Assembly (NCBI RefSeq): GCF_040219335.1 | Contig: NZ_JAVJSQ010000040.1 | Coordinates: 124,001 to 188,000 of the forward strand | From: Gimesia sp. | GTDB lineage: Bacteria; Planctomycetota; Planctomycetia; Planctomycetales; Planctomycetaceae | Reading direction: 5' to 3' | Length of the DNA: 64,000 nucleotides | In this document: in pieces, positions 1 through 64,000 of the stretch | Layout of the letters: each line of letters starts with the position of its first letter | Position numbering within the stretch: position 1 is the first letter of the stretch | The notes under the pieces: model-generated | What the model was told of the DNA's origin: nothing | Database searches by the model: none | Seen by the model: only the letters and a program-made list of their open reading frames with translations | Position numbers and translations under genes: made by a program

Positions 1-2887
1 CCTCTTTTGTCGTTTCGATGACGAGGAGTAACCGTACGGGTTCATGAATCTCGACCATCTGCCAGGGAAGTCCAGGTCGAAGATCGCTGGCAGAACCGTC
101 CATCACACCTAATAGAGATGTAATATTATGTGCCAGCTTTGTGCCACAGCCATAACCCGTTGAATCGACGTATGAAAAATAGTATTCCAGATTGATGCCG
201 GCACAAACGGGTATGACCGCCTGTAGCAGCCTTTCCAGAATCTTGCTGTCTTCATCATCCTGCAGGGGATTATAGGATGTCAGAAATGCACGACGATCCA
301 GAAACAGTCCACGGTTCCATTCTCTGCGACCGACAAAGCAGATCGAATTAGTCGCGTGGCCATACTCGGGACGTACCTGTGAAAGGTCCTCTGCACGACC
401 TTCGACATGTCGCAGTGCTTCATCAACTGAGAGATCAAGATCGGCAGATTCAAACCGGCGGCAACGTTCATGGGCATTATGAGCGCGGGCTGCGGAGATG
501 TGCTTATCTGCCGTTTCAAACAGTTTCCGGTGGGAAACCGGAAGACGGTCGAGGTCATACCAGGTGACGTTGTCGTTACAGGTGTTGTGATAGCAGCCTA
601 AAAAATTAGTCTCATCGGGGATAACCAGGTTGTGTTCAGACAGGATACGTCGCACTCGAGGATCGTTTGCCATTTGAGCGAACGCGCGTGCATTGGGGCC
701 TCCACGACCTCCACCGCATGCGCCACAATCGTGCGCGGCTTCGTGCGGGTTATTCATGCTGGAAGATCCGTGGCCACAAATAATGACCAGGGGAGAAAAC
801 TGTTCTGATCGTGCCAGCCCCATGGCTCGTAATCCGCCTTCAACGATTTGTGCCATTTCTGCAATCGAATACCCCAGTTGATCACCTTGATTCCCTGGCT
901 CGGCACTGATTCGCTCCAGCCTTAGTTGAGTTGTGGGAGGAGCCACGATGCTCTGAAACATCCCGCGGATCTGGGCTGTTGTACGTGGAAAGAGCGTGCG
1001 GGCAACCAGTGGAAACGCCGCCAGAGAACCAACCAGGCCAGTTAACAAACCGCCGAGGAAAGTCCGGGTCCCTACATGCGTCTGATGAGTAGCTCGACCG
1101 AGACGACGACGTGTGACAGCGCGGCGACGACTGATACGTTCGAGCGAATAGAGCGTCTCTTCCTGCACAAAATGAATCGGTTTGATGTTAACCGGGCATA
1201 GCGGAGTAAAATGTGCGTCCGCGGCGCCACGATAGTACATCGCGACACCAAAGAAACCGGCGATTCCAAACGTTTCACAATCAGGAGCGATTTCTTCCAG
1301 GTGCCGGCGGAATGATTCTTCACGTTCATCAATGCAACAGACGACCTGATATGCGGGCTGAATCGGTTGCTGGTGCTCAGCCTGAGCCTGTAATTCCCGG
1401 TAGCGTATTGTATGCGCTGTAACTGCGTTGAGTATGTCGTTTCGGTATTTACGTTCATAGGCCAGGTGGAATATGCGTCGACGTTCCAGGCTCGATAATT
1501 GTTCAATTTCCTGAATGAGCAGTCTCCACTGTGCATCCGAAAGATACATCAGGTCTTCCGGGTTCCAGCCACGCACTTGAGAAAGCTGGAATAAAGTAAA
1601 CGCCAGTTGATATTGATGGTCTTTCATACTGGGGTGGGTGTTTTTCAGGATCTCATTGCGGACAGTTGCCAGGGAGCCCTCAAAAGGAAGTGATTCCTGC
1701 ATTACGGCCGTCACAGCGAGCCGATCGAGGATCAGGCGGACCGCCAGGAATTCGATCAGAGTTCCAGCGGGAGCAGGGTGGGGAGACCATTCCGCATTGG
1801 ATTCCATTTGCCAGACTATTCCCGACCACCCCCGCAGCGCAAGTAGAGTTTGAGAAATATACTCATCCCGTTCTTCGGCAGGGACTCCCAGCAGCGAGAG
1901 TGATTCGCTGATTGATTCCAGAGGGCTGAGGTTAGACACCAGCAGGCGATTGATTTCACTGTTGAGTCCTGAGAGTGCGACAGAGGGACTCAGTTTTGAT
2001 CCGGAATATAAATTCAGGAACGCATGATAAAATCCTGTATTACGCTCGGGGAGCGTCCATGCACCAAATCCCTGATCGAGAAATGCTGCACAGAAACGAA
2101 TCAAGACTTCGTTTACGATCAGATCGGAATCGACGCCGGTTGCGCTCATTAATAGATCTCGGTGTCTGACCGATTTTTGCGTAGTGCTCAGCGGCTTGAT
2201 ATTCGCGGACTGGACACGGTTGTGACAGACTTCCCACAGGAAGTGTAATGCAAATGATTCCCACTTCTGCGCATTCCATGAATCCATGGATTTCGTATTA
2301 AACTGACCACAAAGGCTGCTCATGATCATTTCTGACTTTTGATCAGTCAGATGCTTGCCTTCGCGGAAGTCCCGCATAATCCAGTTTTGTGTTTTGGCAA
2401 TCGTCTGGGCACGGGTGGCGGGGGACACTTCCTGTCGAAAGCGTCGTAAGGCATCAGTTTCTGCAATGAACCAGCGTAATTCCGCTACGGGGCCTGAATG
2501 GAGGGGGAACTCTAACATGGCCAGGCGGAGGGCGTACCGGGTTCCAAACGTACCAATCAGTTGATCTGCCCGTTCAGCAAGTTCATCGTGTAAGACGGCC
2601 TGCAGGTCCTGGACGCGGATTCGCTGGTTTTCCAGTTTTTTTCGATAGCGCTCTTCTAGCAGGTATGGATGGCAGCCAAAAATCTTGCCGCCTGCGGAGA
2701 CACCGTTCTCAAAGGGAAGATTCTCAAAGGCATGCAGCGTATTGTGGTGCACGAAGACCGTAATCGGACCCTGAGCTGGCAGATAATGTGCGGCATGCTT
2801 TATGGCCTGGATCAGCTCAGCATGTTCTTCAGAGTCTGTCGATAACTCAGGCTGATCGCCTGGTTCGTTTTCAGTAGGTTTATTCAT
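1..2887 (-). CDS. dabA: DabA-type inorganic carbon transporter subunit (DUF2309), C-terminus cut by the window edge
   Basis: DabA is the cytoplasmic, zinc-dependent, carbonic-anhydrase-like subunit that works with the membrane protein DabB to trap CO2 as bicarbonate. About 962 codons are visible. Family motifs are VHHNTLHAFE near residues 45-55, CCIDEREES at 517-525, and CGHGSSS from 704 followed by HDCGACGG. The zinc and catalytic positions known in DabA (Cys-x-Asp, then His and Cys 15 apart) appear as C518, D520, H706 and C721, so the site looks intact. The start is the ATG at 2887. A beta-carbonic anhydrase lies divergently 0.9 kb away. No dabB is found upstream on this strand; it could lie beyond base 1 or elsewhere. 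A hydrophobic GGLLTGLVGS stretch near residue 615 is normal for the family. Confidence 0.93.
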   Translation of the reverse strand, partial: MNKPTENEPGDQPELSTDSEEHAELIQAIKHAAHYLPAQGPITVFVHHNTLHAFENLPFENGVSAGGKIFGCHPYLLEERYRKKLENQRIRVQDLQAVLHDELAERADQLIGTFGTRYALRLAMLEFPLHSGPVAELRWFIAETDALRRFRQEVSPATRAQTIAKTQNWIMRDFREGKHLTDQKSEMIMSSLCGQFNTKSMDSWNAQKWESFALHFLWEVCHNRVQSANIKPLSTTQKSVRHRDLLMSATGVDSDLIVNEVLIRFCAAFLDQGFGAWTLPERNTGFYHAFLNLYSGSKLSPSVALSGLNSEINRLLVSNLSPLESISESLSLLGVPAEERDEYISQTLLALRGWSGIVWQMESNAEWSPHPAPAGTLIEFLAVRLILDRLAVTAVMQESLPFEGSLATVRNEILKNTHPSMKDHQYQLAFTLFQLSQVRGWNPEDLMYLSDAQWRLLIQEIEQLSSLERRRIFHLAYERKYRNDILNAVTAHTIRYRELQAQAEHQQPIQPAYQVVCCIDEREESFRRHLEEIAPDCETFGIAGFFGVAMYYRGAADAHFTPLCPVNIKPIHFVQEETLYSLERISRRRAVTRRRLGRATHQTHVGTRTFLGGLLTGLVGSLAAFPLVARTLFPRTTAQIRGMFQSIVAPPTTQLRLERISAEPGNQGDQLGYSIAEMAQIVEGGLRAMGLARSEQFSPLVIICGHGSSSMNNPHEAAHDCGACGGGRGGPNARAFAQMANDPRVRRILSEHNLVIPDETNFLGCYHNTCNDNVTWYDLDRLPVSHRKLFETADKHISAARAHNAHERCRRFESADLDLSVDEALRHVEGRAEDLSQVRPEYGHATNSICFVGRREWNRGLFLDRRAFLTSYNPLQDDEDSKILERLLQAVIPVCAGINLEYYFSYVDSTGYGCGTKLAHNITSLLGVMDGSASDLRPGLPWQMVEIHEPVRLLLVIETTKE

Positions 2888-3092
2888 GATAAATCACAAA
2901 CTATCGCTGCGCCCGGTTGAGTGTGCGCATAACTTCCGTATGAGGGATCACCAACCGTCTCAGGAATGCAGAGGGCCTGCTCCCTAACCAGACAGTGATT
3001 AGAATGAGGATTGCTTAAATATCGCGAGCACGCAGCATTAAGACAGAGTTGTTGAAGTCAGCAGGCAAATCTTTGAAACTGAATTTGCGCAA

Positions 3093-3404
3093 TCAGACTG
3101 CAGAAACTGGTGGGGCCCGGGAGCAGTCAGGGCTGTAAGCGATTCTTGTGGGGGTGACAGCAACATCATGAATAGAGCGATCAACATAATCTGTCTGATT
3201 AAAGTAGTCGCTCGATATTCTCAGGAGCTGAAAGGTGAGTTCCCATTTTTTTAACTCGTCCTTGGATTTACTTTCTTTACCGACAGGCTGATTGATGGGG
3301 GAGGATTGCCCTTCCCCGACAGCAACCTGCGAAGGCATAGATCCAAAGATCAGTACGCAGAAGAGAATTAAAAAAACGAGGAGTCTCATTAATGGTTCCA
3401 GCAT
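3093..3404 (-). CDS. small putative secreted protein, unknown
   Basis: An open frame of 103 codons with a strongly hydrophobic N-terminus (MRLLVFLILFCVLIFGSMP) that looks like a signal peptide. The internal ATG at 3389 is the more likely start, because GGA lies about 8 bases upstream and the hydrophobic core follows at once. The rest is polar and matches no family I know. It lies between the divergent dabA and carbonic anhydrase genes, co-oriented with dabA and about 200 bases upstream of it. It may be a real small exported protein or a chance frame. Confidence 0.35.
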   Translation of the reverse strand: MLEPLMRLLVFLILFCVLIFGSMPSQVAVGEGQSSPINQPVGKESKSKDELKKWELTFQLLRISSDYFNQTDYVDRSIHDVAVTPTRIAYSPDCSRAPPVSAV

Positions 3405-3764
3405 TAACAGTTTCAGTTTCGCCGCTGAAAACAGTCAGAGGGACGAATTTTAACCGCTAATAGCATAGGTCAAAAACTGGTATAGGGGATAACAATATAC
3501 GTACTTTTAACAGGGGTGACAAGTCTGTAGAACCCTTGGAAGAGGTGGGATCAAGGGTGTGTATGAATGTATATTTTGGTTGAGGTGGTAATTGAATACG
3601 CAAATTATCTCACCTATTCCATAATGATTTTAGTATACTGAAATCAAAATTTATTGTTTGAGAGACTGACTAGAATGTCTGAGAAAAGGTGTTTTATCAA
3701 ACCTTCCCTTTGACTACATTACCGCGGTAATTGAACTACATTTAAATATCTTGGGAGTAATGAG
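3405..3764. other. intergenic region upstream of the carbonic anhydrase gene
   Basis: About 360 bases without a convincing gene, rich in A and T near the right end. TATACT at 3634-3639 is a possible -10 box for the plus strand, but no good -35 partner is seen. A good Shine-Dalgarno (GGGAG at 3753-3757) precedes the carbonic anhydrase ATG. Confidence 0.4.
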
Positions 3765-4439
3765 ATGCAAAAACTTGTCGATGGAATTCACAAGTTTCAA
3801 AGAAACTATTTCAGCCAGGACCAGAAGCTGTTTGAAACTCTGGTTGAGGGGCAGCATCCGCTCGCCTTGTTCATCACCTGTTCGGACTCCAGAATCAATC
3901 CGAATTACATGACTCAGACCAAGCCTGGAGAACTGTTTATTCAGCGAACTGCCGGTAATATTGTACCAGCTTATGGAGCGGTTCACGGTGGTGAAGCAGC
4001 GACAATCGAGTATGCTGTAAGTGCACTCAAAGTGAAAGACATCATCGTCTGTGGCCATTCTCATTGTGGAGCCATGTCCGGTCTGCTCAATCCCGAGCTC
4101 ATTGAGAAGATGCCTGCTGTGAAAAGTTATCTGGAACACGCCGAGTGTACGCGTCGGATCGTGGATGAGAATTACGGGCATCTTACCGAGCCCGAAAAAC
4201 GTCTGATTCTGACCGTTCAGGAAAATGTACTCGTGCAGATTGAAAACCTGAAAACGCACCCCTCGGTAGCTGCAGCTGTAAGCCGGGGAGAATTGAAGCT
4301 GCATGGCTGGGTTTATAAATTCGAAACTGGTGAGGTATTCAATTTTAATCCGGATGAGGGTCAGTTCCTGCCTCTGGAAGAAGACGTCTTATCCGAAAAG
4401 GCATTGGATAAAGCGATGCCACCTATCTCCCCCATCTAA
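3765..4439 (+). CDS. beta-class carbonic anhydrase
   Basis: Zinc enzyme that interconverts CO2 and bicarbonate, 224 aa, the normal length for the prokaryotic beta class. The zinc ligands are visible: C39 in CSDSR, H98 and C101 in GHSHCGAM. The D41-R43 dyad that activates the zinc-bound water is also present. There is no signal peptide, so it should be cytoplasmic. The ATG at 3765 has GGGAG about 8 bases upstream. It is divergent from dabA, which fits a shared role in inorganic carbon supply, although a planctomycete heterotroph would use this for anaplerotic carboxylation or pH control rather than fixation (inference). Confidence 0.95.
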
Positions 4440-4497
4440 CGTTACTGGAGAAGCCTGCTGCCCGCTCTGCCTTGTTTCTTAAATAGAGATGTGGTCT

Positions 4498-6162
4498 TTA
4501 TTCGGGTGTGCAGGCTATTTTTTCAGCCAGCGGCAGTTCACCCTCATCGATCTGGTAGTTACCAAAGCGGATCGAGTAGTTATCGTTAAACCAGTCCTTG
4601 ATCTGAGGCAGGAATTCCTGGTCAAATTCAGGAGCCGTGAAGAACGTACGTCCGAAATGGTGCGCCTGAATTTCTCCATCGGCAACAACCATCTCTCCAT
4701 CTTTAAAGACCCAGCGGGGGCGTTCAAACATTTCCTGGCGGTTTTGCTGCGGGGAGTAAATTGTGATGTCAGCATGAGCGCCGGTGCCCAGGTGCCCTTT
4801 GTCTTTCATACCCAATACACGGGCGGGAGCAGCCCGGGTAATAATGGCGATTTCGTAGAGCGAATACTCACGCGTCAGGTCAGCCAGCACGCTTCGTTCG
4901 CGAATCGCTTCGGGCATCTGTGACAGGAATTCATCTCGGAAGCTTTTATCCATCAACAGATAAATGATCTCGGGGTAATGATAGAAGGCACCGCCGTTGG
5001 GGTGATCGCTGGTCATCACAACCCGCCAGGGGTCTTCCATCAGCAGATACCATTCCAGGGCGATCGCCCATTGGACGGCATGAATCAGGCTCCGCTGCGG
5101 ACGGTATTCAATCGGAATCACACCACAGCTGCTTTCTAGTTCACAGTCGGCCGTGTACCACTTATTGCGATTGATACTATGCAGGAACTGACTGAACGGC
5201 GTGTCCCCGGTCATGGAGAGGGTCAGACCAGGATTGATGTGTCCCACGTCGACTGTGATGTTTTCGTGTGACTGGACATAATCGACCAGTTTCTGGGTAG
5301 CCGAGGAAAAGCTGCTCGGGTCGTTTGGATCGCCATCATACGAGTGAAACTGGACGTGTGCCAAATGGCCTCGATGCCCCTCAAGCGATTCCATCGTGTT
5401 CAGAGTGGTTTCCCAGTTGCCGGGAATCCCCAGATTATTACAGTGGATATGTACTGAGTGGGGGAGTTCCAGGCGATCAGCGGTACCTGCCAGTCCGCGT
5501 ACAATCTGGCGAGGTGTCACGCCAAAACCTTCTACGGGCGCATCCAGTTCCCACATCGATTTGCGACTGATCTGTTTCCAGTCTTCCACACCCCCCGGGT
5601 TCACGATTTTGATCGTGTAACCCTTGGCCGATTCCAGCAGCCAGGCGCAATAGGAGTCCAGTGCATTTTGATCCTGATTCCGCAGATGCTTCATTACGAA
5701 ATGATTGTTGCCGAACAGCAGGTAGAAGCCTTTATCCAGAATCGGTGTGTCCTGCAGTTCCTCATGGGCGTGGCGGGCGTGCAATCCTGGAATGGCGGCG
5801 TCCATGGCCGTGGTATAGCCGATACTGGCAAACAGGTATCCGGTGGCGAAGGTGCTGGGCACTACGCCTCCTGTGCCGGAACGCGTCTGTTCTGTGCGGA
5901 AGACGGGGGCAGCCTGACGCTTCATTTCGGGCGTCATTTTGCGCCCTGCGTTCACTTTGGGACCGGCAATATGACAGTGCATATCGATCCCACCCGGCAT
6001 CACGGTGTAGCCGCTGGCATCCAGGGTTTTACCGGTGAACGAGTCTGCATCCAGGGGACGGTCGATGATCTTACCATCCTGAATCCAGAGGTCGCGGACC
6101 TCACCATTGACTCCATTGGCTGGATCGTAGACCGTTCCATTTTTTATCCGGAAGAGAGACAC
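4498..6162 (-). CDS. fhcA: formylmethanofuran dehydrogenase subunit A-like amidohydrolase (FhcA family)
   Basis: A 554-aa amidohydrolase-fold protein. FhcA/FmdA is the hydrolase subunit of the formyltransferase/hydrolase complex in the tetrahydromethanopterin C1 pathway, which many planctomycetes carry. Recognisable features are the metal motif HCH at 62-64 in GGIDMHCHIAGPKVNAGR, GYTTAMDAA, ARHAHEE, and DTPILDKGFYLLFGNN, all typical of FmdA. The start is a GTG at 6162 with AAAAGG upstream. It is the last gene of the minus run, 67 bases after the FmdB-like gene. The partner subunits FhcB, C and D are not in the window. Planctomycete C1 genes are often scattered, so this may still join the complex. 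Confidence 0.88.
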   Translation of the reverse strand: MSLFRIKNGTVYDPANGVNGEVRDLWIQDGKIIDRPLDADSFTGKTLDASGYTVMPGGIDMHCHIAGPKVNAGRKMTPEMKRQAAPVFRTEQTRSGTGGVVPSTFATGYLFASIGYTTAMDAAIPGLHARHAHEELQDTPILDKGFYLLFGNNHFVMKHLRNQDQNALDSYCAWLLESAKGYTIKIVNPGGVEDWKQISRKSMWELDAPVEGFGVTPRQIVRGLAGTADRLELPHSVHIHCNNLGIPGNWETTLNTMESLEGHRGHLAHVQFHSYDGDPNDPSSFSSATQKLVDYVQSHENITVDVGHINPGLTLSMTGDTPFSQFLHSINRNKWYTADCELESSCGVIPIEYRPQRSLIHAVQWAIALEWYLLMEDPWRVVMTSDHPNGGAFYHYPEIIYLLMDKSFRDEFLSQMPEAIRERSVLADLTREYSLYEIAIITRAAPARVLGMKDKGHLGTGAHADITIYSPQQNRQEMFERPRWVFKDGEMVVADGEIQAHHFGRTFFTAPEFDQEFLPQIKDWFNDNYSIRFGNYQIDEGELPLAEKIACTPE

Positions 6163-6229
6163 GGGATACCTTTTGTCGTGACAGTCACATCAGGCAGCAG
6201 CACAATGCAATGACGCGGAAATGTGAAGA

Positions 6230-6487
6230 TTAATGGTGGCGGCAGCAATTGGATCGTCCACAGCCGGGATCGGCCATGGGAAGTTGCGATTTTTTATTGC
6301 TGCTTTCCCCTTTGAAAAGCAATCCGCCTGAGATCAGACGTTCGACCGGAGCTGCCGCGGGAGTGCCGTTGAGGGGGACTCCTGCTTTCTCGCAGACTTC
6401 ACCCCAGGTTTTGAGCGATTCGCTCATGCGATGGCTGACTTCAACTGTTTCGTTGTTTGATTCACAAAAATATTCGTAGGTGATCAT
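6230..6487 (-). CDS. FmdB-like small protein with degenerate zinc ribbon
   Basis: An 85-aa protein beginning MITYEYFCESNNETVEV, like the FmdB regulatory-protein family, whose members start with a CxxC zinc ribbon. Here only the first Cys (C8) remains and the partner is replaced by Asn, so the usual zinc ribbon is incomplete. The C-terminus ends GCGRSNCCRHH, a Cys/His-rich tail that could bind metal instead. The ATG at 6487 is chosen because the domain starts there; an upstream frame extension to 6565 overlaps the permease gene and has no homology. It lies 28 bases after the ABC permease gene and 67 bases before fhcA. Confidence 0.75.
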   Translation of the reverse strand: MITYEYFCESNNETVEVSHRMSESLKTWGEVCEKAGVPLNGTPAAAPVERLISGGLLFKGESSNKKSQLPMADPGCGRSNCCRHH

Positions 6488-6515
6488 ACTGATGATTCCT
6501 AAGCTTTCGAAACGA

Positions 6516-7505
6516 CTATCCCGATGTCTGTCTGGCCTGCTGAATCGCCCGACGTTTCTGTGCATAACGTTTCACAAGTTCGTCCGAGACGACGCCGACC
6601 AGAATTACTGCACCAATGATAGCAAATTCCAGCTGGGAGGGAATCCCCAGCATGGTGATTGAATTACGCAGAACCCGCATCAGAGCGGCACCGATTACCA
6701 CTCCCAGAATCGTCCCTTCACCGCCGCGAATGCTGCATCCCCCCAGTACCGCTGCTGCAATCGCGTACAGTTCATAGAAATTACCAATCCCCTCGGGCTG
6801 GACCGAGTTGATATCCAGACCAAACAGGATGCCCCCGATACCTGCCAGGAACGAGCAGATCACATACGCCGTAATCACAACTTTATCGGTTTTGATGCCG
6901 GAATACCGGGCGGCTGCTTCATTGTTTCCGATGGCTTTCAGATAGCGGCCAAAAATCGTTTTATTCAGCAGGAAAGCAGCCAGCAGAGCCAGGCCGAGCA
7001 TGATTAAGAACGGCACAGGTAGCTTGAATCCTTCGATGAAGGGGAGATCGATTTTACCGGTCGCCAGATAGCGGAGTCCTGCATGAGCCGTACCGAAGCC
7101 CTGGGTTTGATCCTCGGTAATCCCCCGGGCGACACCCCGATAGATCAACAGGCCACACAGAGTCACGATAAAGGGTTGCAGTTTCAATTTGGTAATCAGT
7201 AAACCATGCGCGAGGCCGATACAGATCGAGAGAGCGCCGACGATCAGGAAGGCAAGCGGAACGGGAACCCCTTTGGCCAGCAGGTATGGCAACATGGTTC
7301 CAATCAGGCAGATCACCGAACCGATTGACAGATCAATGCCGCCGGAAATGATGACAAAGGCAACGCCAATACTGATAATGCCAAACAGGGATGTGAGTCG
7401 CGTCACATTCTGAATGTTGTACGCAGACACAAAGTTCTCATTCGAGACGGCAGTCACGCCGCAGACAACTATCAGTAAGATTAGGATTCCCAGTATTTTT
7501 TTCAT
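6516..7505 (-). CDS. ribose-type ABC transporter permease
   Basis: A 329-aa polytopic membrane protein of the RbsC/MglC family (carbohydrate uptake class 2). It has a hydrophobic N-terminal helix, the family stretch ISGGIDLSIGSVICLIGTMLP near residues 58-78, about eight to ten membrane segments, and the AAAVLGGCSIRGGEGTI region that contacts the ATPase. The ATG is at 7505. It follows the ATPase gene by 36 bases. The substrate cannot be read from the sequence; ribose, xylose, galactose, inositol or autoinducer-2-like sugars are all transported by relatives. Confidence 0.93.
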   Translation of the reverse strand: MKKILGILILLIVVCGVTAVSNENFVSAYNIQNVTRLTSLFGIISIGVAFVIISGGIDLSIGSVICLIGTMLPYLLAKGVPVPLAFLIVGALSICIGLAHGLLITKLKLQPFIVTLCGLLIYRGVARGITEDQTQGFGTAHAGLRYLATGKIDLPFIEGFKLPVPFLIMLGLALLAAFLLNKTIFGRYLKAIGNNEAAARYSGIKTDKVVITAYVICSFLAGIGGILFGLDINSVQPEGIGNFYELYAIAAAVLGGCSIRGGEGTILGVVIGAALMRVLRNSITMLGIPSQLEFAIIGAVILVGVVSDELVKRYAQKRRAIQQARQTSG

Positions 7506-7541
7506 GATTCTGATTCTCAGGTATGATTTCAGCTTAGATGA

Positions 7542-9077
7542 TCATTGCGTCTGACTATGGCTGAGTGTCTGGCCGGTCGCCAGTTGCATGATGGCCTCCT
7601 CGCTCAATTCATCGCGGGAGAGTTCGCCAGTCATTTGTCCCTCATGCATGACCAGCACACGGTCAGAGATACCGCGGATTTCTTCCAGATCGCTACTGAC
7701 GAAGAGGACCGCCATGCCTTGAGAGGCCAGTTGATTCATCAGTGTGTAAATTTCTTCTTTTGCCCCAATGTCAACGCCGCGGGTGGGCTCGTCGAGCAGC
7801 AGTACGCGGGGATTCATGGCCAGCCATTTTCCCAGCACGACCTTCTGTTGATTTCCGCCAGATAAAAACTGCACGATCTGACGATCGCTGGGAGTTTTGA
7901 TCTTCATCGCCGCGATCATTTCTTCGGAGATATTGCGTTCCTGATTGAAGTTAATTCTACCCATTGACTTTCGATCGCGCGTCAGGCTGGCCAGACTCAT
8001 GTTTTCGCGGACTGCCATCTCCAGAACCAGCCCCTGCAGTTTACGGTCTTCGGGTACGAGTGCCAGACCGGCACGAATTGCATCTTTAGGAGAATTGATC
8101 TGCACTACCTGTCCGGCCACAGAGATGGAACCGCTGAGAGGGGAGTCGATGCCAAACAGCACCTGCATCAGTTCTGTGCGGCCTGCTCCAACCAGTCCTG
8201 AAATGCCAACGATTTCATTCTGCCTGATCGAAAAATTGATGAAGAGAGACGGATAAGCGGGCGTGCGGAGCTGCTTGACTTCCAGAACGACCGGACCGGG
8301 TTCATGGGGTGTATGCGGGAAAAACTGGGAGACATTTCTGCCCACCATCAATTGCACCATCCGTTCGTGAGAGATGGAGTTGCGATCCAGATCCCCGGCG
8401 TTTTCTCCATCGCGTAAGACGACGACCCGATCAGCCAGGTCATTGACCTCGCCCAGCCGATGGGAAATGTAAATCACACTGACCCCCCGCGCCTTCAGCT
8501 CGCGGATGACGGCAAACAGGGCCTCCGATTCATGCAGAGAAAGGGACGAGGTAGGTTCATCCATAATCAGGATTCGGGCATTGATCGAAAGAGCCTTGGC
8601 AATTTCGACCATCTGCTGCTGTCCAACGGTCAGATCCCCCACCAGGGTTTGCGGGGGGAGATTCAGCCCCACCTGTTTGAGCAGTTTTTCGGATTCAAGG
8701 TAGGTCTGCTGCTGATTAATCACATTCCAGGAAGCGGGTTCACGTCCCAGAAAAATATTGGCTGCAATGTCCAGATTCTCACAGAGGTTCAACTCCTGGT
8801 GAATCAGGGCAATCCCGTTCTCCAGCGCAGCCTCTACGTCGGAGATTGAAACTTCTGCACCTTCAATCAGCAGTTTTCCCGAATCTGGAGGCTGGACACC
8901 CGCCAGGATTTTCATCAGCGTACTTTTACCGGCACCATTTTCACCAATGACGGCCAGTACTTCTCCATGGTTCAACGACAGGCTGACCTGTCTCAAGGCC
9001 TTAACGCCAGGAAACTGTTTGGAGATCTGAGCTACTTCGAGAAGTGGTGCCGGATGAGCCGTGGCAGGACTACTCAT
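7542..9077 (-). CDS. ribose-type ABC transporter ATPase with two nucleotide-binding domains
   Basis: A 511-aa RbsA/MglA-type ATPase with tandem cassettes. The first has Walker [10 protein letters not shown] at 45-53, signature VGQQQ and Walker [12 protein letters not shown]. The second has the degenerate Walker [10 protein letters not shown] usual for this class, signature LSGGNQQKV and Walker [13 protein letters not shown]. Length and order are normal. Its ATG at 9077 overlaps the end of the binding-protein gene by 8 bases, which suggests translational coupling. It supplies energy to the permease encoded just downstream. Confidence 0.95.
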
Positions 9078-10212
9078 CCTTCTGCGGTTCTTTCTGCTGT
9101 TGTGGGTAACGGAGGTCTGGTGTTGCTCCCGGATCTATTTTCTTTGCAGATTTTGTTGGCTCGCTTGCGGACTGACCCTGATCCTTTTTTGCAGAATCGC
9201 CGAGCAGGGATTTCAGTTCAGTCCAGAACTCCTCTACATTGTCCTTACGGATTTTGCGAGCCGGAATGTGCAGAATTTCGTTCTCCGGGATCACCGACTT
9301 GTCACCGTTGGCGAGTGCTTTTAAAACGCGGACCGATTCGTAACCGTACTGGTAAGGATTTTGAACGACGGTGCCTACGACCGTGCCATCCATGATTCCC
9401 TGCAGGCTGGCTTCATTTTCGTCAAATGAGACAACCTTGATTTCTTTCAGTTTACCGGCGTCACGAATCGCTTCCAGACAGAGCGGGGGATTGTAGGCAA
9501 ACAGACCGACCATGCATTTTAAATTGGGATACTTGGCAATCGCGTCTTCTGCATTCGCTTTGGCCTGCGGATGGTCGAAGTCGTCCGTACGGGTATCCAG
9601 AATAGCGTATTTGTCATTCTTGATGACCTCACCTGGTTCATCGTAGCGGGAACTGTCATGCGAGCGATCCATCAGTTCGTCAATCACACCCTGTCTGCGT
9701 TGACGGGCATTGGCCTGCCCCAGCCGTCCCACAAACAGCATGACCTCGCCTCCATCCGGCAAGGCTTCTTTGACCAGTTCTCCGCACATGCGACCGGCGG
9801 TGTAGTTATCCATGCCGATATAGCACTGACGGGGGCTTTCCGGTGCGTCGGAATCTTGAGTGATCAGAATCGATCGCTCGGCGATTTCCTTTAACAGCTC
9901 ATTCTGATTTTCCGGATCAATCGGACTGATGGCAATGCCATCGACGTTTTGTGCCAGCAGTTCCTGAACCATTCGCTTCTGATCTGCCACACCTTGAGGA
10001 GGCATTCTCACTTCGACATTCACATCCAGATCTTCACCCGCTTTTTCAACACCTCTCTGGGCAATCACCCAGAACGGGTCGACTCCGTTTGTGACGAAGG
10101 CAACCGTTTTCTTCCCGTTGTCTTTCTGCTGGTTACAGGCGGGTAACAGGAGTGAAATAATTAAGATAGTTGCTAAAAGGGTGCAGCTCCGAATCAGTTC
10201 GCGACAGTTCAT
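9070..10212 (-). CDS. ribose-type ABC transporter substrate-binding lipoprotein
   Basis: A 380-aa periplasmic-binding protein of the type I sugar group (RbsB-like). The N-terminus is a lipoprotein signal with lipobox LLPAC (lipidated C26). The mature part starts [20 protein letters not shown], the usual sugar-binding fold, and contains [29 protein letters not shown] and [12 protein letters not shown]. The C-terminal 45 residues are polar, low in complexity and Pro/Gln/Lys-rich, an extension not needed for the fold. The ATG at 10212 has AAGGAG 9 bases upstream; a TTG one codon further out is less likely. It is the first gene of the minus run that ends with fhcA. Confidence 0.93.
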
Positions 10213-10543
10213 CAAGTGAGGCTCCTTGTATTTATTGTGCGTAAGATCAGGTCGAATGAAATGATGATATTATGATGATTGACTCAGTCACATGATGCAA
10301 TGATTTCGTAGAAATATCGAGTATACCCGGGCCAAATCAATAAATAAAAAAGAATACAGACTGGTTTTCAATGCTTCAATTGGCTGTTATCATAAGAGAT
10401 CGCCTAGCCGGGGCACTCTCTCCTCCGTTACAGGCTTACCTTCCCGTGTGATTGATCTCTTGAGACGATCTGCTGGAACAGACTATCAGTCTCACCGTTC
10501 AAAGGCACAATCCCATTCAACTTCATACTTCATCTAACTTTTA
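10213..10543. other. divergent intergenic region
   Basis: About 330 bases between the divergent ABC binding-protein gene and the haem-dehydrogenase gene. The left part holds the AAGGAG ribosome site of the minus-strand gene (10222-10227 on the complement). Otherwise I see no gene, clear hairpin or strong promoter match. Confidence 0.4.
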
Positions 10544-13492
10544 ATGCATTACAGGGGCAGCAACGTGATTCAAGCACTTAAAACATTGTGTATTGCTACC
10601 AGTGTTCTGCTGGTATCCCAGGCCATGCTCGCGGCCAAAGATTCCAGCGCACCCGATTCGACTCAAGTCTGGACCTTCAAACAGAAAGAACACGGGTGGA
10701 CTCCCTATCGTGACTGTACTCTGGATGTCAAAGACAATCTGCTGCAGGTAAACAGCACTGGTAAAGATCCCCATTTTGGCCGCGAACTCAAATCCCCGGC
10801 GGGTTGGAAGAAAGTCAAAGTCCGTCTGCGGGCTCCCTATCGACTGCGTGGAGAACTCTACTGGAAAACAGAACAGAAAAACGGGTATGCGGATGAACGA
10901 TCCGAGAAGTTCGATACCCGTGGAAATAACAAAGACTGGCAAGACTTGACCTTTGTGTTTTACGCGGACTCTCCTCTGACAGGACTCCGCTTCGATCCCT
11001 CCAGCCGAAAAGGACTCGTAGAAATCGAGTCGATCTCGCTGGAAGATTCTGAACCGCCGCGTTCTGCGACTGCCACCCCGGTCGATCAGATCAAGTTGCT
11101 TGAAGGTTACAAAGTCGAATTACTTTACTCGGTACCTACCGATGTCGAAGGGTCGTGGGTCAGTATGACGATTGATCCAAAAGGTCGTCTGATCGCCTCT
11201 GATCAATACGGTGCTCTCTATCGCATCACCCCGGCCAAGATCGGTGCTAAAACTAACGATACCCAGGTTGAAAAACTGAATGTCGATATGGGTATGGCGC
11301 ATGGTTTGCTCTATGCCTTCGACAGTCTGTACGCCGTCGTGAATGGTGGGGATACGCGTCCTTCCGGTCTCTATCGTCTTAAAGACACCAACGGAGATGA
11401 TCAGTTCGACGATGTGCAGTTCCTGCGTGAGATTAAAGGTGCCGGAGAGCATGGTCCGCATGCGATCATTCTCTCTCCTGACAAAAAGTCACTCTACATC
11501 GCTGCCGGCAACCATACCGATCTGCCCAACCCTGAAAAATCACTCGTTCCCCGCAACTGGGATGAAGACCTGCTGCTGCCTCGTCTGTGGGATGCCCGCG
11601 GACATGCGGCTGGTAAGCTGGCACCCGGTGGTTGGATCTGTCGCACCGATCCGGAAGGGAAGGAGTTTGAATTAGTCAGTAGCGGTTTCCGTAATGAATA
11701 CGACATCGCCTTCAATCCAGAAGGGGAACTGTTTACTTACGATGCCGACATGGAATGGGACGTGGGATCTCCGTGGTACCGTCCGACGCGTGTCAATCAC
11801 GTGACCAGCGGCAGCGAATTCGGCTGGCGTTCCGGAACGGGCAAATGGCCTGCTTACTATCCCGACAGTCTGCCGGCTGTGGTAAATATCGGTCAGGGCT
11901 CGCCCACAGGGATTGTTTTCGGAACCGGAACCAAATTCCCTGCGAAGTACCAGCAATCGCTGTTTATCTCCGACTGGAGCTACGGCATCATTTACGCCGT
12001 GCATATGAAACCCCAGGGGGCGTCTTACGTCGCGACCTACGAAAAATTTGCTTCGGCGACCCCGCTGCCTGTTACTGATCTGGTTGTCAATCCGGCAGAT
12101 GGCGCACTGTATTTCACAATTGGCGGACGTCGCACTCAGTCAGGTCTGTACCGGATTACCTACACCGGTAAAGAATCGACGGCTCCCGTGTCGGCGACTC
12201 CAGCCGAACTGGCCGGTTACCGGGCACTGCGTCGTGATCTGGAAAAATATCACGAACAGCAGAACGAAGAAGTCGTTTACAAGGTCTGGCCTTACCTGGG
12301 ACATGCCGATCGTCACATTCGTTATGCAGCCCGGATTGCCCTGGAACATCAGCCTGTCGAACAGTGGCAGAACTGTGTGCTGATCGAACAGGATCCCGCT
12401 ACGTTGATCAATGCAGGGATCGCGCTGGCCCGGAATGGAAAACCAGCAGTGAAACACGCCCTGCTGGAAAAATTGAGCGGCCTCGACTGGGCAACGTTGT
12501 CTCAGACCGAGAAAATGGATCTGCTGCGTCTCTATCAGCTCGTCTTCATCAGACTCGGTGAACCAACTGAGCGGGAACGGATTGATGTCCTGGCACAAAT
12601 CGACAAGTCTTATCCAGCCAGTGATGTTTTCATGAACCGGGAACTCAGTCGTCTGCTGGTATATTTGAACGCACCGAAAGTGATCGAGCGAACTCTGGCA
12701 CTGCAGGACAAAGCCCTGACTCAGGAAGAGCAGATTCACTATGCCAAAGTGCTCAGCAGTCTGGCCAGTGGCTGGAACAATGACCTGCGGAAACGTTATT
12801 TCGAATGGTATCTGAAGTCGACTGCTCACAAAGGCGGAAGATCGTTTGATAAGTTCCTGGTTAACATCCGTGCGGAAGCCATCAAAACGCTGACTGATGC
12901 GGAAGAGAAAGCTCTCAAACCGGTTCTGGAAATCAATCTGGAAAAAGCTGAGCCGGTTCCCCAGGGACCACCGCGGCCAGTTGTGAAAAAATGGACAGTT
13001 GATGAACTGTTACACGCGGCCAATAACGATGATGGTCAGCGGAATTTTGAACGGGGCCGTGAAATGTTTGCTGTGGCAGCCTGTTTCAAATGTCATCGGT
13101 TTGCCGGTGAAGGGGGAACCATTGGACCCGACCTGACCGGCGTCGGTGGGCGTTTCAATGCCCAGAACCTGCTCGAATCGATTATCGAACCTTCCAAGGT
13201 TATTTCCGATCAGTACGCCTCCACCATGTTCATTCTGGATGATGGTCGCGTTGTCAACGGGCGGGTCATTAACCTGAGTGGTAAAAACCTGATGGTGCTG
13301 ACCGATATGACCAATCCCAGTGATCTGGCGTCGATTAACCGAGATAGCGTTGAGGAGATGATGCCTTCCAAATCATCCATGATGCCGACCGGGCTGGTTG
13401 ATACGCTGACGAAGGAAGAAGCCCTTGATCTGCTCGCCTACCTGCGATCTGGTGGGAATTCAAAACATGAGCTGTTTAAGAAGAAGGATTAG
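10544..13492 (+). CDS. PVC-type membrane-bound dehydrogenase with C-terminal haem c domain
   Basis: A 982-aa exported protein. A signal peptide (TLCIATSVLLVSQAMLA) is followed by a family-specific N-terminal domain of about 150 aa. Next comes a glucose/sorbosone-dehydrogenase-like beta-propeller (about 185-560; note GMAHGLLYAFDSLYAVVNGG and GEHGPHAI), then a helical HEAT-like region. The C-terminal cytochrome c domain has CFKCH at 847-851 and GPDLTGVGGRF, as in the PVC putative haem-binding domain family. It probably oxidises a sugar or similar compound in the periplasm and passes electrons to the haem (inference). The GTG at 10565, preceded by GGGG, is an alternative start. A strong terminator follows at 13564. 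Confidence 0.9.
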   Translation: MHYRGSNVIQALKTLCIATSVLLVSQAMLAAKDSSAPDSTQVWTFKQKEHGWTPYRDCTLDVKDNLLQVNSTGKDPHFGRELKSPAGWKKVKVRLRAPYRLRGELYWKTEQKNGYADERSEKFDTRGNNKDWQDLTFVFYADSPLTGLRFDPSSRKGLVEIESISLEDSEPPRSATATPVDQIKLLEGYKVELLYSVPTDVEGSWVSMTIDPKGRLIASDQYGALYRITPAKIGAKTNDTQVEKLNVDMGMAHGLLYAFDSLYAVVNGGDTRPSGLYRLKDTNGDDQFDDVQFLREIKGAGEHGPHAIILSPDKKSLYIAAGNHTDLPNPEKSLVPRNWDEDLLLPRLWDARGHAAGKLAPGGWICRTDPEGKEFELVSSGFRNEYDIAFNPEGELFTYDADMEWDVGSPWYRPTRVNHVTSGSEFGWRSGTGKWPAYYPDSLPAVVNIGQGSPTGIVFGTGTKFPAKYQQSLFISDWSYGIIYAVHMKPQGASYVATYEKFASATPLPVTDLVVNPADGALYFTIGGRRTQSGLYRITYTGKESTAPVSATPAELAGYRALRRDLEKYHEQQNEEVVYKVWPYLGHADRHIRYAARIALEHQPVEQWQNCVLIEQDPATLINAGIALARNGKPAVKHALLEKLSGLDWATLSQTEKMDLLRLYQLVFIRLGEPTERERIDVLAQIDKSYPASDVFMNRELSRLLVYLNAPKVIERTLALQDKALTQEEQIHYAKVLSSLASGWNNDLRKRYFEWYLKSTAHKGGRSFDKFLVNIRAEAIKTLTDAEEKALKPVLEINLEKAEPVPQGPPRPVVKKWTVDELLHAANNDDGQRNFERGREMFAVAACFKCHRFAGEGGTIGPDLTGVGGRFNAQNLLESIIEPSKVISDQYASTMFILDDGRVVNGRVINLSGKNLMVLTDMTNPSDLASINRDSVEEMMPSKSSMMPTGLVDTLTKEEALDLLAYLRSGGNSKHELFKKKD

Positions 13493-13563
13493 AATCAGCG
13501 CGAAGTACCTTGTTTCCCCATTGAAGTACTTCGCAACTGCTGATTAACTTATCTTGCTATGAC

Positions 13564-13605
13564 GTAGACTCCTGAATTCCATCCCGGAATCAGGAGTCTA
13601 CTTTT
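13564..13605 (+). terminator. Rho-independent terminator after the haem-dehydrogenase gene
   Basis: GTAGACTCCTGA pairs with TCAGGAGTCTAC (13590-13601), and the stem extends through ATTCC/GGAAT around a small loop. The T-tract TTTTCTTT follows. It lies 72 bases after the stop codon. Confidence 0.85.
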
Positions 13606-13650
13606 CTTTCGGGACAACTGTCTGAATCAATGCAGGGCTGAGGCGGAATA

Positions 13651-14922
13651 ATGAATGATTCACAATACATCACACGCCGGGACTTGCTGGCCAGTGCTGC
13701 TGCACTCGCGTGTGGCGTTTCTACCCAACGTGGCTATGCGATTTTGAAAAATCAGGTGAAGCCAAAGTCGGTCGCAGCGGTGATCTCCATTTATGAGCCA
13801 GGGACTCACGCTGATGTGCTGATTGGGAAAATCCTGGAGGGCTGGAAACAGGATGGCGGACCGGGACCTGCACTGAAGCTGTCGTCCTTATATGTAGATC
13901 AGGTTTCTGATCGGGACCTCTCTCGCGGGATGGCTGAAAAATATAACATACCTGTTTTCGATACGATCGAAAAAACAGTCACGGTGGGTGGTGATCAGAT
14001 ACCCGTGGATGGTGTCATCAGTATCGGGGAGCACGGTGACTATCCCTTCAATGAAAAAGGTCAGCAGCTCTATCCGCGTCGTCGTTTTTTCAAAGAGATT
14101 ACCGATACTTTCCGCAAGTATGAGCGGGTTGTACCTGTCTTCAATGATAAGCATCCCGGACCGGTCTGGAATGATGCCAAATGGATGTATGATCGTGCTC
14201 GGGAGATGAACATTCCTTTCATGGCCGGTTCTTCTCTGCCCCTCACATATCGGAAACCGGAAATCAAAGTCCCCCCTGGCTCTGAAATTGAAGCGGCGGT
14301 CGGCATTGGTTACTCGGGGCTCGACATCTATGGCATTCATGCCCTCGAGAGCTTTCAGTGCCTGGTGGAACGCCGCCGGGGAGCGGAAACAGGCGTGAAA
14401 TGGGTTCAATACCTGGAGGGGGCTGCCATGTGGGCCGTTCTCGATCAGGGGATTGTCTCGCAGGCTCTCTTCGATGCGGCACTCGCTGAAGTGCCGAAAG
14501 TGAGGGAAGGGGATGTCCGCAAAGATCCTGATGCGGGGCTGTTCCTGTTTGAATACAATGATGGCTTTTTGGGAGCCGTCTTCATGCTGCAGTCCGTGAA
14601 TCGAACGTCAGTGGCCCTGAAGCTCAAAGGTCAGTCACAACCGCTGGCGACCCAGTTCGAAGAGCGTACCGAACCCGCGCATCCGCATTTCGCCTACCTG
14701 CTGAAAGCTATCGAACGCATGTACCATACGGGACAACCCAGTTATCCCGTCGAGCGTACGCTGTTAACCAGCGGGATCCTCGATCGTACTCTGAATTCAC
14801 GGTTTCAGGGTGGTAAAAAACTCAGTACGCCCGAACTGGCGATTCGTTATCAACCTGTTGATTATCCTCACGCTCCCTTGCCAGATCTGAGCTCCAATCC
14901 GTCACTGCCTTTACCTGACTGA
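13651..14922 (+). CDS. Tat-exported protein of unknown function
   Basis: A 423-aa protein with a twin-arginine-type leader (TRRDLLASAAALACG). The body looks like an alpha/beta fold of the kind seen in Gfo/Idh/MocA-related planctomycete proteins, with the conserved-looking stretches VISIGEHGDYP, PVFNDKHPGPVWNDAKWMYDRA and IPFMAGSSLP. It lacks an obvious N-terminal GxGxxG. GAGGCGG precedes the ATG at 13651. It follows the haem-dehydrogenase gene but a terminator lies between them. Planctomycetes often encode such proteins near DUF1501 and cytochrome genes. I cannot assign a reaction. Confidence 0.82.
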   Translation: MNDSQYITRRDLLASAAALACGVSTQRGYAILKNQVKPKSVAAVISIYEPGTHADVLIGKILEGWKQDGGPGPALKLSSLYVDQVSDRDLSRGMAEKYNIPVFDTIEKTVTVGGDQIPVDGVISIGEHGDYPFNEKGQQLYPRRRFFKEITDTFRKYERVVPVFNDKHPGPVWNDAKWMYDRAREMNIPFMAGSSLPLTYRKPEIKVPPGSEIEAAVGIGYSGLDIYGIHALESFQCLVERRRGAETGVKWVQYLEGAAMWAVLDQGIVSQALFDAALAEVPKVREGDVRKDPDAGLFLFEYNDGFLGAVFMLQSVNRTSVALKLKGQSQPLATQFEERTEPAHPHFAYLLKAIERMYHTGQPSYPVERTLLTSGILDRTLNSRFQGGKKLSTPELAIRYQPVDYPHAPLPDLSSNPSLPLPD

Positions 14923-14975
14923 AACAGATGGATGGTCATCGATTCAGGTAGTGTCACTCTCAAACTGTAGTCAGC

Positions 14976-17867
14976 TCAGTTCGATCGGTCGGCCAGCTTA
15001 TCTTTCCGTTTGACGTGCAGTAGGACGGGGATGGAAGTCTGTCTGCCTTCCTGATCAGCACGCAGGTGGAACAGCCGGGTTGTTTCAGGCACCCATTTCG
15101 CGGCGGTCAGGTAGAATGTTCGTTCGCTCTGATCATCCAGCAGCAATAAACCGTTCAGGCCGATGTTGTCGACAAACACGCCATGTGGCAGATTTCGGCC
15201 GGCATATTCACGACCAAAGCCGACGACACCTTTGTAACCATCCCTCAGCACCACAACCTTAGCTGCGATTGTTTCACCTGGATGGATCGTCAACTCCAGC
15301 GGTTTGTCTGGGATTTCAGCCAGTTGATCTCCGGCGATACTCAATCCGTCTGAATCGAGGGCGACCATCCGAATCATGAGACGCGGCTTCTTCTGAACCT
15401 GGACCACGCCGAGAGGATTGACATCATGGCTGACTTCTTTGCCCGCGATGGTCGCGGTGGCGGAGACGTTTACACTCTTGTAACGGCTATCTGAGGGACG
15501 GGGAGCAACCAGGGGGCCGTTCGTTTCCTCAACGGGATCGGCGTAAATTGTCCCATAAGCCCGGTCGTGACCAGCCTGAATGATGATGGGGCTGGTAACA
15601 TGCAGGCCAGGGGGAACATCAGAAATGTCTACGCGGATCGGGCCATCAAAACCATCAATTCGCTGGGCGACCAGTTCAATTTCCTGTCCACTGCCAGCGT
15701 TGACCTTGGGATTGGCTCCATTCAGTGTCACTTTGAAATCGGGCTGACGGGGACGAACTGTCAGATCATAATGAAAATCCTGCCCTTGAAAACCTCGCAC
15801 GTCCGTGACACGCACCAGGTAGGTGCCATCCTTGGGGGCTTTGAAGATCAGACGCGAGTCATCTCCCAGCTCGCGTCTGCCATCGTCGTTGTTCTCGTAA
15901 TAGATCGTAAACACCGGCAGTCCATTGGGAGGTAGTTCGGTTCCCGCAGGATAGGGATCGACGATATAGCAGGGTTCGTGTAACGCATGCGTGATCGGCG
16001 AGGTGCCAAAATAGGTATAACGCCGACCGAGACCCGGATAAACGTTGAACCCCGAATCGGGGCCACGGGGGTAGAGCCAGAGTTTGACGACTTCCCCGTT
16101 GCAATACAGGTACTCATTCAATTCCATCTCCCGCCAGTTGTGGATGCGGAAATCGTTGACGATGTTGGAGTCCTTGCCGCGGAAGGTGAAATACGAGTCA
16201 CGTACTGCCCGCAGCAAGACGCGGGGAATCTGGTTACCTTCTGCGTCTAGAACTTCAATTTTGGAATCGAGTTTGGATTTCTTGCGGGCGGCTTTGGTTT
16301 CAATCAACCATTCCTGGCCCGCTTTGGATTGGAACCGGTACAGGTCGACATCGGTTTGTCCGGGCTGAGACTCGTTGATCAGACCGCTGGCGACGACAGA
16401 AACTCCCTTGAGAGGCGTGGCCTGACCAGGCTGGTTGTTGGGTTCCTGTTCTTTAATTTGCACTGCTGTCGCAGAGGCCATTGGTGTGAATTCATCTGTT
16501 TCAGGGGACTGTCGGGCAATAATCTGTCCGGTGCTGCCTGCAGGAAGGCTGGCAGGCAGGGTAAACCGTTTCAGCTGTCCGTTACTGAAGCCCACGATGG
16601 CTGTCTGTGAATCTGGTGCAAAAGCGACCGACGTGGGGATTGCGGGCAGATTTTCAATCACATGCAGTAACTGCAACTGGTCTGCATCCCAGATTTTCAG
16701 CGAACGGTCATCCGAAATGGAAGCCAGCCATTTCCCATCCGGGGAATAAGTGATCTGAATCACCGGGCTTTCATGCGCGAAGCGGGCAATCACCAGGGGA
16801 TTGATTCGTGCCGACTTCCGGGAAACAAAACGCCATTTGCGGATCCGGTTATCGGCCCCCGTGGCGACGATGTAGTTTCCGTCCGGGCTGAAGCTCACTG
16901 ATGTCTGTTCCTTGAGAGGTTGACTCAGTGTATCCAGCCGTTCTCCCGTGGCGACCTGCCAGACTTTGACTGTAGCATCTGCAGAGGCACTCGCGAGTGC
17001 CTTCGAGTCCGGGCTGAATGCGAGATCAAATATCGCACCGTTGTGCCCGCTTAACGTTCTGGCTTTTTTGCCGGTTGCGATATCCCAGAGAATAATGTTG
17101 TTATCGTAACTTCCGGTCGCCAGCCATTTCTGGTCCGGGCTGACCTGGGCCGCATAGAGAACATCTTTATGGCCCACAAATTCGTGAAGCTTTTTCCCGG
17201 TGGTCACTTCCCAGATGTCCGCCTGTCCGAACAGCCCTGTCGTTCCCGAAGAAGTGATCAACCACTTGCCGTCGTTACTGAAGCGAACCGAATTCACTTT
17301 TCCGGGCAGACCTTTGATGGTGCGTGCCAGTTTGTTCGATTTCCCTGATAGCAGGTCAATCTCCGAGAAACGGGCGATGGCAATCAGGTCGCTTGCGGGA
17401 GACCAGACCAGCGATGCGATCGGTTTGGAGATTCCCTGTGCCGGTTTGATCTCAGGAACGGTCAGTTCCATCCGCAACGGTTCCTTGCCTGAGGGGCCTT
17501 TAGCGCCCTGATTGACCCATTCTGTCAGCACCGCGATTTCAGCAGCCGTCAGTTTCTCGCCACTGTCTTTCGGAGGCATGACAGGTTTAAGTTCGCCCTT
17601 GATCATGCGGATCAGTCGACTTGATTGACTGTCACCCGGCAGGACCGCAGGGCCATGTTCTCCCCCTTTGAGTAGACCAGCGAAAGTCTCTGTCGAGAAT
17701 TTTCCTTCCCCATCGTCTGCTGAATGGCAGCCTTCACAATATTTGCGGAGCAGGGGGGCAACCTGCTTTGAATAATCAATGGGCGCTTCCGCAGCCGGAA
17801 CTGACTGCGGGAGAACCAGCAGCAGGCAGGCGGTAACCAGCAGGAATTTATCAGAAAGTTTTAACAT
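14976..17867 (-). CDS. cytochrome c / WD40 / PPC domain exported protein
   Basis: A 963-aa exported protein starting MLKLSDKFLLVTACLLLVLPQSV, a signal peptide. A planctomycete cytochrome C domain follows (C44-x-x-C47-H48 in KYCEGCHSA, distal KPVMPPK). Then come about seven WD40 repeats (about 140-450, with SPDGKWLAS and DNNIILWD signatures). A pre-peptidase C-like (PPC) region is near 490-720, and further beta domains reach the C-terminus. The TTG four codons upstream is in frame but the ATG at 17867 fits better. It is the third gene of a run after DUF1501 and PSCyt2/PSD1, 62 bases after the latter. A cell-surface electron or polysaccharide role is likely but unproven. Confidence 0.87.
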   Translation of the reverse strand: MLKLSDKFLLVTACLLLVLPQSVPAAEAPIDYSKQVAPLLRKYCEGCHSADDGEGKFSTETFAGLLKGGEHGPAVLPGDSQSSRLIRMIKGELKPVMPPKDSGEKLTAAEIAVLTEWVNQGAKGPSGKEPLRMELTVPEIKPAQGISKPIASLVWSPASDLIAIARFSEIDLLSGKSNKLARTIKGLPGKVNSVRFSNDGKWLITSSGTTGLFGQADIWEVTTGKKLHEFVGHKDVLYAAQVSPDQKWLATGSYDNNIILWDIATGKKARTLSGHNGAIFDLAFSPDSKALASASADATVKVWQVATGERLDTLSQPLKEQTSVSFSPDGNYIVATGADNRIRKWRFVSRKSARINPLVIARFAHESPVIQITYSPDGKWLASISDDRSLKIWDADQLQLLHVIENLPAIPTSVAFAPDSQTAIVGFSNGQLKRFTLPASLPAGSTGQIIARQSPETDEFTPMASATAVQIKEQEPNNQPGQATPLKGVSVVASGLINESQPGQTDVDLYRFQSKAGQEWLIETKAARKKSKLDSKIEVLDAEGNQIPRVLLRAVRDSYFTFRGKDSNIVNDFRIHNWREMELNEYLYCNGEVVKLWLYPRGPDSGFNVYPGLGRRYTYFGTSPITHALHEPCYIVDPYPAGTELPPNGLPVFTIYYENNDDGRRELGDDSRLIFKAPKDGTYLVRVTDVRGFQGQDFHYDLTVRPRQPDFKVTLNGANPKVNAGSGQEIELVAQRIDGFDGPIRVDISDVPPGLHVTSPIIIQAGHDRAYGTIYADPVEETNGPLVAPRPSDSRYKSVNVSATATIAGKEVSHDVNPLGVVQVQKKPRLMIRMVALDSDGLSIAGDQLAEIPDKPLELTIHPGETIAAKVVVLRDGYKGVVGFGREYAGRNLPHGVFVDNIGLNGLLLLDDQSERTFYLTAAKWVPETTRLFHLRADQEGRQTSIPVLLHVKRKDKLADRSN

Positions 17868-17929
17868 GGATAGCCTCAAGTGAGCGACTTTAAATCATGG
17901 TATGAATTTTGTTTATGAGTTCGATCTCA

Positions 17930-20434
17930 TCAATGGTTAAACAGAAACTCGCGGCTGCTGAGCACGCCCCAGAACAGGTCTTCTACGACCTGGCGTCTCT
18001 CTGCCTGCGGGGTCTCTTTCAGAATATTGAGCAACTGGGTGTTTTCCTCTGGAGTGGGTTTCCGCGAGAGGCACAGCAGATAAATCTGCTCCACCAGTTC
18101 CTGGTCTGACTGTTTCGCATTCAGCAGTTTTGTAACCCGACTCTCTTTGGCTTTGAGTTTGTTGTTGATGGTGTCCCCGTTCGAGAGGTGCAGGACCTGA
18201 ACCATCGTTGGTTCTTCGGAACGTTCGCATTCGCAGGTGATCATCCGCTCGTTGCGTCCGAAGGTTTTCAGGAAGTAGGAGATCACAGACGAATCATATA
18301 ACTGAATTGCCCGGGTCCCTTTGGGATAAAAGTCCGTTTTCTGTGGATTGGGTTCGTAATACTTTGTGAATTCATCCGGCACTTCCGTGACCTGCGAAAT
18401 GGCATCCAGCAGGACTTCGGCCATCATCCGCCGGGGATAGTAGCGGGAATAGAATCGTTTTTCGTCTTTGTTTTCAGGCAGAGGTTGACTGCTGCGCTGG
18501 TAAGCAGCTGACTGCAGGATGACCCGCATCAGTGCTTTCAGGTCGAAGTTCTGGTCTTTCAGATAGTCGGATGCAGCTGACAGCAACTCTTCGTTACTTG
18601 CGGGGTTTGATTCCCGCATGTCGTCCACCGCTTCGACCAGTCCGACTCCGAAGAAGTTGGCCCAGACGCGGTTTGTAATGGAACGACTGAAGAAGGGGTT
18701 CTCTTTCGCCGTCAACCAGTCTGCCAGATAGACGCGGCGGTCTTCGGGAGCATTGATGTCAATCGGCACGCCATCCAGGGGAGTGGGGGGCTGAGGTTTC
18801 CCCGTCAGCGGTTGCGCCAGGTCTCCTTTGGTCGCTACAAACAGGGTGCGAATACCATCGCCCGAACCCTGGCTGCCACCCCAGCCCTTAGCCCGTACGC
18901 GGGCGAAGAAATTCGCCATCGCGTAGTATTGGCCGTTGGTCCATTTTTCGAGTGGATGGTTATGGCATTTCGCACAGCCGATGGCCAGGCCCAGAAATGC
19001 CTGGCTCACATTTTCGGTCATGGATTCCGGATCCTGGTGGATCGCGTAAAAGTTGGTCGCACCGTTTTCGATGCTGCTTCCCTGGGCGGTAATCAGTTCG
19101 TGTACCAGCTTGTCCCAGGGAGTGTTCTGCTTCACATGCTGATAGATCCAGTCGTGATAGGCTTTGACTGCCTGGGGACGAATCAACTCGCCATTGACCA
19201 GCAACAGGTCAGACCATTTGTAGGTCCAGTAATCCACGAACTCGGGGCGGTTTAACAGCTGTTCAATCAACTGGTTGCGTTTATCCGGGCTCTGATCAGC
19301 GAGAAAGGCTTTGACTTCGGCCGGTGTGGGAAGGGTACCTATTGTGTCGATGTAGACCCGGCGGACAAATTCGGCATCGGTCGCCTGGGGCGAGGGGGGC
19401 AGGTTCAAACGTTTGAGCTGTTTGATGACCAGCTCATCGATGAAATTGTGTTGCGGTGATCTGGCATAGACGTCCGGATTGATGTCCTGCGGATAGGGAG
19501 ACGTGATTTTGGAGATCGCGACTTTACTGGAGAAGATACAGACGATCGCGCCTTCCCCGTATCCGGTGACTTTAATATTTCCTGAATCATCCACCTCGGC
19601 GACGCTTTCATTCACGGAGGAAAACGCGGTCCAGCGGGTGACATCGCGGATAGAGTTGTCCGAGTAGCGGGCCTGGACCAGCAGACGCTGTGATTGTCCT
19701 TTGGTGAGAATCGAACGCCCGGGAAGGACCTGCAGGCTTTCGATGACGGGATCCTGTTCAGCCGGCGGTGTTGCGCCCTGGGCGATCCATTCGGAGAGAA
19801 TCCGGTATTCCCGGGAATCGGTTTCGAAGCGGACGCCCCCTTTGTGCGGAACCGCTCCGGTAGGTTTGATCAACAGCAGACTGCGGGCCGGGTCTGACAG
19901 CTCGATGCGTCGTCCGCGTGCCTGTTTGACAATGGTGTGGAAGTCACCGGGGACATCGTACGCTTTGAGTGAGAGACGAAAGCCCCCTTTGCCTGCCAGG
20001 GCGCCGTGACAGGGGCCTGAATTACAGCCTGTCTTGGTCAGGACCGGTTCAATATCGTTGCGAAAACTCCAGCGATGCGGCTGGTCGAGACCACTGACGG
20101 TGACCTGGCTGGTTGATTTAGACGAACCGGACTGGACGGTAATCTGGGCTGTGCCATTCCCGACCGGGACCGCGGTCTGATCTTCAATCTTGACGACATC
20201 CGGGTTGCTGGATGTCAGCTGGAATGGAGTCGTGACCGGTCCAGTGACTTCATCATTGGTCAGTGTCTGCACCGAAAGCCCCTGGCGGGCTTCACTGCCA
20301 CGCAGATCGATGGATTGCGGGAACAGCTTAATGGCTGTGTCTGTTTCTGCTGCCGCCTGAGAGTGTGCAGGACAGAGCACGCCAGCAAGGCAGGCGACGA
20401 GCAGGATGGATAAGACAGATGTTCGAGGAGTCAT
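17930..20434 (-). CDS. PSCyt2/PSD1 (DUF1549/DUF1553) exported protein with Ig-like N-terminus
   Basis: An 834-aa exported protein with a signal peptide ending at SQAAAETD. A bacterial Ig-like (Big2) domain spans about 35-115, and a cytochrome-like segment CNSGPCHGALAGKGG lies near 137. A second Ig-like stretch near 240-310 is followed by DUF1549 (PSCyt2, about 325-530) with GCAKCHNHPLEKWT. The DUF1553 (PSD1) domain (about 570-830) contains ITNRVWANFFGVGLVEAVDDMRESNPAS. These are characteristic planctomycete surface or periplasmic proteins of unknown reaction, almost always paired with a DUF1501 protein, as here. The DUF1501 gene is 165 bases upstream. Confidence 0.92.
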   Translation of the reverse strand: MTPRTSVLSILLVACLAGVLCPAHSQAAAETDTAIKLFPQSIDLRGSEARQGLSVQTLTNDEVTGPVTTPFQLTSSNPDVVKIEDQTAVPVGNGTAQITVQSGSSKSTSQVTVSGLDQPHRWSFRNDIEPVLTKTGCNSGPCHGALAGKGGFRLSLKAYDVPGDFHTIVKQARGRRIELSDPARSLLLIKPTGAVPHKGGVRFETDSREYRILSEWIAQGATPPAEQDPVIESLQVLPGRSILTKGQSQRLLVQARYSDNSIRDVTRWTAFSSVNESVAEVDDSGNIKVTGYGEGAIVCIFSSKVAISKITSPYPQDINPDVYARSPQHNFIDELVIKQLKRLNLPPSPQATDAEFVRRVYIDTIGTLPTPAEVKAFLADQSPDKRNQLIEQLLNRPEFVDYWTYKWSDLLLVNGELIRPQAVKAYHDWIYQHVKQNTPWDKLVHELITAQGSSIENGATNFYAIHQDPESMTENVSQAFLGLAIGCAKCHNHPLEKWTNGQYYAMANFFARVRAKGWGGSQGSGDGIRTLFVATKGDLAQPLTGKPQPPTPLDGVPIDINAPEDRRVYLADWLTAKENPFFSRSITNRVWANFFGVGLVEAVDDMRESNPASNEELLSAASDYLKDQNFDLKALMRVILQSAAYQRSSQPLPENKDEKRFYSRYYPRRMMAEVLLDAISQVTEVPDEFTKYYEPNPQKTDFYPKGTRAIQLYDSSVISYFLKTFGRNERMITCECERSEEPTMVQVLHLSNGDTINNKLKAKESRVTKLLNAKQSDQELVEQIYLLCLSRKPTPEENTQLLNILKETPQAERRQVVEDLFWGVLSSREFLFNH

Positions 20435-20552
20435 TGAGCACTTCTCTTCGTGTTATAATTAAAACAGTCGTGGTTTGATCAAAGTACGTAACGGCCGCGC
20501 AGCGACAAGGGCAGTCTGTTCCTCGTTAGGGTGAGGGACTCAACGTCTCTTT

Positions 20553-20580
20553 AGTCTCAGTTGAGGAGTCTCAGTTGAGG
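20553..20580. repeat. perfect 14-bp tandem duplication
   Basis: AGTCTCAGTTGAGG occurs twice back to back (20553-20566, 20567-20580) in the spacer between the DUF1501 gene and the PSCyt2 gene of the same run. CTCAAC at 20539-20544 could pair with GTTGAG at 20560-20565. Confidence 0.85.
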
Positions 20581-20599
20581 TTTGAACTGAGGTTACGCA

Positions 20600-21976
20600 T
20601 TAAAACAGTTCACGGATTTCCTGCTTACCCACATCCACCAGCGGGAAGGGGCGACCGGCGGGGCCGGGGAGCACCGTGTGTAGATCGAAGCCGAGGCTAT
20701 GGTAAACGGTTGCTGCCAGATCCCCGGGAGAAACCGGTCGATCTGCAGGCACACCACCAATCGGATCGCTGCTGCCGACCACGCGTCCACCCTGGACGCC
20801 TCCGCCGGCAAAGTAACAGGTAAAACATTGAGGCCAGTGGTCACGGCCTCCGGCTGGATTGACTTTCGGGGTGCGGCCAAATTCCGCCACATTGCAGACC
20901 AGGGTTTCGTCCAGCATGCCCCGGTCGTACAGATCTTCAATCAAGGCGCTGTAAGCCTGATCGTACATAGGGGCGACGATATTCTTCATACCCTCAATGG
21001 AGGTGAAAGGTTTCGAGCCGTGAATATCCCAGGTGATTTCGTTGAACACGGTCAGGAAGGTGTTGATCGTTACGAAACGCACGCCGGCTTCCACCAGACG
21101 GCGGGAGAGCAGACAGCATTGCCCGAAGCGGTTCATACCGTAACGTTCACGGACCTTCATGGGTTCTTTGGAGAGGTCAAAGGCTTCGCGGGCCTCTTTA
21201 CTGGTCATCAGGCGATAAGCCGAGTGAAAATTGCCGTTCAGCAGTTTGGCGTCCTCGGTCGATTCAAAATGATCGATGGTGCTGTCAACCACATCGCGGA
21301 TTTTACGACGCCGTTCCAGACGGGCCGAGCCGATCTCCTGGGGAGGCAGCATGTCGGGAACTTTAAAGTTCGGTTTGGAAGGATCGGCCATCAGGGCAAA
21401 AGGATCGTGAGCTTTACCCAGGAAGCCGCCCGCCTGACCATTAGGCAAGTTTCCACCGCCGCGTCCCATCGTTTCGGGGAGTACCACGTTGGCGGGCAGG
21501 TCGGTTTTGCGGCCTCGCAGATAATCGACCACGGAGCCGATGTGAGGAGTATTGATTCCACCCGTGAAGAGCCGACCGGTCTGCATCATCTGCCAGCCGG
21601 CATCGTGGACCGCTGCCGCGGTATGGTAACAGGAACGTACCAGCGAGAATTTATCGGCGACGCGTGCATGCAGCGGGAAAATTTCGGAAATATTGATATC
21701 GGGGGAGGCCGTATTAACGGGCTTGAAGGGACCCCGGATTTCGGATGGTGCCTCCGGCTTCATGTCGAAGGTGTCGAGCTGACTCGGGGCACCCAGATTG
21801 AAGATCATAATCGCCGCGCGGTTGTCGTTCTTCTTGTCGACCATCCCGCGTTCTTTAGCTTCGAGGTACTGTGGCAGTGAGAGCCCCATAGCGCCTAATG
21901 TGCCGACTTGCAGAAAGTCTCTGCGGGTGACTCCGCTGCAGGTATGCGCTGTGCCTTTGCCAGTGAACTTCAGCAT
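20600..21976 (-). CDS. DUF1501 Tat-exported protein
   Basis: A 458-aa protein with a Tat leader (TRRDFLQVGTLGAMGLS) and the DUF1501 fold, related to alkaline phosphatase/sulfatase-like proteins. Typical stretches are MIFNLGAPSQLDTFDMKP, PLHARVADKFSLVRS, and NVAEFGRTPKVNPAGGRDHWP near the C-terminus. The ATG at 21976 is taken; an in-frame TTG lies four codons upstream. It heads the run DUF1501, PSCyt2/PSD1, cytochrome-WD40. It is divergent from the PAS-AraC regulator, about 200 bases apart. Function in this family is unknown; export beside haem proteins suggests joint action outside the cytoplasm. Confidence 0.93.
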   Translation of the reverse strand: MLKFTGKGTAHTCSGVTRRDFLQVGTLGAMGLSLPQYLEAKERGMVDKKNDNRAAIMIFNLGAPSQLDTFDMKPEAPSEIRGPFKPVNTASPDINISEIFPLHARVADKFSLVRSCYHTAAAVHDAGWQMMQTGRLFTGGINTPHIGSVVDYLRGRKTDLPANVVLPETMGRGGGNLPNGQAGGFLGKAHDPFALMADPSKPNFKVPDMLPPQEIGSARLERRRKIRDVVDSTIDHFESTEDAKLLNGNFHSAYRLMTSKEAREAFDLSKEPMKVRERYGMNRFGQCCLLSRRLVEAGVRFVTINTFLTVFNEITWDIHGSKPFTSIEGMKNIVAPMYDQAYSALIEDLYDRGMLDETLVCNVAEFGRTPKVNPAGGRDHWPQCFTCYFAGGGVQGGRVVGSSDPIGGVPADRPVSPGDLAATVYHSLGFDLHTVLPGPAGRPFPLVDVGKQEIRELF

Positions 21977-22063
21977 GATGAACCTCAATGTGTGGAATAC
22001 GAATTAGGATCTGTCAGCGGCGGGATCCGGCTATAAATATCAGTCAGACGGAAACTGAACCAC

Positions 22064-22086
22064 TGCGCGAATTTCCTACTCGCGCA
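22064..22086. promoter_or_regulatory. inverted repeat in the DUF1501/araC divergent promoter region
   Basis: TGCGCGA (22064-22070) and TCGCGCA (22080-22086) form 7-bp arms with a 9-bp spacer, midway between the two divergent starts. It could be an operator for the adjacent regulator (inference). Confidence 0.4.
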
Positions 22087-22178
22087 AGAAAACCCTGATT
22101 CGTTTATTTTCGCATATCGTAGACGCTAAGATCAACATCGTCTTGTAGGAATGACGCATAAATTTGTATTATTTACGC

Positions 22179-22940
22179 ATGCAAGATCCTCAGAATTTCC
22201 GGGACGATTTCCTGAAACGCCTTGACAACAAACTCCATCTGGAAGAACTCTTCAACTACATTCCCGATGCTTATTTCTTTGCCAAGGACGCACAGGGACG
22301 TTTTATCAATATCAGTCGTGCCTGGATGGATGTGCGAGCGATTCCCCGCGAGGAAGACATCATCGGCAAGACCGATTTTGACATCCATCCCAAGGATCTC
22401 GCAGAACAATACGTGGCTGAAGATCAGCGGGTGATGGAATCTGGTACTCCACTTCCCAACCAGGTCTGGTTAATTCCCGATCGCCAGGGAAATCTGAAAT
22501 GGTATCTCTGCAGTAAGATTCCCCTGTTCGGCGATGGCGGCAAGGTGATCGGTGTGGCCGGCGTGTTACGTGACATCAAAGTTGCCGGCTCCGAATTTCA
22601 GTCTTACCAGGAACTCGACCAGGTGATCGCCTACGTCCTGGAACATTACCAGGAACGCATCCAGATTTCCGAACTGGCCGATCTGATCTTTCTTTCTGTC
22701 AGTCAGCTCGATCGGAAATTTAAAAAGCTGTATCAGATTACTCCTCAAAAATATATTCTGCGGGTCCGCATCAATGCCGCCTGTCAGCTGCTAACGAGAA
22801 CCGAAAAACGGGTGTCCGAAATCGCCCTCGAATCTGGTTTTTATGATCAGAGTTATTTTACCAAACAGTTTGTCAACCTGATGGGGCTCTCTCCTTCCGA
22901 GTACCGTAAACGTTTTCGGCAGGAGACGGAGATTGCCTGA
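22179..22940 (+). CDS. PAS domain AraC-family transcription regulator
   Basis: A 253-aa protein. A PAS/PAC sensor domain spans about 15-130 (note IPDAYFFAKDAQGRFINISRA and a C-terminal PAC-like IPLFGDGGKVIGVAGVLRDI). An AraC-type double helix-turn-helix covers about 148-250 (ISELADLIFLSVSQLDRKFK and VSEIALESGFYDQSYFTKQF). No strong ribosome site is seen; the ATG at 22179 is preferred over the TTG at 22164. It sits between two DUF1501/PSCyt modules, divergent from one and convergent with the other, which makes both plausible targets. The ligand or redox signal of the PAS domain is not apparent. Confidence 0.92.
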   Translation: MQDPQNFRDDFLKRLDNKLHLEELFNYIPDAYFFAKDAQGRFINISRAWMDVRAIPREEDIIGKTDFDIHPKDLAEQYVAEDQRVMESGTPLPNQVWLIPDRQGNLKWYLCSKIPLFGDGGKVIGVAGVLRDIKVAGSEFQSYQELDQVIAYVLEHYQERIQISELADLIFLSVSQLDRKFKKLYQITPQKYILRVRINAACQLLTRTEKRVSEIALESGFYDQSYFTKQFVNLMGLSPSEYRKRFRQETEIA

Positions 22941-22960
22941 TTCACATTGATCAGGCAATC
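22931..22960. terminator. palindrome shared by two convergent stop codons
   Basis: GATTGCCTGAT (22931-22941) and ATCAGGCAATC (22950-22960) pair perfectly over 11 bp with an 8-base loop. The stem contains both convergent stop codons, so each protein ends Ile-Ala. No T-tract follows on either side, so termination is a guess. Confidence 0.5.
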
Positions 22961-24438
22961 AGCTCATCAATCACGTGACCACCCACATCGGTCAGGCGGA
23001 ATCGGCGTCCGCTGTAGAGGTAGGTCAGCTTTTCATGATCCATTCCCAGCAGTCGTAAGATCGTGGCGTGTAGATCATTCACATGCACTTTGTTCTCCGC
23101 TGCTTTGAAGCCGATTTCATCGGTGGCTCCGTATGTCGTTCCCGCTTTAACGCCACCGCCGGCCAGCCAGGTGGTAAACGCGTGCGGATTATGATCGCGT
23201 CCTGGATTCGCCCCTTTTTGAGCGATCGGCAGGCGGCCGAATTCACCGCCCCAGATCACCAGCGTTTCATCGAGCAGGCCGCGGGCCTCCAGGTCTCCCA
23301 GGAGAGCGGCGATCGGCTGATCGGTTTCGCCGGCGAAGCCACTGTGATTTCCTTTGATGTCCTGGTGTCCGTCCCAGCTCCGCTGATTCTCCATCCCGCC
23401 GGAGTAGATCTGTACGAAGCGGGTTCCCCGTTCCACCATCCGCCGCGCGATCAGGCATTGTTTTGCGAAATGCTCACACTGCTTGTTGCCAATGCCGTAC
23501 TGATCCTGCAGGTGTTTCGGCTCCTTCGAAATGTCTAATGCTTCGGGAGCCGCACTCTGCATGCGATACGCGAGCTCAAAACTTTCGATGCGGGCCGCCA
23601 GTTCCTGGTCTCCTTCGTTCTGTTCCAGATGCTGTCGGTTGAGAGCTTTTACGAGATCAAGCTGCGAGCGCTGGCGTCCTTTGTTGGTTAATACTGACGG
23701 CGGTTGCAGGTTGTCGATGGGCTCACCGGTTGGTCTGAGATACGTTCCCTGGTAAACGCTGGGCAGAAACCCGGCGCCCCAGTTCAGGCTGTGTCCTTTG
23801 GGTAGACCGCGTCCCAGGGGATCGGACATCACCACGAAGGCCGGCAGGCTGTCGCTTTCGGAACCCAGTCCGTAAGTGACCCAGGAACCGACACAGGGAT
23901 GCCCCATTTTGGGGACGCCGCAATTCATCATGAACAGCGCGGGGCTGTGATTGTTTGATTCTGTATGCCCCGAGTGAATGAAGGCCATCTTATCGACGTG
24001 CTGGGAGAGTTGCGGGAAAATATCCGAGACCCATTTCCCTGATTCGCCATACTGTTTGAATTTGAAGGGGCTTTTCATCAGCGGTCCGACCGCGTTTTGA
24101 AAGAAGCCGGTCTTGTTGTCAAACCCTTCCAGAGCCACGCCATCCCGCTTTTCCAGTTCGGGTTTATAATCCCATGTATCAACCTGGCTCGGTCCACCAT
24201 TGATAAACAGCCAGATGACCGCTTTTGCTTTCGCGGGCATATGGGGTTCTTTCGGTGCCAGCGGATTGTTGGGGCGCACAGCCGGAGCGGCCTGGCTGGT
24301 TTCCAGGAGTCCCTCCTGTTGCAGCAGGCTGAGCAGGCCCAGCGTACCGATGCCGCTGCCGGCTCGTTTGAGCAGCTGTCGGCGGGCCATTAATTGATTG
24401 AGTGAAATGGTCGGCAGTTCTGTGATAGGTTGTGACAT
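22951..24438 (-). CDS. DUF1501 Tat-exported protein (second copy)
   Basis: A 495-aa DUF1501 protein with a Tat-like leader (MARRQLLKRAGSGIGTLGLLSLL). Family stretches include AVIWLFINGGPSQVDTWDYKP, AFIHSGHTESNNHSPALFMMN, and ETLVIWGGEFGRLPIAQKGANPGRDHNP. The ATG at 24438 has GGAG about 8 bases upstream; an upstream GTG frame extension is not supported. It follows the PSCyt1/PSCyt2/PSD1 gene by 63 bases and ends tail to tail with the AraC regulator. The two DUF1501 proteins of this window belong to visibly different subgroups, since the second is longer and carries SHTESNNHSP. Confidence 0.93.
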   Translation of the reverse strand: MSQPITELPTISLNQLMARRQLLKRAGSGIGTLGLLSLLQQEGLLETSQAAPAVRPNNPLAPKEPHMPAKAKAVIWLFINGGPSQVDTWDYKPELEKRDGVALEGFDNKTGFFQNAVGPLMKSPFKFKQYGESGKWVSDIFPQLSQHVDKMAFIHSGHTESNNHSPALFMMNCGVPKMGHPCVGSWVTYGLGSESDSLPAFVVMSDPLGRGLPKGHSLNWGAGFLPSVYQGTYLRPTGEPIDNLQPPSVLTNKGRQRSQLDLVKALNRQHLEQNEGDQELAARIESFELAYRMQSAAPEALDISKEPKHLQDQYGIGNKQCEHFAKQCLIARRMVERGTRFVQIYSGGMENQRSWDGHQDIKGNHSGFAGETDQPIAALLGDLEARGLLDETLVIWGGEFGRLPIAQKGANPGRDHNPHAFTTWLAGGGVKAGTTYGATDEIGFKAAENKVHVNDLHATILRLLGMDHEKLTYLYSGRRFRLTDVGGHVIDELIA

Positions 24439-24501
24439 CCTGTTTCTCCGTATTATTCGATTGAACTGTGTATTAAAAACTGGTCTCACAGAAAGTCGCG
24501 A

Positions 24502-27500
24502 TTAGTTGGGATAGATGAATTCATTGGTACTGAGCAACGCATGCGTGAAGTCGGTTAACGCCAGCAGTCGCGGTTCCGCCTTCTTCTCCGCGGTATAGGA
24601 CTGCTCATGCTGTTTGATAAATTCGACTGAGATCGCCGTTTCACTGGCGGTCGGCTGACGTCCCAATGCGATCTGATAGGCATCCGCGACTGCCCGCTCC
24701 AGCGAGTCTGGCTGCTGCTGGATACGCTTGGCGAAGGACTTCGCACTCTCGCGGATAAAGTCGGCATTCATGAACAACAGGGCCTGCGGGGCGATAGTGG
24801 TGCTCGAGCGTTGACCGATGCTGACCAGTGCTTCCGGGGCATCGAAGAGCTGCATCATTGGAATCAGCTGACTCCGTTTGATTTTGAAATAGATACTGCG
24901 ACGCTGGTTGTCGGTCTTCAGCGAACCGGGACCGTACATGGTTGTATCCAGCCGATCGCCGACATACAGAATCGAATCACGAATGGCTTCCCCTTCCAGA
25001 CGCTGAGGTGTACGACGCCAGTGCAGCTTGTTTTCGGGATCTATCTTTGCTTTGTCTGCAGCGAAGTCGGTTGACTGTCGATACGTAGCGCTGAGCATGA
25101 TCTCTTTGTGCAGCGGCTTGAGGTGCCACTGGTGTTTGATGAGCTGGTTCGCCAGGAAGTCGAGCAACTCTGGATGTGTGGGGCGTTCCCCCTGCAGACC
25201 GAAGTCGTTCGGCGTGCTGACGATGCCGGCTCCCATGTGATGCTGCCAGAGTCGGTTCACCAACACCCGGGCCAGCAGGGCACCGGCACCCTGATTGGTA
25301 TCGGTCATCCAGTTGGCCAGTGAAGTGCGTCGATACGAGGTGGTCGCTGACTGCGGAGGTTCTTCAATCCACTTCTGTTCCTGCCCGGGGTTTCTCATCA
25401 GTACCTGCAGGAAACCCTGTTCGGCGACTTTCCCCTTTTGATCGGTATCACCCCGCGTCAGGTAGTATGTGACGTCGAAGAAGTCTTTCCCCTGACTGTG
25501 GTGCCGGACCGGTTTGATTTCGGGGCCTTCACTGCAGATCATGACTTTCGTCAACGCGGGCTGAGGTTCTGTTTTCAGATGCTGTTCGACCTTGCCGGAC
25601 AACGCAACCCACTCGGAATCCTGTTCGCGATAGTATCGCTTGAGAATCTGTTTCAGTCCTGCATTCAGCTTCTTCAGGTCTCCCTGCGCTACAAACTGCA
25701 GGGCCTGGGCCAGCTGTTCAGGGCTGCCAGTTCCTGTTTTGACAGGGGGGGCACTCGCGCTGCTGACCGAAAACCGCGGGTGTCCAATGCTATGATTCAC
25801 ATTGTTGGTGAATGACATGGTGATTGTTAGCTCGGTTTCGCCTGTGAACTCCAGCGGCTCTTTCAGATCGAAAACAATCGCCTGGTCCTTGCCGATTCCA
25901 CCCAGGTCAACCGCCCAGCCGGATCCGTATTGCCCATCGATGGCGCTGGCTGCAGAGAGAGTGGTCTGGTTCTGCTCGTGCGTCGCACGGGCGTTGGTCA
26001 GCTTCAGGTCCTGGCTCTTCGCCTCTTTCTCATTCAGTGATTTGGCTTTGACCTTAAATGCGGTTAGCGAAAAGTTGCCGTTCACCGCGCGACCGGGGCC
26101 CTGGTGGGGCAGGCTGCGATGTGTCAATGTTTCCAGGCGAATGGAACGCAGGGGACTCACGCTGGTTTTCAGGCGGAATGTGTAGTGATCCTGGTTGATA
26201 TTCGGGCCACTGACCAGGATCGAGCCATCTTCTAGTTTTTCAAAGCGGGCTTTCCCCTTGGATGAATGACTGGAGACTTCGGGAACAATCCACTGATCCA
26301 GCTGACTGCGGTCGACTTTACCCTGCGTGAGCCACTGTTTGAACTGCGGGTTGAGCTGATTCGCTTCATAGTCGCGCAACGCTTTGACCAGTGGCGCGTG
26401 TGCCTGGTCAAAGGCGGCTTTCTCTCGCTGATATTTTTCGGGATCGAGATCGATTTCAATCTCGGTGCGGACGGTCGTGGTGAATGTCGAGAGCATCCGG
26501 TAGTAATCGCGGGTGGGGATGGGGTCAAACTTATGATCGTGGCAGCGGGCACAGCCGACGCTCAGTCCCAGCATGGCCAGACCGGTGGTGTTGAGCATGT
26601 CATCCAATGCGTCATAGCGGGTGCGTTCTACTTCATTGGCCGTGATCTGGGTTGGAAAAACACCTGCGCCCAGAAAGCCCGTCGCCATCAGTGCCAGTGG
26701 ATTTTCAGGAGCGATTTCATCCCCCGCCAACTGCCAGCGGACAAATTGATCGTAAGGCATGTCCTGGTTGAGGGCCTTGATGACAAAATCGCGATAGTGA
26801 TAGGCATAGTTGCGGTCGTAGTCGTGTTCGAAGCCGTGGCTCTCTGCGAAACGGGCGATGTCGAGCCAGTGCCGTGCCCAACGCTCTCCATAGCGGGGGC
26901 TGTCGAGCAGCCGATCGATCAGTTTTTCATAGGCGTCGGGACTCTGGTCTGCCAGGAATTCTTCGATTTCCGCGGGTGTGGGGGGCAGGCCGATCAGGTC
27001 GAAATAAGCGCGGCGGATATAGGTGCGTTTACTGACCTCTGCGTTGGGGGTTAAACCTTTGGGTTGCTGGGCAGCGATGATAAACTGATCGATCTCATTG
27101 CGGGCCCGGTCGTTAGATTTCACCGTCGGGACGGCAGGTTGACTCAGCGGCTGAAACGACCAGAACTTTCGATCTTCGTCTGTTACTGCGAGTGGGCCGG
27201 CTTCTGCTTTGTTGCCGGTGGCCAGCGGTTTGTCGTAGGGAGCGCCCAGATCGATCCATTTCGAGAGGCTGGCAATCTCTTTGTCGTTGAGCTTCTCCTC
27301 CTTGAGCGGCATGTAGGGCTCTTCGCGGTGTTCGACCAGAGCCATCAGGTAGCTCTCTTTGCCGGTCTTTTCAATCATACCGCTGTCGAGCAGCTTCTTA
27401 CGGGTGGAGAGGTCAAAGTCTCCTTTGACAGACTGGCCCCCATGACATTTCAGACATTTCGCAGCCAGCAGGGGGCGGATTTCTTTCTTGAACACCTCCA

Positions 27501-27621
27501 GTCCCTGCTGCATTCGTTTCGCGTGGTCAGCCGGGAGCACTGGTTTCTTTTCCGCGGCGGTCAGTACGCTGCTGGACAGGCTGGCGATTAACAACATGAG
27601 CGCGATGGTAAAAATTCGCAT
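24502..27621 (-). CDS. PSCyt1/PSCyt2/PSD1 multidomain cytochrome protein
   Basis: A 1039-aa exported protein. A signal peptide (FTIALMLLIASLSSSVLTAA) precedes the PSCyt1 cytochrome domain with C56-x-x-C59-H60 in AKCLKCHGG and YMPLKEEKL as the distal ligand region. DUF1549 (PSCyt2, about 175-380) has IRRAYFDLIGLPPTPAEI and GCARCHDHKFDPIP. A beta-sandwich carbohydrate-binding-like insert covers about 450-640. DUF1553 (PSD1, about 770-1000) has RVLVNRLWQHHMGAGIVSTPNDFG. The ATG at 27621 directly follows an in-frame TTG. Encoded 93 bases after the FecR-LamG gene, it probably belongs to the regulon of the ECF sigma factor upstream (inference). Confidence 0.93.
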   Translation of the reverse strand: MRIFTIALMLLIASLSSSVLTAAEKKPVLPADHAKRMQQGLEVFKKEIRPLLAAKCLKCHGGQSVKGDFDLSTRKKLLDSGMIEKTGKESYLMALVEHREEPYMPLKEEKLNDKEIASLSKWIDLGAPYDKPLATGNKAEAGPLAVTDEDRKFWSFQPLSQPAVPTVKSNDRARNEIDQFIIAAQQPKGLTPNAEVSKRTYIRRAYFDLIGLPPTPAEIEEFLADQSPDAYEKLIDRLLDSPRYGERWARHWLDIARFAESHGFEHDYDRNYAYHYRDFVIKALNQDMPYDQFVRWQLAGDEIAPENPLALMATGFLGAGVFPTQITANEVERTRYDALDDMLNTTGLAMLGLSVGCARCHDHKFDPIPTRDYYRMLSTFTTTVRTEIEIDLDPEKYQREKAAFDQAHAPLVKALRDYEANQLNPQFKQWLTQGKVDRSQLDQWIVPEVSSHSSKGKARFEKLEDGSILVSGPNINQDHYTFRLKTSVSPLRSIRLETLTHRSLPHQGPGRAVNGNFSLTAFKVKAKSLNEKEAKSQDLKLTNARATHEQNQTTLSAASAIDGQYGSGWAVDLGGIGKDQAIVFDLKEPLEFTGETELTITMSFTNNVNHSIGHPRFSVSSASAPPVKTGTGSPEQLAQALQFVAQGDLKKLNAGLKQILKRYYREQDSEWVALSGKVEQHLKTEPQPALTKVMICSEGPEIKPVRHHSQGKDFFDVTYYLTRGDTDQKGKVAEQGFLQVLMRNPGQEQKWIEEPPQSATTSYRRTSLANWMTDTNQGAGALLARVLVNRLWQHHMGAGIVSTPNDFGLQGERPTHPELLDFLANQLIKHQWHLKPLHKEIMLSATYRQSTDFAADKAKIDPENKLHWRRTPQRLEGEAIRDSILYVGDRLDTTMYGPGSLKTDNQRRSIYFKIKRSQLIPMMQLFDAPEALVSIGQRSSTTIAPQALLFMNADFIRESAKSFAKRIQQQPDSLERAVADAYQIALGRQPTASETAISVEFIKQHEQSYTAEKKAEPRLLALTDFTHALLSTNEFIYPN

Positions 27622-27714
27622 CAATGCCTCTTCGTCTGGAAGTTTCAGCGGGAATGAAGTTCTGGTATGTCAGGTCTCTTTAGCTATATCACAATAGTGG
27701 AGCCGGGAAATCAA

Positions 27715-29373
27715 TTAAGAACCTGGTTTTCCGGCCTGGTACAGTCTGGAAATCTCATCTGCGGAAAGTGCCCGACCAAACAGGGCAAACTCATCCAGGC
27801 GGCCATTCAGACTGCGGATGCTGTGTGCGCCCGAGTGATTCTGGGGACGCCAGTTTCCGATTTCCGCAGGGCCAATGATCAACGGGACCGGCTTTTCGAT
27901 TTTATGATGACTGACGGGAACGCCGTCCAGGTAATGTACGACTTCGCGTTTCTGATGATCGTAAACTGTGACCAGGAAAATCCAGCGGCCCAGGTCGGTA
28001 GGCTGCAGGACGACGGGGGAGAAAAAGTTCTTCACCTCGCCGGTATTCACGCCGAGAATGATCTCCCCTTTGTCACTTAACTGCCAGTGGGGATTACCGG
28101 GTTGGAAGCCATCGGTCAGCATCAGAGAGCTCAACCAGCGGTCGAAGCCTTCGATACGAACCCAGGCCATAAATGTGAGGGACTGGTATTCCCCCGGAAT
28201 CTGCAGCCGTACACGGTCACTGGTTCGTTTGAATTCGAGTCCCTGTTTATCGGGCCAGCGACCTGAAGTCCACTGGCAGCCGACAATCGCGCCATCCGTC
28301 GCAGAGGACAATGGCTGTCGGGCTTTGTTCTTCAGTGTCCGGACCCAGTTTGATGGCTCTTCAAAGTCATAATAGGCGAGCAGGCTCGGATCTGTCTTGA
28401 GGCGCTGGTTCTGCTCACGCCAGTGTGATAACTGTTGCTCTTGCTGACGGGCCGCGAGTTGAGAAAGTTCTTCCAGGTCGATCAGCGGTCGGATCGCTTC
28501 CTGTAACTCGTTCAGAGTTCCCTGGGCATCGAAATTGACTCCTTCTCCGGTAGTCAGGCTCTGCAGCGGTGGAGCACTTTGCTGCTGGTTGGCAGCGTGC
28601 AGTTCGACCTTGCCATCAATGACCTGCACCTGTCCGTTCCCGGTTTCATCCAGGGAGAGGGTAAATTCCGTACCCAGATCAACCACATTCAGTCGGGAGG
28701 TGGCGACGGAAAATCCCTGAGCCTGCTCCGGAACAGAGGCTCGCACCTTTCCGTATTCACAGAATGCTTTAAGGGGTGAGATCAGCTTGATCGCTGCGGG
28801 ACCTTCGATGAGCACCGAGGCGCCGCTGATCATCTCGACCTGAATCGTACCGCTTTTCAGTTTCAACCAGCCGGCCGACAGACCGGCACCGGCCTGGAGA
28901 TCGCGGGGTGTTTCCCACTCAACGCCCACGGCCTGGGTGAGCAGAGCGATGTGATCGGTTTGCGGTTCACTGGCGGCGGGAGAGTTCTCAGAGGATTTCG
29001 TTTCCGGAATATTAACGATTTGTGACTCTTGTCCGGATCCAATGCTCCAGCCAGCGTAATAGGAGAGCGACAGCAGGAGGGTTGCTGCGACGACAGAGGA
29101 AATTAGCAAGAGGACAAACCGAGAGGCATTCCACTGGGAGTCCGTTCGCGTCTCAACATGCTGTGGAACCCACGGATCGGCGTCTCGTGTCTCGGCGGTC
29201 CAACTGGCCAGACCGGAGTGCACTTGCAGATAGTCAATGTAGACCTGACGCTGGTCGGCGTCCTTTTTGAGAATTTGCTCCAGCTCCATCTGTTCAGATT
29301 CGCTGATGGTTTCCTGGAGCAGGGCATCGATCAGCTGAACGGTTCGATTGTCGGAAGAAGGGGGTGAATTCAT
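27715..29373 (-). CDS. membrane FecR-like protein with C-terminal LamG domain
   Basis: A 552-aa protein with a cytoplasmic N-terminal helical part (about 1-80), one membrane helix near 85-111 (FVLLLISSVVAATLLLSLS) and a FecR domain near 140-290. FecR signatures are GWLKLKSGTIQVEMISGASVLIEGPA and VVDLGTEFTLSLDE. After a coiled Gln-rich linker (LAARQQEQQLSHW), a LamG/concanavalin-like domain spans about 345-545. The ATG overlaps the sigma-factor stop codon (ATGA), so the two are translationally coupled. By analogy with FecR it should carry an outside signal to the sigma factor, with LamG as the possible ligand sensor. Confidence 0.9.
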   Translation of the reverse strand: MNSPPSSDNRTVQLIDALLQETISESEQMELEQILKKDADQRQVYIDYLQVHSGLASWTAETRDADPWVPQHVETRTDSQWNASRFVLLLISSVVAATLLLSLSYYAGWSIGSGQESQIVNIPETKSSENSPAASEPQTDHIALLTQAVGVEWETPRDLQAGAGLSAGWLKLKSGTIQVEMISGASVLIEGPAAIKLISPLKAFCEYGKVRASVPEQAQGFSVATSRLNVVDLGTEFTLSLDETGNGQVQVIDGKVELHAANQQQSAPPLQSLTTGEGVNFDAQGTLNELQEAIRPLIDLEELSQLAARQQEQQLSHWREQNQRLKTDPSLLAYYDFEEPSNWVRTLKNKARQPLSSATDGAIVGCQWTSGRWPDKQGLEFKRTSDRVRLQIPGEYQSLTFMAWVRIEGFDRWLSSLMLTDGFQPGNPHWQLSDKGEIILGVNTGEVKNFFSPVVLQPTDLGRWIFLVTVYDHQKREVVHYLDGVPVSHHKIEKPVPLIIGPAEIGNWRPQNHSGAHSIRSLNGRLDEFALFGRALSADEISRLYQAGKPGS

Positions 29374-29939
29374 GAGCCTGCCTCCGTGGATGGTAGTGAC
29401 TGCTGCATGCAGTCCATGAGTTTCAGACGCAGACGGGCGAGCTTTTTGTAGATCGCATCTCGGGAGCGGCCCAGCTGATCAGCGACTTCCTGAATCGTCT
29501 GTGGGCCATGGTAACAGTCGAGAATCAGTTTTCGGTTCTCATTGTCCAGTTTCTGAATGCAGTCCTGCAGAGCCTGTTTCCGCTGTTCTGACTCCGGCAG
29601 TGACTTATTCTGCTGGGCTGCGATCAGCGAGAGGACTTCATCGGAGAAATAATGACGGTCCCGGCTCTGAACCCGTTGGAAGTTCTTCACCTCATAGAAA
29701 GCGATCCCGCAGGCCCAGGCAGCAAAACTCTGAGAGGTATCGAAGGTCTGGCATTTACGCCACAGGACCAGGCAGGTCTGTTGGAAAACATCTTCCGCGT
29801 CGGTCTGGTGCGGCAGCAGCGTACCGATAAAGCCCCGGATCAGGCTGTGATGCCGGGCCAGCTGAGAGACGAAATGCTCATCGGGCAGGGCGCCTGCCGT
29901 CATTTCAGGCTTTTCGGTTGTATCTCGGTTTGAGTCCAT
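29370..29939 (-). CDS. ECF sigma-70 factor, planctomycete type
   Basis: A 189-aa ECF sigma factor. Region 2 is visible near 25-90 (QLARHHSLIRGFIGTLLPHQTDAEDVFQQTCLVLWRK; FAAWACGIAFYEVKNFQ) and region 4 near 125-180 (QTIQEVADQLGRSRDAIYKKLARLRLKLMDCM, a helix-turn-helix). The ATG at 29939 replaces a TTG six codons upstream. It overlaps the FecR-LamG gene by 4 bases and heads the run that continues through the PSCyt1 and DUF1501 genes. No classical zinc anti-sigma gene is seen, so the FecR-like protein probably controls it. Confidence 0.93.
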   Translation of the reverse strand: MDSNRDTTEKPEMTAGALPDEHFVSQLARHHSLIRGFIGTLLPHQTDAEDVFQQTCLVLWRKCQTFDTSQSFAAWACGIAFYEVKNFQRVQSRDRHYFSDEVLSLIAAQQNKSLPESEQRKQALQDCIQKLDNENRKLILDCYHGPQTIQEVADQLGRSRDAIYKKLARLRLKLMDCMQQSLPSTEAGS

Positions 29940-30399
29940 ACTGATAATCGTACACAAGCTCGGAGATTGGACGGTCTAAAAAGGGATTTTTTCCCGACGG
30001 GAACGGATTCAACGTCTCTGCTGTTGTATAAGTCCCTTTTTTATATTGCTTTATAAGAATCTTGATTATATCAGTCCTTTCTGCGTTATACAGAAGAATT
30101 GATTCTTCCGGCGACAGAATGACTGACAGACAGTTGTTCAACAGTTGCGACCTTTGAGGCTGTGCTTCTTTGCGGTGGTTCGATTTAATACAAACGATTC
30201 TTTAGACGCGGAACGTTTTCAGAACTGTCCCGCATTCTAGATCGAATCACAAATCTCGCTGGTCGCGCCACTTGCGAGTTTACGGTAGAACGGGTACTCT
30301 CCTTGAGTTATCATTTAACATTTCACCCTGCGCGGCGGTCTCTGCCGGGCAGCCTGTAATCTTCGTGACAACATACATCGATCAGAGTGGTATCAATTA
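29940..30399. other. divergent intergenic region
   Basis: 460 bases between the sigma-factor gene (minus) and the ketosynthase gene (plus). A 78-codon minus-strand frame overlaps the sigma gene and has a low-complexity look, so I do not call it. No ribosome site is obvious before the ketosynthase ATG. AAAAAGGGATTTTTTCCCG near 29978-29996 could fold weakly. Nothing else stands out. Confidence 0.4.
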
Positions 30400-31638
30400 A
30401 TGGATGATCAAAGCCGGATTGTCATTACCGGAATTGGCCTGACAGCTCCAAATGGCAATAACCTGGAGGAATTTCGGCAAAGTCTGCTGGCAGGACGTTC
30501 GGGTGTTGTAGATTACGACATTCGTTACATGGGGCATGTCCTCGCGGGTGTCTGTGATTTCGATGAACTGCGTTATCAGAAACGTAAAGAAGTCCGCCGG
30601 GGTACACGTGCGGGCTCCATCGCTGTCTACTGTGCGAACGAAGCCGTCAATCAGTCCGGCCTCGACTGGGAAAATGTCGCCCGCGACCGCGTCGGCGTTT
30701 ATCTGGGCATTACAGAGCACGGCAACGTCGAGACCGAGAACGAAGTCTACGAGATTTCGCAGTTCGACTACGATACAAAAGTCTGGTCGCACCACCACAA
30801 TCCCCGTACCGTGGCGAATAACCCGGCTGGGGAAGTCACGTTGAATCTGGGTATCACCGGTCCGCACCTCACACTCGGTGCTGCCTGTGCTGCCGGGAAT
30901 GCTGGATTTATTCAGGGCGTGCAGATGCTGCGGCTGAATGAAGTCGATATGGCCCTGTGTGGTGGTGTTTCTGAGAGTATTCACACGTTTGGAATCTTCG
31001 CCAGCTTCCAGAGCCAGGGCGCTCTGGCCGTCAATGAAGATCCGACCAAAGCCTGTCGTCCCTTCGACGTGAACCGGAACGGGATCGTCGTCGCCGAAGG
31101 GGGCGCGGTCTGCACTTTGGAACGTCTTCCCGACGCATTGGCACGTGGAGCCACCATTTACGGTGAAATCGTCGGCTACGCCATGAATTCCGATGCCAGC
31201 GATTTCGTGCTCCCCAACTCCTCGCGTCAGGCAGAATGTATTCGGCTGGCCCTCGATCGGGCGGGGCTGGAACCTTCCGATATTGATATCCTGAGCAGTC
31301 ATGCCACCGCCACCCACCAGGGAGATATTGAGGAAGCCAAGGCACTCGCTTCCGTGTTTGGGGATTGCCCCAATCTGGCGATTAACAACACCAAGAGCTT
31401 TATCGGCCATGCGATGGGCGCTGCGGGGGCTCTCGAACTGCTGGGGAATCTGCCCGCCTTTGATGATGGTATCGCGCATGCGACTTTGAATCTGGATGAC
31501 CTTGATCCGGAGTGTAAACTCTCACAGATCGTAGCCAATGAGCCACGACAGATGGAACAGGTTGAGTGCATTCTGAATAACTCCTTCGGGATGCTGGGAA
31601 TCAATTCGGTTCTGATTGTGAAAAAGTACGCTACCTGA
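30400..31638 (+). CDS. beta-ketoacyl-ACP synthase (FabF-like), first gene of an acyl/desaturase cluster
   Basis: A 412-aa thiolase-fold condensing enzyme that extends an ACP-bound acyl chain with a malonyl unit. The catalytic triad is present: C163 in GAACAAGN, H301 in SSHATATHQGD, and H337 in KSFIGHAMGAAGA. The usual NTHGTST stretch is replaced by SSHATAT and the C-terminal block is FGMLGINSVLIVKK, so it is a diverged FabF-type enzyme rather than the housekeeping copy. It lies 321 bases upstream of an ACP gene and in line with two CrtI-like flavoproteins and a FabZ-like dehydratase, which suggests a specialised lipid or polyketide-like pathway. Confidence 0.93.
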   Translation: MDDQSRIVITGIGLTAPNGNNLEEFRQSLLAGRSGVVDYDIRYMGHVLAGVCDFDELRYQKRKEVRRGTRAGSIAVYCANEAVNQSGLDWENVARDRVGVYLGITEHGNVETENEVYEISQFDYDTKVWSHHHNPRTVANNPAGEVTLNLGITGPHLTLGAACAAGNAGFIQGVQMLRLNEVDMALCGGVSESIHTFGIFASFQSQGALAVNEDPTKACRPFDVNRNGIVVAEGGAVCTLERLPDALARGATIYGEIVGYAMNSDASDFVLPNSSRQAECIRLALDRAGLEPSDIDILSSHATATHQGDIEEAKALASVFGDCPNLAINNTKSFIGHAMGAAGALELLGNLPAFDDGIAHATLNLDDLDPECKLSQIVANEPRQMEQVECILNNSFGMLGINSVLIVKKYAT

Positions 31639-31959
31639 ACTGAACGGTAGACATACCCCGCTTTTCCACTCTGCGCAGTCTGATTCTCTGCCTAAACTGA
31701 GCTTCCTTTCGTAATTAAGCCGCTCCTGTGCAGATTTTCTGAAAAACTCTGTGTTCTTATGACCTGAGTCGGTTTAAATCTCGGTTTCAATCAAGTTATA
31801 GTATTTTCCCCGAGGGGCGGGTTTTTGTTTCCCGGCTTCTAGCGGGGAGGGTGTTGGTTTGCTATAAGTGGCTTCCCCTCTCAGGGTTTCGCGGCGGATC
31901 TGTACATATCGCCGCTGGAAATCGACGTTACAGGATTTTAGAAAGTTTGGAGTTTCTGC
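31639..31959. other. intergenic region between ketosynthase and ACP genes
   Basis: 321 bases without a credible gene. A short GC-rich hairpin (CCCCGAGGGG) followed by CGGGTTTTTG near 31809-31828 may be a weak terminator or pause. A good Shine-Dalgarno, GGAG at 31949-31952, serves the ACP gene. A separate promoter for ACP is therefore possible. Confidence 0.35.
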
Positions 31960-32223
31960 ATGGCGCCGGAACAAATCAGATCGGTTATCTTGGATATCTT
32001 GGCTCGAATTGCTCCCGATGAAGATCTTTCGGAACTAGATGATAGCGTTCCTTTTCGGGATCAGATGGAACTGGACAGCATGGACTTTCTGGATATCGTC
32101 ATGGAGCTGCGAAAGCTCTATCGCGTGCAGATTCCGGAAGAAGACTACGGCGAACTGGTAACCATGGACAGCACCGTGACCTACCTGACTCCCCTCCTGA
32201 AGGATGCTGAAAGCACCGTCTGA
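31960..32223 (+). CDS. acyl carrier protein
   Basis: An 87-aa acidic protein with the four-helix ACP pattern. The phosphopantetheine attachment Ser is S40 in ELDSMDFLD (canonical DSL is here DSM). It carries growing acyl chains as thioesters. The ATG at 31960 has GGAG 7 bases upstream. Only 21 bases separate it from the first CrtI-like gene, so the two are almost certainly cotranscribed. It is not the housekeeping AcpP, which would carry DSLD and sit beside fabG/fabF; it is likely dedicated to this cluster. Confidence 0.93.
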   Translation: MAPEQIRSVILDILARIAPDEDLSELDDSVPFRDQMELDSMDFLDIVMELRKLYRVQIPEEDYGELVTMDSTVTYLTPLLKDAESTV

Positions 32224-32244
32224 TTCTCCAACCTTCCCGACGCC

Positions 32245-33630
32245 ATGACCTACGATTCGATTATTATTGGTGCCGGCCTTTCCGGGCTGGCTGCAGGAAT
32301 CCGACTGGCGTACTATGGGAAGCAGGTGTGCATTCTCGAACGGCACACCACCATTGGCGGATTGAACTCCTTCTATCGCCTGCGCGGTCGCAATCATGAT
32401 GTCGGTCTGCACGCCGTCACCAACTATTCGCCCCCAGGCGGAAAACGGGGCCCGCTGAATAAGATTCTCAGGCAACTCCGTTTTCAGTGGGATGACTTCG
32501 ACCTCAGCCCCCAGTGTGGCTCTTCGGTCGTTTTTCCCGGGCATACTCTGCGATTTAATAATCAGTTTGATTATTTCGAAGCCCAGATCGCCGAACAGTT
32601 CCCCAATCAGATCGACGGCTTCCGGCGACTCGTCGCGGATATTGACTCTCACAACATCGGCGATCTCGGACAGACCTGGATCTCGGCCCGCAAACGCATG
32701 GCCGAACAGATTTCCGATCCGCTGCTGATCAACATGCTGCTCTGCCCGCTGATGTTTTACGGCAGTCCCTCGGAGCACGATATGGACTTCAACCAGTTCG
32801 TGATCATGTTCCGCAGCATCTATCAGGAAGGCTTTGCCCGCCCCTACAAAGGCGTGCGGCTGATCCTTAAAAACCTGGTCCGCAAATTCAAAGAGCTCGG
32901 CGGTGAACTCAAGCTGCGTGCCGGCGTTCAGCAACTGCTCACCGACGGTCAGCATGTGAACGGCGTCATGCTCGATGACGGGCAGATCCTCCAGGCTAAA
33001 AACGTGCTTTCCTCGGCTGGATCCGCGGAAACACTCAAGCTCTGTGGAGCTGACGTCACTGCAGATGAACGTTTTACGCCGGGGGAAATATCGTTTGTCG
33101 AAACGATCTCCGTGCTCGATCAACAGCCTGCGGAATTCGGACACGAGGAGACGATTGTCTTCTACAATGAATCGGAAGACTTCTACTACGAGCAGTCCAA
33201 AGAACCCGTCGACGTTCGTAGCGGCATCATCTGCTCGCCTAATAATTTCGAGTACGATCAGCCACTTGAAGAGGGCTCGATCCGCATTACGGCTCTCGCG
33301 AATCCCGATTACTGGATGAATCTCCCTGAGGATAAGTACGTCGCCGAGAAGAAATACTGGTACGATCAGATTCTCGAGTCCTCGATGCGTTACATCCCCG
33401 ACTTCCGACCGCATGTTATCGATGTGGACACGTTCACACCCCGCACCATTAAGAAGTTTACCGGGCACATCAACGGCTGTGTGTACGGGGCGCCACAGAA
33501 AATCCTGGATGGTACCACCCCCTTCGATAACCTCTTTCTGTGTGGCACCGATCAGGGCTTCCTCGGCATCATCGGTTCGATGCTCTCCGGGATCAGCATT
33601 GCTAACCTGCACCTGCTGAACGCGAAGTGA
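32245..33630 (+). CDS. CrtI/phytoene-desaturase-like FAD oxidoreductase, first of two
   Basis: A 461-aa FAD protein with the N-terminal dinucleotide-binding motif G9-A-G-L-S-G14, then ILERHTTIGGLNSFYRLRG, and the C-terminal FAD-contact block NLFLCGTDQGFLGIIGSMLSG. This layout is that of phytoene desaturases, carotenoid isomerases and related retinol saturases. The substrate is probably an acyl chain rather than a carotenoid because no phytoene synthase is nearby and an ACP gene lies 21 bases upstream (inference). Length is somewhat shorter than CrtI (about 500). Possible reactions are desaturation, saturation or cis-trans isomerisation. Confidence 0.9.
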   Translation: MTYDSIIIGAGLSGLAAGIRLAYYGKQVCILERHTTIGGLNSFYRLRGRNHDVGLHAVTNYSPPGGKRGPLNKILRQLRFQWDDFDLSPQCGSSVVFPGHTLRFNNQFDYFEAQIAEQFPNQIDGFRRLVADIDSHNIGDLGQTWISARKRMAEQISDPLLINMLLCPLMFYGSPSEHDMDFNQFVIMFRSIYQEGFARPYKGVRLILKNLVRKFKELGGELKLRAGVQQLLTDGQHVNGVMLDDGQILQAKNVLSSAGSAETLKLCGADVTADERFTPGEISFVETISVLDQQPAEFGHEETIVFYNESEDFYYEQSKEPVDVRSGIICSPNNFEYDQPLEEGSIRITALANPDYWMNLPEDKYVAEKKYWYDQILESSMRYIPDFRPHVIDVDTFTPRTIKKFTGHINGCVYGAPQKILDGTTPFDNLFLCGTDQGFLGIIGSMLSGISIANLHLLNAK

Positions 33631-33713
33631 GCCGATTCCCGGTTTTCTGACATGCTGTACCTCTGCTTCACTGTGCGATAAATCCGCTATTTCTATAACT
33701 CTACGCCTGCGAA

Positions 33714-33757
33714 TTGTCACACTTTTGTCACAGTATTCTCTTTTACTCTGGTATAGT
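33714..33757 (+). promoter_or_regulatory. direct repeats and -10-like box upstream of the second desaturase gene
   Basis: TTGTCACA occurs at 33714-33721 and 33725-33732, 11 bp apart, so both face the same side of the helix. TATAGT at 33752-33757 resembles a -10 box, but the spacing to the nearest TTGTCA is 21 bases, too long for a standard promoter. The repeats may instead be an activator site. Confidence 0.4.
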
Positions 33758-33794
33758 AGACAAAGCCCCTGATTTTCGATAAACAGGAGAAGCA

Positions 33795-33856
33795 ATGTTG
33801 TCATCTTACGCCCGGGCATGAGTCCCTTCATGGTCCCGTTTTTTCTTCTCTGCTGA
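33795..33856 (+). other. two overlapping minigenes, candidate leader peptides
   Basis: AGGAG (33785-33789) precedes ATG at 33795 by 5 bases, which opens MLSSYARA and a stop at 33819-33821. That stop overlaps a second ATG (33818) encoding MSPFMVPFFLLC, ending at 33856, 23 bases before the next gene. Such coupling suggests a translated leader; it could also be chance. Confidence 0.3.
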
Positions 33857-33879
33857 TTTAAATACGACGCTGAATTATT

Positions 33880-35307
33880 ATGGCCAAAGACTTTTTGAAA
33901 GACGCAAAAGACGAATACGATGTCATCGTCATCGGTAGTGGTCTGGCAGGCATGACCTCCGCCAATATTCTGGCCCGGCAGGGGTACTCCGTGCTGCTGC
34001 TGGAACATCATTACCAGCTGGGAGGCATGGCCACCTGGTTCAAACGGCAGAACGGGCACATCTTTGATATCTCTCTCCACGGCTTCCCCTACGGCATGCT
34101 CAAGAGCTGTCGGAAATACTGGACCCAGGAGATCGCAGATAACATCGTCCCCCTGCGAGGCGTCCGCTTTGAAAATCCGCAGTTCTCGCTGGAGACCACC
34201 TTCACTCGTGATGACTTCACCCGCCTGCTGATCGAAAAATTCGGCATCGAATCCGAAACCGTCAAGAACTTCTTTGACACTGCCCGCAAGATGAACTTCT
34301 TCGATGATCAGGGCAAAACAACCCGCGAACTGTTCGAAGAGTTCTTCCCCGGCCGCGATGATGTCGTCCGCCTGCTCATGGAACCGATCTCCTACGCCAA
34401 CGGTTCGACTCTCGAAGATCCCGCGATCACCTACGGCATCGTTTTCTCGAACTTCATGCAGAAGGGCGTCTACACCTTCCGCGGCGGTACCGATCACCTG
34501 GTCAAGCTCATCAAGGCCGAAATGGAACGCAACGGTGTCGATGTCCGTATCCGCACACAGGTCGAGAAGATCGAAGTCACCCCCGACCGTCGTGTGACCG
34601 GCGTCGTGGTCAACGGACGTCGCATCGGCTGTAAGGCCATCATGTCCAACTCGAATATCAAAGGCACCATCCTCAACCTCGTGGGCGAAGAACATTTCGA
34701 TCCCGAGTACGTCGAGGAAACCAAAGCCGTCCGCCTCAACAACAGCAGTACCCAGGTCTATATCGCTCTCAAGCCGGGCGACGAACTTGATTTCTGTGGC
34801 GACCTGCTCTTCCATTCCGAGCACAAAGGCTTCGACATCAAAGCCATGCTCAGTAAGGAGGTCAGTAGCCGCACCTTCTCGTTCTACTATCCCGAGACCC
34901 GGCCTGGCAGCGAACGCTCCCTGATCGTCTCGTCGACCAACGCGAATTTCAGCGACTGGGCTAATCTTCCCGACGACCAGTACGAAGCCGATAAGAATCA
35001 TCTCATCGAGACGACCCTCGACTGCCTCGAACAGTACGTTCCCAACATCCGCGAACGTGTGGACCATCTCGAAGCTTCCACCCCGCGGACCTTCCAACGC
35101 TACACACAGCACCTGCAGGGAGCCTCGTTCGGAACCAAGTTCGAAGGTCTCAAGGTCAGTAAGGAACTGCCCGAACAAATCGAAGGCCTGTACCATGCCG
35201 GCTCGGTCGGAATCATCATGTCGGGCTGGCTCGGCGCTGTGAACTACGGCGTGATCGTCAGTAACGACGTCGATAAATACCTGACACCCGCTGCCGCCAG
35301 CATCTGA
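33880..35307 (+). CDS. CrtI/phytoene-desaturase-like FAD oxidoreductase, second of two
   Basis: A 475-aa FAD protein with G19-S-G-L-A-G24, [19 protein letters not shown] and a C-terminal [22 protein letters not shown] block. It is related to, but clearly distinct from, the preceding CrtI-like enzyme: the C-terminal FAD block has [10 protein letters not shown] where the other has GTDQGFLGIIG. Codons end in C or G more often than in neighbouring genes, a visible difference in base use. It is 249 bases downstream with its own possible control region and 54 bases upstream of the FabZ-like gene. It likely acts on the same ACP-bound or free lipid chain (inference). Confidence 0.9.
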
Positions 35308-35361
35308 ACCGCCGCCCCTGTTCGCACAGACCCGCTCACACAATAGAAACGGATTGATCTC

Positions 35362-35787
35362 GTGAATCTGGATGAAATCAAAGCCTGTATTCCGCACCGG
35401 GAACCTTTTCTGTGGCTCGATGAAGTCGTCGCGCTGGAAGAAAACAGCATCCACGCCCGCAAGTTCGTCTCACCCGACCTGGACCTTTTTCAGGGACACT
35501 ATCCCGATCACCCGGTTCTGCCTGGCGTGATTCTCTGTGAGGCCGCGATGCAGGCTGCCGCTGTCTTCATCGCGAAGACAGATGCCCCGTCCAGCGACAA
35601 AGTACCCGTTGCTACCCGGCTGAACAACACCAAGTTCCGCCGGATGGTCAAGCCGGGGGAGACGATTGATATCCAGGTGACTCTCAGTGAAAAAATGGGC
35701 GGTGCCTGGTTCTTTACCGGCAAGCTCTCGGTCGGCAAAGAGACCGCTGTCCGTCTCGAATTCGCTGTGACCGCAGCCGAGGCTTAA
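35362..35787 (+). CDS. FabZ/FabA-like 3-hydroxyacyl-ACP dehydratase
   Basis: A 141-aa hot-dog-fold protein. The catalytic His is H46 in FQGHYPDHPVLPGVILCEA, with E60 as the acidic partner. IPHREPFLWLDEV near residue 10 is typical of FabZ. It removes water from 3-hydroxyacyl-ACP to give enoyl-ACP. The start is the GTG at 35362, which fits the family N-terminus (MNLDEIKACIPHREPF). It is the last gene of the cluster, 54 bases after the second CrtI-like gene and tail to tail with the PQQ-propeller gene. No ketoreductase or enoyl reductase gene is in the cluster, so those steps would use shared FabG/FabI. Confidence 0.93.
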   Translation: MNLDEIKACIPHREPFLWLDEVVALEENSIHARKFVSPDLDLFQGHYPDHPVLPGVILCEAAMQAAAVFIAKTDAPSSDKVPVATRLNNTKFRRMVKPGETIDIQVTLSEKMGGAWFFTGKLSVGKETAVRLEFAVTAAEA

Positions 35788-35809
35788 AAAGAAACGCTCA
35801 ACGCGTCGC

Positions 35810-37099
35810 TTATTTCTCCGCGGACTGATCTTCAATCCGATACAGGAAATGCTCGGTGCGCAGGATCAACGACTTACCAGCGACTGCCAGCGATGCCACA
35901 CAGCCTTCCTCCAGCTGGTTCGCGGCCAGTTCCTTGTATTCTTTACCGGGTACAAACACCCGCGTGACTCCTTCACGGTCCGGAGCATAGATCTTCCCAT
36001 CTGCATAAATCGGAGAGGCCGAAAACGAACTGCGGTCCATCCGTTCTTTCCAGACCAGCTTGCCAGAGTCCTCGGCATCCAGGCACGACGCGATGCCCTT
36101 ATCGTCGATCATATAGATCAGGCCGTTGATCAGCAGTTGTGACGGCTTGGAAGGAATCCCCTTCTGCTCGACCCATTTCACGTGCGAATCAGTCACGTTC
36201 CCTTTACCACCCGGATTGACCACGTACAGGTGCGCTTTCGGGAAACCGGTACCGACGTAGATCTTCTCACCATCGTACAGCGGGCGATTCGCAGCGGAGT
36301 GCTGGGGATAGTAGAACTTCCAGTACTCTTCTCCCGTCAGCGGGTTATAGGAAACAGTTGCTTTCGCTGCCGGGCTGATCAGCTGCACGCGTCCCTCGTA
36401 TTCAATCACCCGGGGCGTGGCGAATGCTTTTTTGGAATCGCCATTCTTGGTTCCATATTCAATGTCGCGATCTTTTTTCCACACCTCTTTGCCGGTCTCT
36501 TTATCCAGCGCGACGATGTACTGGTAATCGTAACCATCATACTGCAGGATCAGCAGGTTCTGGTAAATGATGGGTGACGACCCCGCACCCCGCCAGTGAT
36601 TGCAGGGATAATCGCGGCGTTCCCAGAGGATATTTCCGTTCTTCGTATCCAGGCAGGCGGTTCCATAGGCACCGTAATGCACATAGATCCGTCCCTCTTC
36701 GATGATCGGTGTACTCGAGGCGTGTGAATTACTCGGATCAATATACTGCGGCTTCTCCACATCGAAGATTTTCTTATCGATCAGAATCTTACCTGTGTTG
36801 AAATCGACACAGACGACTCCCAGCTCTTTTCCGTCCTTGGTTGAAGTCGTGACCCAGACCTGATCTTTCCAGACCACGGGAGACGACCAGGCCCGCCCGT
36901 GAATCGGCGTCTTCCAGACGATATTCTCTTTCTCGCTCCAGGTCGTGGGGAGTCCGGTCGCTTCCGATGTACCATCCGCATGAGGGCCCCGGAACTGGTT
37001 CCAGTAAGGTTCCTCAGCCGAGACACGCGCCGGAGCAGTTAGAACCAGAGCCAGCAGGCAGGCAGCGGAAAACAGACATCGTAAGTGGGACGCAGACAT
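35810..37099 (-). CDS. PQQ-like beta-propeller exported protein
   Basis: A 429-aa exported protein with a signal peptide (LRCLFSAACLLALVLTAPARVSAE). Repeats of the PQQ/quinoprotein type follow, for example WKTPIHGRAWSSPVVWKDQVWV and KIYVGTGFPKAHLYVVN, close to BamB and to many planctomycete propeller proteins that start YWNQFRGP. The ATG at 37099 fits the signal peptide; a frame extension to 37171 adds a charged stretch without homology. No PQQ ligand residues can be confirmed by eye. It is probably a surface or periplasmic scaffold or substrate-binding protein; an enzymatic role is not established. Confidence 0.88.
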   Translation of the reverse strand: MSASHLRCLFSAACLLALVLTAPARVSAEEPYWNQFRGPHADGTSEATGLPTTWSEKENIVWKTPIHGRAWSSPVVWKDQVWVTTSTKDGKELGVVCVDFNTGKILIDKKIFDVEKPQYIDPSNSHASSTPIIEEGRIYVHYGAYGTACLDTKNGNILWERRDYPCNHWRGAGSSPIIYQNLLILQYDGYDYQYIVALDKETGKEVWKKDRDIEYGTKNGDSKKAFATPRVIEYEGRVQLISPAAKATVSYNPLTGEEYWKFYYPQHSAANRPLYDGEKIYVGTGFPKAHLYVVNPGGKGNVTDSHVKWVEQKGIPSKPSQLLINGLIYMIDDKGIASCLDAEDSGKLVWKERMDRSSFSASPIYADGKIYAPDREGVTRVFVPGKEYKELAANQLEEGCVASLAVAGKSLILRTEHFLYRIEDQSAEK

Positions 37100-37271
37100 T
37101 ACGGAATCCTGTATCGAAGTAGAAAATCGGGAAGGAGATCGAGATTCGATCGGACGACGAAACGCCGCCATATCGGGGGATAATAACTAAAGGAAGTTAA
37201 CGTGCAGGCCTTGTTTCCTGCCTCATTCTGATTATAGAACTCGGCACACCCGATGCAATTGTAAACCGGCT

Positions 37272-37772
37272 TCAATCTGTTTCTGAGGATTCTTTACGAA
37301 CGAACTCGACGTCGATGATATCCTCTTCCTTCACGGTGCTCTGTGTACTGCCGAAGTCTTGAAAGCCGGCGTGGCTCGAATGAAAGCTCGCATGACTCTG
37401 GACTTGCAGCATCGCTTTCTTGCGGAGCCATTCCCCGATATGCACCTTGAGCAGTTCGCGAACAGGGGGAATCAGTAATGCGAATCCGAGCATGTCTGTC
37501 ATGATGCCAGGGGTGATCAGAAACGCCCCCGCGATCAGAATCATCAGACCGTCCAGCACAACGCCTGTCGGCTGCTGTCCCTGAACCAGATTCACTTGGA
37601 TCTTCTTCCAGGCCTGCGCACCCTGTTTGCGTGCCAGCCAGGCACCCAGTATTCCCGTAACAACAACCAGGCCAAACGTGACGGTCGGACTGGTCAGCGA
37701 ACTGAACCAGAGCAACAGCCAGAGCTCGGCCAGGGGAATCAGCGTGAATAACAGAAACAGGCGAAACAGCAC
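37272..37772 (-). CDS. fxsA: FxsA family membrane protein
   Basis: A 166-aa membrane protein of the FxsA family, recognised by FLLFTLIPLAELWLLLWFSS, VTGILGAWLARKQGAQAWKKIQ and GAFLITPGIMTDMLGFALLIPPVR. It has about four hydrophobic segments and a polar C-terminal tail. In E. coli the homologue affects exclusion of phage T7 by the F plasmid; its general role is unclear. The start is a GTG at 37772. It stands alone on the minus strand, upstream of the PQQ-propeller gene. Confidence 0.9.
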   Translation of the reverse strand: MLFRLFLLFTLIPLAELWLLLWFSSLTSPTVTFGLVVVTGILGAWLARKQGAQAWKKIQVNLVQGQQPTGVVLDGLMILIAGAFLITPGIMTDMLGFALLIPPVRELLKVHIGEWLRKKAMLQVQSHASFHSSHAGFQDFGSTQSTVKEEDIIDVEFVRKESSETD

Positions 37773-38176
37773 AGTCGGCCACCAGGAAAAAAGTTACTAA
37801 ATGCGAGGCACCGGTGTTCATTCTATACCAAACCGACGCCGCTGAACATCCCCACCTTTCGAGACGGGGACTCTCTTTTTTCTGAAAAACGAAAATTCTC
37901 ATAGGCCCACAATCGTAAAAAATAGAACGTGTGAACGTGCTCAAAGGATCAAACACAGTGCATAAAAATCACTTGATTCACACCTGCCGAATCGTATGTT
38001 GTTTGTTTCTGGCTCGCGCGCGAGGCGGGTACTCTCCGCACTGATCTTGCAGAACCGGTGTCACAACAGCACCTGAATCCGCGTCGATTTTCACCAGGTA
38101 TCCACCAGGAACATTCCGAACGCGTGCACGATGTTCCCCGTTTGAGCTGGGCACACGGGGACACAAACCAGCCAGA

Positions 38177-38242
38177 CCAGGACAAAATCCGGGACGCATT
38201 GGGACAAAATTCCCGACACACCAGGACAAAATTCTGGCTTGA
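38177..38242. repeat. 22-bp tandem repeat, three units
   Basis: GGACAAAAT starts at 38180, 38202 and 38224, exactly 22 bases apart. Units are 38177-38198, 38199-38220 and 38221-38242 and differ at several positions. A weaker fourth unit may precede at 38155. Confidence 0.8.
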
Positions 38243-38424
38243 CCTCCCCGAGCGCATCAACAAGATAACGAACATCAAGAAAACAAAACGCATCAGCTTT
38301 ATCCTCCATTGAAAGTGCATCTGACTCAATCTCCTGAGCGGCAAGGCGCTAGCCGCCGGTAACCACGGTAAACGATGAAATAATAAACAAACAACAAAAC
38401 CCATTCCGCTCACATCAGCGGGTG

Positions 38425-38445
38425 GGCCCGAATAAAATTCGGGCC
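38425..38445. repeat. perfect 9-bp hairpin
   Basis: GGCCCGAAT (38425-38433) pairs with ATTCGGGCC (38437-38445) around a three-base loop. The flank GAGCGCAGCGAGC is itself partly self-complementary. Confidence 0.7.
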
Positions 38446-38516
38446 GAGCGCAGCGAGCAGGAAACTGTCAGGGAGAACGCCCAATCCAACAACACAGTTC
38501 GATTCCAGAAAAGTAG

Positions 38517-38538
38517 GGGAGGACCTGCGTGTCCTCCC
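38517..38538. repeat. 8-bp hairpin
   Basis: GGGAGGAC (38517-38524) pairs with GTCCTCCC (38531-38538) around a six-base loop, in the gene-free region. Confidence 0.6.
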
Positions 38539-38743
38539 GTCTGGCGGCCATCAAGTTTTAGTGAATCCCCCAGGGGAAACCCGGAAACACTCCGAACAAA
38601 TTACGTTGCGTCAAACGCAATCAGATATCATACGGAACGGCACAAACAGGAATAGAGGAAGATCTCCACTGCATATCAGGTACCAGTGATAATAGGAAAC
38701 AGAAAGTCGCAGATCACAGCGCAACCGAAAATCAGTCAGTGAA

Positions 38744-38770
38744 TTTTCGTGCCTTTCGTGGTTAACAAAC
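38744..38770 (+). repeat. TTTCGTG dispersed element, copy 1
   Basis: Contains TTTTCGTGCCTTTCGTGG followed by TTAACAAAC. One of four related intergenic copies in the window. Confidence 0.65.
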
Positions 38771-38829
38771 AAAAAAAGTGCGAACCGCACAGCACGTTGT
38801 TCGCCAACGCATCTGTGCCATTCGCACTT
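38771..38829 (-). terminator. nested Rho-independent terminator after the lipoprotein gene
   Basis: Read on the minus strand, AAGTGCGAA (38821-38829) pairs with TTCGCACTT (38776-38784), with inner pairing GCACAG/CTGTGC and CGTTG/CAACG. A run of T (complement of 38771-38777) follows. It lies 80 bases after the stop of the 38909 gene. Confidence 0.85.
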
Positions 38830-38908
38830 ATTGAAAGTGACAGTCTCACAGCCAACGTCACCCCGAAAAAAATGACTTTCGAGGTGCATTGCCCAAACTG
38901 AATCAACC

Positions 38909-39397
38909 TTACTTCTTCAATTCAAAATCAACCGTTGTCTGTCCTTTTTCCACGGTCGCTTTCAGACTGCTGTTGGCCGGGCTCGAGTATTTCGGCGGCA
39001 GGAGCTGTTTGGCTCCCTTTTCTTCGGCTTCCGCGTCCGAGAGACCTTCTGGCACAGCGGACCCATCGGGGAGAACCAGTTTGCTGATATAAACCTGGTA
39101 CTCGCCAGGCAGGGCACCGCTGGATTCCTTCTCTGCCTGACCTGACATTTGCGGCTGCAGTGAATACTTTCCGCTGGCATCGGTCAGACCGTAGGCAATC
39201 GCATTTCCCTCCTGCGGCATGAAGTTGACCATCACACCCTCCAGAGGGGCACCATCTAAAGTCACCATTCCTGTCACGGGAACCAGTTCAGAGACAAAAT
39301 CGGGTTGTTCGCTGGAAGCACCACAACCCGGGAGCAGCAGAGCGGCAGCAGCCAACAGAATTCCTGTCTGCACAGGACGTAAATTGAGAGTCAACAT
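38909..39397 (-). CDS. carboxypeptidase-regulatory/transthyretin-like lipoprotein
   Basis: A 162-aa lipoprotein: signal peptide with lipobox LLPGC (lipidated C25), then a single beta-sandwich domain starting VTGMVTLDGAPLEGVMVNFMPQ and YGLTDASGKYSLQP, typical of the small planctomycete proteins that follow DUF1559 genes. The ATG at 39397 is chosen because the lipoprotein signal starts there; the longer frame to 39514 is unsupported. It lies 163 bases after the DUF1559 pseudopilin gene, probably cotranscribed. Role unknown; likely a cell-surface structural partner. Confidence 0.88.
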   Translation of the reverse strand: MLTLNLRPVQTGILLAAAALLLPGCGASSEQPDFVSELVPVTGMVTLDGAPLEGVMVNFMPQEGNAIAYGLTDASGKYSLQPQMSGQAEKESSGALPGEYQVYISKLVLPDGSAVPEGLSDAEAEEKGAKQLLPPKYSSPANSSLKATVEKGQTTVDFELKK

Positions 39398-39560
39398 GAA
39401 GCACCTTCTATGAGGAACGGAGGGATAATCAAAAGCAGGGAGGAAGATAGTGAAACCCACCCGGGGAATCCGCGGTAGCGGAACCCAGGTGGTTCGCCAT
39501 TTGAATACTTTCAACGCACAGACGCTGAGGGATGTGGATCACTGACGATCCGGTTCCGGC

Positions 39561-40535
39561 TTACCATTCGCCGAGAACATTACCGTCGGCGATCCGTTCC
39601 AGGTTTTGTCGGATGGAACGATCGGTATTGTCGCCCATGAAGCGGACGGCACCATCACCCAGCAGCACATGCAGACCACCTACATGAGAACTGCCAGTCG
39701 TTCCCCAGTCACCCAGCCAGGGAGTGAAGTCCCGGGATCCGCCCGGATAGCTGGAGCTGTTGCGAACGGTGCGGTTGGGGATCATGTCGCCCAGGGTCAG
39801 ACCGATCTGTGTATAACCGCGACCACCCCAGTTGGCGTTCGCCCCGTTACCACAACAGGCCTGACGGGTCTCTGCCATCATGGCTGTGTTGGACATCCCG
39901 TCGGTAACATCGCGGGGACGGCACTTGCTGCCATCTTCGAACATGGTCCGTACGGTGGGGGAACGGTTGGTCCAGCTATTACAATGGTTATAGGAGAGAC
40001 GGTACACGATGAAGTCGTAGTTCGTACGATGTTCGTTCGAACCGCCGGGCAGCATGTAACTGCTGGAGACCGGAATACCCTGGGGACCCGGATCGGACGG
40101 GCAGTTGAAGATCGCCATTCTACGATTCACCAGGTCAGCATTCGTGGTCGCACCGCCGCCGGGCAGGGGCGCTGAACCGGGGCTGTAATCGTCAAACGCG
40201 AGCGAGAAGTTCAGCTGATTATACAAGGCACTCTGATCAAGGAACGGCAGCAGCAAAACCAGTCCATTACCATTCAGCGTATTGCCGGCAGCGGTACCGG
40301 AAGAACAGAGCCCCTTGGCAACAGTACTGGGAGGGAAGACCGTATGCGTTTCGTTATAGTTATGCAGTGCCAGTCCCAGCTGTTTCAGCTTGTTTCGGCA
40401 GTCCGACCGGCGGGCCGCTTCACGGGCCTGCTGAACCGCAGGTAACAGCAAAGCAATCAGAATCGCAATAATGGCGATCACGACCAGCAGTTCGATCAGT
40501 GTAAATCCTTTACGGGATCGGAGTTGTCTCGACAT
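39561..40535 (-). CDS. DUF1559 pseudopilin-like protein
   Basis: A 324-aa protein with a type IV prepilin signal: [34 protein letters not shown] at residues 8-41, cut after G10, with E15 as the conserved Glu. The body is DUF1559, ending with the family's H-x9-D-G-like motif ([16 protein letters not shown]). Such proteins are numerous in planctomycetes and are thought to form type II secretion-like or surface structures. The ATG at 40535 has a purine-rich GAGGAAAT upstream. It is paired with the lipoprotein gene downstream. Confidence 0.95.
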
Positions 40536-40631
40536 AAAATCATTTCCTCAAAGGTAAGATATGAAAGAAGTTATTGAGCACGTGCTTAACTCGCATTCGG
40601 AATCATTAATGTTACGTTACGTTAATATAAA

Positions 40632-40647
40632 TATATAATATTATATA
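40632..40647. promoter_or_regulatory. AT-only 16-bp palindrome upstream of the pseudopilin gene
   Basis: TATATAATATTATATA is a perfect palindrome about 100 bases upstream of the DUF1559 start. It contains TATAAT-like boxes in both directions and may be part of the promoter. Confidence 0.45.
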
Positions 40648-40801
40648 AAGTTTACAAACATTCACAATAGGAAAGATTGATATGAAGACCAGAAAGGGAG
40701 CAGGGCATTAGCCCCGGTTGATAGCTTCTCAGGTAAGAACCGTACGAATTAAGACACACGATCTACCTCAGCAGCATCATGAAATCCGCAGGTCATCAAA
40801 C

Positions 40802-40837
40802 AAAAAATGCCTCCCCAACAGCGTCAGGAAGGCATTT
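40802..40837 (-). terminator. Rho-independent terminator after the esterase gene
   Basis: On the minus strand AAATGCCTTCC (40827-40837) pairs with GGGAGGCATTT (40805-40815) with one G-U pair, followed by TTTG. It lies 58 bases after the esterase stop codon. Confidence 0.8.
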
Positions 40838-40840
40838 AAA

Positions 40841-40877
40841 TTTCGTGTCTTTCGTGCTTTTCGTGGTCGTAAAAACC
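40841..40877 (+). repeat. TTTCGTG dispersed element, copy 2
   Basis: Three direct TTTCGTG-like units (TTTCGTGTC TTTCGTGCT TTTCGTGG), between the esterase stop codon and its terminator. Confidence 0.65.
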
Positions 40878-40895
40878 AACGTTATTACGACCCAC

Positions 40896-43079
40896 CTATT
40901 CAGGCAGCACCAGAACCCGTAACCGTTTCACATCGTACTGCGACGCGTTCGACATGAACGTCCAGTCGCGGGTACGGCCGGAGCTGTTGCCGATACCCAG
41001 GTCTGCGTTGGGACCGCTTTTCCACTGGTTGATCGCGAAGATCGTCTGCTTCGCCTCAAAGTTATGCACCTGCATACTGCCGTAACCGTCTGAAGGTTCT
41101 GCCGGCTCATCGCCGAAGTCCCACAGGCTGGTACTTGCGTTCGGGATATTCGCCGAGTTCGTGGGACCATAGTTTCCGGGCCAGAACTCAATGTTTCCCC
41201 CCTTCAGCCCGGTCCCCGTAGCGATGCCCGCGACATTTGAAACCACATTCAGATTTCCCACCTTCGTCTGGAAGTACGCTTTGCTACCCAGTGTCGGCAC
41301 CGCGATTTTCTTCAGGTCGTCCGTAAACGCGTCCATCGATGTAAATACATACTGGGTTTCTTCACCCGGTTTCTGGAGTTCCAGGAAATAGGCGATCCGC
41401 TTGAAGGGCTGCGTGAAACTTCCACTTAGATCACGCGTGTACTTGATCTCCTTCCCCAGATTTTTCAGATCGAGGTCATAGATCAGCTTATAGTTTTTGG
41501 ATTCGTCGACTTTCAGTGACAGCCAGTCCCGTTCGGGAACCTTGCCGGCACGGAAGGGAGCAGCGGGCAGGCCTTCCTTGTTCGAGAGGTTCGGCTCGGC
41601 CAGTTTATGCCAGCCAAACCGCATGGCTGCTGCCTCTTTGACTTTGGGAGATGAGAGCACCACCGAGTCTCCCTCGATCACCGCATCCGCAGGGACGAAG
41701 TCGGTCTCTTTGCCGATGATCTCAAACCAGCTCAGCGGCTTACCATCGCGCGCAACCAGACCGCTGCCCACATTGTCGAACGTGACTCGCAGCTTGTTCC
41801 CCTCTTTCTTCAGTGATTTGAAAGTCGGTCCGGAATGAACCAGATCCTTCTGTCCGTACGTTTTCGCCAGGGCGATCAACGCTAGACGCTTCCCGACGTC
41901 CTGTTTGTTGGTGGGGTGAATGTCTTTCAGATCGCCGATATCGTGAATGACTACCTGACCGGTATGTGGAATCTCCAGGGCCTTGTTCTGGGCTTCCCAC
42001 AACAGGGGCAGAATGCTCGGCGATTCACTGCCATAGTGATAAGGGGCGATCTGCACGTACAGGAACGGGAACTCACCCTGCTTCCAGACGTCGCGCCAGC
42101 CGTTGATCAGGGCTTTCATTTTTTCATAATACATCATTCCTTCCACATGATTGGATTCTCCCTGGTACCAGATCGCGCCACGCATGGCAAAGGGAACCAG
42201 CGGATGAATCATCCCGTTGTAGAGTGTTGTCGGCGAAGTGTGACTGGTCAGCGGTTGAATCGCCGCGGGATAAGCGGGAGCCGGCTGCAGTGGGGTTTCG
42301 GCGTTGAGCGCGACCTTTGCTTTGGTTGACCAGGCATCAAGTTGCTGCAGGTAGCGCTCCAGGACCGACTTGTAGGCACCGGTCGCGGGATTGGTCAACT
42401 GCACCTGTTTGAAGATCGCCGCCAGGGCAGGCACCTTTTCAAATCCGACGGGAGGCGTCCACGGTTCAATGCGGGTTCCGCCCCACGATGAATTCACCAG
42501 CCCGATCGGCACATTCAGTTCCTGGTGCAGTTTGCGTCCGAAGAAGTAGCCCGCTGCCGTGTAGCCGCCTACTGTTTCGGGAGAACAGACGGTCCACTGG
42601 GCATCGACATCGTCCTGCGGAAAGCCTTTGGGAACGCGGGGAACCTTGATATGACGGATCTGCGGAAAATTGGCAGCCGCCTGTTCATTTTCAAAATCAT
42701 TACTCCGCGAAACGGGCCACTCCATGTTCGACTGACCCGAGCAGAGCCAGACTTCGCCCAGCAGCACATCCTGGAATGTGACGGTGTTCTTCCCCTTCAC
42801 AGTCAGCGTGACAGGATCGCCCACCACCTGGGCGGGCAGCTTGACCATCCACTTGCCCTGGTCGTCGGCAGTTGTCTCAACGCTGTCCGCTTTGAGTTGA
42901 ACGGTGACCTGCTCGCCGGCATCCGCCCAGCCCCAGACAGGAATCTCCTGCCCCCGCTGCAGCACCATATGGTCGCCAAAAATATGCGGCAGCCGGACAT
43001 CGGCCCGCACATCCGTCAGCTGAGAACAGAGAACAAAACAGGAGACAAAGAGCAGAGCAAAACGGCGCAGTATCAGCAT
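40896..43079 (-). CDS. sialate O-acetylesterase-like SGNH esterase
   Basis: A 727-aa exported esterase. The signal peptide is RRFALLFVSCFVLCSQLTDVRAD. An N-terminal beta domain is followed by the SGNH catalytic region: nucleophile S117 in CSGQSNMEWP, the block GAIWYQGESN, and the His/Asp block DIHPTNKQDVG. The C-terminal part (about 520-725) is a beta-rich domain ending DWTFMSNASQYDVKRLRVLVLPE. It should remove O-acetyl groups from sialic acid or from other acetylated polysaccharide outside the cell. The ATG at 43079 fits the signal peptide better than the upstream GTG. A terminator follows the gene. Confidence 0.92.
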   Translation of the reverse strand: MLILRRFALLFVSCFVLCSQLTDVRADVRLPHIFGDHMVLQRGQEIPVWGWADAGEQVTVQLKADSVETTADDQGKWMVKLPAQVVGDPVTLTVKGKNTVTFQDVLLGEVWLCSGQSNMEWPVSRSNDFENEQAAANFPQIRHIKVPRVPKGFPQDDVDAQWTVCSPETVGGYTAAGYFFGRKLHQELNVPIGLVNSSWGGTRIEPWTPPVGFEKVPALAAIFKQVQLTNPATGAYKSVLERYLQQLDAWSTKAKVALNAETPLQPAPAYPAAIQPLTSHTSPTTLYNGMIHPLVPFAMRGAIWYQGESNHVEGMMYYEKMKALINGWRDVWKQGEFPFLYVQIAPYHYGSESPSILPLLWEAQNKALEIPHTGQVVIHDIGDLKDIHPTNKQDVGKRLALIALAKTYGQKDLVHSGPTFKSLKKEGNKLRVTFDNVGSGLVARDGKPLSWFEIIGKETDFVPADAVIEGDSVVLSSPKVKEAAAMRFGWHKLAEPNLSNKEGLPAAPFRAGKVPERDWLSLKVDESKNYKLIYDLDLKNLGKEIKYTRDLSGSFTQPFKRIAYFLELQKPGEETQYVFTSMDAFTDDLKKIAVPTLGSKAYFQTKVGNLNVVSNVAGIATGTGLKGGNIEFWPGNYGPTNSANIPNASTSLWDFGDEPAEPSDGYGSMQVHNFEAKQTIFAINQWKSGPNADLGIGNSSGRTRDWTFMSNASQYDVKRLRVLVLPE

Positions 43080-43191
43080 GGCAGGCACTCATTCCCGATC
43101 AGGTGTAAGTAAGCAGAGAAGTTTAACAGGACCCACGATCATAATCCTGTTTCAGACGATTCACAAGCAAGACTGGTCGATGACAGGCAGA

Positions 43192-43665
43192 CTATTTCTC
43201 GGGCATGGCATAGCAATACAGGGGGATCGGCTCACCCCTTTTAAAGATTGCCAGCACATCCTGGATTTGAAAGTCTTCGTCATCACGGAACCGTTGGTCC
43301 AGTTCTGCAAATCGTTCCGGTTCATTTACCAGCAGATACTCGATGGCATACAGGCGAAGCTCAGGCTCCTCATCTTCCAGCAGCTGTTCAATCAGAGGTT
43401 TGACCTGACTTTTGACCCCCAGCAATTCCACACAACGCATGCGGGCCTCAGGCACATCCCCCGATTCAGCAAATCGTCGCAGGGCATCAATGGCTTGTGG
43501 CAGCTCCCCATAATCTTGATCGATATGACTGATAACCGTACTCCGCCGGTATTCATCATCCCAGGCTAAAGGCCAGGGGGGAGCATCGCTGGTTTCCCCC
43601 GGGAGTTTCTCTCCCGTAAACAGCGTATGGATCAGCGTCTCAAGAGACCATGCGGGAGCGGCCAT
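43192..43665 (-). CDS. small HEAT-repeat-like protein, unknown
   Basis: A 157-aa acidic, helical protein without signal peptide. ALRRFAESGDVPEARMRCVELLG and LIEQLLEDEEPELRLYAIEYLL look like two HEAT-type repeats, which mediate protein contacts. No catalytic motif is seen. The ATG at 43665 is four codons inside a longer TTG frame. It lies alone between the esterase gene and the DUF1559-tailed genes. Confidence 0.75.
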   Translation of the reverse strand: MAAPAWSLETLIHTLFTGEKLPGETSDAPPWPLAWDDEYRRSTVISHIDQDYGELPQAIDALRRFAESGDVPEARMRCVELLGVKSQVKPLIEQLLEDEEPELRLYAIEYLLVNEPERFAELDQRFRDDEDFQIQDVLAIFKRGEPIPLYCYAMPEK

Positions 43666-43742
43666 CGTTTCAATCAAGCCTTAAGAAAAATCAACAAAGC
43701 AGAAAAACAAACAATTTACCAGAACCCCGGCCCATCATCATC

Positions 43743-43765
43743 TTTTCGTGTTTTTCGTGGTAGTC
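43743..43765 (+). repeat. TTTCGTG dispersed element, copy 3
   Basis: TTTTCGTGTTTTTCGTGGTAG, just beyond the 3' end of the 43808 gene. Confidence 0.6.
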
Positions 43766-43807
43766 AATCTACGTGTCTGCCGTCGTCAAACCACTCAGGG
43801 ATCAGAG

Positions 43808-45448
43808 TCACTCTTGCGGTTGACCATCTCCAATCATCAGCATTGATTTGATTATTTCCTTGTCGATCATACCTGAGATAAACTGAGCGCTGCCATCAAA
43901 CATCCCCACATGGTACCCGTCTTCCTGAAAACCGCCGAATTCAAGCTGCTTTTTACCGTCATAAGAAATATCTTCCGGCTTGGTCCAGGGGATCTCCCGT
44001 TTGGCTTCGACGATGATGATTGCTTTTGAGTGGTTGTCCGAGATTTCATTACTCGCGACCCCTTTTGGATTACCAAACGCGGTACCCTCTCCGATAACAG
44101 CAAAATAACAGGAGTTTTCAGGTATTTCTGAATCAGGATGTCGGAATTCGGGAACCACTGTCTGGGCAATCTTAAGGTTATGTTCGCTGTCCCACGGTTC
44201 GTTCATCCGGTACTGCCTGTAAAGTGCCGCATGACCAAGATAAGGTAGGATTTCCACCCGCCAGCTGTGAGGCGTTTTCCCATCAGGACCCATAACGACT
44301 GCCGGAGGTAAATGCCTATAGGTTGCTTCATAGTTGAGCAGAGCCAGCATGATCCGCTTGAGGTTAGTCTTTGAGTCTGGGCGGCGCGCCACTGCAGGGG
44401 GAGGTGTGTATGCAGTGATGATATTCTTAATCAACTCGTTGCAGGACTGACTGCTCAGAGATGTTGCTAATTTGACTCGGTTCCCGGATCGAGAAACGAG
44501 AGCGTTATTCAGGGCTTCTTCGAAGAGTCTGTTATCAGGCTGAGCTGGTTGACTCGGATTTGATGCCTGGGAGCGTGCAATGAGTTCCTGCATCATATCC
44601 ACGAACTTTGACAGTGACTGCTTGACCTCGAGACTGTGATCCTGCTGTTCAAAGATCAGTTCCATGGTTAATTGATCCTGGATTGAAGTCCCCTGTAAGA
44701 TCAGATCAGGATATTTCCAGACACTGAATTGCGAAGGATTAAAAAATTGAGTACGGTCTCGCTTGGAATTAGCGCCCGCTTCCTCTTGCGTCCGTGCCGC
44801 CTGCATATTGACACCGCTGAAAATTGTTGCTGATGAGACAGGCTGTAAACGATCTGTCCAGATCCGGTTCGGTTGATTTTGACTCTGATCAATAATCAGT
44901 TTGAGGAAACTCGTTTTACTGGCGTGGACGAACGTGTGATCGTCCAGAAACAACAACGCGACTCCATCGGGGGCTGAGTCGGTAAGAAATGAGGTTCCCT
45001 GAAAACTGGTTTCAACAAGTTTCCCGGAAGAAAGCTTTTTCCGGAGTTGTGCTCGGTCGAGTTTCTGCCGGGCCTGGACAATTAGCACATCAGTCCTGGG
45101 CAGGCGGTTGCGTTGAGCAGGCTGCAATTGTAAGTGAATGAGCGTCAATGATTGAATCTCGGTGAGATTTAACCCCAGCAGGCCGAACTGAGGGTGATAA
45201 TCATCGAACGCGAATACTTTCAGTGGCTGAGCCGCTGGTTCTTGCAGCAGTCGTGCAACGCGGATTACAGAAGCACTCACGGCCTCTTCCGGCACCAGAT
45301 CCAGCCGAAACGGTTCTGGTTTCGCTGTCTTGTTTTCCTCTGCAGAAAATGAAAAGCTGCACGGCAAAATACATGCCAGGAACACTGCAGACTGAATTAC
45401 AGCCAACTGCCAGGGACGGCTATCTATAAAATGAAACAGGCGCTGCAT
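43808..45448 (-). CDS. exported protein with DUF1559-like C-terminus, paralogue A
   Basis: A 546-aa exported protein: signal peptide (QLAVIQSAVFLACILPCSFSF), then a unique N-terminal domain (EPFRLDLVPEEAVSASVIRVARLLQEP onward) of about 330 aa. The C-terminal 190 aa match the DUF1559 body (LKRIMLALLNYEATYRHLPPAVV, WRVEILPYLGHAALY, DGSAQFISGM) but the prepilin helix is missing. It is clearly paralogous to the next gene upstream (NEPWDSEHNLKIAQTVVP is shared almost word for word). The ATG at 45448 is used. Function unknown. Confidence 0.85.
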   Translation of the reverse strand: MQRLFHFIDSRPWQLAVIQSAVFLACILPCSFSFSAEENKTAKPEPFRLDLVPEEAVSASVIRVARLLQEPAAQPLKVFAFDDYHPQFGLLGLNLTEIQSLTLIHLQLQPAQRNRLPRTDVLIVQARQKLDRAQLRKKLSSGKLVETSFQGTSFLTDSAPDGVALLFLDDHTFVHASKTSFLKLIIDQSQNQPNRIWTDRLQPVSSATIFSGVNMQAARTQEEAGANSKRDRTQFFNPSQFSVWKYPDLILQGTSIQDQLTMELIFEQQDHSLEVKQSLSKFVDMMQELIARSQASNPSQPAQPDNRLFEEALNNALVSRSGNRVKLATSLSSQSCNELIKNIITAYTPPPAVARRPDSKTNLKRIMLALLNYEATYRHLPPAVVMGPDGKTPHSWRVEILPYLGHAALYRQYRMNEPWDSEHNLKIAQTVVPEFRHPDSEIPENSCYFAVIGEGTAFGNPKGVASNEISDNHSKAIIIVEAKREIPWTKPEDISYDGKKQLEFGGFQEDGYHVGMFDGSAQFISGMIDKEIIKSMLMIGDGQPQE

Positions 45449-45600
45449 GAAACTCTCCAAGCGAAGATCAGTATGCTTTATTGGTGAATCAGTCGTGTCT
45501 TATGTCGAGCAGGAACGCGTTACCAGAAAAGACTCCGTCACTGCAGCCTTCCCAGGGTAAGCGTCTGGCTCTTCCAGGATGCCAGCCGATCAAGTAACTG

Positions 45601-45620
45601 TTCGTGCTTTTCGTGGAGTA
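45601..45620 (+). repeat. TTTCGTG dispersed element, copy 4
   Basis: TTCGTGCTTTTCGTGGAGTA, between the two paralogous DUF1559-tailed genes. Confidence 0.55.
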
Positions 45621-45654
45621 AAATCTTAGTGCCTTGCACTGTGGCAACTCTGAC

Positions 45655-47322
45655 TCAACGTTCCGGTAAACTCTCCTTGATCGACAGCAGTGTTTTCAAG
45701 GTGTCGTCGTCCAGGAATTCAGAGATGAATTTCACAGATCCATCACACATTCCCACCTGAGAACCACCTTGGTAGTAACCTCCGAATTTCGGGAGTTTCT
45801 TACCGTCATAAGCAATGTCCTCCGGCTTGGTCCATGGGATATCACGTTTGGCTTCCACAATGGCGATCGTCTGAGTTGTTCCCCCGGTGATCTCTTTGAA
45901 AGACACACCCTCTTTGGATCCAAAGGCGGTGCCGTCTCCCACCACTACAAAGTATCCGGTATTGGCTGGCTTGCTGGAACTTGGATGGCTGAAAACAGGA
46001 ACGACAGTCTCAGCGATCTTGAGATTATGCTCACTGTCCCACGGCTCGTTCATGCGATATTGATCATAGAGTGCCTGCTGATCGAGATAAGGCAGCAGTT
46101 CCACTCGCCAGCTGTGAGGTGTCTTTCCATCGGGGCCCAGTACGACCGCGGGAGGAAAGTGATTGTATCGTTCGTGGTAGTTGTGCAGTGCCAGTAGGAT
46201 CTGCTTGATGTTGTTCTTCGAGCGGGCGCGGCGGGCTGCAGTACGGGCATGGTGAATTGCGGGAATTGTCAGGTCCACCATCTGGTTGAGCAGATCCTGC
46301 TTGAATACGCTGGAAAACGTCACGCGTGAGTCGTTCTGCGTTACCTGAGCCTCTGTGAACGCATTCTCTAACCTTTTGAGATAAGACTCTTCATTCGGAC
46401 GCAGGGGACGGTCCAGATTTCCCCGCGTTGCCTGAAACTGACGGATCATGTTCTTTCCCAGCAGCAGCAGAGCATCCAGGGACTGTTTGAGCTGTTCGCT
46501 GTTGTTTTTCTGATCGAAAATCAGCTTCAGGGAAAGGTCTTTTTGGAGGGTGACCCCCAGAGTCGCGATTTCTGTGTTTTCCCAGATCGGGGCGATCAAA
46601 GGCCAGGCCGGGATGCGGTTCGTCATGGGTTGGATCAGGGCTTCTCCCAGTCTGGTCCGCAGGGCCTGCATGTTAATGCCCGCTGCAACTGAAGTGGTGG
46701 AGACCCCTGTCAGCCGTTTGGTCCAGACCCGATTATCCCGATTCTGTAACTGGTCTAAAATCGTTTTCACGCCGCTGGTCTTGTCTGAAATCAGGAACGA
46801 GTTCTGATCGAGAAACACCAGTGTATCTCTGTTTTTCGAATCCTTCGTCAGCAGAGTCTTACCCTGAAAATCGGCTTTCACGAGTTCGGATTTCGAGAAC
46901 AGCTGCTTCATCTGTGCCTGTTTCAGCTCGTCTATCGTCTCAACCAGGAACACAGTCTTGAAAGGAACACGACCGGTTTCCCCTGGTTCCAGAAATAAAT
47001 AGATTACCGTAACCGATTTGACATCCATGGGCTTCAATCCCAGAAAAGCCATGTCAGGGCTTCGTTCCATGTCTTTAAGCAGCAACTCACGGATCGGCTT
47101 TAAGGTTGGTTCCGACAATAACTGAGCCGGGCGAAACGCAATCACCGCCAACGCCTCTTCCGGCACCACATCCAACCGAAATGGTTCCCGCTTCTCGGGA
47201 ACCTTGTCCTGCGCCTGCAACTGCGCCGAACCGGTCAGCAACAGGCACACCAGGGCTCCCACAGACAGAATTATAGAAAGCAAACGGGAACGGCTTCCCG
47301 GAGATCTCAGTGAGCACTGCAT
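45655..47322 (-). CDS. exported protein with DUF1559-like C-terminus, paralogue B
   Basis: A 555-aa exported protein: signal peptide (LLSIILSVGALVCLLLTGSAQLQAQ), the same unique N-terminal domain as paralogue A (EPFRLDVVPEEALAVIAFRPAQLL), and a DUF1559-like C-terminus. The segment TIPAIHHARTAARRARSKNN aligns with [20 protein letters not shown] of the pseudopilin at 39561, but the hydrophobic pilin helix before it is replaced by soluble sequence. The ATG at 47322 fits the signal peptide; the longer frame to 47412 does not. It lies 206 bases upstream of paralogue A, a tandem duplication. Confidence 0.86.
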   Translation of the reverse strand: MQCSLRSPGSRSRLLSIILSVGALVCLLLTGSAQLQAQDKVPEKREPFRLDVVPEEALAVIAFRPAQLLSEPTLKPIRELLLKDMERSPDMAFLGLKPMDVKSVTVIYLFLEPGETGRVPFKTVFLVETIDELKQAQMKQLFSKSELVKADFQGKTLLTKDSKNRDTLVFLDQNSFLISDKTSGVKTILDQLQNRDNRVWTKRLTGVSTTSVAAGINMQALRTRLGEALIQPMTNRIPAWPLIAPIWENTEIATLGVTLQKDLSLKLIFDQKNNSEQLKQSLDALLLLGKNMIRQFQATRGNLDRPLRPNEESYLKRLENAFTEAQVTQNDSRVTFSSVFKQDLLNQMVDLTIPAIHHARTAARRARSKNNIKQILLALHNYHERYNHFPPAVVLGPDGKTPHSWRVELLPYLDQQALYDQYRMNEPWDSEHNLKIAETVVPVFSHPSSSKPANTGYFVVVGDGTAFGSKEGVSFKEITGGTTQTIAIVEAKRDIPWTKPEDIAYDGKKLPKFGGYYQGGSQVGMCDGSVKFISEFLDDDTLKTLLSIKESLPER

Positions 47323-47443
47323 GAAATTCTCCAATGAGACAGGATGTACGGCACTACGTGACAGGGGTATACGCGATCGAGTATAGACGGACTGAGGGGG
47401 ATTGCAAACCAAGATCAGGAAAAAATCGGAGTTTACTGGACTG

Positions 47444-48031
47444 TCAGACGCCCGCGCTCCGGATCACGTCTGTCATTAACTCTCGAAAAGAGGACCAGCG
47501 TTGTTGATGGTCACCAATTTTCGCATGACAGAGCAGGGCTTCGTGTTCGAACTGCAGAATCGGACAATCCGAGTCCGCGTTCGTCCTATTCAAATCGAAA
47601 CAGATGGGATCGTAATTGATGGTGGAACGCCCGAAAGGGACATAGCCGGCCGGGAGCAATGTCTCTGTCAGAGCTGCATCTCGAAACAGAGTCGCTTCCA
47701 AGCCTGCCAGACCCGGCCCTGGTGGATTGGCAAACAGGATCAGGCTTCCCAGATCAACTTCCAGCCATCGCCAGTGCAACACCAACTGTTCGTACAACAC
47801 TGGTAATCGCCCCGGCAGTTTCTGATAGAGTGGCACCAGGGCAGAAGCGTCCGTCTCTCTCACAATGGGTTTCCACGTGCGGGGTTCACTACAGCTGTCC
47901 CAGGTTTCTGAGGATTGTTCGACGAGCATTTCTGCTGGTGTTTCATCCGGGGCGAGAAGGTCGTCGAGACGTCCAAAGGCGTCGACAAACTGTTGCAGCA
48001 GTTTCTTGTATGACGCATAACAACTATTCAT
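47444..48031 (-). CDS. SUKH/SMI1-KNR4-like protein (tentative)
   Basis: A 195-aa cytoplasmic protein. LPGRLPVLYEQLVLHWRWLEVDLGSLILFANPPG, YVPFGRSTINYDPICFDL and DCPILQFEHEALL follow the pattern of SMI1/KNR4 (SUKH) domains, which in bacteria are often immunity or housekeeping adaptor proteins. No toxin gene lies beside it in the window, so an immunity role has no support here. The ATG is at 48031. The match is by eye only; it may be just a conserved planctomycete protein. Confidence 0.65.
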   Translation of the reverse strand: MNSCYASYKKLLQQFVDAFGRLDDLLAPDETPAEMLVEQSSETWDSCSEPRTWKPIVRETDASALVPLYQKLPGRLPVLYEQLVLHWRWLEVDLGSLILFANPPGPGLAGLEATLFRDAALTETLLPAGYVPFGRSTINYDPICFDLNRTNADSDCPILQFEHEALLCHAKIGDHQQRWSSFRELMTDVIRSAGV

Positions 48032-48107
48032 CTTTCTCTCACAAGATTACCGATTCAACGGACACCTGCAGCACACTCATCTTTGATTCCTGTCCTGGAT
48101 CAAGTCG

Positions 48108-49853
48108 TCATTCTCGAGGGGGGATATATACAATTTTGCAATCGGGGTGCTGCTCACGGAAACGATCGACCGCGGACTGGGGGACTTTGGTTTTTAACAG
48201 TCCCAGAAATTCCAGTTTGCGATGGACTTTGAGTGCGTCCAGTCCTGTTCCCTCTAAATCTGAATAATCTAACCTGAGTCTGCGTAAATCCGGTAGCTGA
48301 CTCAGATGTTGTAAGCCCTGATCGGTGATTTCAGTATATCCCAGCGAAATTCCCTGCAGGGAATCGATTTGACCGATGACCTTTAATCCAGCGTCGGTCA
48401 CCGGACTTCCGGCGAGGGATAGCGAGAGTAACCTTGGGAGTGAAAGTAGATGTTCTAAGCTGGCATCTTTGACTTCAGTACGCATTACATGGAGTGAGAT
48501 CAGGTTCTTCAAACGGCTGAGGTATTGGAAACCAGTTCCATCAATATTGGTAAAATCAAGATACAGGAATTTGAGATTGACCAGTTCACCAATTGGTTTC
48601 AGGCTTGCATCAGTGATTGCGGTATGATTGAGATTCAGGTAAGTCAGATGTTTTAATTGACTCAGAGAGGAGAGACCGGAGTCGGTGATTTTAGATTTAG
48701 AGAGATCAAGGTGAGCCAGGTGAGGGAGCTGTTTGAGATGGATCAGCCCGGTACCGGTAATCCTGGTTTCACTCAGGTCGAGCCACTTCAGTTCTGTTAA
48801 ATGATTCAGGTTATTTAACGCGGCGTCTCCAATTTTTGTTTTATGGAGATGTAATGACTCGAGACGAGTGAGGGAATTCAAAAAGCGGGTTCCCTCATTC
48901 GTAATCTGATTGCCGTTCAGAGAGAGCACTTTCAAATTCACCAGCGATTTCAGTGCTTGGGTGCCACGATCCGTAATCTCTGTGTGTCCCAGATTAAGTT
49001 GCTCCAGATTTTGCAGTTTTGCCAACGCAGGCATTCCTGCGTCACCAACTAAAGTGACCGCCAGCCAGAGACGTTTCAATTCGGGTAGTTGAGCGAGAGA
49101 AGAAAATACAGTATTGCTGATACGGGGGGCCAGGGTGAGATCCAGTGACTTGAGTTTCTTCAGACCCGTCAGCTGTTGAATTCCATGATCTGTCACATCA
49201 GTTGCACTGAGATTCAACACCTCCAGGTTGACCAGATTTTTAAGCCACGCCAAATCCTGATCTGTAAGCTCATTGATTGAAAGATCGAGGGCTTTCAAGC
49301 TCGTTTGATCCTTCAAAGGTGACAGGTCTAATTCCGCGGCATTTGTCGATTTCAGGGAGAGACCGATCAGATCCAGATCTCGGCAAATCACTGCTATCAT
49401 CTCTTGTGTGAGCCTGCTCCCTTCAAAACTCAGGGCGAATCCCGGTCTCTTTTTCGTGACGGGGGCAGGACTGTCTTTCAAAGCATCAGATTCAGGAAGT
49501 TTGAGGATCTCATACTCACTTATTTTTTTGAGAAGCAGAAGCTTTGCATCGGGATTATCACTTTCAGGAAAAGTGATTGTTATGAAGTTCAGGTTCAGAT
49601 TGTTCCCAAATTCAATCGTTCCTCCCAGTCTTTGAACCTCATTTTGCAGTTGGCAAAAAGGTTCGTCTGGATCCTGTGGCTTTCGGGCCTCCACGCTCCT
49701 GTTTACAGAACCCGCTTTCGTTGAAACAACGAGGTTGTGCATCATCGACAGGAATAGAGAAACAAAAATAATGGATTTGAAGATTCTGGAATCGTGTAGA
49801 TCCTTCACTTGGATATTTTTTAGATTTAAGGAATCACAGAGTAGAACTGCCAT
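48108..49853 (-). CDS. leucine-rich repeat protein
   Basis: A 581-aa protein with a hydrophobic segment near residues 28-45 (IIFVSLFLSMMHNLVVS) acting as signal peptide or anchor. A non-repeat part (about 60-150) is followed by about 17 leucine-rich repeats of 23-25 aa to the C-terminus. The repeat reads roughly LxxLxxLxxLxLSxTxITDxGL, the cysteine-poor F-box/RI-like class seen in planctomycetes. It should bind other proteins in the periplasm or at the surface; no enzyme domain is present. It lies 30 bases downstream of the first LolA-like gene, so the two may be cotranscribed. Confidence 0.9.
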   Translation of the reverse strand: MAVLLCDSLNLKNIQVKDLHDSRIFKSIIFVSLFLSMMHNLVVSTKAGSVNRSVEARKPQDPDEPFCQLQNEVQRLGGTIEFGNNLNLNFITITFPESDNPDAKLLLLKKISEYEILKLPESDALKDSPAPVTKKRPGFALSFEGSRLTQEMIAVICRDLDLIGLSLKSTNAAELDLSPLKDQTSLKALDLSINELTDQDLAWLKNLVNLEVLNLSATDVTDHGIQQLTGLKKLKSLDLTLAPRISNTVFSSLAQLPELKRLWLAVTLVGDAGMPALAKLQNLEQLNLGHTEITDRGTQALKSLVNLKVLSLNGNQITNEGTRFLNSLTRLESLHLHKTKIGDAALNNLNHLTELKWLDLSETRITGTGLIHLKQLPHLAHLDLSKSKITDSGLSSLSQLKHLTYLNLNHTAITDASLKPIGELVNLKFLYLDFTNIDGTGFQYLSRLKNLISLHVMRTEVKDASLEHLLSLPRLLSLSLAGSPVTDAGLKVIGQIDSLQGISLGYTEITDQGLQHLSQLPDLRRLRLDYSDLEGTGLDALKVHRKLEFLGLLKTKVPQSAVDRFREQHPDCKIVYIPPRE

Positions 49854-49883
49854 AATGATTTATAACCTGTGGTGTGCCGAGGC

Positions 49884-50927
49884 TCATTTGCCCTGCTCAT
49901 ACGTGCGAACCTGTTTACCGTCTTCCCACACACTCACACTGGTTCCCGGTGGGAAATCAAGACTGGAAAACAGCGAGGTTTCCACTTTGGGATTCAGTTC
50001 GGCGGATTGCACAGCGAAATCCATTCGCCAGGCGAGGACCGGTTTCTCTTCGCGGCGGAATCGCGATGTCTTAAAGCGTTTGATGGTCGCGCGGCGGGGA
50101 TACCAGATGCCGGGCTGGAGCTCCCACCAGTCCTCGACGACCGCTTCTGATGACGGCAGGAATTCTGTTCCGCGATCATCGAAGCTCAAGATCCGCACGG
50201 GGATCAGGTTGCGGTCCTCTGCGAGCCAGTACTCGCGTCGCACGTTTGAAGTCTCCCTGCGCACGCGGATGCAGGGGTGTCCCTGGTATTCCACGGTGTC
50301 GAGTACCCGGATGAGGGGGTGTTCCCGGTTCTTATCTGAAGAGCTTCCCTGATCAGCGCGGGCCGCGTCGTCTCCCCGTAGAGAAACGGAAAGCGGGTCA
50401 CCATTCAAACCGGTGCTCAGGAACATATGCGGACGTGCCAGATTCGGAAGCGGCGGGACTCGATCAGTGATCTGACCGTTGAGGGTACGCGGTTCTTTTT
50501 CCGCCGGAAACAGGCTCTCGTTCAAAATCCGGCAAACCTTGCCATTGCTGACTTCGGTCCAGATTTCAGTGCCGGTTTTGATTCGGTTGGGATTTGATTC
50601 CTTCGCGCTCGGCCGACCCAAGCCAACTGAGATGACCGCGTACTCGCCTTCCTCCCGGATCTGTTCGCGGAACTGCTTGCCTTGAGTCACCAGGGAGATC
50701 TTCGCCACTCGCTCAATTCGTTCTTTGCCCGGGATCGACAGCCAGGCCTGTTCGTCGGTGTGAGCGCGTGTCAGTTCTACCTTGAGACTCGGGTAGAGGC
50801 GTTCATTCTTCTGAAGCGCCTGAATCAGTTCCTGCAGTTTTGCTTCCAGTTCTGGGGGAGCGCTCCGGGAGACACTCGTCAGCAGGGTCAGGCAGAGGAA
50901 GCAAACGATTTGACGTGTCACGCGCAT
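49884..50927 (-). CDS. LolA-like secreted protein, paralogue 1
   Basis: A 347-aa exported protein with signal peptide (RQIVCFLCLTLLTSVSRSAPP), then a helical start (LEAKLQELIQALQKNERLYPSLKVEL) and a long beta region. WLAEDRNLIPVRILSFDD and WWELQPGIWYPRRATIKRF resemble LolA/LolB-type lipoprotein-carrier folds and the DUF2092-like planctomycete proteins. Two paralogues lie at 52816 and 53872; they share the N-terminal helix, RPHMLL, and the ExRNLxPV and PGxWFPR blocks. The ATG at 50927 fits the signal peptide. It precedes the LRR gene. Function unknown. Confidence 0.83.
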   Translation of the reverse strand: MRVTRQIVCFLCLTLLTSVSRSAPPELEAKLQELIQALQKNERLYPSLKVELTRAHTDEQAWLSIPGKERIERVAKISLVTQGKQFREQIREEGEYAVISVGLGRPSAKESNPNRIKTGTEIWTEVSNGKVCRILNESLFPAEKEPRTLNGQITDRVPPLPNLARPHMFLSTGLNGDPLSVSLRGDDAARADQGSSSDKNREHPLIRVLDTVEYQGHPCIRVRRETSNVRREYWLAEDRNLIPVRILSFDDRGTEFLPSSEAVVEDWWELQPGIWYPRRATIKRFKTSRFRREEKPVLAWRMDFAVQSAELNPKVETSLFSSLDFPPGTSVSVWEDGKQVRTYEQGK

Positions 50928-51202
50928 CAAGAAACTCCTGAATTCAGATGTCGTTGCCAGCAGCGAATTGGTCAATCAGACGCTGTTCGACACGCATTAT
51001 ACAAAAATTCAGTCAGATTGACATGTTTTTCTGCACGGATCGCAGCACAAGAGCAGGGGGTTATGCCAATTCCGGTCGCGATTCCCCGCTGCGGACCGGG
51101 AATAGACTCAAGTTGGATAATCGTTACATTCGATATATTTCAACAGGGTGTACTTGCGCACTTTTCAAACCGGTACTGTTTGGCTCTGACAGTCAAAAGG
51201 GG

Positions 51203-52054
51203 ATGACCTTGAAAATCGATGCTGCTTCCAGTCTCAGCAATCTGCTGACGCCGAACAAGGACAAGCAAAACCAGGACCACGCGGTGCAGAACATCTTCAG
51301 TGCGATGCTGGCCCAGGTGGGACGTCAGGGGTACGTGTCTGCCGAGATGACCGACGCCGAGCCACCCACGGTTGAAAGCCTGCAGCGTTCCTGGGACAGC
51401 TGGTTTAACAGCCAGCGGACCGGACGTTACAGCCAGGTTGAGAAACCCGAGGAATTGCAGCAGTCCTTCGGCAATCTCATCGTGCGTGCCCATAATGAAG
51501 GGGGCTACGTCGATCCACAGAGCTTCCTGCAGAAACTCTCCCCTGAGGAACTGGCAGTCGTACAGAAAGTACAGGGCCTCGCCGAGCCGATTGACGTCGA
51601 CGCACTTACCGAGGAAGGGGCACTGAATCTCTTGCTCCCGGGAGCAGCCCAGATCGACCTGAATCGCGATGGCTTCACCCGTAACGGAGAAGCCTATGGT
51701 CTCCGCTTCCCGAACAGCAACACACCCGCGGAGGTCGTCGCTGCCTGGAATGAAGCAACCCAGGGCATGGACTTCGGACAGATCGCCACTGCGCAGATTC
51801 AGATGATGCTACCCATGCTGACGGCCAACATCGAAATCGACGAAAACGGACAGTTTGTACGCCAGCACCAGCCGGGGGATCCCGAGTTCAAAAATCCCTT
51901 CGCGAATGCAGACTACTCCTACAGCACCGCAGTCAAAAATCAACTCGAAGCCCTGGAAGCCAGGAAGAACGAACTCCCCGCCGACAAGTATGAGAGCCAG
52001 AAAGCATTCTGGAGCAATCTCCAGCAGGCACTGCAGAAGCACGGTGCAGCGTAA
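51203..52054 (+). CDS. unknown protein with an EF-hand-like loop
   Basis: A 283-aa cytoplasmic-looking protein with no signal peptide or Cys. It starts MTLKIDAASSLSNLL; the longer frame to 50948 is out of character (Cys/Arg-rich) and overlaps the neighbouring promoter, so the ATG at 51203 with AAGGGG upstream is chosen. AQIDLNRDGFTRNGEAYGL near residue 150 fits a DxNxDG calcium-binding loop. The rest is Gln/Glu-rich and helical. It is the only plus-strand gene between the LolA-like paralogues. I do not recognise the family. Confidence 0.75.
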   Translation: MTLKIDAASSLSNLLTPNKDKQNQDHAVQNIFSAMLAQVGRQGYVSAEMTDAEPPTVESLQRSWDSWFNSQRTGRYSQVEKPEELQQSFGNLIVRAHNEGGYVDPQSFLQKLSPEELAVVQKVQGLAEPIDVDALTEEGALNLLLPGAAQIDLNRDGFTRNGEAYGLRFPNSNTPAEVVAAWNEATQGMDFGQIATAQIQMMLPMLTANIEIDENGQFVRQHQPGDPEFKNPFANADYSYSTAVKNQLEALEARKNELPADKYESQKAFWSNLQQALQKHGAA

Positions 52055-52079
52055 CCCCCATCTGACTCAATTCCTGAAT

Positions 52080-52601
52080 TCAAGAACGCGGTTCTTCAGG
52101 CCAGGTGAAACTCAGGTAAAGCATTCCCGAAACGATAATCCGCGAGTTAAAGTCGACGGAATACTCATCGAGACATTGAAGGCAGTCATTGGCTGACCAG
52201 TGCTCCAGGCAATGCAGCAGGGCATCATTCAGTAACGCAGCCGTTCGCACACAGCGCCTCCGTTTCCAGAGCTGTGCGTAGTCTGCATCCGGATGAATGC
52301 GTGTTTCAGAGCCGCAAAACAAATGTGGGAACCACCGGTGTTCCACTGCCAGTTCAATCAGCTCGTGAATCGTATTGCCGGGAGGAGATGCGGGAAACGT
52401 CAGACGAAACTGTTCTGCATATTCACCCAGATCCAGCTTGTTCGGTGATTCAGGATCTCCCGTCAACGCGACCATGAAGGCCAGGTCAGCTGAGTGCAGA
52501 CAATCTTCTGCCTTGATCGACCCCTTCGCCGCCTTGTCGAGAAAACGTAACCAGTCGTCTGAATCATCTTGATATTGGGGAATCTCACGGGACGGAAGCA
52601 T
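52080..52601 (-). CDS. unknown cytoplasmic protein
   Basis: A 173-aa protein starting MLPSREIPQYQDDSDDWLRFLDKA. It is acidic, helical, has several Cys and His (CLHSADLAF, HCLEHWSANDCLQCLDEY) and no signal peptide. No family is recognised. The ATG at 52601 is preferred; the frame extends to 52715 but the extra part looks non-coding. It is convergent with the gene at 51203 and lies downstream of the second LolA-like gene. Confidence 0.6.
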   Translation of the reverse strand: MLPSREIPQYQDDSDDWLRFLDKAAKGSIKAEDCLHSADLAFMVALTGDPESPNKLDLGEYAEQFRLTFPASPPGNTIHELIELAVEHRWFPHLFCGSETRIHPDADYAQLWKRRRCVRTAALLNDALLHCLEHWSANDCLQCLDEYSVDFNSRIIVSGMLYLSFTWPEEPRS

Positions 52602-52815
52602 GGCAGCTTCTTTATTCAGGGACCGAGACTGATTCCCGCAGATCATTTTATCGGGAGTGGTTTCTGACGGAAGAAAAACAGTTCTGGTCGATACTACCAC
52701 CTCTGGGACAGTCAACGGGTCCCGCAGGTTCAGGGGATAGATCGGAAAATGTGTCAGGGATACCCAATGGATCTTCGAGAGGGGATTCTCACCTGTTGTC
52801 TATTAGAAAACTTGT

Positions 52816-53859
52816 TTAATTTTTCAACAGATGTTTTCCATCAATGACAATCCCCTCCGGGAATTCGAGTTTCGTGAAGGTATCCGCCGGGAGACTCGGG
52901 TCAAATTCCACCGATTCGACGACATACGCCTTCTGCCATCCGACCTGTTGTTTCTTTTTCAGGACATACATGATCCAGTCCAGGCGGTCCGTATGAAAAG
53001 TCCGGGGGAACCAGATGCCGGGACGCACTTCCAGCCACTCATCGACCCAGGCTTCGCTTTGAGGGATTTCTGCCGATCGGGAAAGCTGATAAGTCTCTGC
53101 CTGCACCGGAAGCAGATTCCGCTCGCGGGACAGCCAGAGCACATCTCGAAGTTCAGACTTGCCCGAATTTCGTCTCCGATCGATCTGCACTTTGATGCAC
53201 TTCAGCCCCTGGACGGTTTCCTCTCCCAGTATTTCTGTTGTATATGCTGTCCGGTTGTCGTAATTGGGCAGGCCGGGAGACGCAGCGACCGCGGAAGTTC
53301 CTTTCAGCCAGGTGGAGAGTGGAACCCGAGGCCCATGATTAAACAGTAGCATATGCGGTCTTAACAGATTCTCCATACGTACCTGTTCGTGAGTGATGTC
53401 GCCGTATCCTCCTGTCTGTCGTTCGTCGTTGGTGAGACCGCGGTCCCGGTCATAGTGAGAGAACTTTTGCAGAGTCTCGCCATCATAGACCTGACACGAC
53501 TCCTGTGTACCGTTGCTGAAATGATGATACGGTTTATTGGGGGGAACGAAGTAACCCTGTTGAAAACGTCCTTTAGTCTGTTTTTCCTGACGATATTTTT
53601 CTCCCTGCACAATCAGAGTCAGTTCCGACTTCAATTTTACCTGCTTCTCAGGATCAGCGGGTTTGAGGGGTTGTTGATAGACTAACTGCATCTGGAGCTT
53701 AAGATTCCGATACAAGGCTTCCTGCTGTTCCACGTCTCGAATTAGTGTCTGCAGCTCTGCTGATTCCTTGCCTTGTGGCTGGTCTGCCTGGATGCGCGTA
53801 GCCGACATCAGCAACAGTACCAGCAATCCAGAAATCAAAATCGATTTGCCTGCCTGCAT
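52816..53859 (-). CDS. LolA-like secreted protein, paralogue 2
   Basis: A 347-aa exported protein with signal peptide (KSILISGLLVLLLMSATRIQAD), coiled N-terminal helix (ELQTLIRDVEQQEALYRNLKLQMQ), then beta-rich body with TLIVQGEKYRQE, NLLRPHMLLFNHGPRVPLSTWL, LWLSRERNLLPVQAETY and WLEVRPGIWFPRTFHTDRL. It is closest to paralogue 3, which lies 12 bases upstream on the same strand, so the two are cotranscribed and probably arose by tandem duplication. Function unknown; the fold suggests hydrophobic ligand or lipid binding outside the cytoplasm (inference). Confidence 0.84.
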   Translation of the reverse strand: MQAGKSILISGLLVLLLMSATRIQADQPQGKESAELQTLIRDVEQQEALYRNLKLQMQLVYQQPLKPADPEKQVKLKSELTLIVQGEKYRQEKQTKGRFQQGYFVPPNKPYHHFSNGTQESCQVYDGETLQKFSHYDRDRGLTNDERQTGGYGDITHEQVRMENLLRPHMLLFNHGPRVPLSTWLKGTSAVAASPGLPNYDNRTAYTTEILGEETVQGLKCIKVQIDRRRNSGKSELRDVLWLSRERNLLPVQAETYQLSRSAEIPQSEAWVDEWLEVRPGIWFPRTFHTDRLDWIMYVLKKKQQVGWQKAYVVESVEFDPSLPADTFTKLEFPEGIVIDGKHLLKN

Positions 53860-53871
53860 GGGAAACTCCTT

Positions 53872-54969
53872 TTATTCTTTTTCCGCCGGTCTTATTTTCT
53901 CTTCACCGACGATATATTTACTCTGCTGGTGATTGAACCGGGATCTCACCGTGGTCCCCTTGGGAAACATGAGGACCGAAAAATCCTGCTGCTGCACTTT
54001 CGGATGGAGCGTGATCTCTTGAACGGTGTACTGTCTCCGCCAGTCGATCTCGTAGCTACCATTATATTTGAATAAAAACAGATTATAGCGATCGATGTGA
54101 GCCTGACGCGGGAACCAGACGCCGGCACCCAGTTGCTGCCATTCGTCGACGAACGCCTCTTTGATCGGTTTCTCTCGTGAAAACTGGTCGTGATAGGTTA
54201 CGATCTTCACCGGTATCAGGTTCCGCTCCTGGGCCAGCCACAAGATCTGCTTCGAGAACCGGACACCACTGTCATTCAACCGTTCGACCACGACCTGGGT
54301 GCACTTCAATCCCTGAATCTCTCCCGTCCCTTCAATCCAGGCTTTGACCTGGAATGGCTTGGGATGAACTGGTAATCCTGGAAAATGAACCATGGCTTTC
54401 TTTCCGCTCAAGAAAATCGAAAGCGGGACGTGGGGCGAGCTCTCGAGCAGCATGTGCGGCCGTCCGTAGTTTTCCATTCGCTTGGGTAAATCTGAGATTT
54501 CTCCCAGTTTGTTCCGATTGCGTTGACCGACCGCGCCCGGGGATTCATGATCAATTTCATGGAAGCGACGATAGGTGGTTCCGTCAAACAGCGTCAGCGT
54601 CGTATTCATCCCCTCCAGGAAGTGCCTCTGATTTTTCTGGGGGTTCTGTGTATGTAGTCGAAATTTCCCCGCAGTGATCTCATCCTGGCGGAATTTCTCT
54701 CCCTGGACCAGGATCGAGTATTCCGTCTCATTTTCGACCTTCCACGTGGGGCGGGTATTACCAGGCGGCTGCTGGTAATTCTCGTGCAGTTTGAGTTTCA
54801 GTTCAGAGTAGAACGCTTCATTTTGTTCCAACTCGCTGATCAGTGCCTGCAATTCTTGATCTTGTTCGGACTGCTGGTCCTGCTGAGGAGCGGCGGACGG
54901 GCTGACTGGCAAGAAAAACAGCATCAGCCAGACGAAAATAATGCACCTGCAGGCAGACAGTTTAATCAT
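53872..54969 (-). CDS. LolA-like secreted protein, paralogue 3
   Basis: A 365-aa exported protein with signal peptide (CIIFVWLMLFFLPVSPSAAP), Gln-rich helix (QDQELQALISELEQNEAFYSELKLKLHE), and the same body as paralogue 2: SILVQGEKFRQDE, RPHMLLESSPHVPLSIFLSG, LWLAQERNLIPVKIVTYHD and QLGAGVWFPRQAHIDRY. The C-terminus is longer and charged. It is the first gene of a two-gene unit with paralogue 2. Confidence 0.84.
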   Translation of the reverse strand: MIKLSACRCIIFVWLMLFFLPVSPSAAPQQDQQSEQDQELQALISELEQNEAFYSELKLKLHENYQQPPGNTRPTWKVENETEYSILVQGEKFRQDEITAGKFRLHTQNPQKNQRHFLEGMNTTLTLFDGTTYRRFHEIDHESPGAVGQRNRNKLGEISDLPKRMENYGRPHMLLESSPHVPLSIFLSGKKAMVHFPGLPVHPKPFQVKAWIEGTGEIQGLKCTQVVVERLNDSGVRFSKQILWLAQERNLIPVKIVTYHDQFSREKPIKEAFVDEWQQLGAGVWFPRQAHIDRYNLFLFKYNGSYEIDWRRQYTVQEITLHPKVQQQDFSVLMFPKGTTVRSRFNHQQSKYIVGEEKIRPAEKE

Positions 54970-55248
54970 GGTAGTCTCCAGTCATCCCGGTAGCGGGGAT
55001 TAGAATCCGCTACGTTAACTCACATGTTTTCATGGTGTGCCTGCATTCTCTAGCCGTCGATTGTATAGTGACTTGTTGCGAAAGGAAAACACTTTTTCGT
55101 CGGGACATCCCGTACAATTCATCCAATCGCAGAGTCAAACAGGGATCGCACCAGATTCTCTCAGGAAATTCAGGAGAAAAACACTCATCTTGAAAAATGG
55201 GGTAAACTTAATGCTGGATAGATAAAACATTCCAGAGAAATCAGAATC

Positions 55249-55689
55249 ATGCAGAATACGCAACACATCAAATCACGATTGTGTCATGTTCATCAGCGTT
55301 CTGGTGCCGCCTCGGTTGAGATGGCCATCGTCGCTCCGCTTTTCTTTCTGCTGATCATGGGGCTGGTTGAATTTACCCGCATGGGTATGGTCAAGCAGGC
55401 CCTGACCGACGCCGCCCGGGCCGGGTGCCGGAAAGCGGTACTTGTCGGCACGATTACCACTTCTAACGCGGAATCCATTATCCGCAATCACATGCAGGCC
55501 ACGATCGCCAGTGCCAATGATGCCAGCCTTTGCCGCATCGATTTTGAGCCGACCGAGCTTGAAGGACTGGAATCTGGTACCACCATCACTGCTACCGTCG
55601 AAGTCAATTACTCCGACGTTTCCTGGATAGTTCCCCGCTTCTTGAATCAGTCTGTCCTGCGAGGACAGTCGACGATGAAACGGGAATGA
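55249..55689 (+). CDS. TadE-like pseudopilin, first copy
   Basis: A 146-aa protein with the TadE signature: RSGAASVEMAIVAPLFFLLIMGLVEFTRMGMVKQALTDAARAG at about 17-59, a type IVb prepilin-like helix with a Glu at position 5 after the cleavage region. It should be cut and inserted in the membrane as a minor pilin or surface protein. It is the first of a TadE-TadE-TadG trio. No Tad ATPase or secretin gene is in the window. Confidence 0.92.
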   Translation: MQNTQHIKSRLCHVHQRSGAASVEMAIVAPLFFLLIMGLVEFTRMGMVKQALTDAARAGCRKAVLVGTITTSNAESIIRNHMQATIASANDASLCRIDFEPTELEGLESGTTITATVEVNYSDVSWIVPRFLNQSVLRGQSTMKRE

Positions 55690-55729
55690 CCGTCCGCTCA
55701 ACAATAGAACCAACGGGAGGAACTGAAGC

Positions 55730-56227
55730 ATGCTCACCCAGCGCAAAACAGCTTTAGCTCAGAAATCTTCTCAACGAAAAGGCGTCGCAGCAGTGGAGTG
55801 TGCCCTGGTGGCACCATTACTGGTGCTGATTACCCTGGGAGCAATCGACTCTGGCCAGTTCGTGAATATGGCCCAGGTCGTCAATGACGCCTCCTATGCG
55901 GGAGCGCGACAGGCCTCTCAGAATACGGCCCTCAATCGGTCCGAAGTTCGGGCTGCTGTTCTGAATTATTTCGTCCAGCAGTTTCCCCATGTCTCGGCCA
56001 CAGAAATTGACAGTGCTTTAACGGTCAATGTTTACCGCAGTCTGAATATCTCACTGCTCGAAGGTGATCTAACAGCAGTTTTAAATGGTGACCTTTCGAC
56101 GCTTATTACCGGAGAGCCGGTCGCCGTCCAGGTCATCTTTCGCTACGACTCCGTTCGCTGGTTAACCGGCTTCCCGGGACTTGACGGGAGATCCGTCGAG
56201 ACCACCACCGTAATGCGACGTGAATGA
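55730..56227 (+). CDS. TadE-like pseudopilin, second copy
   Basis: A 165-aa TadE-like protein: RKGVAAVECALVAPLLVLITLGAIDSGQFVNMAQVVNDASYAGARQ at about 18-63 and a beta-rich tail. Diverged from the first copy. GGGAGG precedes the ATG by about 9 bases. It lies 40 bases after the first copy, and its stop overlaps a possible upstream ATG of the TadG-like gene. Confidence 0.92.
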   Translation: MLTQRKTALAQKSSQRKGVAAVECALVAPLLVLITLGAIDSGQFVNMAQVVNDASYAGARQASQNTALNRSEVRAAVLNYFVQQFPHVSATEIDSALTVNVYRSLNISLLEGDLTAVLNGDLSTLITGEPVAVQVIFRYDSVRWLTGFPGLDGRSVETTTVMRRE

Positions 56228-56283
56228 CTGCAGGCGAAATCAGAGCAGGTAAAAGTCGAAATCAGGTAGAGAGGCAAAAGAAC

Positions 56284-57387
56284 ATGCGCGTTCATCGGAC
56301 AGTAATCGCGAAAGACAGACAGCGACGGAATCGCAAAGGCGCAATTGCGGTCTTCACAGCCGTGCTGATGGTTCCCCTGCTGGGAATGGTGGCGTTCACC
56401 GTTGACTATGGATACCTCCTCAAAAAACGGGCCGACCTGCAGCGTGCTGCGGATGCGGCTGTACTGGCAGCGGTACGGGATCTGTTACCCGATGCAGACG
56501 GCTACCAGGACCTGGTAAAAGTCCGTGCGCGGGTTCGCGAGTATGTCGCCTATAATCTGAAAGACATTCCCGATTTCGCCGTCCTCGATTCCGATATCGA
56601 AATCGGTCGCTATGATCCCTCCTCAGTCTACGACGACTTCACCATTCTGGATTGGGGCACCTTCGACACCGTTCGAGTCACATTAAGATTCGATCAGACA
56701 GCCAACTCGCCTGTCTCATTGTTCTTCGCCCGCATCCTGGGAATTAACGAATCCGCCGTTCGCGCCTCTTCAACGGCCATCCTGCAGAAGGGCAGCCTGC
56801 TGACACCAGGCGTCGGGGTTCTCCCCTTTACCATCCCCAAGTCGGAATGGGATAACACCGAGTTGGGGGATGTCTGGAGCATCTACGGCGATGGTCGGTT
56901 GGAAGACAACATCGGAGCCCCGATCCCCGGGAACTGGGGGACCCTCGATATCGGCGGGAGTCTGAACAGTACCGACGACATGCGGGACCAGATTCTAAAC
57001 GGCTTAAGGCAGTATGACCTCGACGCGCTGCATACGCAGGGGCGTATTCCTTCGAATGAATACATTGACAGCCGGGTTCCATTATACATGTCAGGCGACC
57101 CGGGGCTCTCTTCCGGTCTGAAGCTGGCCATCAATGCCATCGAAGGCCAGAAACGTCTGATTCCCGTGTATGATTCCGCGGACAGCGGTGGCAGCCACGT
57201 GGAATTCCACGTCGTGGGCTGGGCGGTCTGTGAAGTCATCGACTCACACTGGGGTGGGGAAAAAAATACTTATCTGCGTATCAAGAAGTCGCATCTTTAC
57301 GATGCCCTGTTGAAGCCACAGACCGATCTGAGCATTACTACGGATCTTGTGGAAGGGGCCTTCGCTGCTCCGGCGATGGTGGAATGA
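56284..57387 (+). CDS. TadG-like membrane protein
   Basis: A 367-aa protein: RKGAIAVFTAVLMVPLLGMVAFTVDYGYLLKKRADLQRAADAAVLAAVRDL is the TadG/Flp assembly N-terminal segment with one membrane helix. A large outer part follows, rich in beta structure, without a complete von Willebrand MIDAS motif. The ATG at 56284 has GAGG upstream; an ATG at 56224 overlapping the previous stop would add 20 residues and is a fair alternative. Confidence 0.88.
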   Translation: MRVHRTVIAKDRQRRNRKGAIAVFTAVLMVPLLGMVAFTVDYGYLLKKRADLQRAADAAVLAAVRDLLPDADGYQDLVKVRARVREYVAYNLKDIPDFAVLDSDIEIGRYDPSSVYDDFTILDWGTFDTVRVTLRFDQTANSPVSLFFARILGINESAVRASSTAILQKGSLLTPGVGVLPFTIPKSEWDNTELGDVWSIYGDGRLEDNIGAPIPGNWGTLDIGGSLNSTDDMRDQILNGLRQYDLDALHTQGRIPSNEYIDSRVPLYMSGDPGLSSGLKLAINAIEGQKRLIPVYDSADSGGSHVEFHVVGWAVCEVIDSHWGGEKNTYLRIKKSHLYDALLKPQTDLSITTDLVEGAFAAPAMVE

Positions 57388-57504
57388 GCCCGGACGAGAT
57401 AGCTCGGAACTGAGAGGCCCGGGGTGGGATGCTTTAATGCTTCCGGGAGGGGCATCAGGCTCCCACCCTTTTTATTTTTTCCAGTGCTCGCTATTGTCTG
57501 CTTT

Positions 57505-58371
57505 ATGTATCAGGAACCCGAACTCAGACAGTCCCGCGCACTCCGCGACCTGCAATGGGCCATCGAAAGTCCCTCGCTCATTACGCAGCTCGATCAGAGG
57601 ATCCAGCCTCCTGATCTGCCCCCACTCAGCCAGATCGACCCGCGGGAACTGGAAGCGTTTCTGGTACCGTATGCCCGCTTTCGCATTGGCGAATATTTCG
57701 AGGGACTGGTTCTCTACTGGCTGGAGCAGATCCGGGGCGTCAATATCATAGCCCAGCATCAGCAGGTCTTTGAAAATCAACAGACCATCGGCGAAATTGA
57801 TTTTCTGTTCCAGGATGAAGCAGGCGAACTGACACACTGGGAAACCGCTGTCAAATTCTATCTGTATTGCCCCGAGGTCAATGCGACGGGCAGCCACTTT
57901 GTCGGTCCGAATGTCAAAGATACTTTCGAAAGGAAAATGCAACGACTCTTCGCGCATCAGCTCCCGTTGAGCAAGCAGCATTTCCCGGATGTCACCCGGA
58001 GAGAGGCCTTCGTCAAAGGCTGGCTGTTCTATCATCCCGATCACGAACCTCCCACGCAGTTACCGGACCATCTCTCCCCGCAGCATGCCCAGGGCGTCTG
58101 GCTCCACTTGAAAGAGCTGGACCGACTCTTAAATCAGGATTCGAATCCTCGTTTCCTTATTCGGGAAAAACCGGACTGGCTCTCCCCCGCATTCTGTAAC
58201 AGCACAGACCCGGCTCTGATCGACTTTGACCAACTGCACCGTCACCTCGCAGCGCACTTCCAAAAGTCAACACGCCCGATTCTGATCAGCGTCTTAACCG
58301 CACACGACGCATACTATCGCGAAAGCGAACGGGTTTTCATCGTCCCCGACCACTGGCCGCAGATTCATTAA
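57505..58371 (+). CDS. DUF1853 family protein
   Basis: A 288-aa cytoplasmic protein. Recognised by PELRQSRALRDLQWAIESPSLI at the start, GEYFEGLVLYWLEQIRGV, NQQTIGEIDFLF and HWETAVKFYLY, which look like the core of a restriction-endonuclease-type (PD-D/ExK) fold: E-x8-EIDFLF and E-x-AVKF. The biological role of DUF1853 is unknown. The ATG at 57505 matches the family start; the longer frame from 57424 adds a hydrophobic stretch unlikely to be translated. Next on the strand is the dGTPase-like gene. Confidence 0.87.
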   Translation: MYQEPELRQSRALRDLQWAIESPSLITQLDQRIQPPDLPPLSQIDPRELEAFLVPYARFRIGEYFEGLVLYWLEQIRGVNIIAQHQQVFENQQTIGEIDFLFQDEAGELTHWETAVKFYLYCPEVNATGSHFVGPNVKDTFERKMQRLFAHQLPLSKQHFPDVTRREAFVKGWLFYHPDHEPPTQLPDHLSPQHAQGVWLHLKELDRLLNQDSNPRFLIREKPDWLSPAFCNSTDPALIDFDQLHRHLAAHFQKSTRPILISVLTAHDAYYRESERVFIVPDHWPQIH

Positions 58372-58448
58372 CCGAGGCGCTGTGTGAAAAGTAAATAACA
58401 TCTCCGTTCCAGCGGACTCACTTCCTTCTGATTTGCACCGGATCTGTG

Positions 58449-58454
58449 TATAAT
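58449..58454 (+). promoter_or_regulatory. -10 box of the dGTPase gene (candidate)
   Basis: TATAAT at 58449-58454, about 60 bases upstream of the start. TTCTGA at 58426-58431 gives a 17-base spacer but is a weak -35 match. Confidence 0.4.
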
Positions 58455-58515
58455 CCCGCACCGTGTATGATAACGAAACTGCTGCAGCTGAATCAGAAGA
58501 GACCTTGAGACCATA

Positions 58516-59853
58516 ATGGAAGATCACTGGATATTACGCCGACGGGAGGATGAAGAAGGTTACCCCCGTAAGACGTTTAACGACCCCGACTCGGAGAATT
58601 ACGAATCGCAGTTCCTGCGCGATAAAGCCCGGATTATTCACTCGTCCGCCTTCCGCCGTCTGCAGTCGAAAACCCAGGTCTTCTCACTGGGAGACAGCGA
58701 CTTCTACCGTACCCGCCTGACCCACACCCTCGAAGTGGCACAGATTGGGGCCAGCATCGCTTCGCAATTGCGGTTTTCCGGTCATCGGGATCAGATCTCC
58801 ACTCTGATTCCCTCCAACAGTTTGATCGAGGCCATCTGCCTGGCTCACGATCTGGGGCATCCTCCCTACGGGCATGGCGGCGAATACTCACTCAATAAAT
58901 TCATGTATCAGGACGGCGGCTTTGAAGGCAACGGACAGACCCTGCGTATCGTCTGTCGCCTGGGCGAATTTTCGGAACAGCATGGTCTCGATCTCACCCG
59001 CCGTACCCTGCTGGGATTATTAAAGTATCCCGCCATCCATTCCCAGGTCGCCAACTACGACCAGGTCCAGGCGAATCACAGCGACACCAGTTCAAAACTC
59101 GCCCTTTACAAACCGCCTAAATGTATTCACGACGATGACGCCGACCTCCTGGAGTGGATCATTAAACCTTTTTCGGAATCCGACCGCGCAATCCTCACCG
59201 AACTCAAGTCAAATCCGACCGGGCACGCCAAAACGATCCGCAAATCCTTCGATACGTCGATCATGGAACTGGCCGACGACATCGCTTATGGCGTGCATGA
59301 CCTGGAAGATGCCATCGCCATGGGACTGGTCTCTCACCGGATCTGGGAAGCCGAAGTCATGGAGCAGCTTCCGAATCATTCCGGGACGGAACTGGCCGAT
59401 ATCATCACCCGTTATACCGAGAAATTGTTTTCCGGTTCGCATAAACAACTCAAGCACGGCATCAGCAATATCGTAGGCGGGCTGATCCGCGATATCGAAA
59501 TCCGCGACCTGGAATCAGGTGAGCATGAACTGATCCGCTTTAATGCCTGCCTCACAACCGACTCGGCAGCGATTCTGAATATTCTCAAGAACTTCGTTTT
59601 CAAGCACGTCATCAAACAGCGTCAGAATCAGATCCTGGAACTCAAAGGGCAGATGATCGTGGAGAAACTGTTCGAAGCAATTCTCGAGAATCCGGAACGA
59701 CTGCTCAAGCCGGACGAATTCGAAAGCTTCAAAGTCACCGGCTCCAAACGCATCCTCTCAGACTACGTCTCAGGCATGACCGACGTGTACGCCAGCCGGC
59801 TCTACAGTAACCTGTTTCTACCTCAGTCGGGTTCGCTGTTTGACCAGCTCTGA
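58516..59853 (+). CDS. dgt: dGTPase-like HD-domain triphosphohydrolase
   Basis: A 445-aa HD-domain protein of the deoxyguanosinetriphosphate triphosphohydrolase-like family, which cleaves dNTPs to nucleoside and triphosphate. Metal ligands are visible: H70 in RTRLTHTLEVAQ, H111-D112 in CLAHDLGHPPYGHGGE, and D in MELADDIAYGVHDLEDA. The start ATG at 58516 and the N-terminus RKTFNDPDSENYESQFLRDKARIIHSSAFRRLQSKTQVF are typical of the family. It may limit dNTP pools or act against phage, as some relatives do, but nothing nearby supports a defence role. Confidence 0.93.
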   Translation: MEDHWILRRREDEEGYPRKTFNDPDSENYESQFLRDKARIIHSSAFRRLQSKTQVFSLGDSDFYRTRLTHTLEVAQIGASIASQLRFSGHRDQISTLIPSNSLIEAICLAHDLGHPPYGHGGEYSLNKFMYQDGGFEGNGQTLRIVCRLGEFSEQHGLDLTRRTLLGLLKYPAIHSQVANYDQVQANHSDTSSKLALYKPPKCIHDDDADLLEWIIKPFSESDRAILTELKSNPTGHAKTIRKSFDTSIMELADDIAYGVHDLEDAIAMGLVSHRIWEAEVMEQLPNHSGTELADIITRYTEKLFSGSHKQLKHGISNIVGGLIRDIEIRDLESGEHELIRFNACLTTDSAAILNILKNFVFKHVIKQRQNQILELKGQMIVEKLFEAILENPERLLKPDEFESFKVTGSKRILSDYVSGMTDVYASRLYSNLFLPQSGSLFDQL

Positions 59854-59865
59854 TGCAATCGCACC

Positions 59866-62820
59866 TCAGTCGGCCGGTTGAGGCAAAAATTCCAGGCGGA
59901 CCGAATCCAGTAGTTCCACCGGGACCTTTCGTCTCGCGTAACCGGCGGCGCCCCAGATACTGGTGCAGGAAGAGCTTAATAAGCCAGACTTACCGGCATC
60001 GTTTATAGTGAAAACTTCCACACGCTGTTTCAGGCTGGTCGTGGCATAATAGTACCAGCTGACGGTTGACTGAGACTTGGGATCCTGATTTGCTGGTGCA
60101 CGCTCCTGAAATTCGAACGTCGACATCGTCGAACCCATACCCGAATAGAGATTCCCCCGCTGGCTTTCAAAATGGATGAGCAGAGGACTCAGGACGTGGG
60201 AAGTAAACTTCCGGGCCTGCCCCTTGACCGGAAAGACAATCTCCGGCACTTGTTGATCCAGTGGCGTCTCACGCGTCGGTAATTGAAGTTGCTCAAAGTA
60301 GATTGTCTGGGCAGCAACATTGGGCAACAGTTCGAAATGATCGATCTCGCTGAGAGGCAGCAGGATTCGGATGGGGGGAGTTCCGATGTTACCGGAAGAC
60401 CAGCCACCTCGATCCAGCTTGATTCGCCTTCCCGACTTGGAAACAACCCATAACGTCGCTTTCAAATTCTCTCCCTGAATCAGATCGATGATCGTTTCGG
60501 AAGTATTCCGCTTGTTTTGGGCCTCACCATAAAAGCCTTTATTCGAACTCCAGCCTATATGATTGCCGGACTCCAGGTATTTAATTTCCAGCGTCGCTCC
60601 GGCATGTTGTATGGTCACTCCCACCTGGGCCGGAATCTTGTACCGAAAATGGTCCGACTCGTAGTTATAGACCTTTAGCACCAGATCGATCGTCCTTGGC
60701 AACCGCTCCCACAGTGAGAACAGATGAAATCGGCGGGAATCATCCCAGATAAAGCCGGCACCATATTGAAAAGTCGTTAAAGGAACCTTCGTCTGTGAGT
60801 CCAGCACGTTGACCTGTTCCAGATCAAACTGTGACTCGGCCGGAGACACCAGTTCAATCAGTGCGTGATCCATGTAAGAGGCATTGGAAAGTTCAGGCAA
60901 GGGGCCGCTGGTCGATTTGACGGAATGACCTTTGCCATCTTCGCTGAGGAATGTGCCGTCCGCCTGTCCGCGAGAGACACTCCCGATCGCATAGCGGTTC
61001 TCATCCAGGTCCAGTTCCAGGCTGCGGGTTCCTTCTGCTTTCCTGAGCAGATTCGATTCCGCAGCCGTGCGGGTGAAGTCCCGTGGACGCGACCAGGTTT
61101 TCCAGACCAACACATCGGGTAAGGTCCCCTGATGGGACTTGGATTCAAACCAGCCCAGGTTCTGAAACTCGGCCTGATATCCTTCAGGATAAGACTGGCT
61201 GCTCGTACGAAAAACGGTGTCAAATACGGGCAGTTTCACGGTCCCCTGGGCATCGGTGATCAGGCCGACATACTGTAGATTCAGGCTCGGATCCAGATAG
61301 TGGTCCTTTACGCGGTTGCATTCGATTGTGATGGCGGAGACTTCGATACCCGCGGCCGGTTGTCCTGTCCCCAGTTTGTAGGTCTGTGTCAGCATGACCG
61401 GTGCATTCTCCAGAGACTGTTGAATCAGTCGCTGTGCTTCTTCCCGATTACCCTGGAGGCGATACCACGTCCCCAGCAGATACTGGGCATAGAAACATTG
61501 AGGGTTCTGTTTCAGAATCGCGGTCAGCTTGTCACGCGTTTCTGTATCGTTGAATACTCGTTTATCGCTTCGCATATGGAAATAGGTCTGTGACAGTTGC
61601 TTGCACTCTTCAATGACCGCTTCTTCTTTTTTATCAAGTTGAAAAGCCAGATTCCTCCAGCCGCCGATCCCCTCCAGCGTAGTAGAAGTAACCGGCTGTG
61701 TTTCCGGTTGAATCCCCGGCAACATGATCAAAGCAATCAGCAGCACCAGGAACAGGGCAGGGTACCGCAGGCGATCTGACCGAAAGAGCGACGCATCCAT
61801 CAATCGCCTGATTCGCCGCGCGGTAGGATGTTCGCGATGCACAAACCCGAGGACCAGCGGCTCCGCCAGTCGGCTGTGTTGACGAGCCGCAGCCTCAATC
61901 AGCGTTTCACAATACCGTTCCGGCAGAGCCAGCTCTCTGGCCAGCAGCAGGTCATCGCAACAGTCCTCGCGGGTCTGTCTGAGCGAACGGCGTAACCACC
62001 ACAGTGCCGGATGAAACCACCAGACGATACTCACCAGCGTTTCAAACCAGCCAACCAGCAGGTCCCGGCGACGGACATGTGCCAGCTCGTGTGCGAGCAC
62101 AATCGTCAGTTGATCCGCCTGCAATTCCTCTGCCAGCCCGCGGGGTAGTACAATCGTCGGACGCCAGGTGCCGATGGCAAAGGGGCCGTCTGTTTCGTCG
62201 GAGATCCGTAACCTCGGGACCCTGCGCAGTCCGATCTGTTCCGCAACCTGACTCAACTCAGTCCACAAGGCGCCTTCTGTTTCAATCGTACTGTCGCGAA
62301 CAAGGCGTCTGATACGTCGGTATTGCAGCAGCAATCGCCCCACAACGAACAATGTGCCCGTCAGATAGAACAACATCAGCAGCGGCGCCCAGCGAAAGTC
62401 CTTGTCTGGCTCAGGAGCAGTTGGCACGTTTCGCTTGAGAGGAGCGGGTTCTGCTTTCGCTGTTTCCGCAACTGCCGGAACAGAGGACTGTGCTGCTGTA
62501 GCAGCAGTTTTCTGAGGAGAGATCACAATCGGGGGAACGTAATCTTCATAAACTACAATCGGCGGTCCCGGGGCAATGGTCGGGTGGTTGCGAATTTCGG
62601 AGTACTGCGTAAAGACCCCAGTTGCAAATCCATAAAACGGAGGAGTGGCGAATTTGACGAGCACAATCAGCAACAGTGCATACCGCAGGGGAGAACTGGT
62701 GAAACGCCGGGTCAGCAGCAGTAACACAAACACGAACAGAGCTACAAACGCAGCCTGCACTCCCGCCACCAGCAGGAACGTGCTCCCGGTATTTACGGTT
62801 TGCTGGAAGAACTCACTCAT
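59866..62820 (-). CDS. BlaR1/MecR1-type M56 membrane metalloprotease with large extra domain
   Basis: A 984-aa protein. The N-terminal about 380 aa form the M56 domain: several membrane helices and the zinc motif H244-E-L-A-H248 in VLAHELAHVRRRDLL, then CCDDLLLARE as the third ligand region. A last helix near 350-368 (ALFLVLLIALIMLPG) is followed by about 600 aa outside the membrane. That part has a TPR-like pair (YAQYLLGTWYRLQGNREEAQRLIQQ) and long beta-rich stretches. It does not resemble the penicillin-binding sensor of BlaR1, so the signal is probably not a beta-lactam. The start codon overlaps the BlaI stop (ATGA), so the two are coupled. Confidence 0.88.
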   Translation of the reverse strand: MSEFFQQTVNTGSTFLLVAGVQAAFVALFVFVLLLLTRRFTSSPLRYALLLIVLVKFATPPFYGFATGVFTQYSEIRNHPTIAPGPPIVVYEDYVPPIVISPQKTAATAAQSSVPAVAETAKAEPAPLKRNVPTAPEPDKDFRWAPLLMLFYLTGTLFVVGRLLLQYRRIRRLVRDSTIETEGALWTELSQVAEQIGLRRVPRLRISDETDGPFAIGTWRPTIVLPRGLAEELQADQLTIVLAHELAHVRRRDLLVGWFETLVSIVWWFHPALWWLRRSLRQTREDCCDDLLLARELALPERYCETLIEAAARQHSRLAEPLVLGFVHREHPTARRIRRLMDASLFRSDRLRYPALFLVLLIALIMLPGIQPETQPVTSTTLEGIGGWRNLAFQLDKKEEAVIEECKQLSQTYFHMRSDKRVFNDTETRDKLTAILKQNPQCFYAQYLLGTWYRLQGNREEAQRLIQQSLENAPVMLTQTYKLGTGQPAAGIEVSAITIECNRVKDHYLDPSLNLQYVGLITDAQGTVKLPVFDTVFRTSSQSYPEGYQAEFQNLGWFESKSHQGTLPDVLVWKTWSRPRDFTRTAAESNLLRKAEGTRSLELDLDENRYAIGSVSRGQADGTFLSEDGKGHSVKSTSGPLPELSNASYMDHALIELVSPAESQFDLEQVNVLDSQTKVPLTTFQYGAGFIWDDSRRFHLFSLWERLPRTIDLVLKVYNYESDHFRYKIPAQVGVTIQHAGATLEIKYLESGNHIGWSSNKGFYGEAQNKRNTSETIIDLIQGENLKATLWVVSKSGRRIKLDRGGWSSGNIGTPPIRILLPLSEIDHFELLPNVAAQTIYFEQLQLPTRETPLDQQVPEIVFPVKGQARKFTSHVLSPLLIHFESQRGNLYSGMGSTMSTFEFQERAPANQDPKSQSTVSWYYYATTSLKQRVEVFTINDAGKSGLLSSSCTSIWGAAGYARRKVPVELLDSVRLEFLPQPAD

Positions 62821-63224
62821 GACCGATCTCCCTTTTTCTTCTGTTCGCGCAGATCATCCAGCAATTCCTGTAACTGGGTGATTTCCTCTTCGCTTGGCTT
62901 CCGCGTTTCAAAGAACGACGACATGAAAGCCAGCGTGTCACCACCGAACACCCCCTGAAACAGGTCGTTTAACAGATGCCGATACGCCCGCACCGACTCC
63001 CGGGTAGCCCGAAACAGAAAGGCTTTCCCTTTGTCCCCCTTGCGCTTCGTCACCAGCTTGCGGGCCTCCAGCCGCTTGAGCAGCGTCATCACAGACGAAG
63101 GCTCCATCTTCCGCACCGGCTCCAGCGCCTGGCTGATCTCTTTCACCGTGGCCTCCCCCAGCTGATTCAGGCAGACCAGGACATCACGTTCCGCATCCGG
63201 GATTTTTTGTTTGGACTGATTCAT
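62817..63224 (-). CDS. BlaI/MecI-family transcription repressor
   Basis: A 135-aa winged-helix repressor: IPDAERDVLVCLNQLGEATVKEISQALEP, PSSVMTLLKRLEARKLVTKRKGDKGKAFLFRA, then a helical dimerisation end. In BlaI the partner BlaR1 cleaves it. The ATG at 63224 matches the family; the longer frame to 63434 includes the promoter and operator region. Two GACA-NN-TGTC palindromes lie just upstream, which suggests autoregulation. Next gene on the strand is the BlaR1-like protease. Confidence 0.92.
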   Translation of the reverse strand: MNQSKQKIPDAERDVLVCLNQLGEATVKEISQALEPVRKMEPSSVMTLLKRLEARKLVTKRKGDKGKAFLFRATRESVRAYRHLLNDLFQGVFGGDTLAFMSSFFETRKPSEEEITQLQELLDDLREQKKKGDRS

Positions 63225-63231
63225 GCCTTCA

Positions 63232-63259
63232 TTAATAACGACAAATGTCTTTTTGTCAA
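63232..63259 (-). promoter_or_regulatory. promoter of the blaI-blaR1 unit
   Basis: On the minus strand TTGACA (63254-63259) and TATTAA (63232-63237) are 16 bases apart. The transcript would begin about 7 bases further, at or next to the blaI ATG, so the message may be leaderless or nearly so. Confidence 0.55.
63240..63249. promoter_or_regulatory. BlaI-type operator 1
   Basis: GACAAATGTC: GACA and TGTC arms around two bases, between the -35 and -10 boxes of the blaI promoter. It resembles the TACA-NN-TGTA operators of BlaI/MecI. Confidence 0.65.
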
Positions 63260-63269
63260 TAAGGAAAAC

Positions 63270-63279
63270 GACAATTGTC
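63270..63279. promoter_or_regulatory. BlaI-type operator 2
   Basis: GACAATTGTC, a perfect palindrome centred exactly 30 bp from operator 1, so dimers would sit on the same helix face. Confidence 0.65.
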
Positions 63280-63310
63280 AAAATGAAGATTGCTTTGAGC
63301 AATGCAGCAT

Positions 63311-63904
63311 TTACCGGCCCAGTTTCAAGGGATCTCCACTGGCAGGGATCTGGCTCAGATAGGGATTTCCGTTTCGCATGAACAGCCCCTCTCGATTCAG
63401 TTTTTCTTCTCCCTTCACATAGGTCGCGACCCACTCCTCTTCGCTGATATGTGCCTTGCGGTGCTCAATCAACAGACTGTCTTCGGAGAGAAATTCTGCG
63501 ATCAGTGGGAAAAAATTGTTATAGCGACGATGACTGTATTCGCCATGCTCCAGATCGGGCACAACATTCGATCCCCGGTAATACGTGTTTACCGTCAGTA
63601 AGCGGTCGCCGGGGTTAAGTTTATATTGGTGTGCAACGCGGTCGGGAAAGGCCAGCAGAGCCACGCAATCCAGTTCGTCTGTGTAGGCGGCAATCACCAG
63701 CTTGCCCGAAGTCGGCATGACCATCGCAGCCCGGCTGTCTCCCAGACGCAGATGCTCTGCCAGCAATCCCTCTGGATGTCGGATGCGGGAAAAGAGCCTC
63801 ATGAAAAAAGGGAGTTCTTTTTTGAACGCCATTAATTTGCTGCGACTCAGTGAGATGCCCCCCGGATCGCTGGCATAAGAGTTATCATCGTGATATTTCG
63901 ACAT
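63311..63904 (-). CDS. conserved unknown cytoplasmic protein
   Basis: A 197-aa protein, basic near the start (LSRSKLMAFKKELPFFMRLFSRIRHPEG), then a mixed alpha/beta region (DSRAAMVMPTSGKLVIAAYTDELDCVALLAFPD, GDRLLTVNTYYRG). No signal peptide, membrane segment or known catalytic motif. It lies 86 bases upstream of blaI on the same strand, with the blaI promoter and both operators in between. The start ATG at 63904 is chosen by frame length only. I do not recognise the family. Confidence 0.7.
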   Translation of the reverse strand: MSKYHDDNSYASDPGGISLSRSKLMAFKKELPFFMRLFSRIRHPEGLLAEHLRLGDSRAAMVMPTSGKLVIAAYTDELDCVALLAFPDRVAHQYKLNPGDRLLTVNTYYRGSNVVPDLEHGEYSHRRYNNFFPLIAEFLSEDSLLIEHRKAHISEEEWVATYVKGEEKLNREGLFMRNGNPYLSQIPASGDPLKLGR

Positions 63905-64000
63905 GAGATCAGATGCATGATTTCCATTTTACAAAGGATATGAGTAAGCCTGTCTGAATAGTGACAGATTCCCTGACTTACTGCAAAGAGAAAGTAGTGG

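Follow-up and report, generated by a model that had tools for sequence, protein, structure and literature searches.

A planctomycete ketosynthase–ACP–flavoprotein–dehydratase cluster as the probable core of a type II polyunsaturated-chain synthase supplying OleA

The window analysed here, a stretch of 64,000 nucleotides from Gimesia sp., carries a five-gene cluster that probably encodes the core enzymes of a dissociated (type II) synthase of polyunsaturated chains, which would supply OleA and replace the Pfa megasynthase; its products and chemistry are our inference. The genome sequences establish the gene content and order, the co-occurrence with Ole genes, the mutual exclusion with PfaD and the co-segregation with OleA type, and with them the pattern in which the cluster stands in place of Pfa.

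Genes, families and catalytic sites

The five open reading frames at 30400..35787 are intact and all lie on the plus strand. The earlier note had named their families from the letters, and coordinates and Pfam matches agree with it; the sites it gave (KS C163-H301-H337, ACP S40 and FabZ H46) were also correct, those of KS and FabZ being invariant in alignments. The first gene (30400..31638, plus strand) encodes a stand-alone FabF-like ketosynthase (KS) with C163/H301/K332/H337, which in a profile search matched Pfam ketoacyl-synt at 133 bits and TIGR03150 fabF at 315 bits, below the cut-off of 493.75. C163, H301 and H337 do not vary across the alignment of 18 cluster KSs and are also present in 30/30 KSs of a larger set, and in the KS tree the window KS and 29 other cluster KSs form one clade (SH-aLRT 100).

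A dedicated acyl carrier protein (ACP) of 87 aa follows (31960..32223, plus strand), with a PP-binding match of 30.6 bits and S40 within a DSM motif (position counted by eye). The next two genes, both on the plus strand, encode proteins with the CrtI-superfamily fold that match the Pfam families Amino_oxidase/NAD_binding_8: flavoprotein A (32245..33630), a proposed FAD acyl-ACP double-bond isomerase, possibly a desaturase, and flavoprotein B (33880..35307), a proposed second isomerase, again possibly a desaturase. The last gene (35362..35787, plus strand, GTG start) encodes a FabZ-like 3-hydroxyacyl-ACP dehydratase, the H46 and E60 of which are invariant among 12 aligned sequences; it scores 74.9 bits against the FabA-like hotdog and 110.8 bits against PRK00006 FabZ (cut-off 113). 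The intergenic gaps in the order KS/ACP/A/B/FabZ are 321, 21, 249 and 54 bases, from which a single operon is not shown. Nothing supports the antisense ORF of 1139 aa across A and B as a gene.

Occurrence with Ole genes and in place of Pfa

A close orthologue of A is present in 53/61 genomes of the window's family (E < 1e-40), more than expected by chance, and the KS-ACP-A-B-FabZ order recurs in other planctomycete families and in other phyla. KS-ACP-A was found in 25/35 A-bearing planctomycete stretches, while among 80 named loci the arrangement KS-ACP-A-B occurs in 51 and B-FabG-FabZ in 59, with B lacking a visible neighbouring A in 18. At least one Ole gene lies within the retrieved stretch for 17/29 A-loci outside the window's family and for 41/80 named loci. 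The most complete arrangement, KS-ACP-A-B-FabG-FabZ-FabI-OleABCD, consecutive and on one strand, is seen at loci L256, L258, L260, L307, L310 and others, and full OleABCD is present in 8 retrieved planctomycete stretches and 11 named stretches.

Within the window's own family the cluster lies beside ole in 0/6 retrieved stretches other than the window. In the Gimesia genome itself the OleA-like gene is on contig C7 and OleC and OleD are on C4; OleA and OleC are so named by similarity. The models whose cut-offs were passed are those of 3-oxoacyl-ACP synthase III and fatty acid CoA ligase, and scores against the models for olefin beta-lactone synthetase and for OleD fell short of the cut-offs. 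OleB was not seen in the neighbourhoods of OleA or OleC examined in this family. Since OleB was not seen there and the cluster is not beside ole, the family may make a beta-lactone or a ketone as its end product.

Co-occurrence was surveyed in 294 genomes of the phylum, with thresholds of E 1e-100 for OleC and E 1e-60 for PfaD. Flavoproteins A and B were each detected in 66/294 genomes (both in 65, either in 67), and OleC accompanies them in 65 of the 67 (64 above the curated cut-off). PfaD was found in 43/294 genomes, 42 of which have OleC (41 above the curated cut-off). A or B together with PfaD occurred in 0/294 genomes. All these counts ignore kinship, and only families f1 and f48 hold both states; 5 of the 112 OleC genomes have neither A/B nor PfaD. 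Since the PfaD search matches B. subtilis too, PfaD is to be read as a proxy for Pfa.

A pre-planned test within the window's family held: PfaD is present in 0/44 A-positive and in 4/6 A-negative genomes, and the addition of 11 further family genomes gave 0/53 and 6/8, respectively. The A-negative family genomes without PfaD are G012 and G014; the G014 protein closest to B reaches 91 bits only and is no orthologue. In 8/14 stretches retrieved from A-negative OleC genomes, ole has next to it an ORF of 2,046-2,369 aa that contains a KS; no large KS ORF was seen there in the other 6, several of which are cut by contig ends. The OleA tree separates the OleA of A/B genomes (36 rows) from that of Pfa genomes (7 rows) as two clades with SH-aLRT 100, and G025 and G033, which belong to the window's family and have PfaD, carry OleA of the Pfa type. 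In the Gimesia genome we found no PfaD at E 1e-60 and no PKS-sized ketosynthase, its ketosynthase frames measuring 364-468 aa only.

The KS/KR/DH/ER logic, the dedicated ACP and the delivery to OleA proposed here are those of the Shewanella-type system, in which a Pfa synthase and OleABCD yield C31:9, and each system occupies the position of the other, in genomes as in phylogeny. Pfa combined with OleA is reported to give a 31:8 ketone (PMC6463001). However, Pfa enzymes are megasynthases, whereas the cluster consists of separate small proteins in which no acyltransferase or chain-length factor was seen; its single 87-aa ACP and one FabZ-like hotdog stand without tandem ACPs or Pfa-type dehydratase/isomerase domains. 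Pfa has two such domains (PMC13291983), in contrast to the one FabZ and two flavoproteins of the cluster.

Proposed route and product

Known sources of polyunsaturated chains in bacteria are oxygen-using desaturases and the Pfa megasynthase. In the route that we propose, KS would extend the ACP-bound chain, FabG and FabZ would produce the 2-enoyl thioester, and a FabI-like reductase would take out the double bond in some rounds, with A and B acting on double bonds in the rest. OleA would then join two C16 chains head to head, and OleD, OleC and OleB would process the result to a C31 polyene. The product is presumably polyunsaturated, a 16:4 (4,7,10,13) chain giving C31:9, and A and B are predicted to be enoyl-ACP isomerases, or possibly desaturases. 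To build 4,7,10,13-16:4 by successive C2 additions to a C2 starter, the double bond would have to move from position 2 to position 3 at C6 and C12, stay at position 2 in cis form at C8 and C14, and be removed at C4, C10 and C16. This arithmetic supports two isomerase functions.

A broader proposal is advanced tentatively. The cluster may represent a third way of making polyunsaturated chains, one that needs no oxygen: a dissociated (type II) PUFA synthase whose 2E-to-3Z and 2E-to-2Z enoyl-ACP isomerases would be A and B. This synthase would be distributed across Planctomycetota, Desulfobulbaceae and their kin, Verrucomicrobia, Nitrospinae, Bacteriovoracaceae and Chloroflexi. It would have been exchanged with Pfa as one block that includes OleA, and would possibly be the source of the C31:9 of Desulfotalea. 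Desulfotalea psychrophila, a producer of C31:8 and C31:9, was reported to lack a PUFA-type PKS (PMC2649909), and the origin of its C31:9 hydrocarbon was left open in 2009. Carriers of the cluster include records titled Desulfobulbaceae, Desulfocapsa, Desulforhopalus and Desulfopila, and D. psychrophila, whose DP2405/DP2406 are predicted to be A and B, was not among the loci returned by the cluster search. The loci read include those of the culturable Desulforhopalus vacuolatus DSM 9700 (L275), Desulfogranum japonicum DSM 18378 (L319) and Geminisphaera colitermitum TAV2 (L322), the stretch of the last showing B only. We know of no product for any organism shown here to carry the cluster.

The CrtI fold of A and B, the known chemistry of which is the desaturation of isoprenoids, counts for a less likely alternative within acyl-chain chemistry, in which A and B would be genuine FAD desaturases that place double bonds in saturated or monounsaturated acyl-ACP, with KS and FabZ only elongating. 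Rattray et al. (2009) modelled related genes in this way and read their isotope data as desaturation of monounsaturated chains (PMC2649909). This alternative leaves unexplained the frequent company of KS-ACP-FabG-FabZ (KS-ACP-A-B in 51/80 and B-FabG-FabZ in 59/80 loci). It also leaves unexplained the exchange with Pfa, whose dehydratase/isomerase domains form double bonds during extension (PMC13291983).

Other readings and related systems

It is unlikely that the polyunsaturated or otherwise special acyl chain of the cluster serves mainly membrane lipids, with the tie to Ole being secondary. Two of the 67 A/B genomes, G291 and G325, have no OleC, both being incomplete (80 and 86%), and in the window's family cluster and ole lie apart; against this, the other 65 have OleC, and the type of OleA tracks the synthase.

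A role of A and B in C30 or C40 carotenoid desaturation and isomerisation is very improbable, and we rejected it on profile scores, tree and gene company. A and B have the fold and the FAD-binding N-terminus of CrtI, CrtISO and CrtD in common, together with remote profile matches, but the best NCBIfam match of A is carot_isom at 76 bits (cut-off 586.9) and that of B is desat_CrtD at 117 bits (cut-off 549.7), and neither protein reaches the curated cut-off of any CrtI, CrtD or CrtISO model. The AF2 models (pLDDT 90.6 for A and 86.4 for B) both have the gamma-carotenoid desaturase 4rep as top fold match, at 18% and 17% identity, respectively, and identity to the carotenoid desaturases 4rep, 4dgk and 5mog is 15-19%. 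In the flavoprotein tree, made by a quick method with long branches and a reference set without CrtISO, the A clade (30 rows), the B clade (35 rows) and the carotenoid references (7) have branch SH-aLRT values of 100, 100 and 97, and A and B are separate from the 7 references and from 8 anammox flavoproteins. One of these references, a Staphylococcus protein that we take to be CrtN/P, is named NAD(P)/FAD-dependent oxidoreductase in its record. The tree comparison suggested in the earlier note thus places A and B outside the seven carotenoid references, and its view of them as enzymes of an acyl-chain pathway is most likely right. The genome does have phytoene/squalene-synthase family genes on a contig other than that of the cluster (HpnC above its cut-off and an HpnD-like protein at 236.7 bits, below 278.6), and a search of it with B returned no second full-length CrtI-like protein. 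Nevertheless, A and B differ from the carotenoid enzymes in gene company, being accompanied by KS, ACP, FabZ and often ole across several phyla.

A ladderane-like pathway, suggested in the earlier note, can hardly be maintained and was rejected by orthology search and trees: 17 genomes taken as anammox (families f44 and f75, an assignment inferred from ORF size and consistency) have no match to A or B at E 1e-40. The marker HZS_alpha matched 57/294 genomes, 40 of them outside these two families. The CrtI-like proteins of the presumed anammox genomes share 26-29% identity with B in their best matches over the full length; they and the ketosynthases form clades separate from those of the cluster, the KS there is paired with a Cys-less second KS, and neither f44 nor f75 is among the OleC matches in the 294 genomes. 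In favour of the ladderane reading, the family names listed for anammox clusters are much like those found here (PMC2649909). In the presumed anammox genomes a CrtI-like protein lies near KS and FabZ, as here; these genomes stand in for the Kuenenia FASII clusters with the phytoene-desaturase-like genes kuste3336 and kuste3607, and their genes are not orthologous to those of the window's cluster. The Kuenenia clusters also contain radical SAM genes (PMC2649909), and none occurs in the 10 proteins encoded by the window's cluster and its neighbouring genes, in line with the earlier note. No lycopene was formed when kuste3336 and kuste3607 were expressed in E. coli (PMC4790861), and no ladderanes were detected in D. 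psychrophila (PMC2649909), a predicted carrier of the cluster. The earlier note's alternative, a polyene lipid, comes close to our preferred reading, the link to oleABCD and the exclusion of Pfa not being visible from the window. This type of cluster comes off the list of ladderane candidates.

By description, the cluster resembles the actinobacterial cinnamoyl-lipid type II PKS, which combines a dissociated KS-ACP-DH with a phytoene-dehydrogenase-like (CrtI-like) flavoprotein. The stieleriacine cluster of Stieleria was considered and rejected; the genes named for it, a methyltransferase, a dehydratase, an oxidoreductase and a fatty acid desaturase (PMC7293339), do not match the window's cluster. 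Our literature search, outside of which most subscription papers lay, returned no description of the cluster as a source of polyunsaturated chains or as a supplier to the Ole pathway, the nearest being PMC2649909. If the type II synthase reading is true, small separate enzymes would explain polyunsaturated hydrocarbons in organisms without Pfa, two large flavoprotein families (A and B) would obtain a function, and a compact engineering route would become available. C31 hydrocarbons of the planctomycetes Schlesneria and Singulisphaera, cited in PMC2649909, were left out of the argument, as both may be Pfa organisms. Also left out was the finding that in Planctopirus limnophila every member of a set of five ketosynthase paralogues is essential (PMC10632474). 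The olefin gene oleC was reported from an Arctic lake in Planctomycetes, Nitrospina, Verrucomicrobia and Deltaproteobacteria (PMC10176705), all of them groups that also carry the cluster, and this would fit the proposed pathway.

Conservation and gene order of the cluster

The window spans 124001-188000 of contig C40 in a genome whose gene families mark it as a planctomycete. The five plus-strand genes at 30400-35787 of the window encode a FabF-like ketosynthase (KS), an acyl carrier protein (ACP), flavoprotein A of the CrtI superfamily (32245-33630, plus strand), a different flavoprotein B of the same superfamily (33880-35307, plus strand) and a FabZ-like dehydratase. This confirms the five-gene observation of the earlier note, whose catalytic positions are right and are unchanged across the aligned relatives. 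By curated cut-offs, none of KS, A, B and FabZ reaches a named equivalog: KS scores 315 bits versus 493.75 (fabF), A 76 versus 586.9 (carotenoid isomerase), B 117 versus 549.7 (CrtD) and the dehydratase 110.8 versus 113 (FabZ). A 1139-aa antisense ORF (32035-35454, minus strand) spans A and B; similar ORFs opposite A recur in relatives as shadows, and it shows no sign of being a gene. Divergent to the cluster (27715-29957, minus strand) are an ECF sigma factor of the Rhodopirellula/Verrucomicrobium type (157.9 bits, above the cut-off of 124.55) and then a LamG-domain protein with a FecR match below cut-off. Positions 14976-27624 (minus strand) hold big DUF1549/DUF1553 and DUF1501 genes and a WD40/planctomycete cytochrome c gene.

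A close A orthologue (E under 1e-40) occurs in 53 of the 61 genomes of f1, the family of the window; across the phylum (294 genomes) A was found in 66, B in 66 and both in 65. Order was read as the sequence of recognised genes on one strand, with intervening genes possible and some stretches stopping at contig ends. On this basis, the 35 A-bearing planctomycete stretches, with the window left out, have KS-ACP-A in 25 cases, A-B in 22 and all five genes in order, with or without FabG ahead of FabZ, in 17. Within f1 the pieces are often separated (KS-ACP-A in 4, A-B in 3 and all five in 1 of six fetched stretches). A scan of named genomes with a B alignment confirmed 572 stretches, the best 80 of which come from Desulfobulbaceae, Desulfocapsa, Desulforhopalus and Desulfopila records, Opitutaceae and other Verrucomicrobia, Bacteriovoracaceae, Nitrospinae, Chloroflexi and planctomycetes; A was recognised in 62 of these 80, KS-ACP-A-B in 51 and the five-gene order, FabG optional, in 47. 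A Pseudalkalibacillus plasmid (L360, 1-6446) groups ACP, FabZ-like, enoyl-CoA hydratase/isomerase and flavoprotein genes, the last being 24% identical to B.

Association with olefin genes and exchange with the Pfa synthase

Outside f1, the cluster is often near genes for a FabI-like reductase, FabG and the head-to-head olefin proteins OleA, OleB, OleC and OleD, where OleA and OleB are named by likeness and position. Some Ole gene is present in 17 and all four in 8 of the 29 planctomycete stretches from other families, and in 41 and 11, respectively, of the best 80 of 572 B loci. One OleC passes the PRK09274 cut-off (611.9 bits, cut-off 478); this OleC reaches 545.5 bits in the olefin beta-lactone synthetase model (below 900), and one OleD 348 bits in the OleD model (below 580). 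In the window's genome (7.9 Mb), contig C7 encodes an OleA of the A/B type, which scores 378.5 bits and passes PRK09258, a model named 3-oxoacyl-ACP synthase III, with 401.7 bits (cut-off 285), and contig C4 has OleC and OleD together; no OleB was seen within about 10 kb of this OleA or OleC, and no ketosynthase of PKS size in the genome.

Polyunsaturated fatty acid megasynthases (Pfa) were scored by the marker PfaD (TIGR02814), a proxy whose model B. subtilis also matches. OleC (NF006754) occurs in 112 of the 294 genomes at E 1e-100 (107 above the curated cut-off) and PfaD in 43. In counts uncorrected for kinship, OleC accompanies A or B in 65 of 67 genomes, PfaD in none of them, and 42 of the 43 PfaD genomes carry OleC; with OleC above cut-off only, the figures are 64/67 and 41/43. 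Among the 112 genomes with OleC, 5 lack both A/B and PfaD (G134, G142, G159, G168 and G197), and the OleC of G142, G159 and G168 is below cut-off. Where OleC occurs without A, a ketosynthase ORF of 2,046-2,369 aa adjoins the ole genes in 8 of 14 fetched stretches.

Both states are present within families f1 and f48. In a test of the A/PfaD exclusion set beforehand on 50 further f1 genomes, PfaD was found in 4 of 6 genomes without A and 0 of 44 with it; with the 11 earlier f1 genomes the counts become 6/8 and 0/53, the exceptions G012 and G014 having neither. The OleA tree separates rows of A/B genomes (36, other phyla included) and of Pfa genomes (7) into two clades (SH-aLRT 100). The PfaD-bearing f1 members G025 and G033, the latter with a ketosynthase ORF of 2,274 aa next to OleA, have Pfa-type OleA (tree of 27 rows); thus, synthase and OleA co-vary even in f1, where they are unlinked. 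We regard this exchange with Pfa as strong comparative evidence for the role of the cluster. The lipid pathway proposed in the earlier note stands, in a more specific version.

A putative route to polyunsaturated hydrocarbons

According to Rattray et al. 2009 (PMC2649909), Desulfotalea psychrophila contains C31:8 and C31:9 hydrocarbons (5% of lipids) and three CrtI-like genes (DP1860, DP2405 and DP2406), has no ladderanes and no PUFA-type polyketide synthase, and may share a novel anaerobic PUFA pathway with anammox bacteria. We would keep their idea of a FASII-type pathway, but in a module that has no orthologues among the 17 anammox-assigned genomes. Since D. psychrophila is not among the best 80 of 572 B loci, the identity of DP2405/DP2406 with A and B is a prediction.

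Pfa synthases comprise KS, AT, ACPs, KR, DH and ER, with a KS-CLF pair carrying two dehydratase/isomerase domains (PMC13291983). The present set consists of KS, ACP, FabG, FabZ, a FabI-like protein and the flavoproteins A and B. Housekeeping FabD would act as the acyltransferase, and general FabG and FabI would serve in f1, since neither gene is in the fetched f1 cluster stretches. In bacteria with Pfa, the chain that OleA condenses is predicted to be 16:4n-3 (PMC6463001). Counting from a C2 starter with two carbons each round, a 16:4 chain with bonds 4, 7, 10 and 13 would require, at C6 and C12, a bond shifted to position 3; at C8 and C14, a bond left at position 2; and, at C4, C10 and C16, complete reduction. 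Two such chains joined head-to-head would give bonds 3,6,9,12,15,19,22,25,28, i.e., hentriacontanonaene, a published compound by a reference title in PMC6463001.

This arithmetic (position 3 versus position 2) requires two distinct isomerising acts, for which A and B may be the two proteins. The CrtISO carotenoid isomerase belongs to their fold, and both proteins model well as the CrtI fold (pLDDT 90.6 for A and 86.4 for B); the closest solved structure to both is the gamma-carotenoid desaturase 4rep, at 18% (A) and 17% (B) identity. Our assignment of A and B as isomerases is inferential, and the main rival explanation is that they are desaturases.

Relation to anammox proteins

The ladderane reading of the earlier note fails: orthologues of the module are absent from the 17 genomes (families f44 and f75) taken as anammox, and the A, B and KS clades are separate from anammox proteins. 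In a tree of 87 proteins, built by a quick method, with long branches and no CrtISO reference, A and B each form one clade (100 for both), and the seven carotenoid references (97) and the eight anammox proteins (99 and 100) fall outside these two clades. Two Kuenenia flavoproteins gave no lycopene, according to Javidpour et al. 2016 (PMC4790861). The 30 cluster KSs form one clade, to which neither the 16 KSs of the anammox set nor the five paralogues in the window's genome belong; the active cysteine is absent from 8 of the 16 and 2 of the five. In these two paralogues (G000:C29:536294-539260, L345; C19, L348), E and D replace it.

The anammox-assigned stretches L214, L215, L216, L218, L220 and L222-L225 carry FabZ, KS, a second KS and a CrtI-like gene consecutively, and in all seven such stretches treed the second KS has V or E instead of the active cysteine. 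The two form a KS-CLF-like pair, a candidate core of the ladderane synthase.
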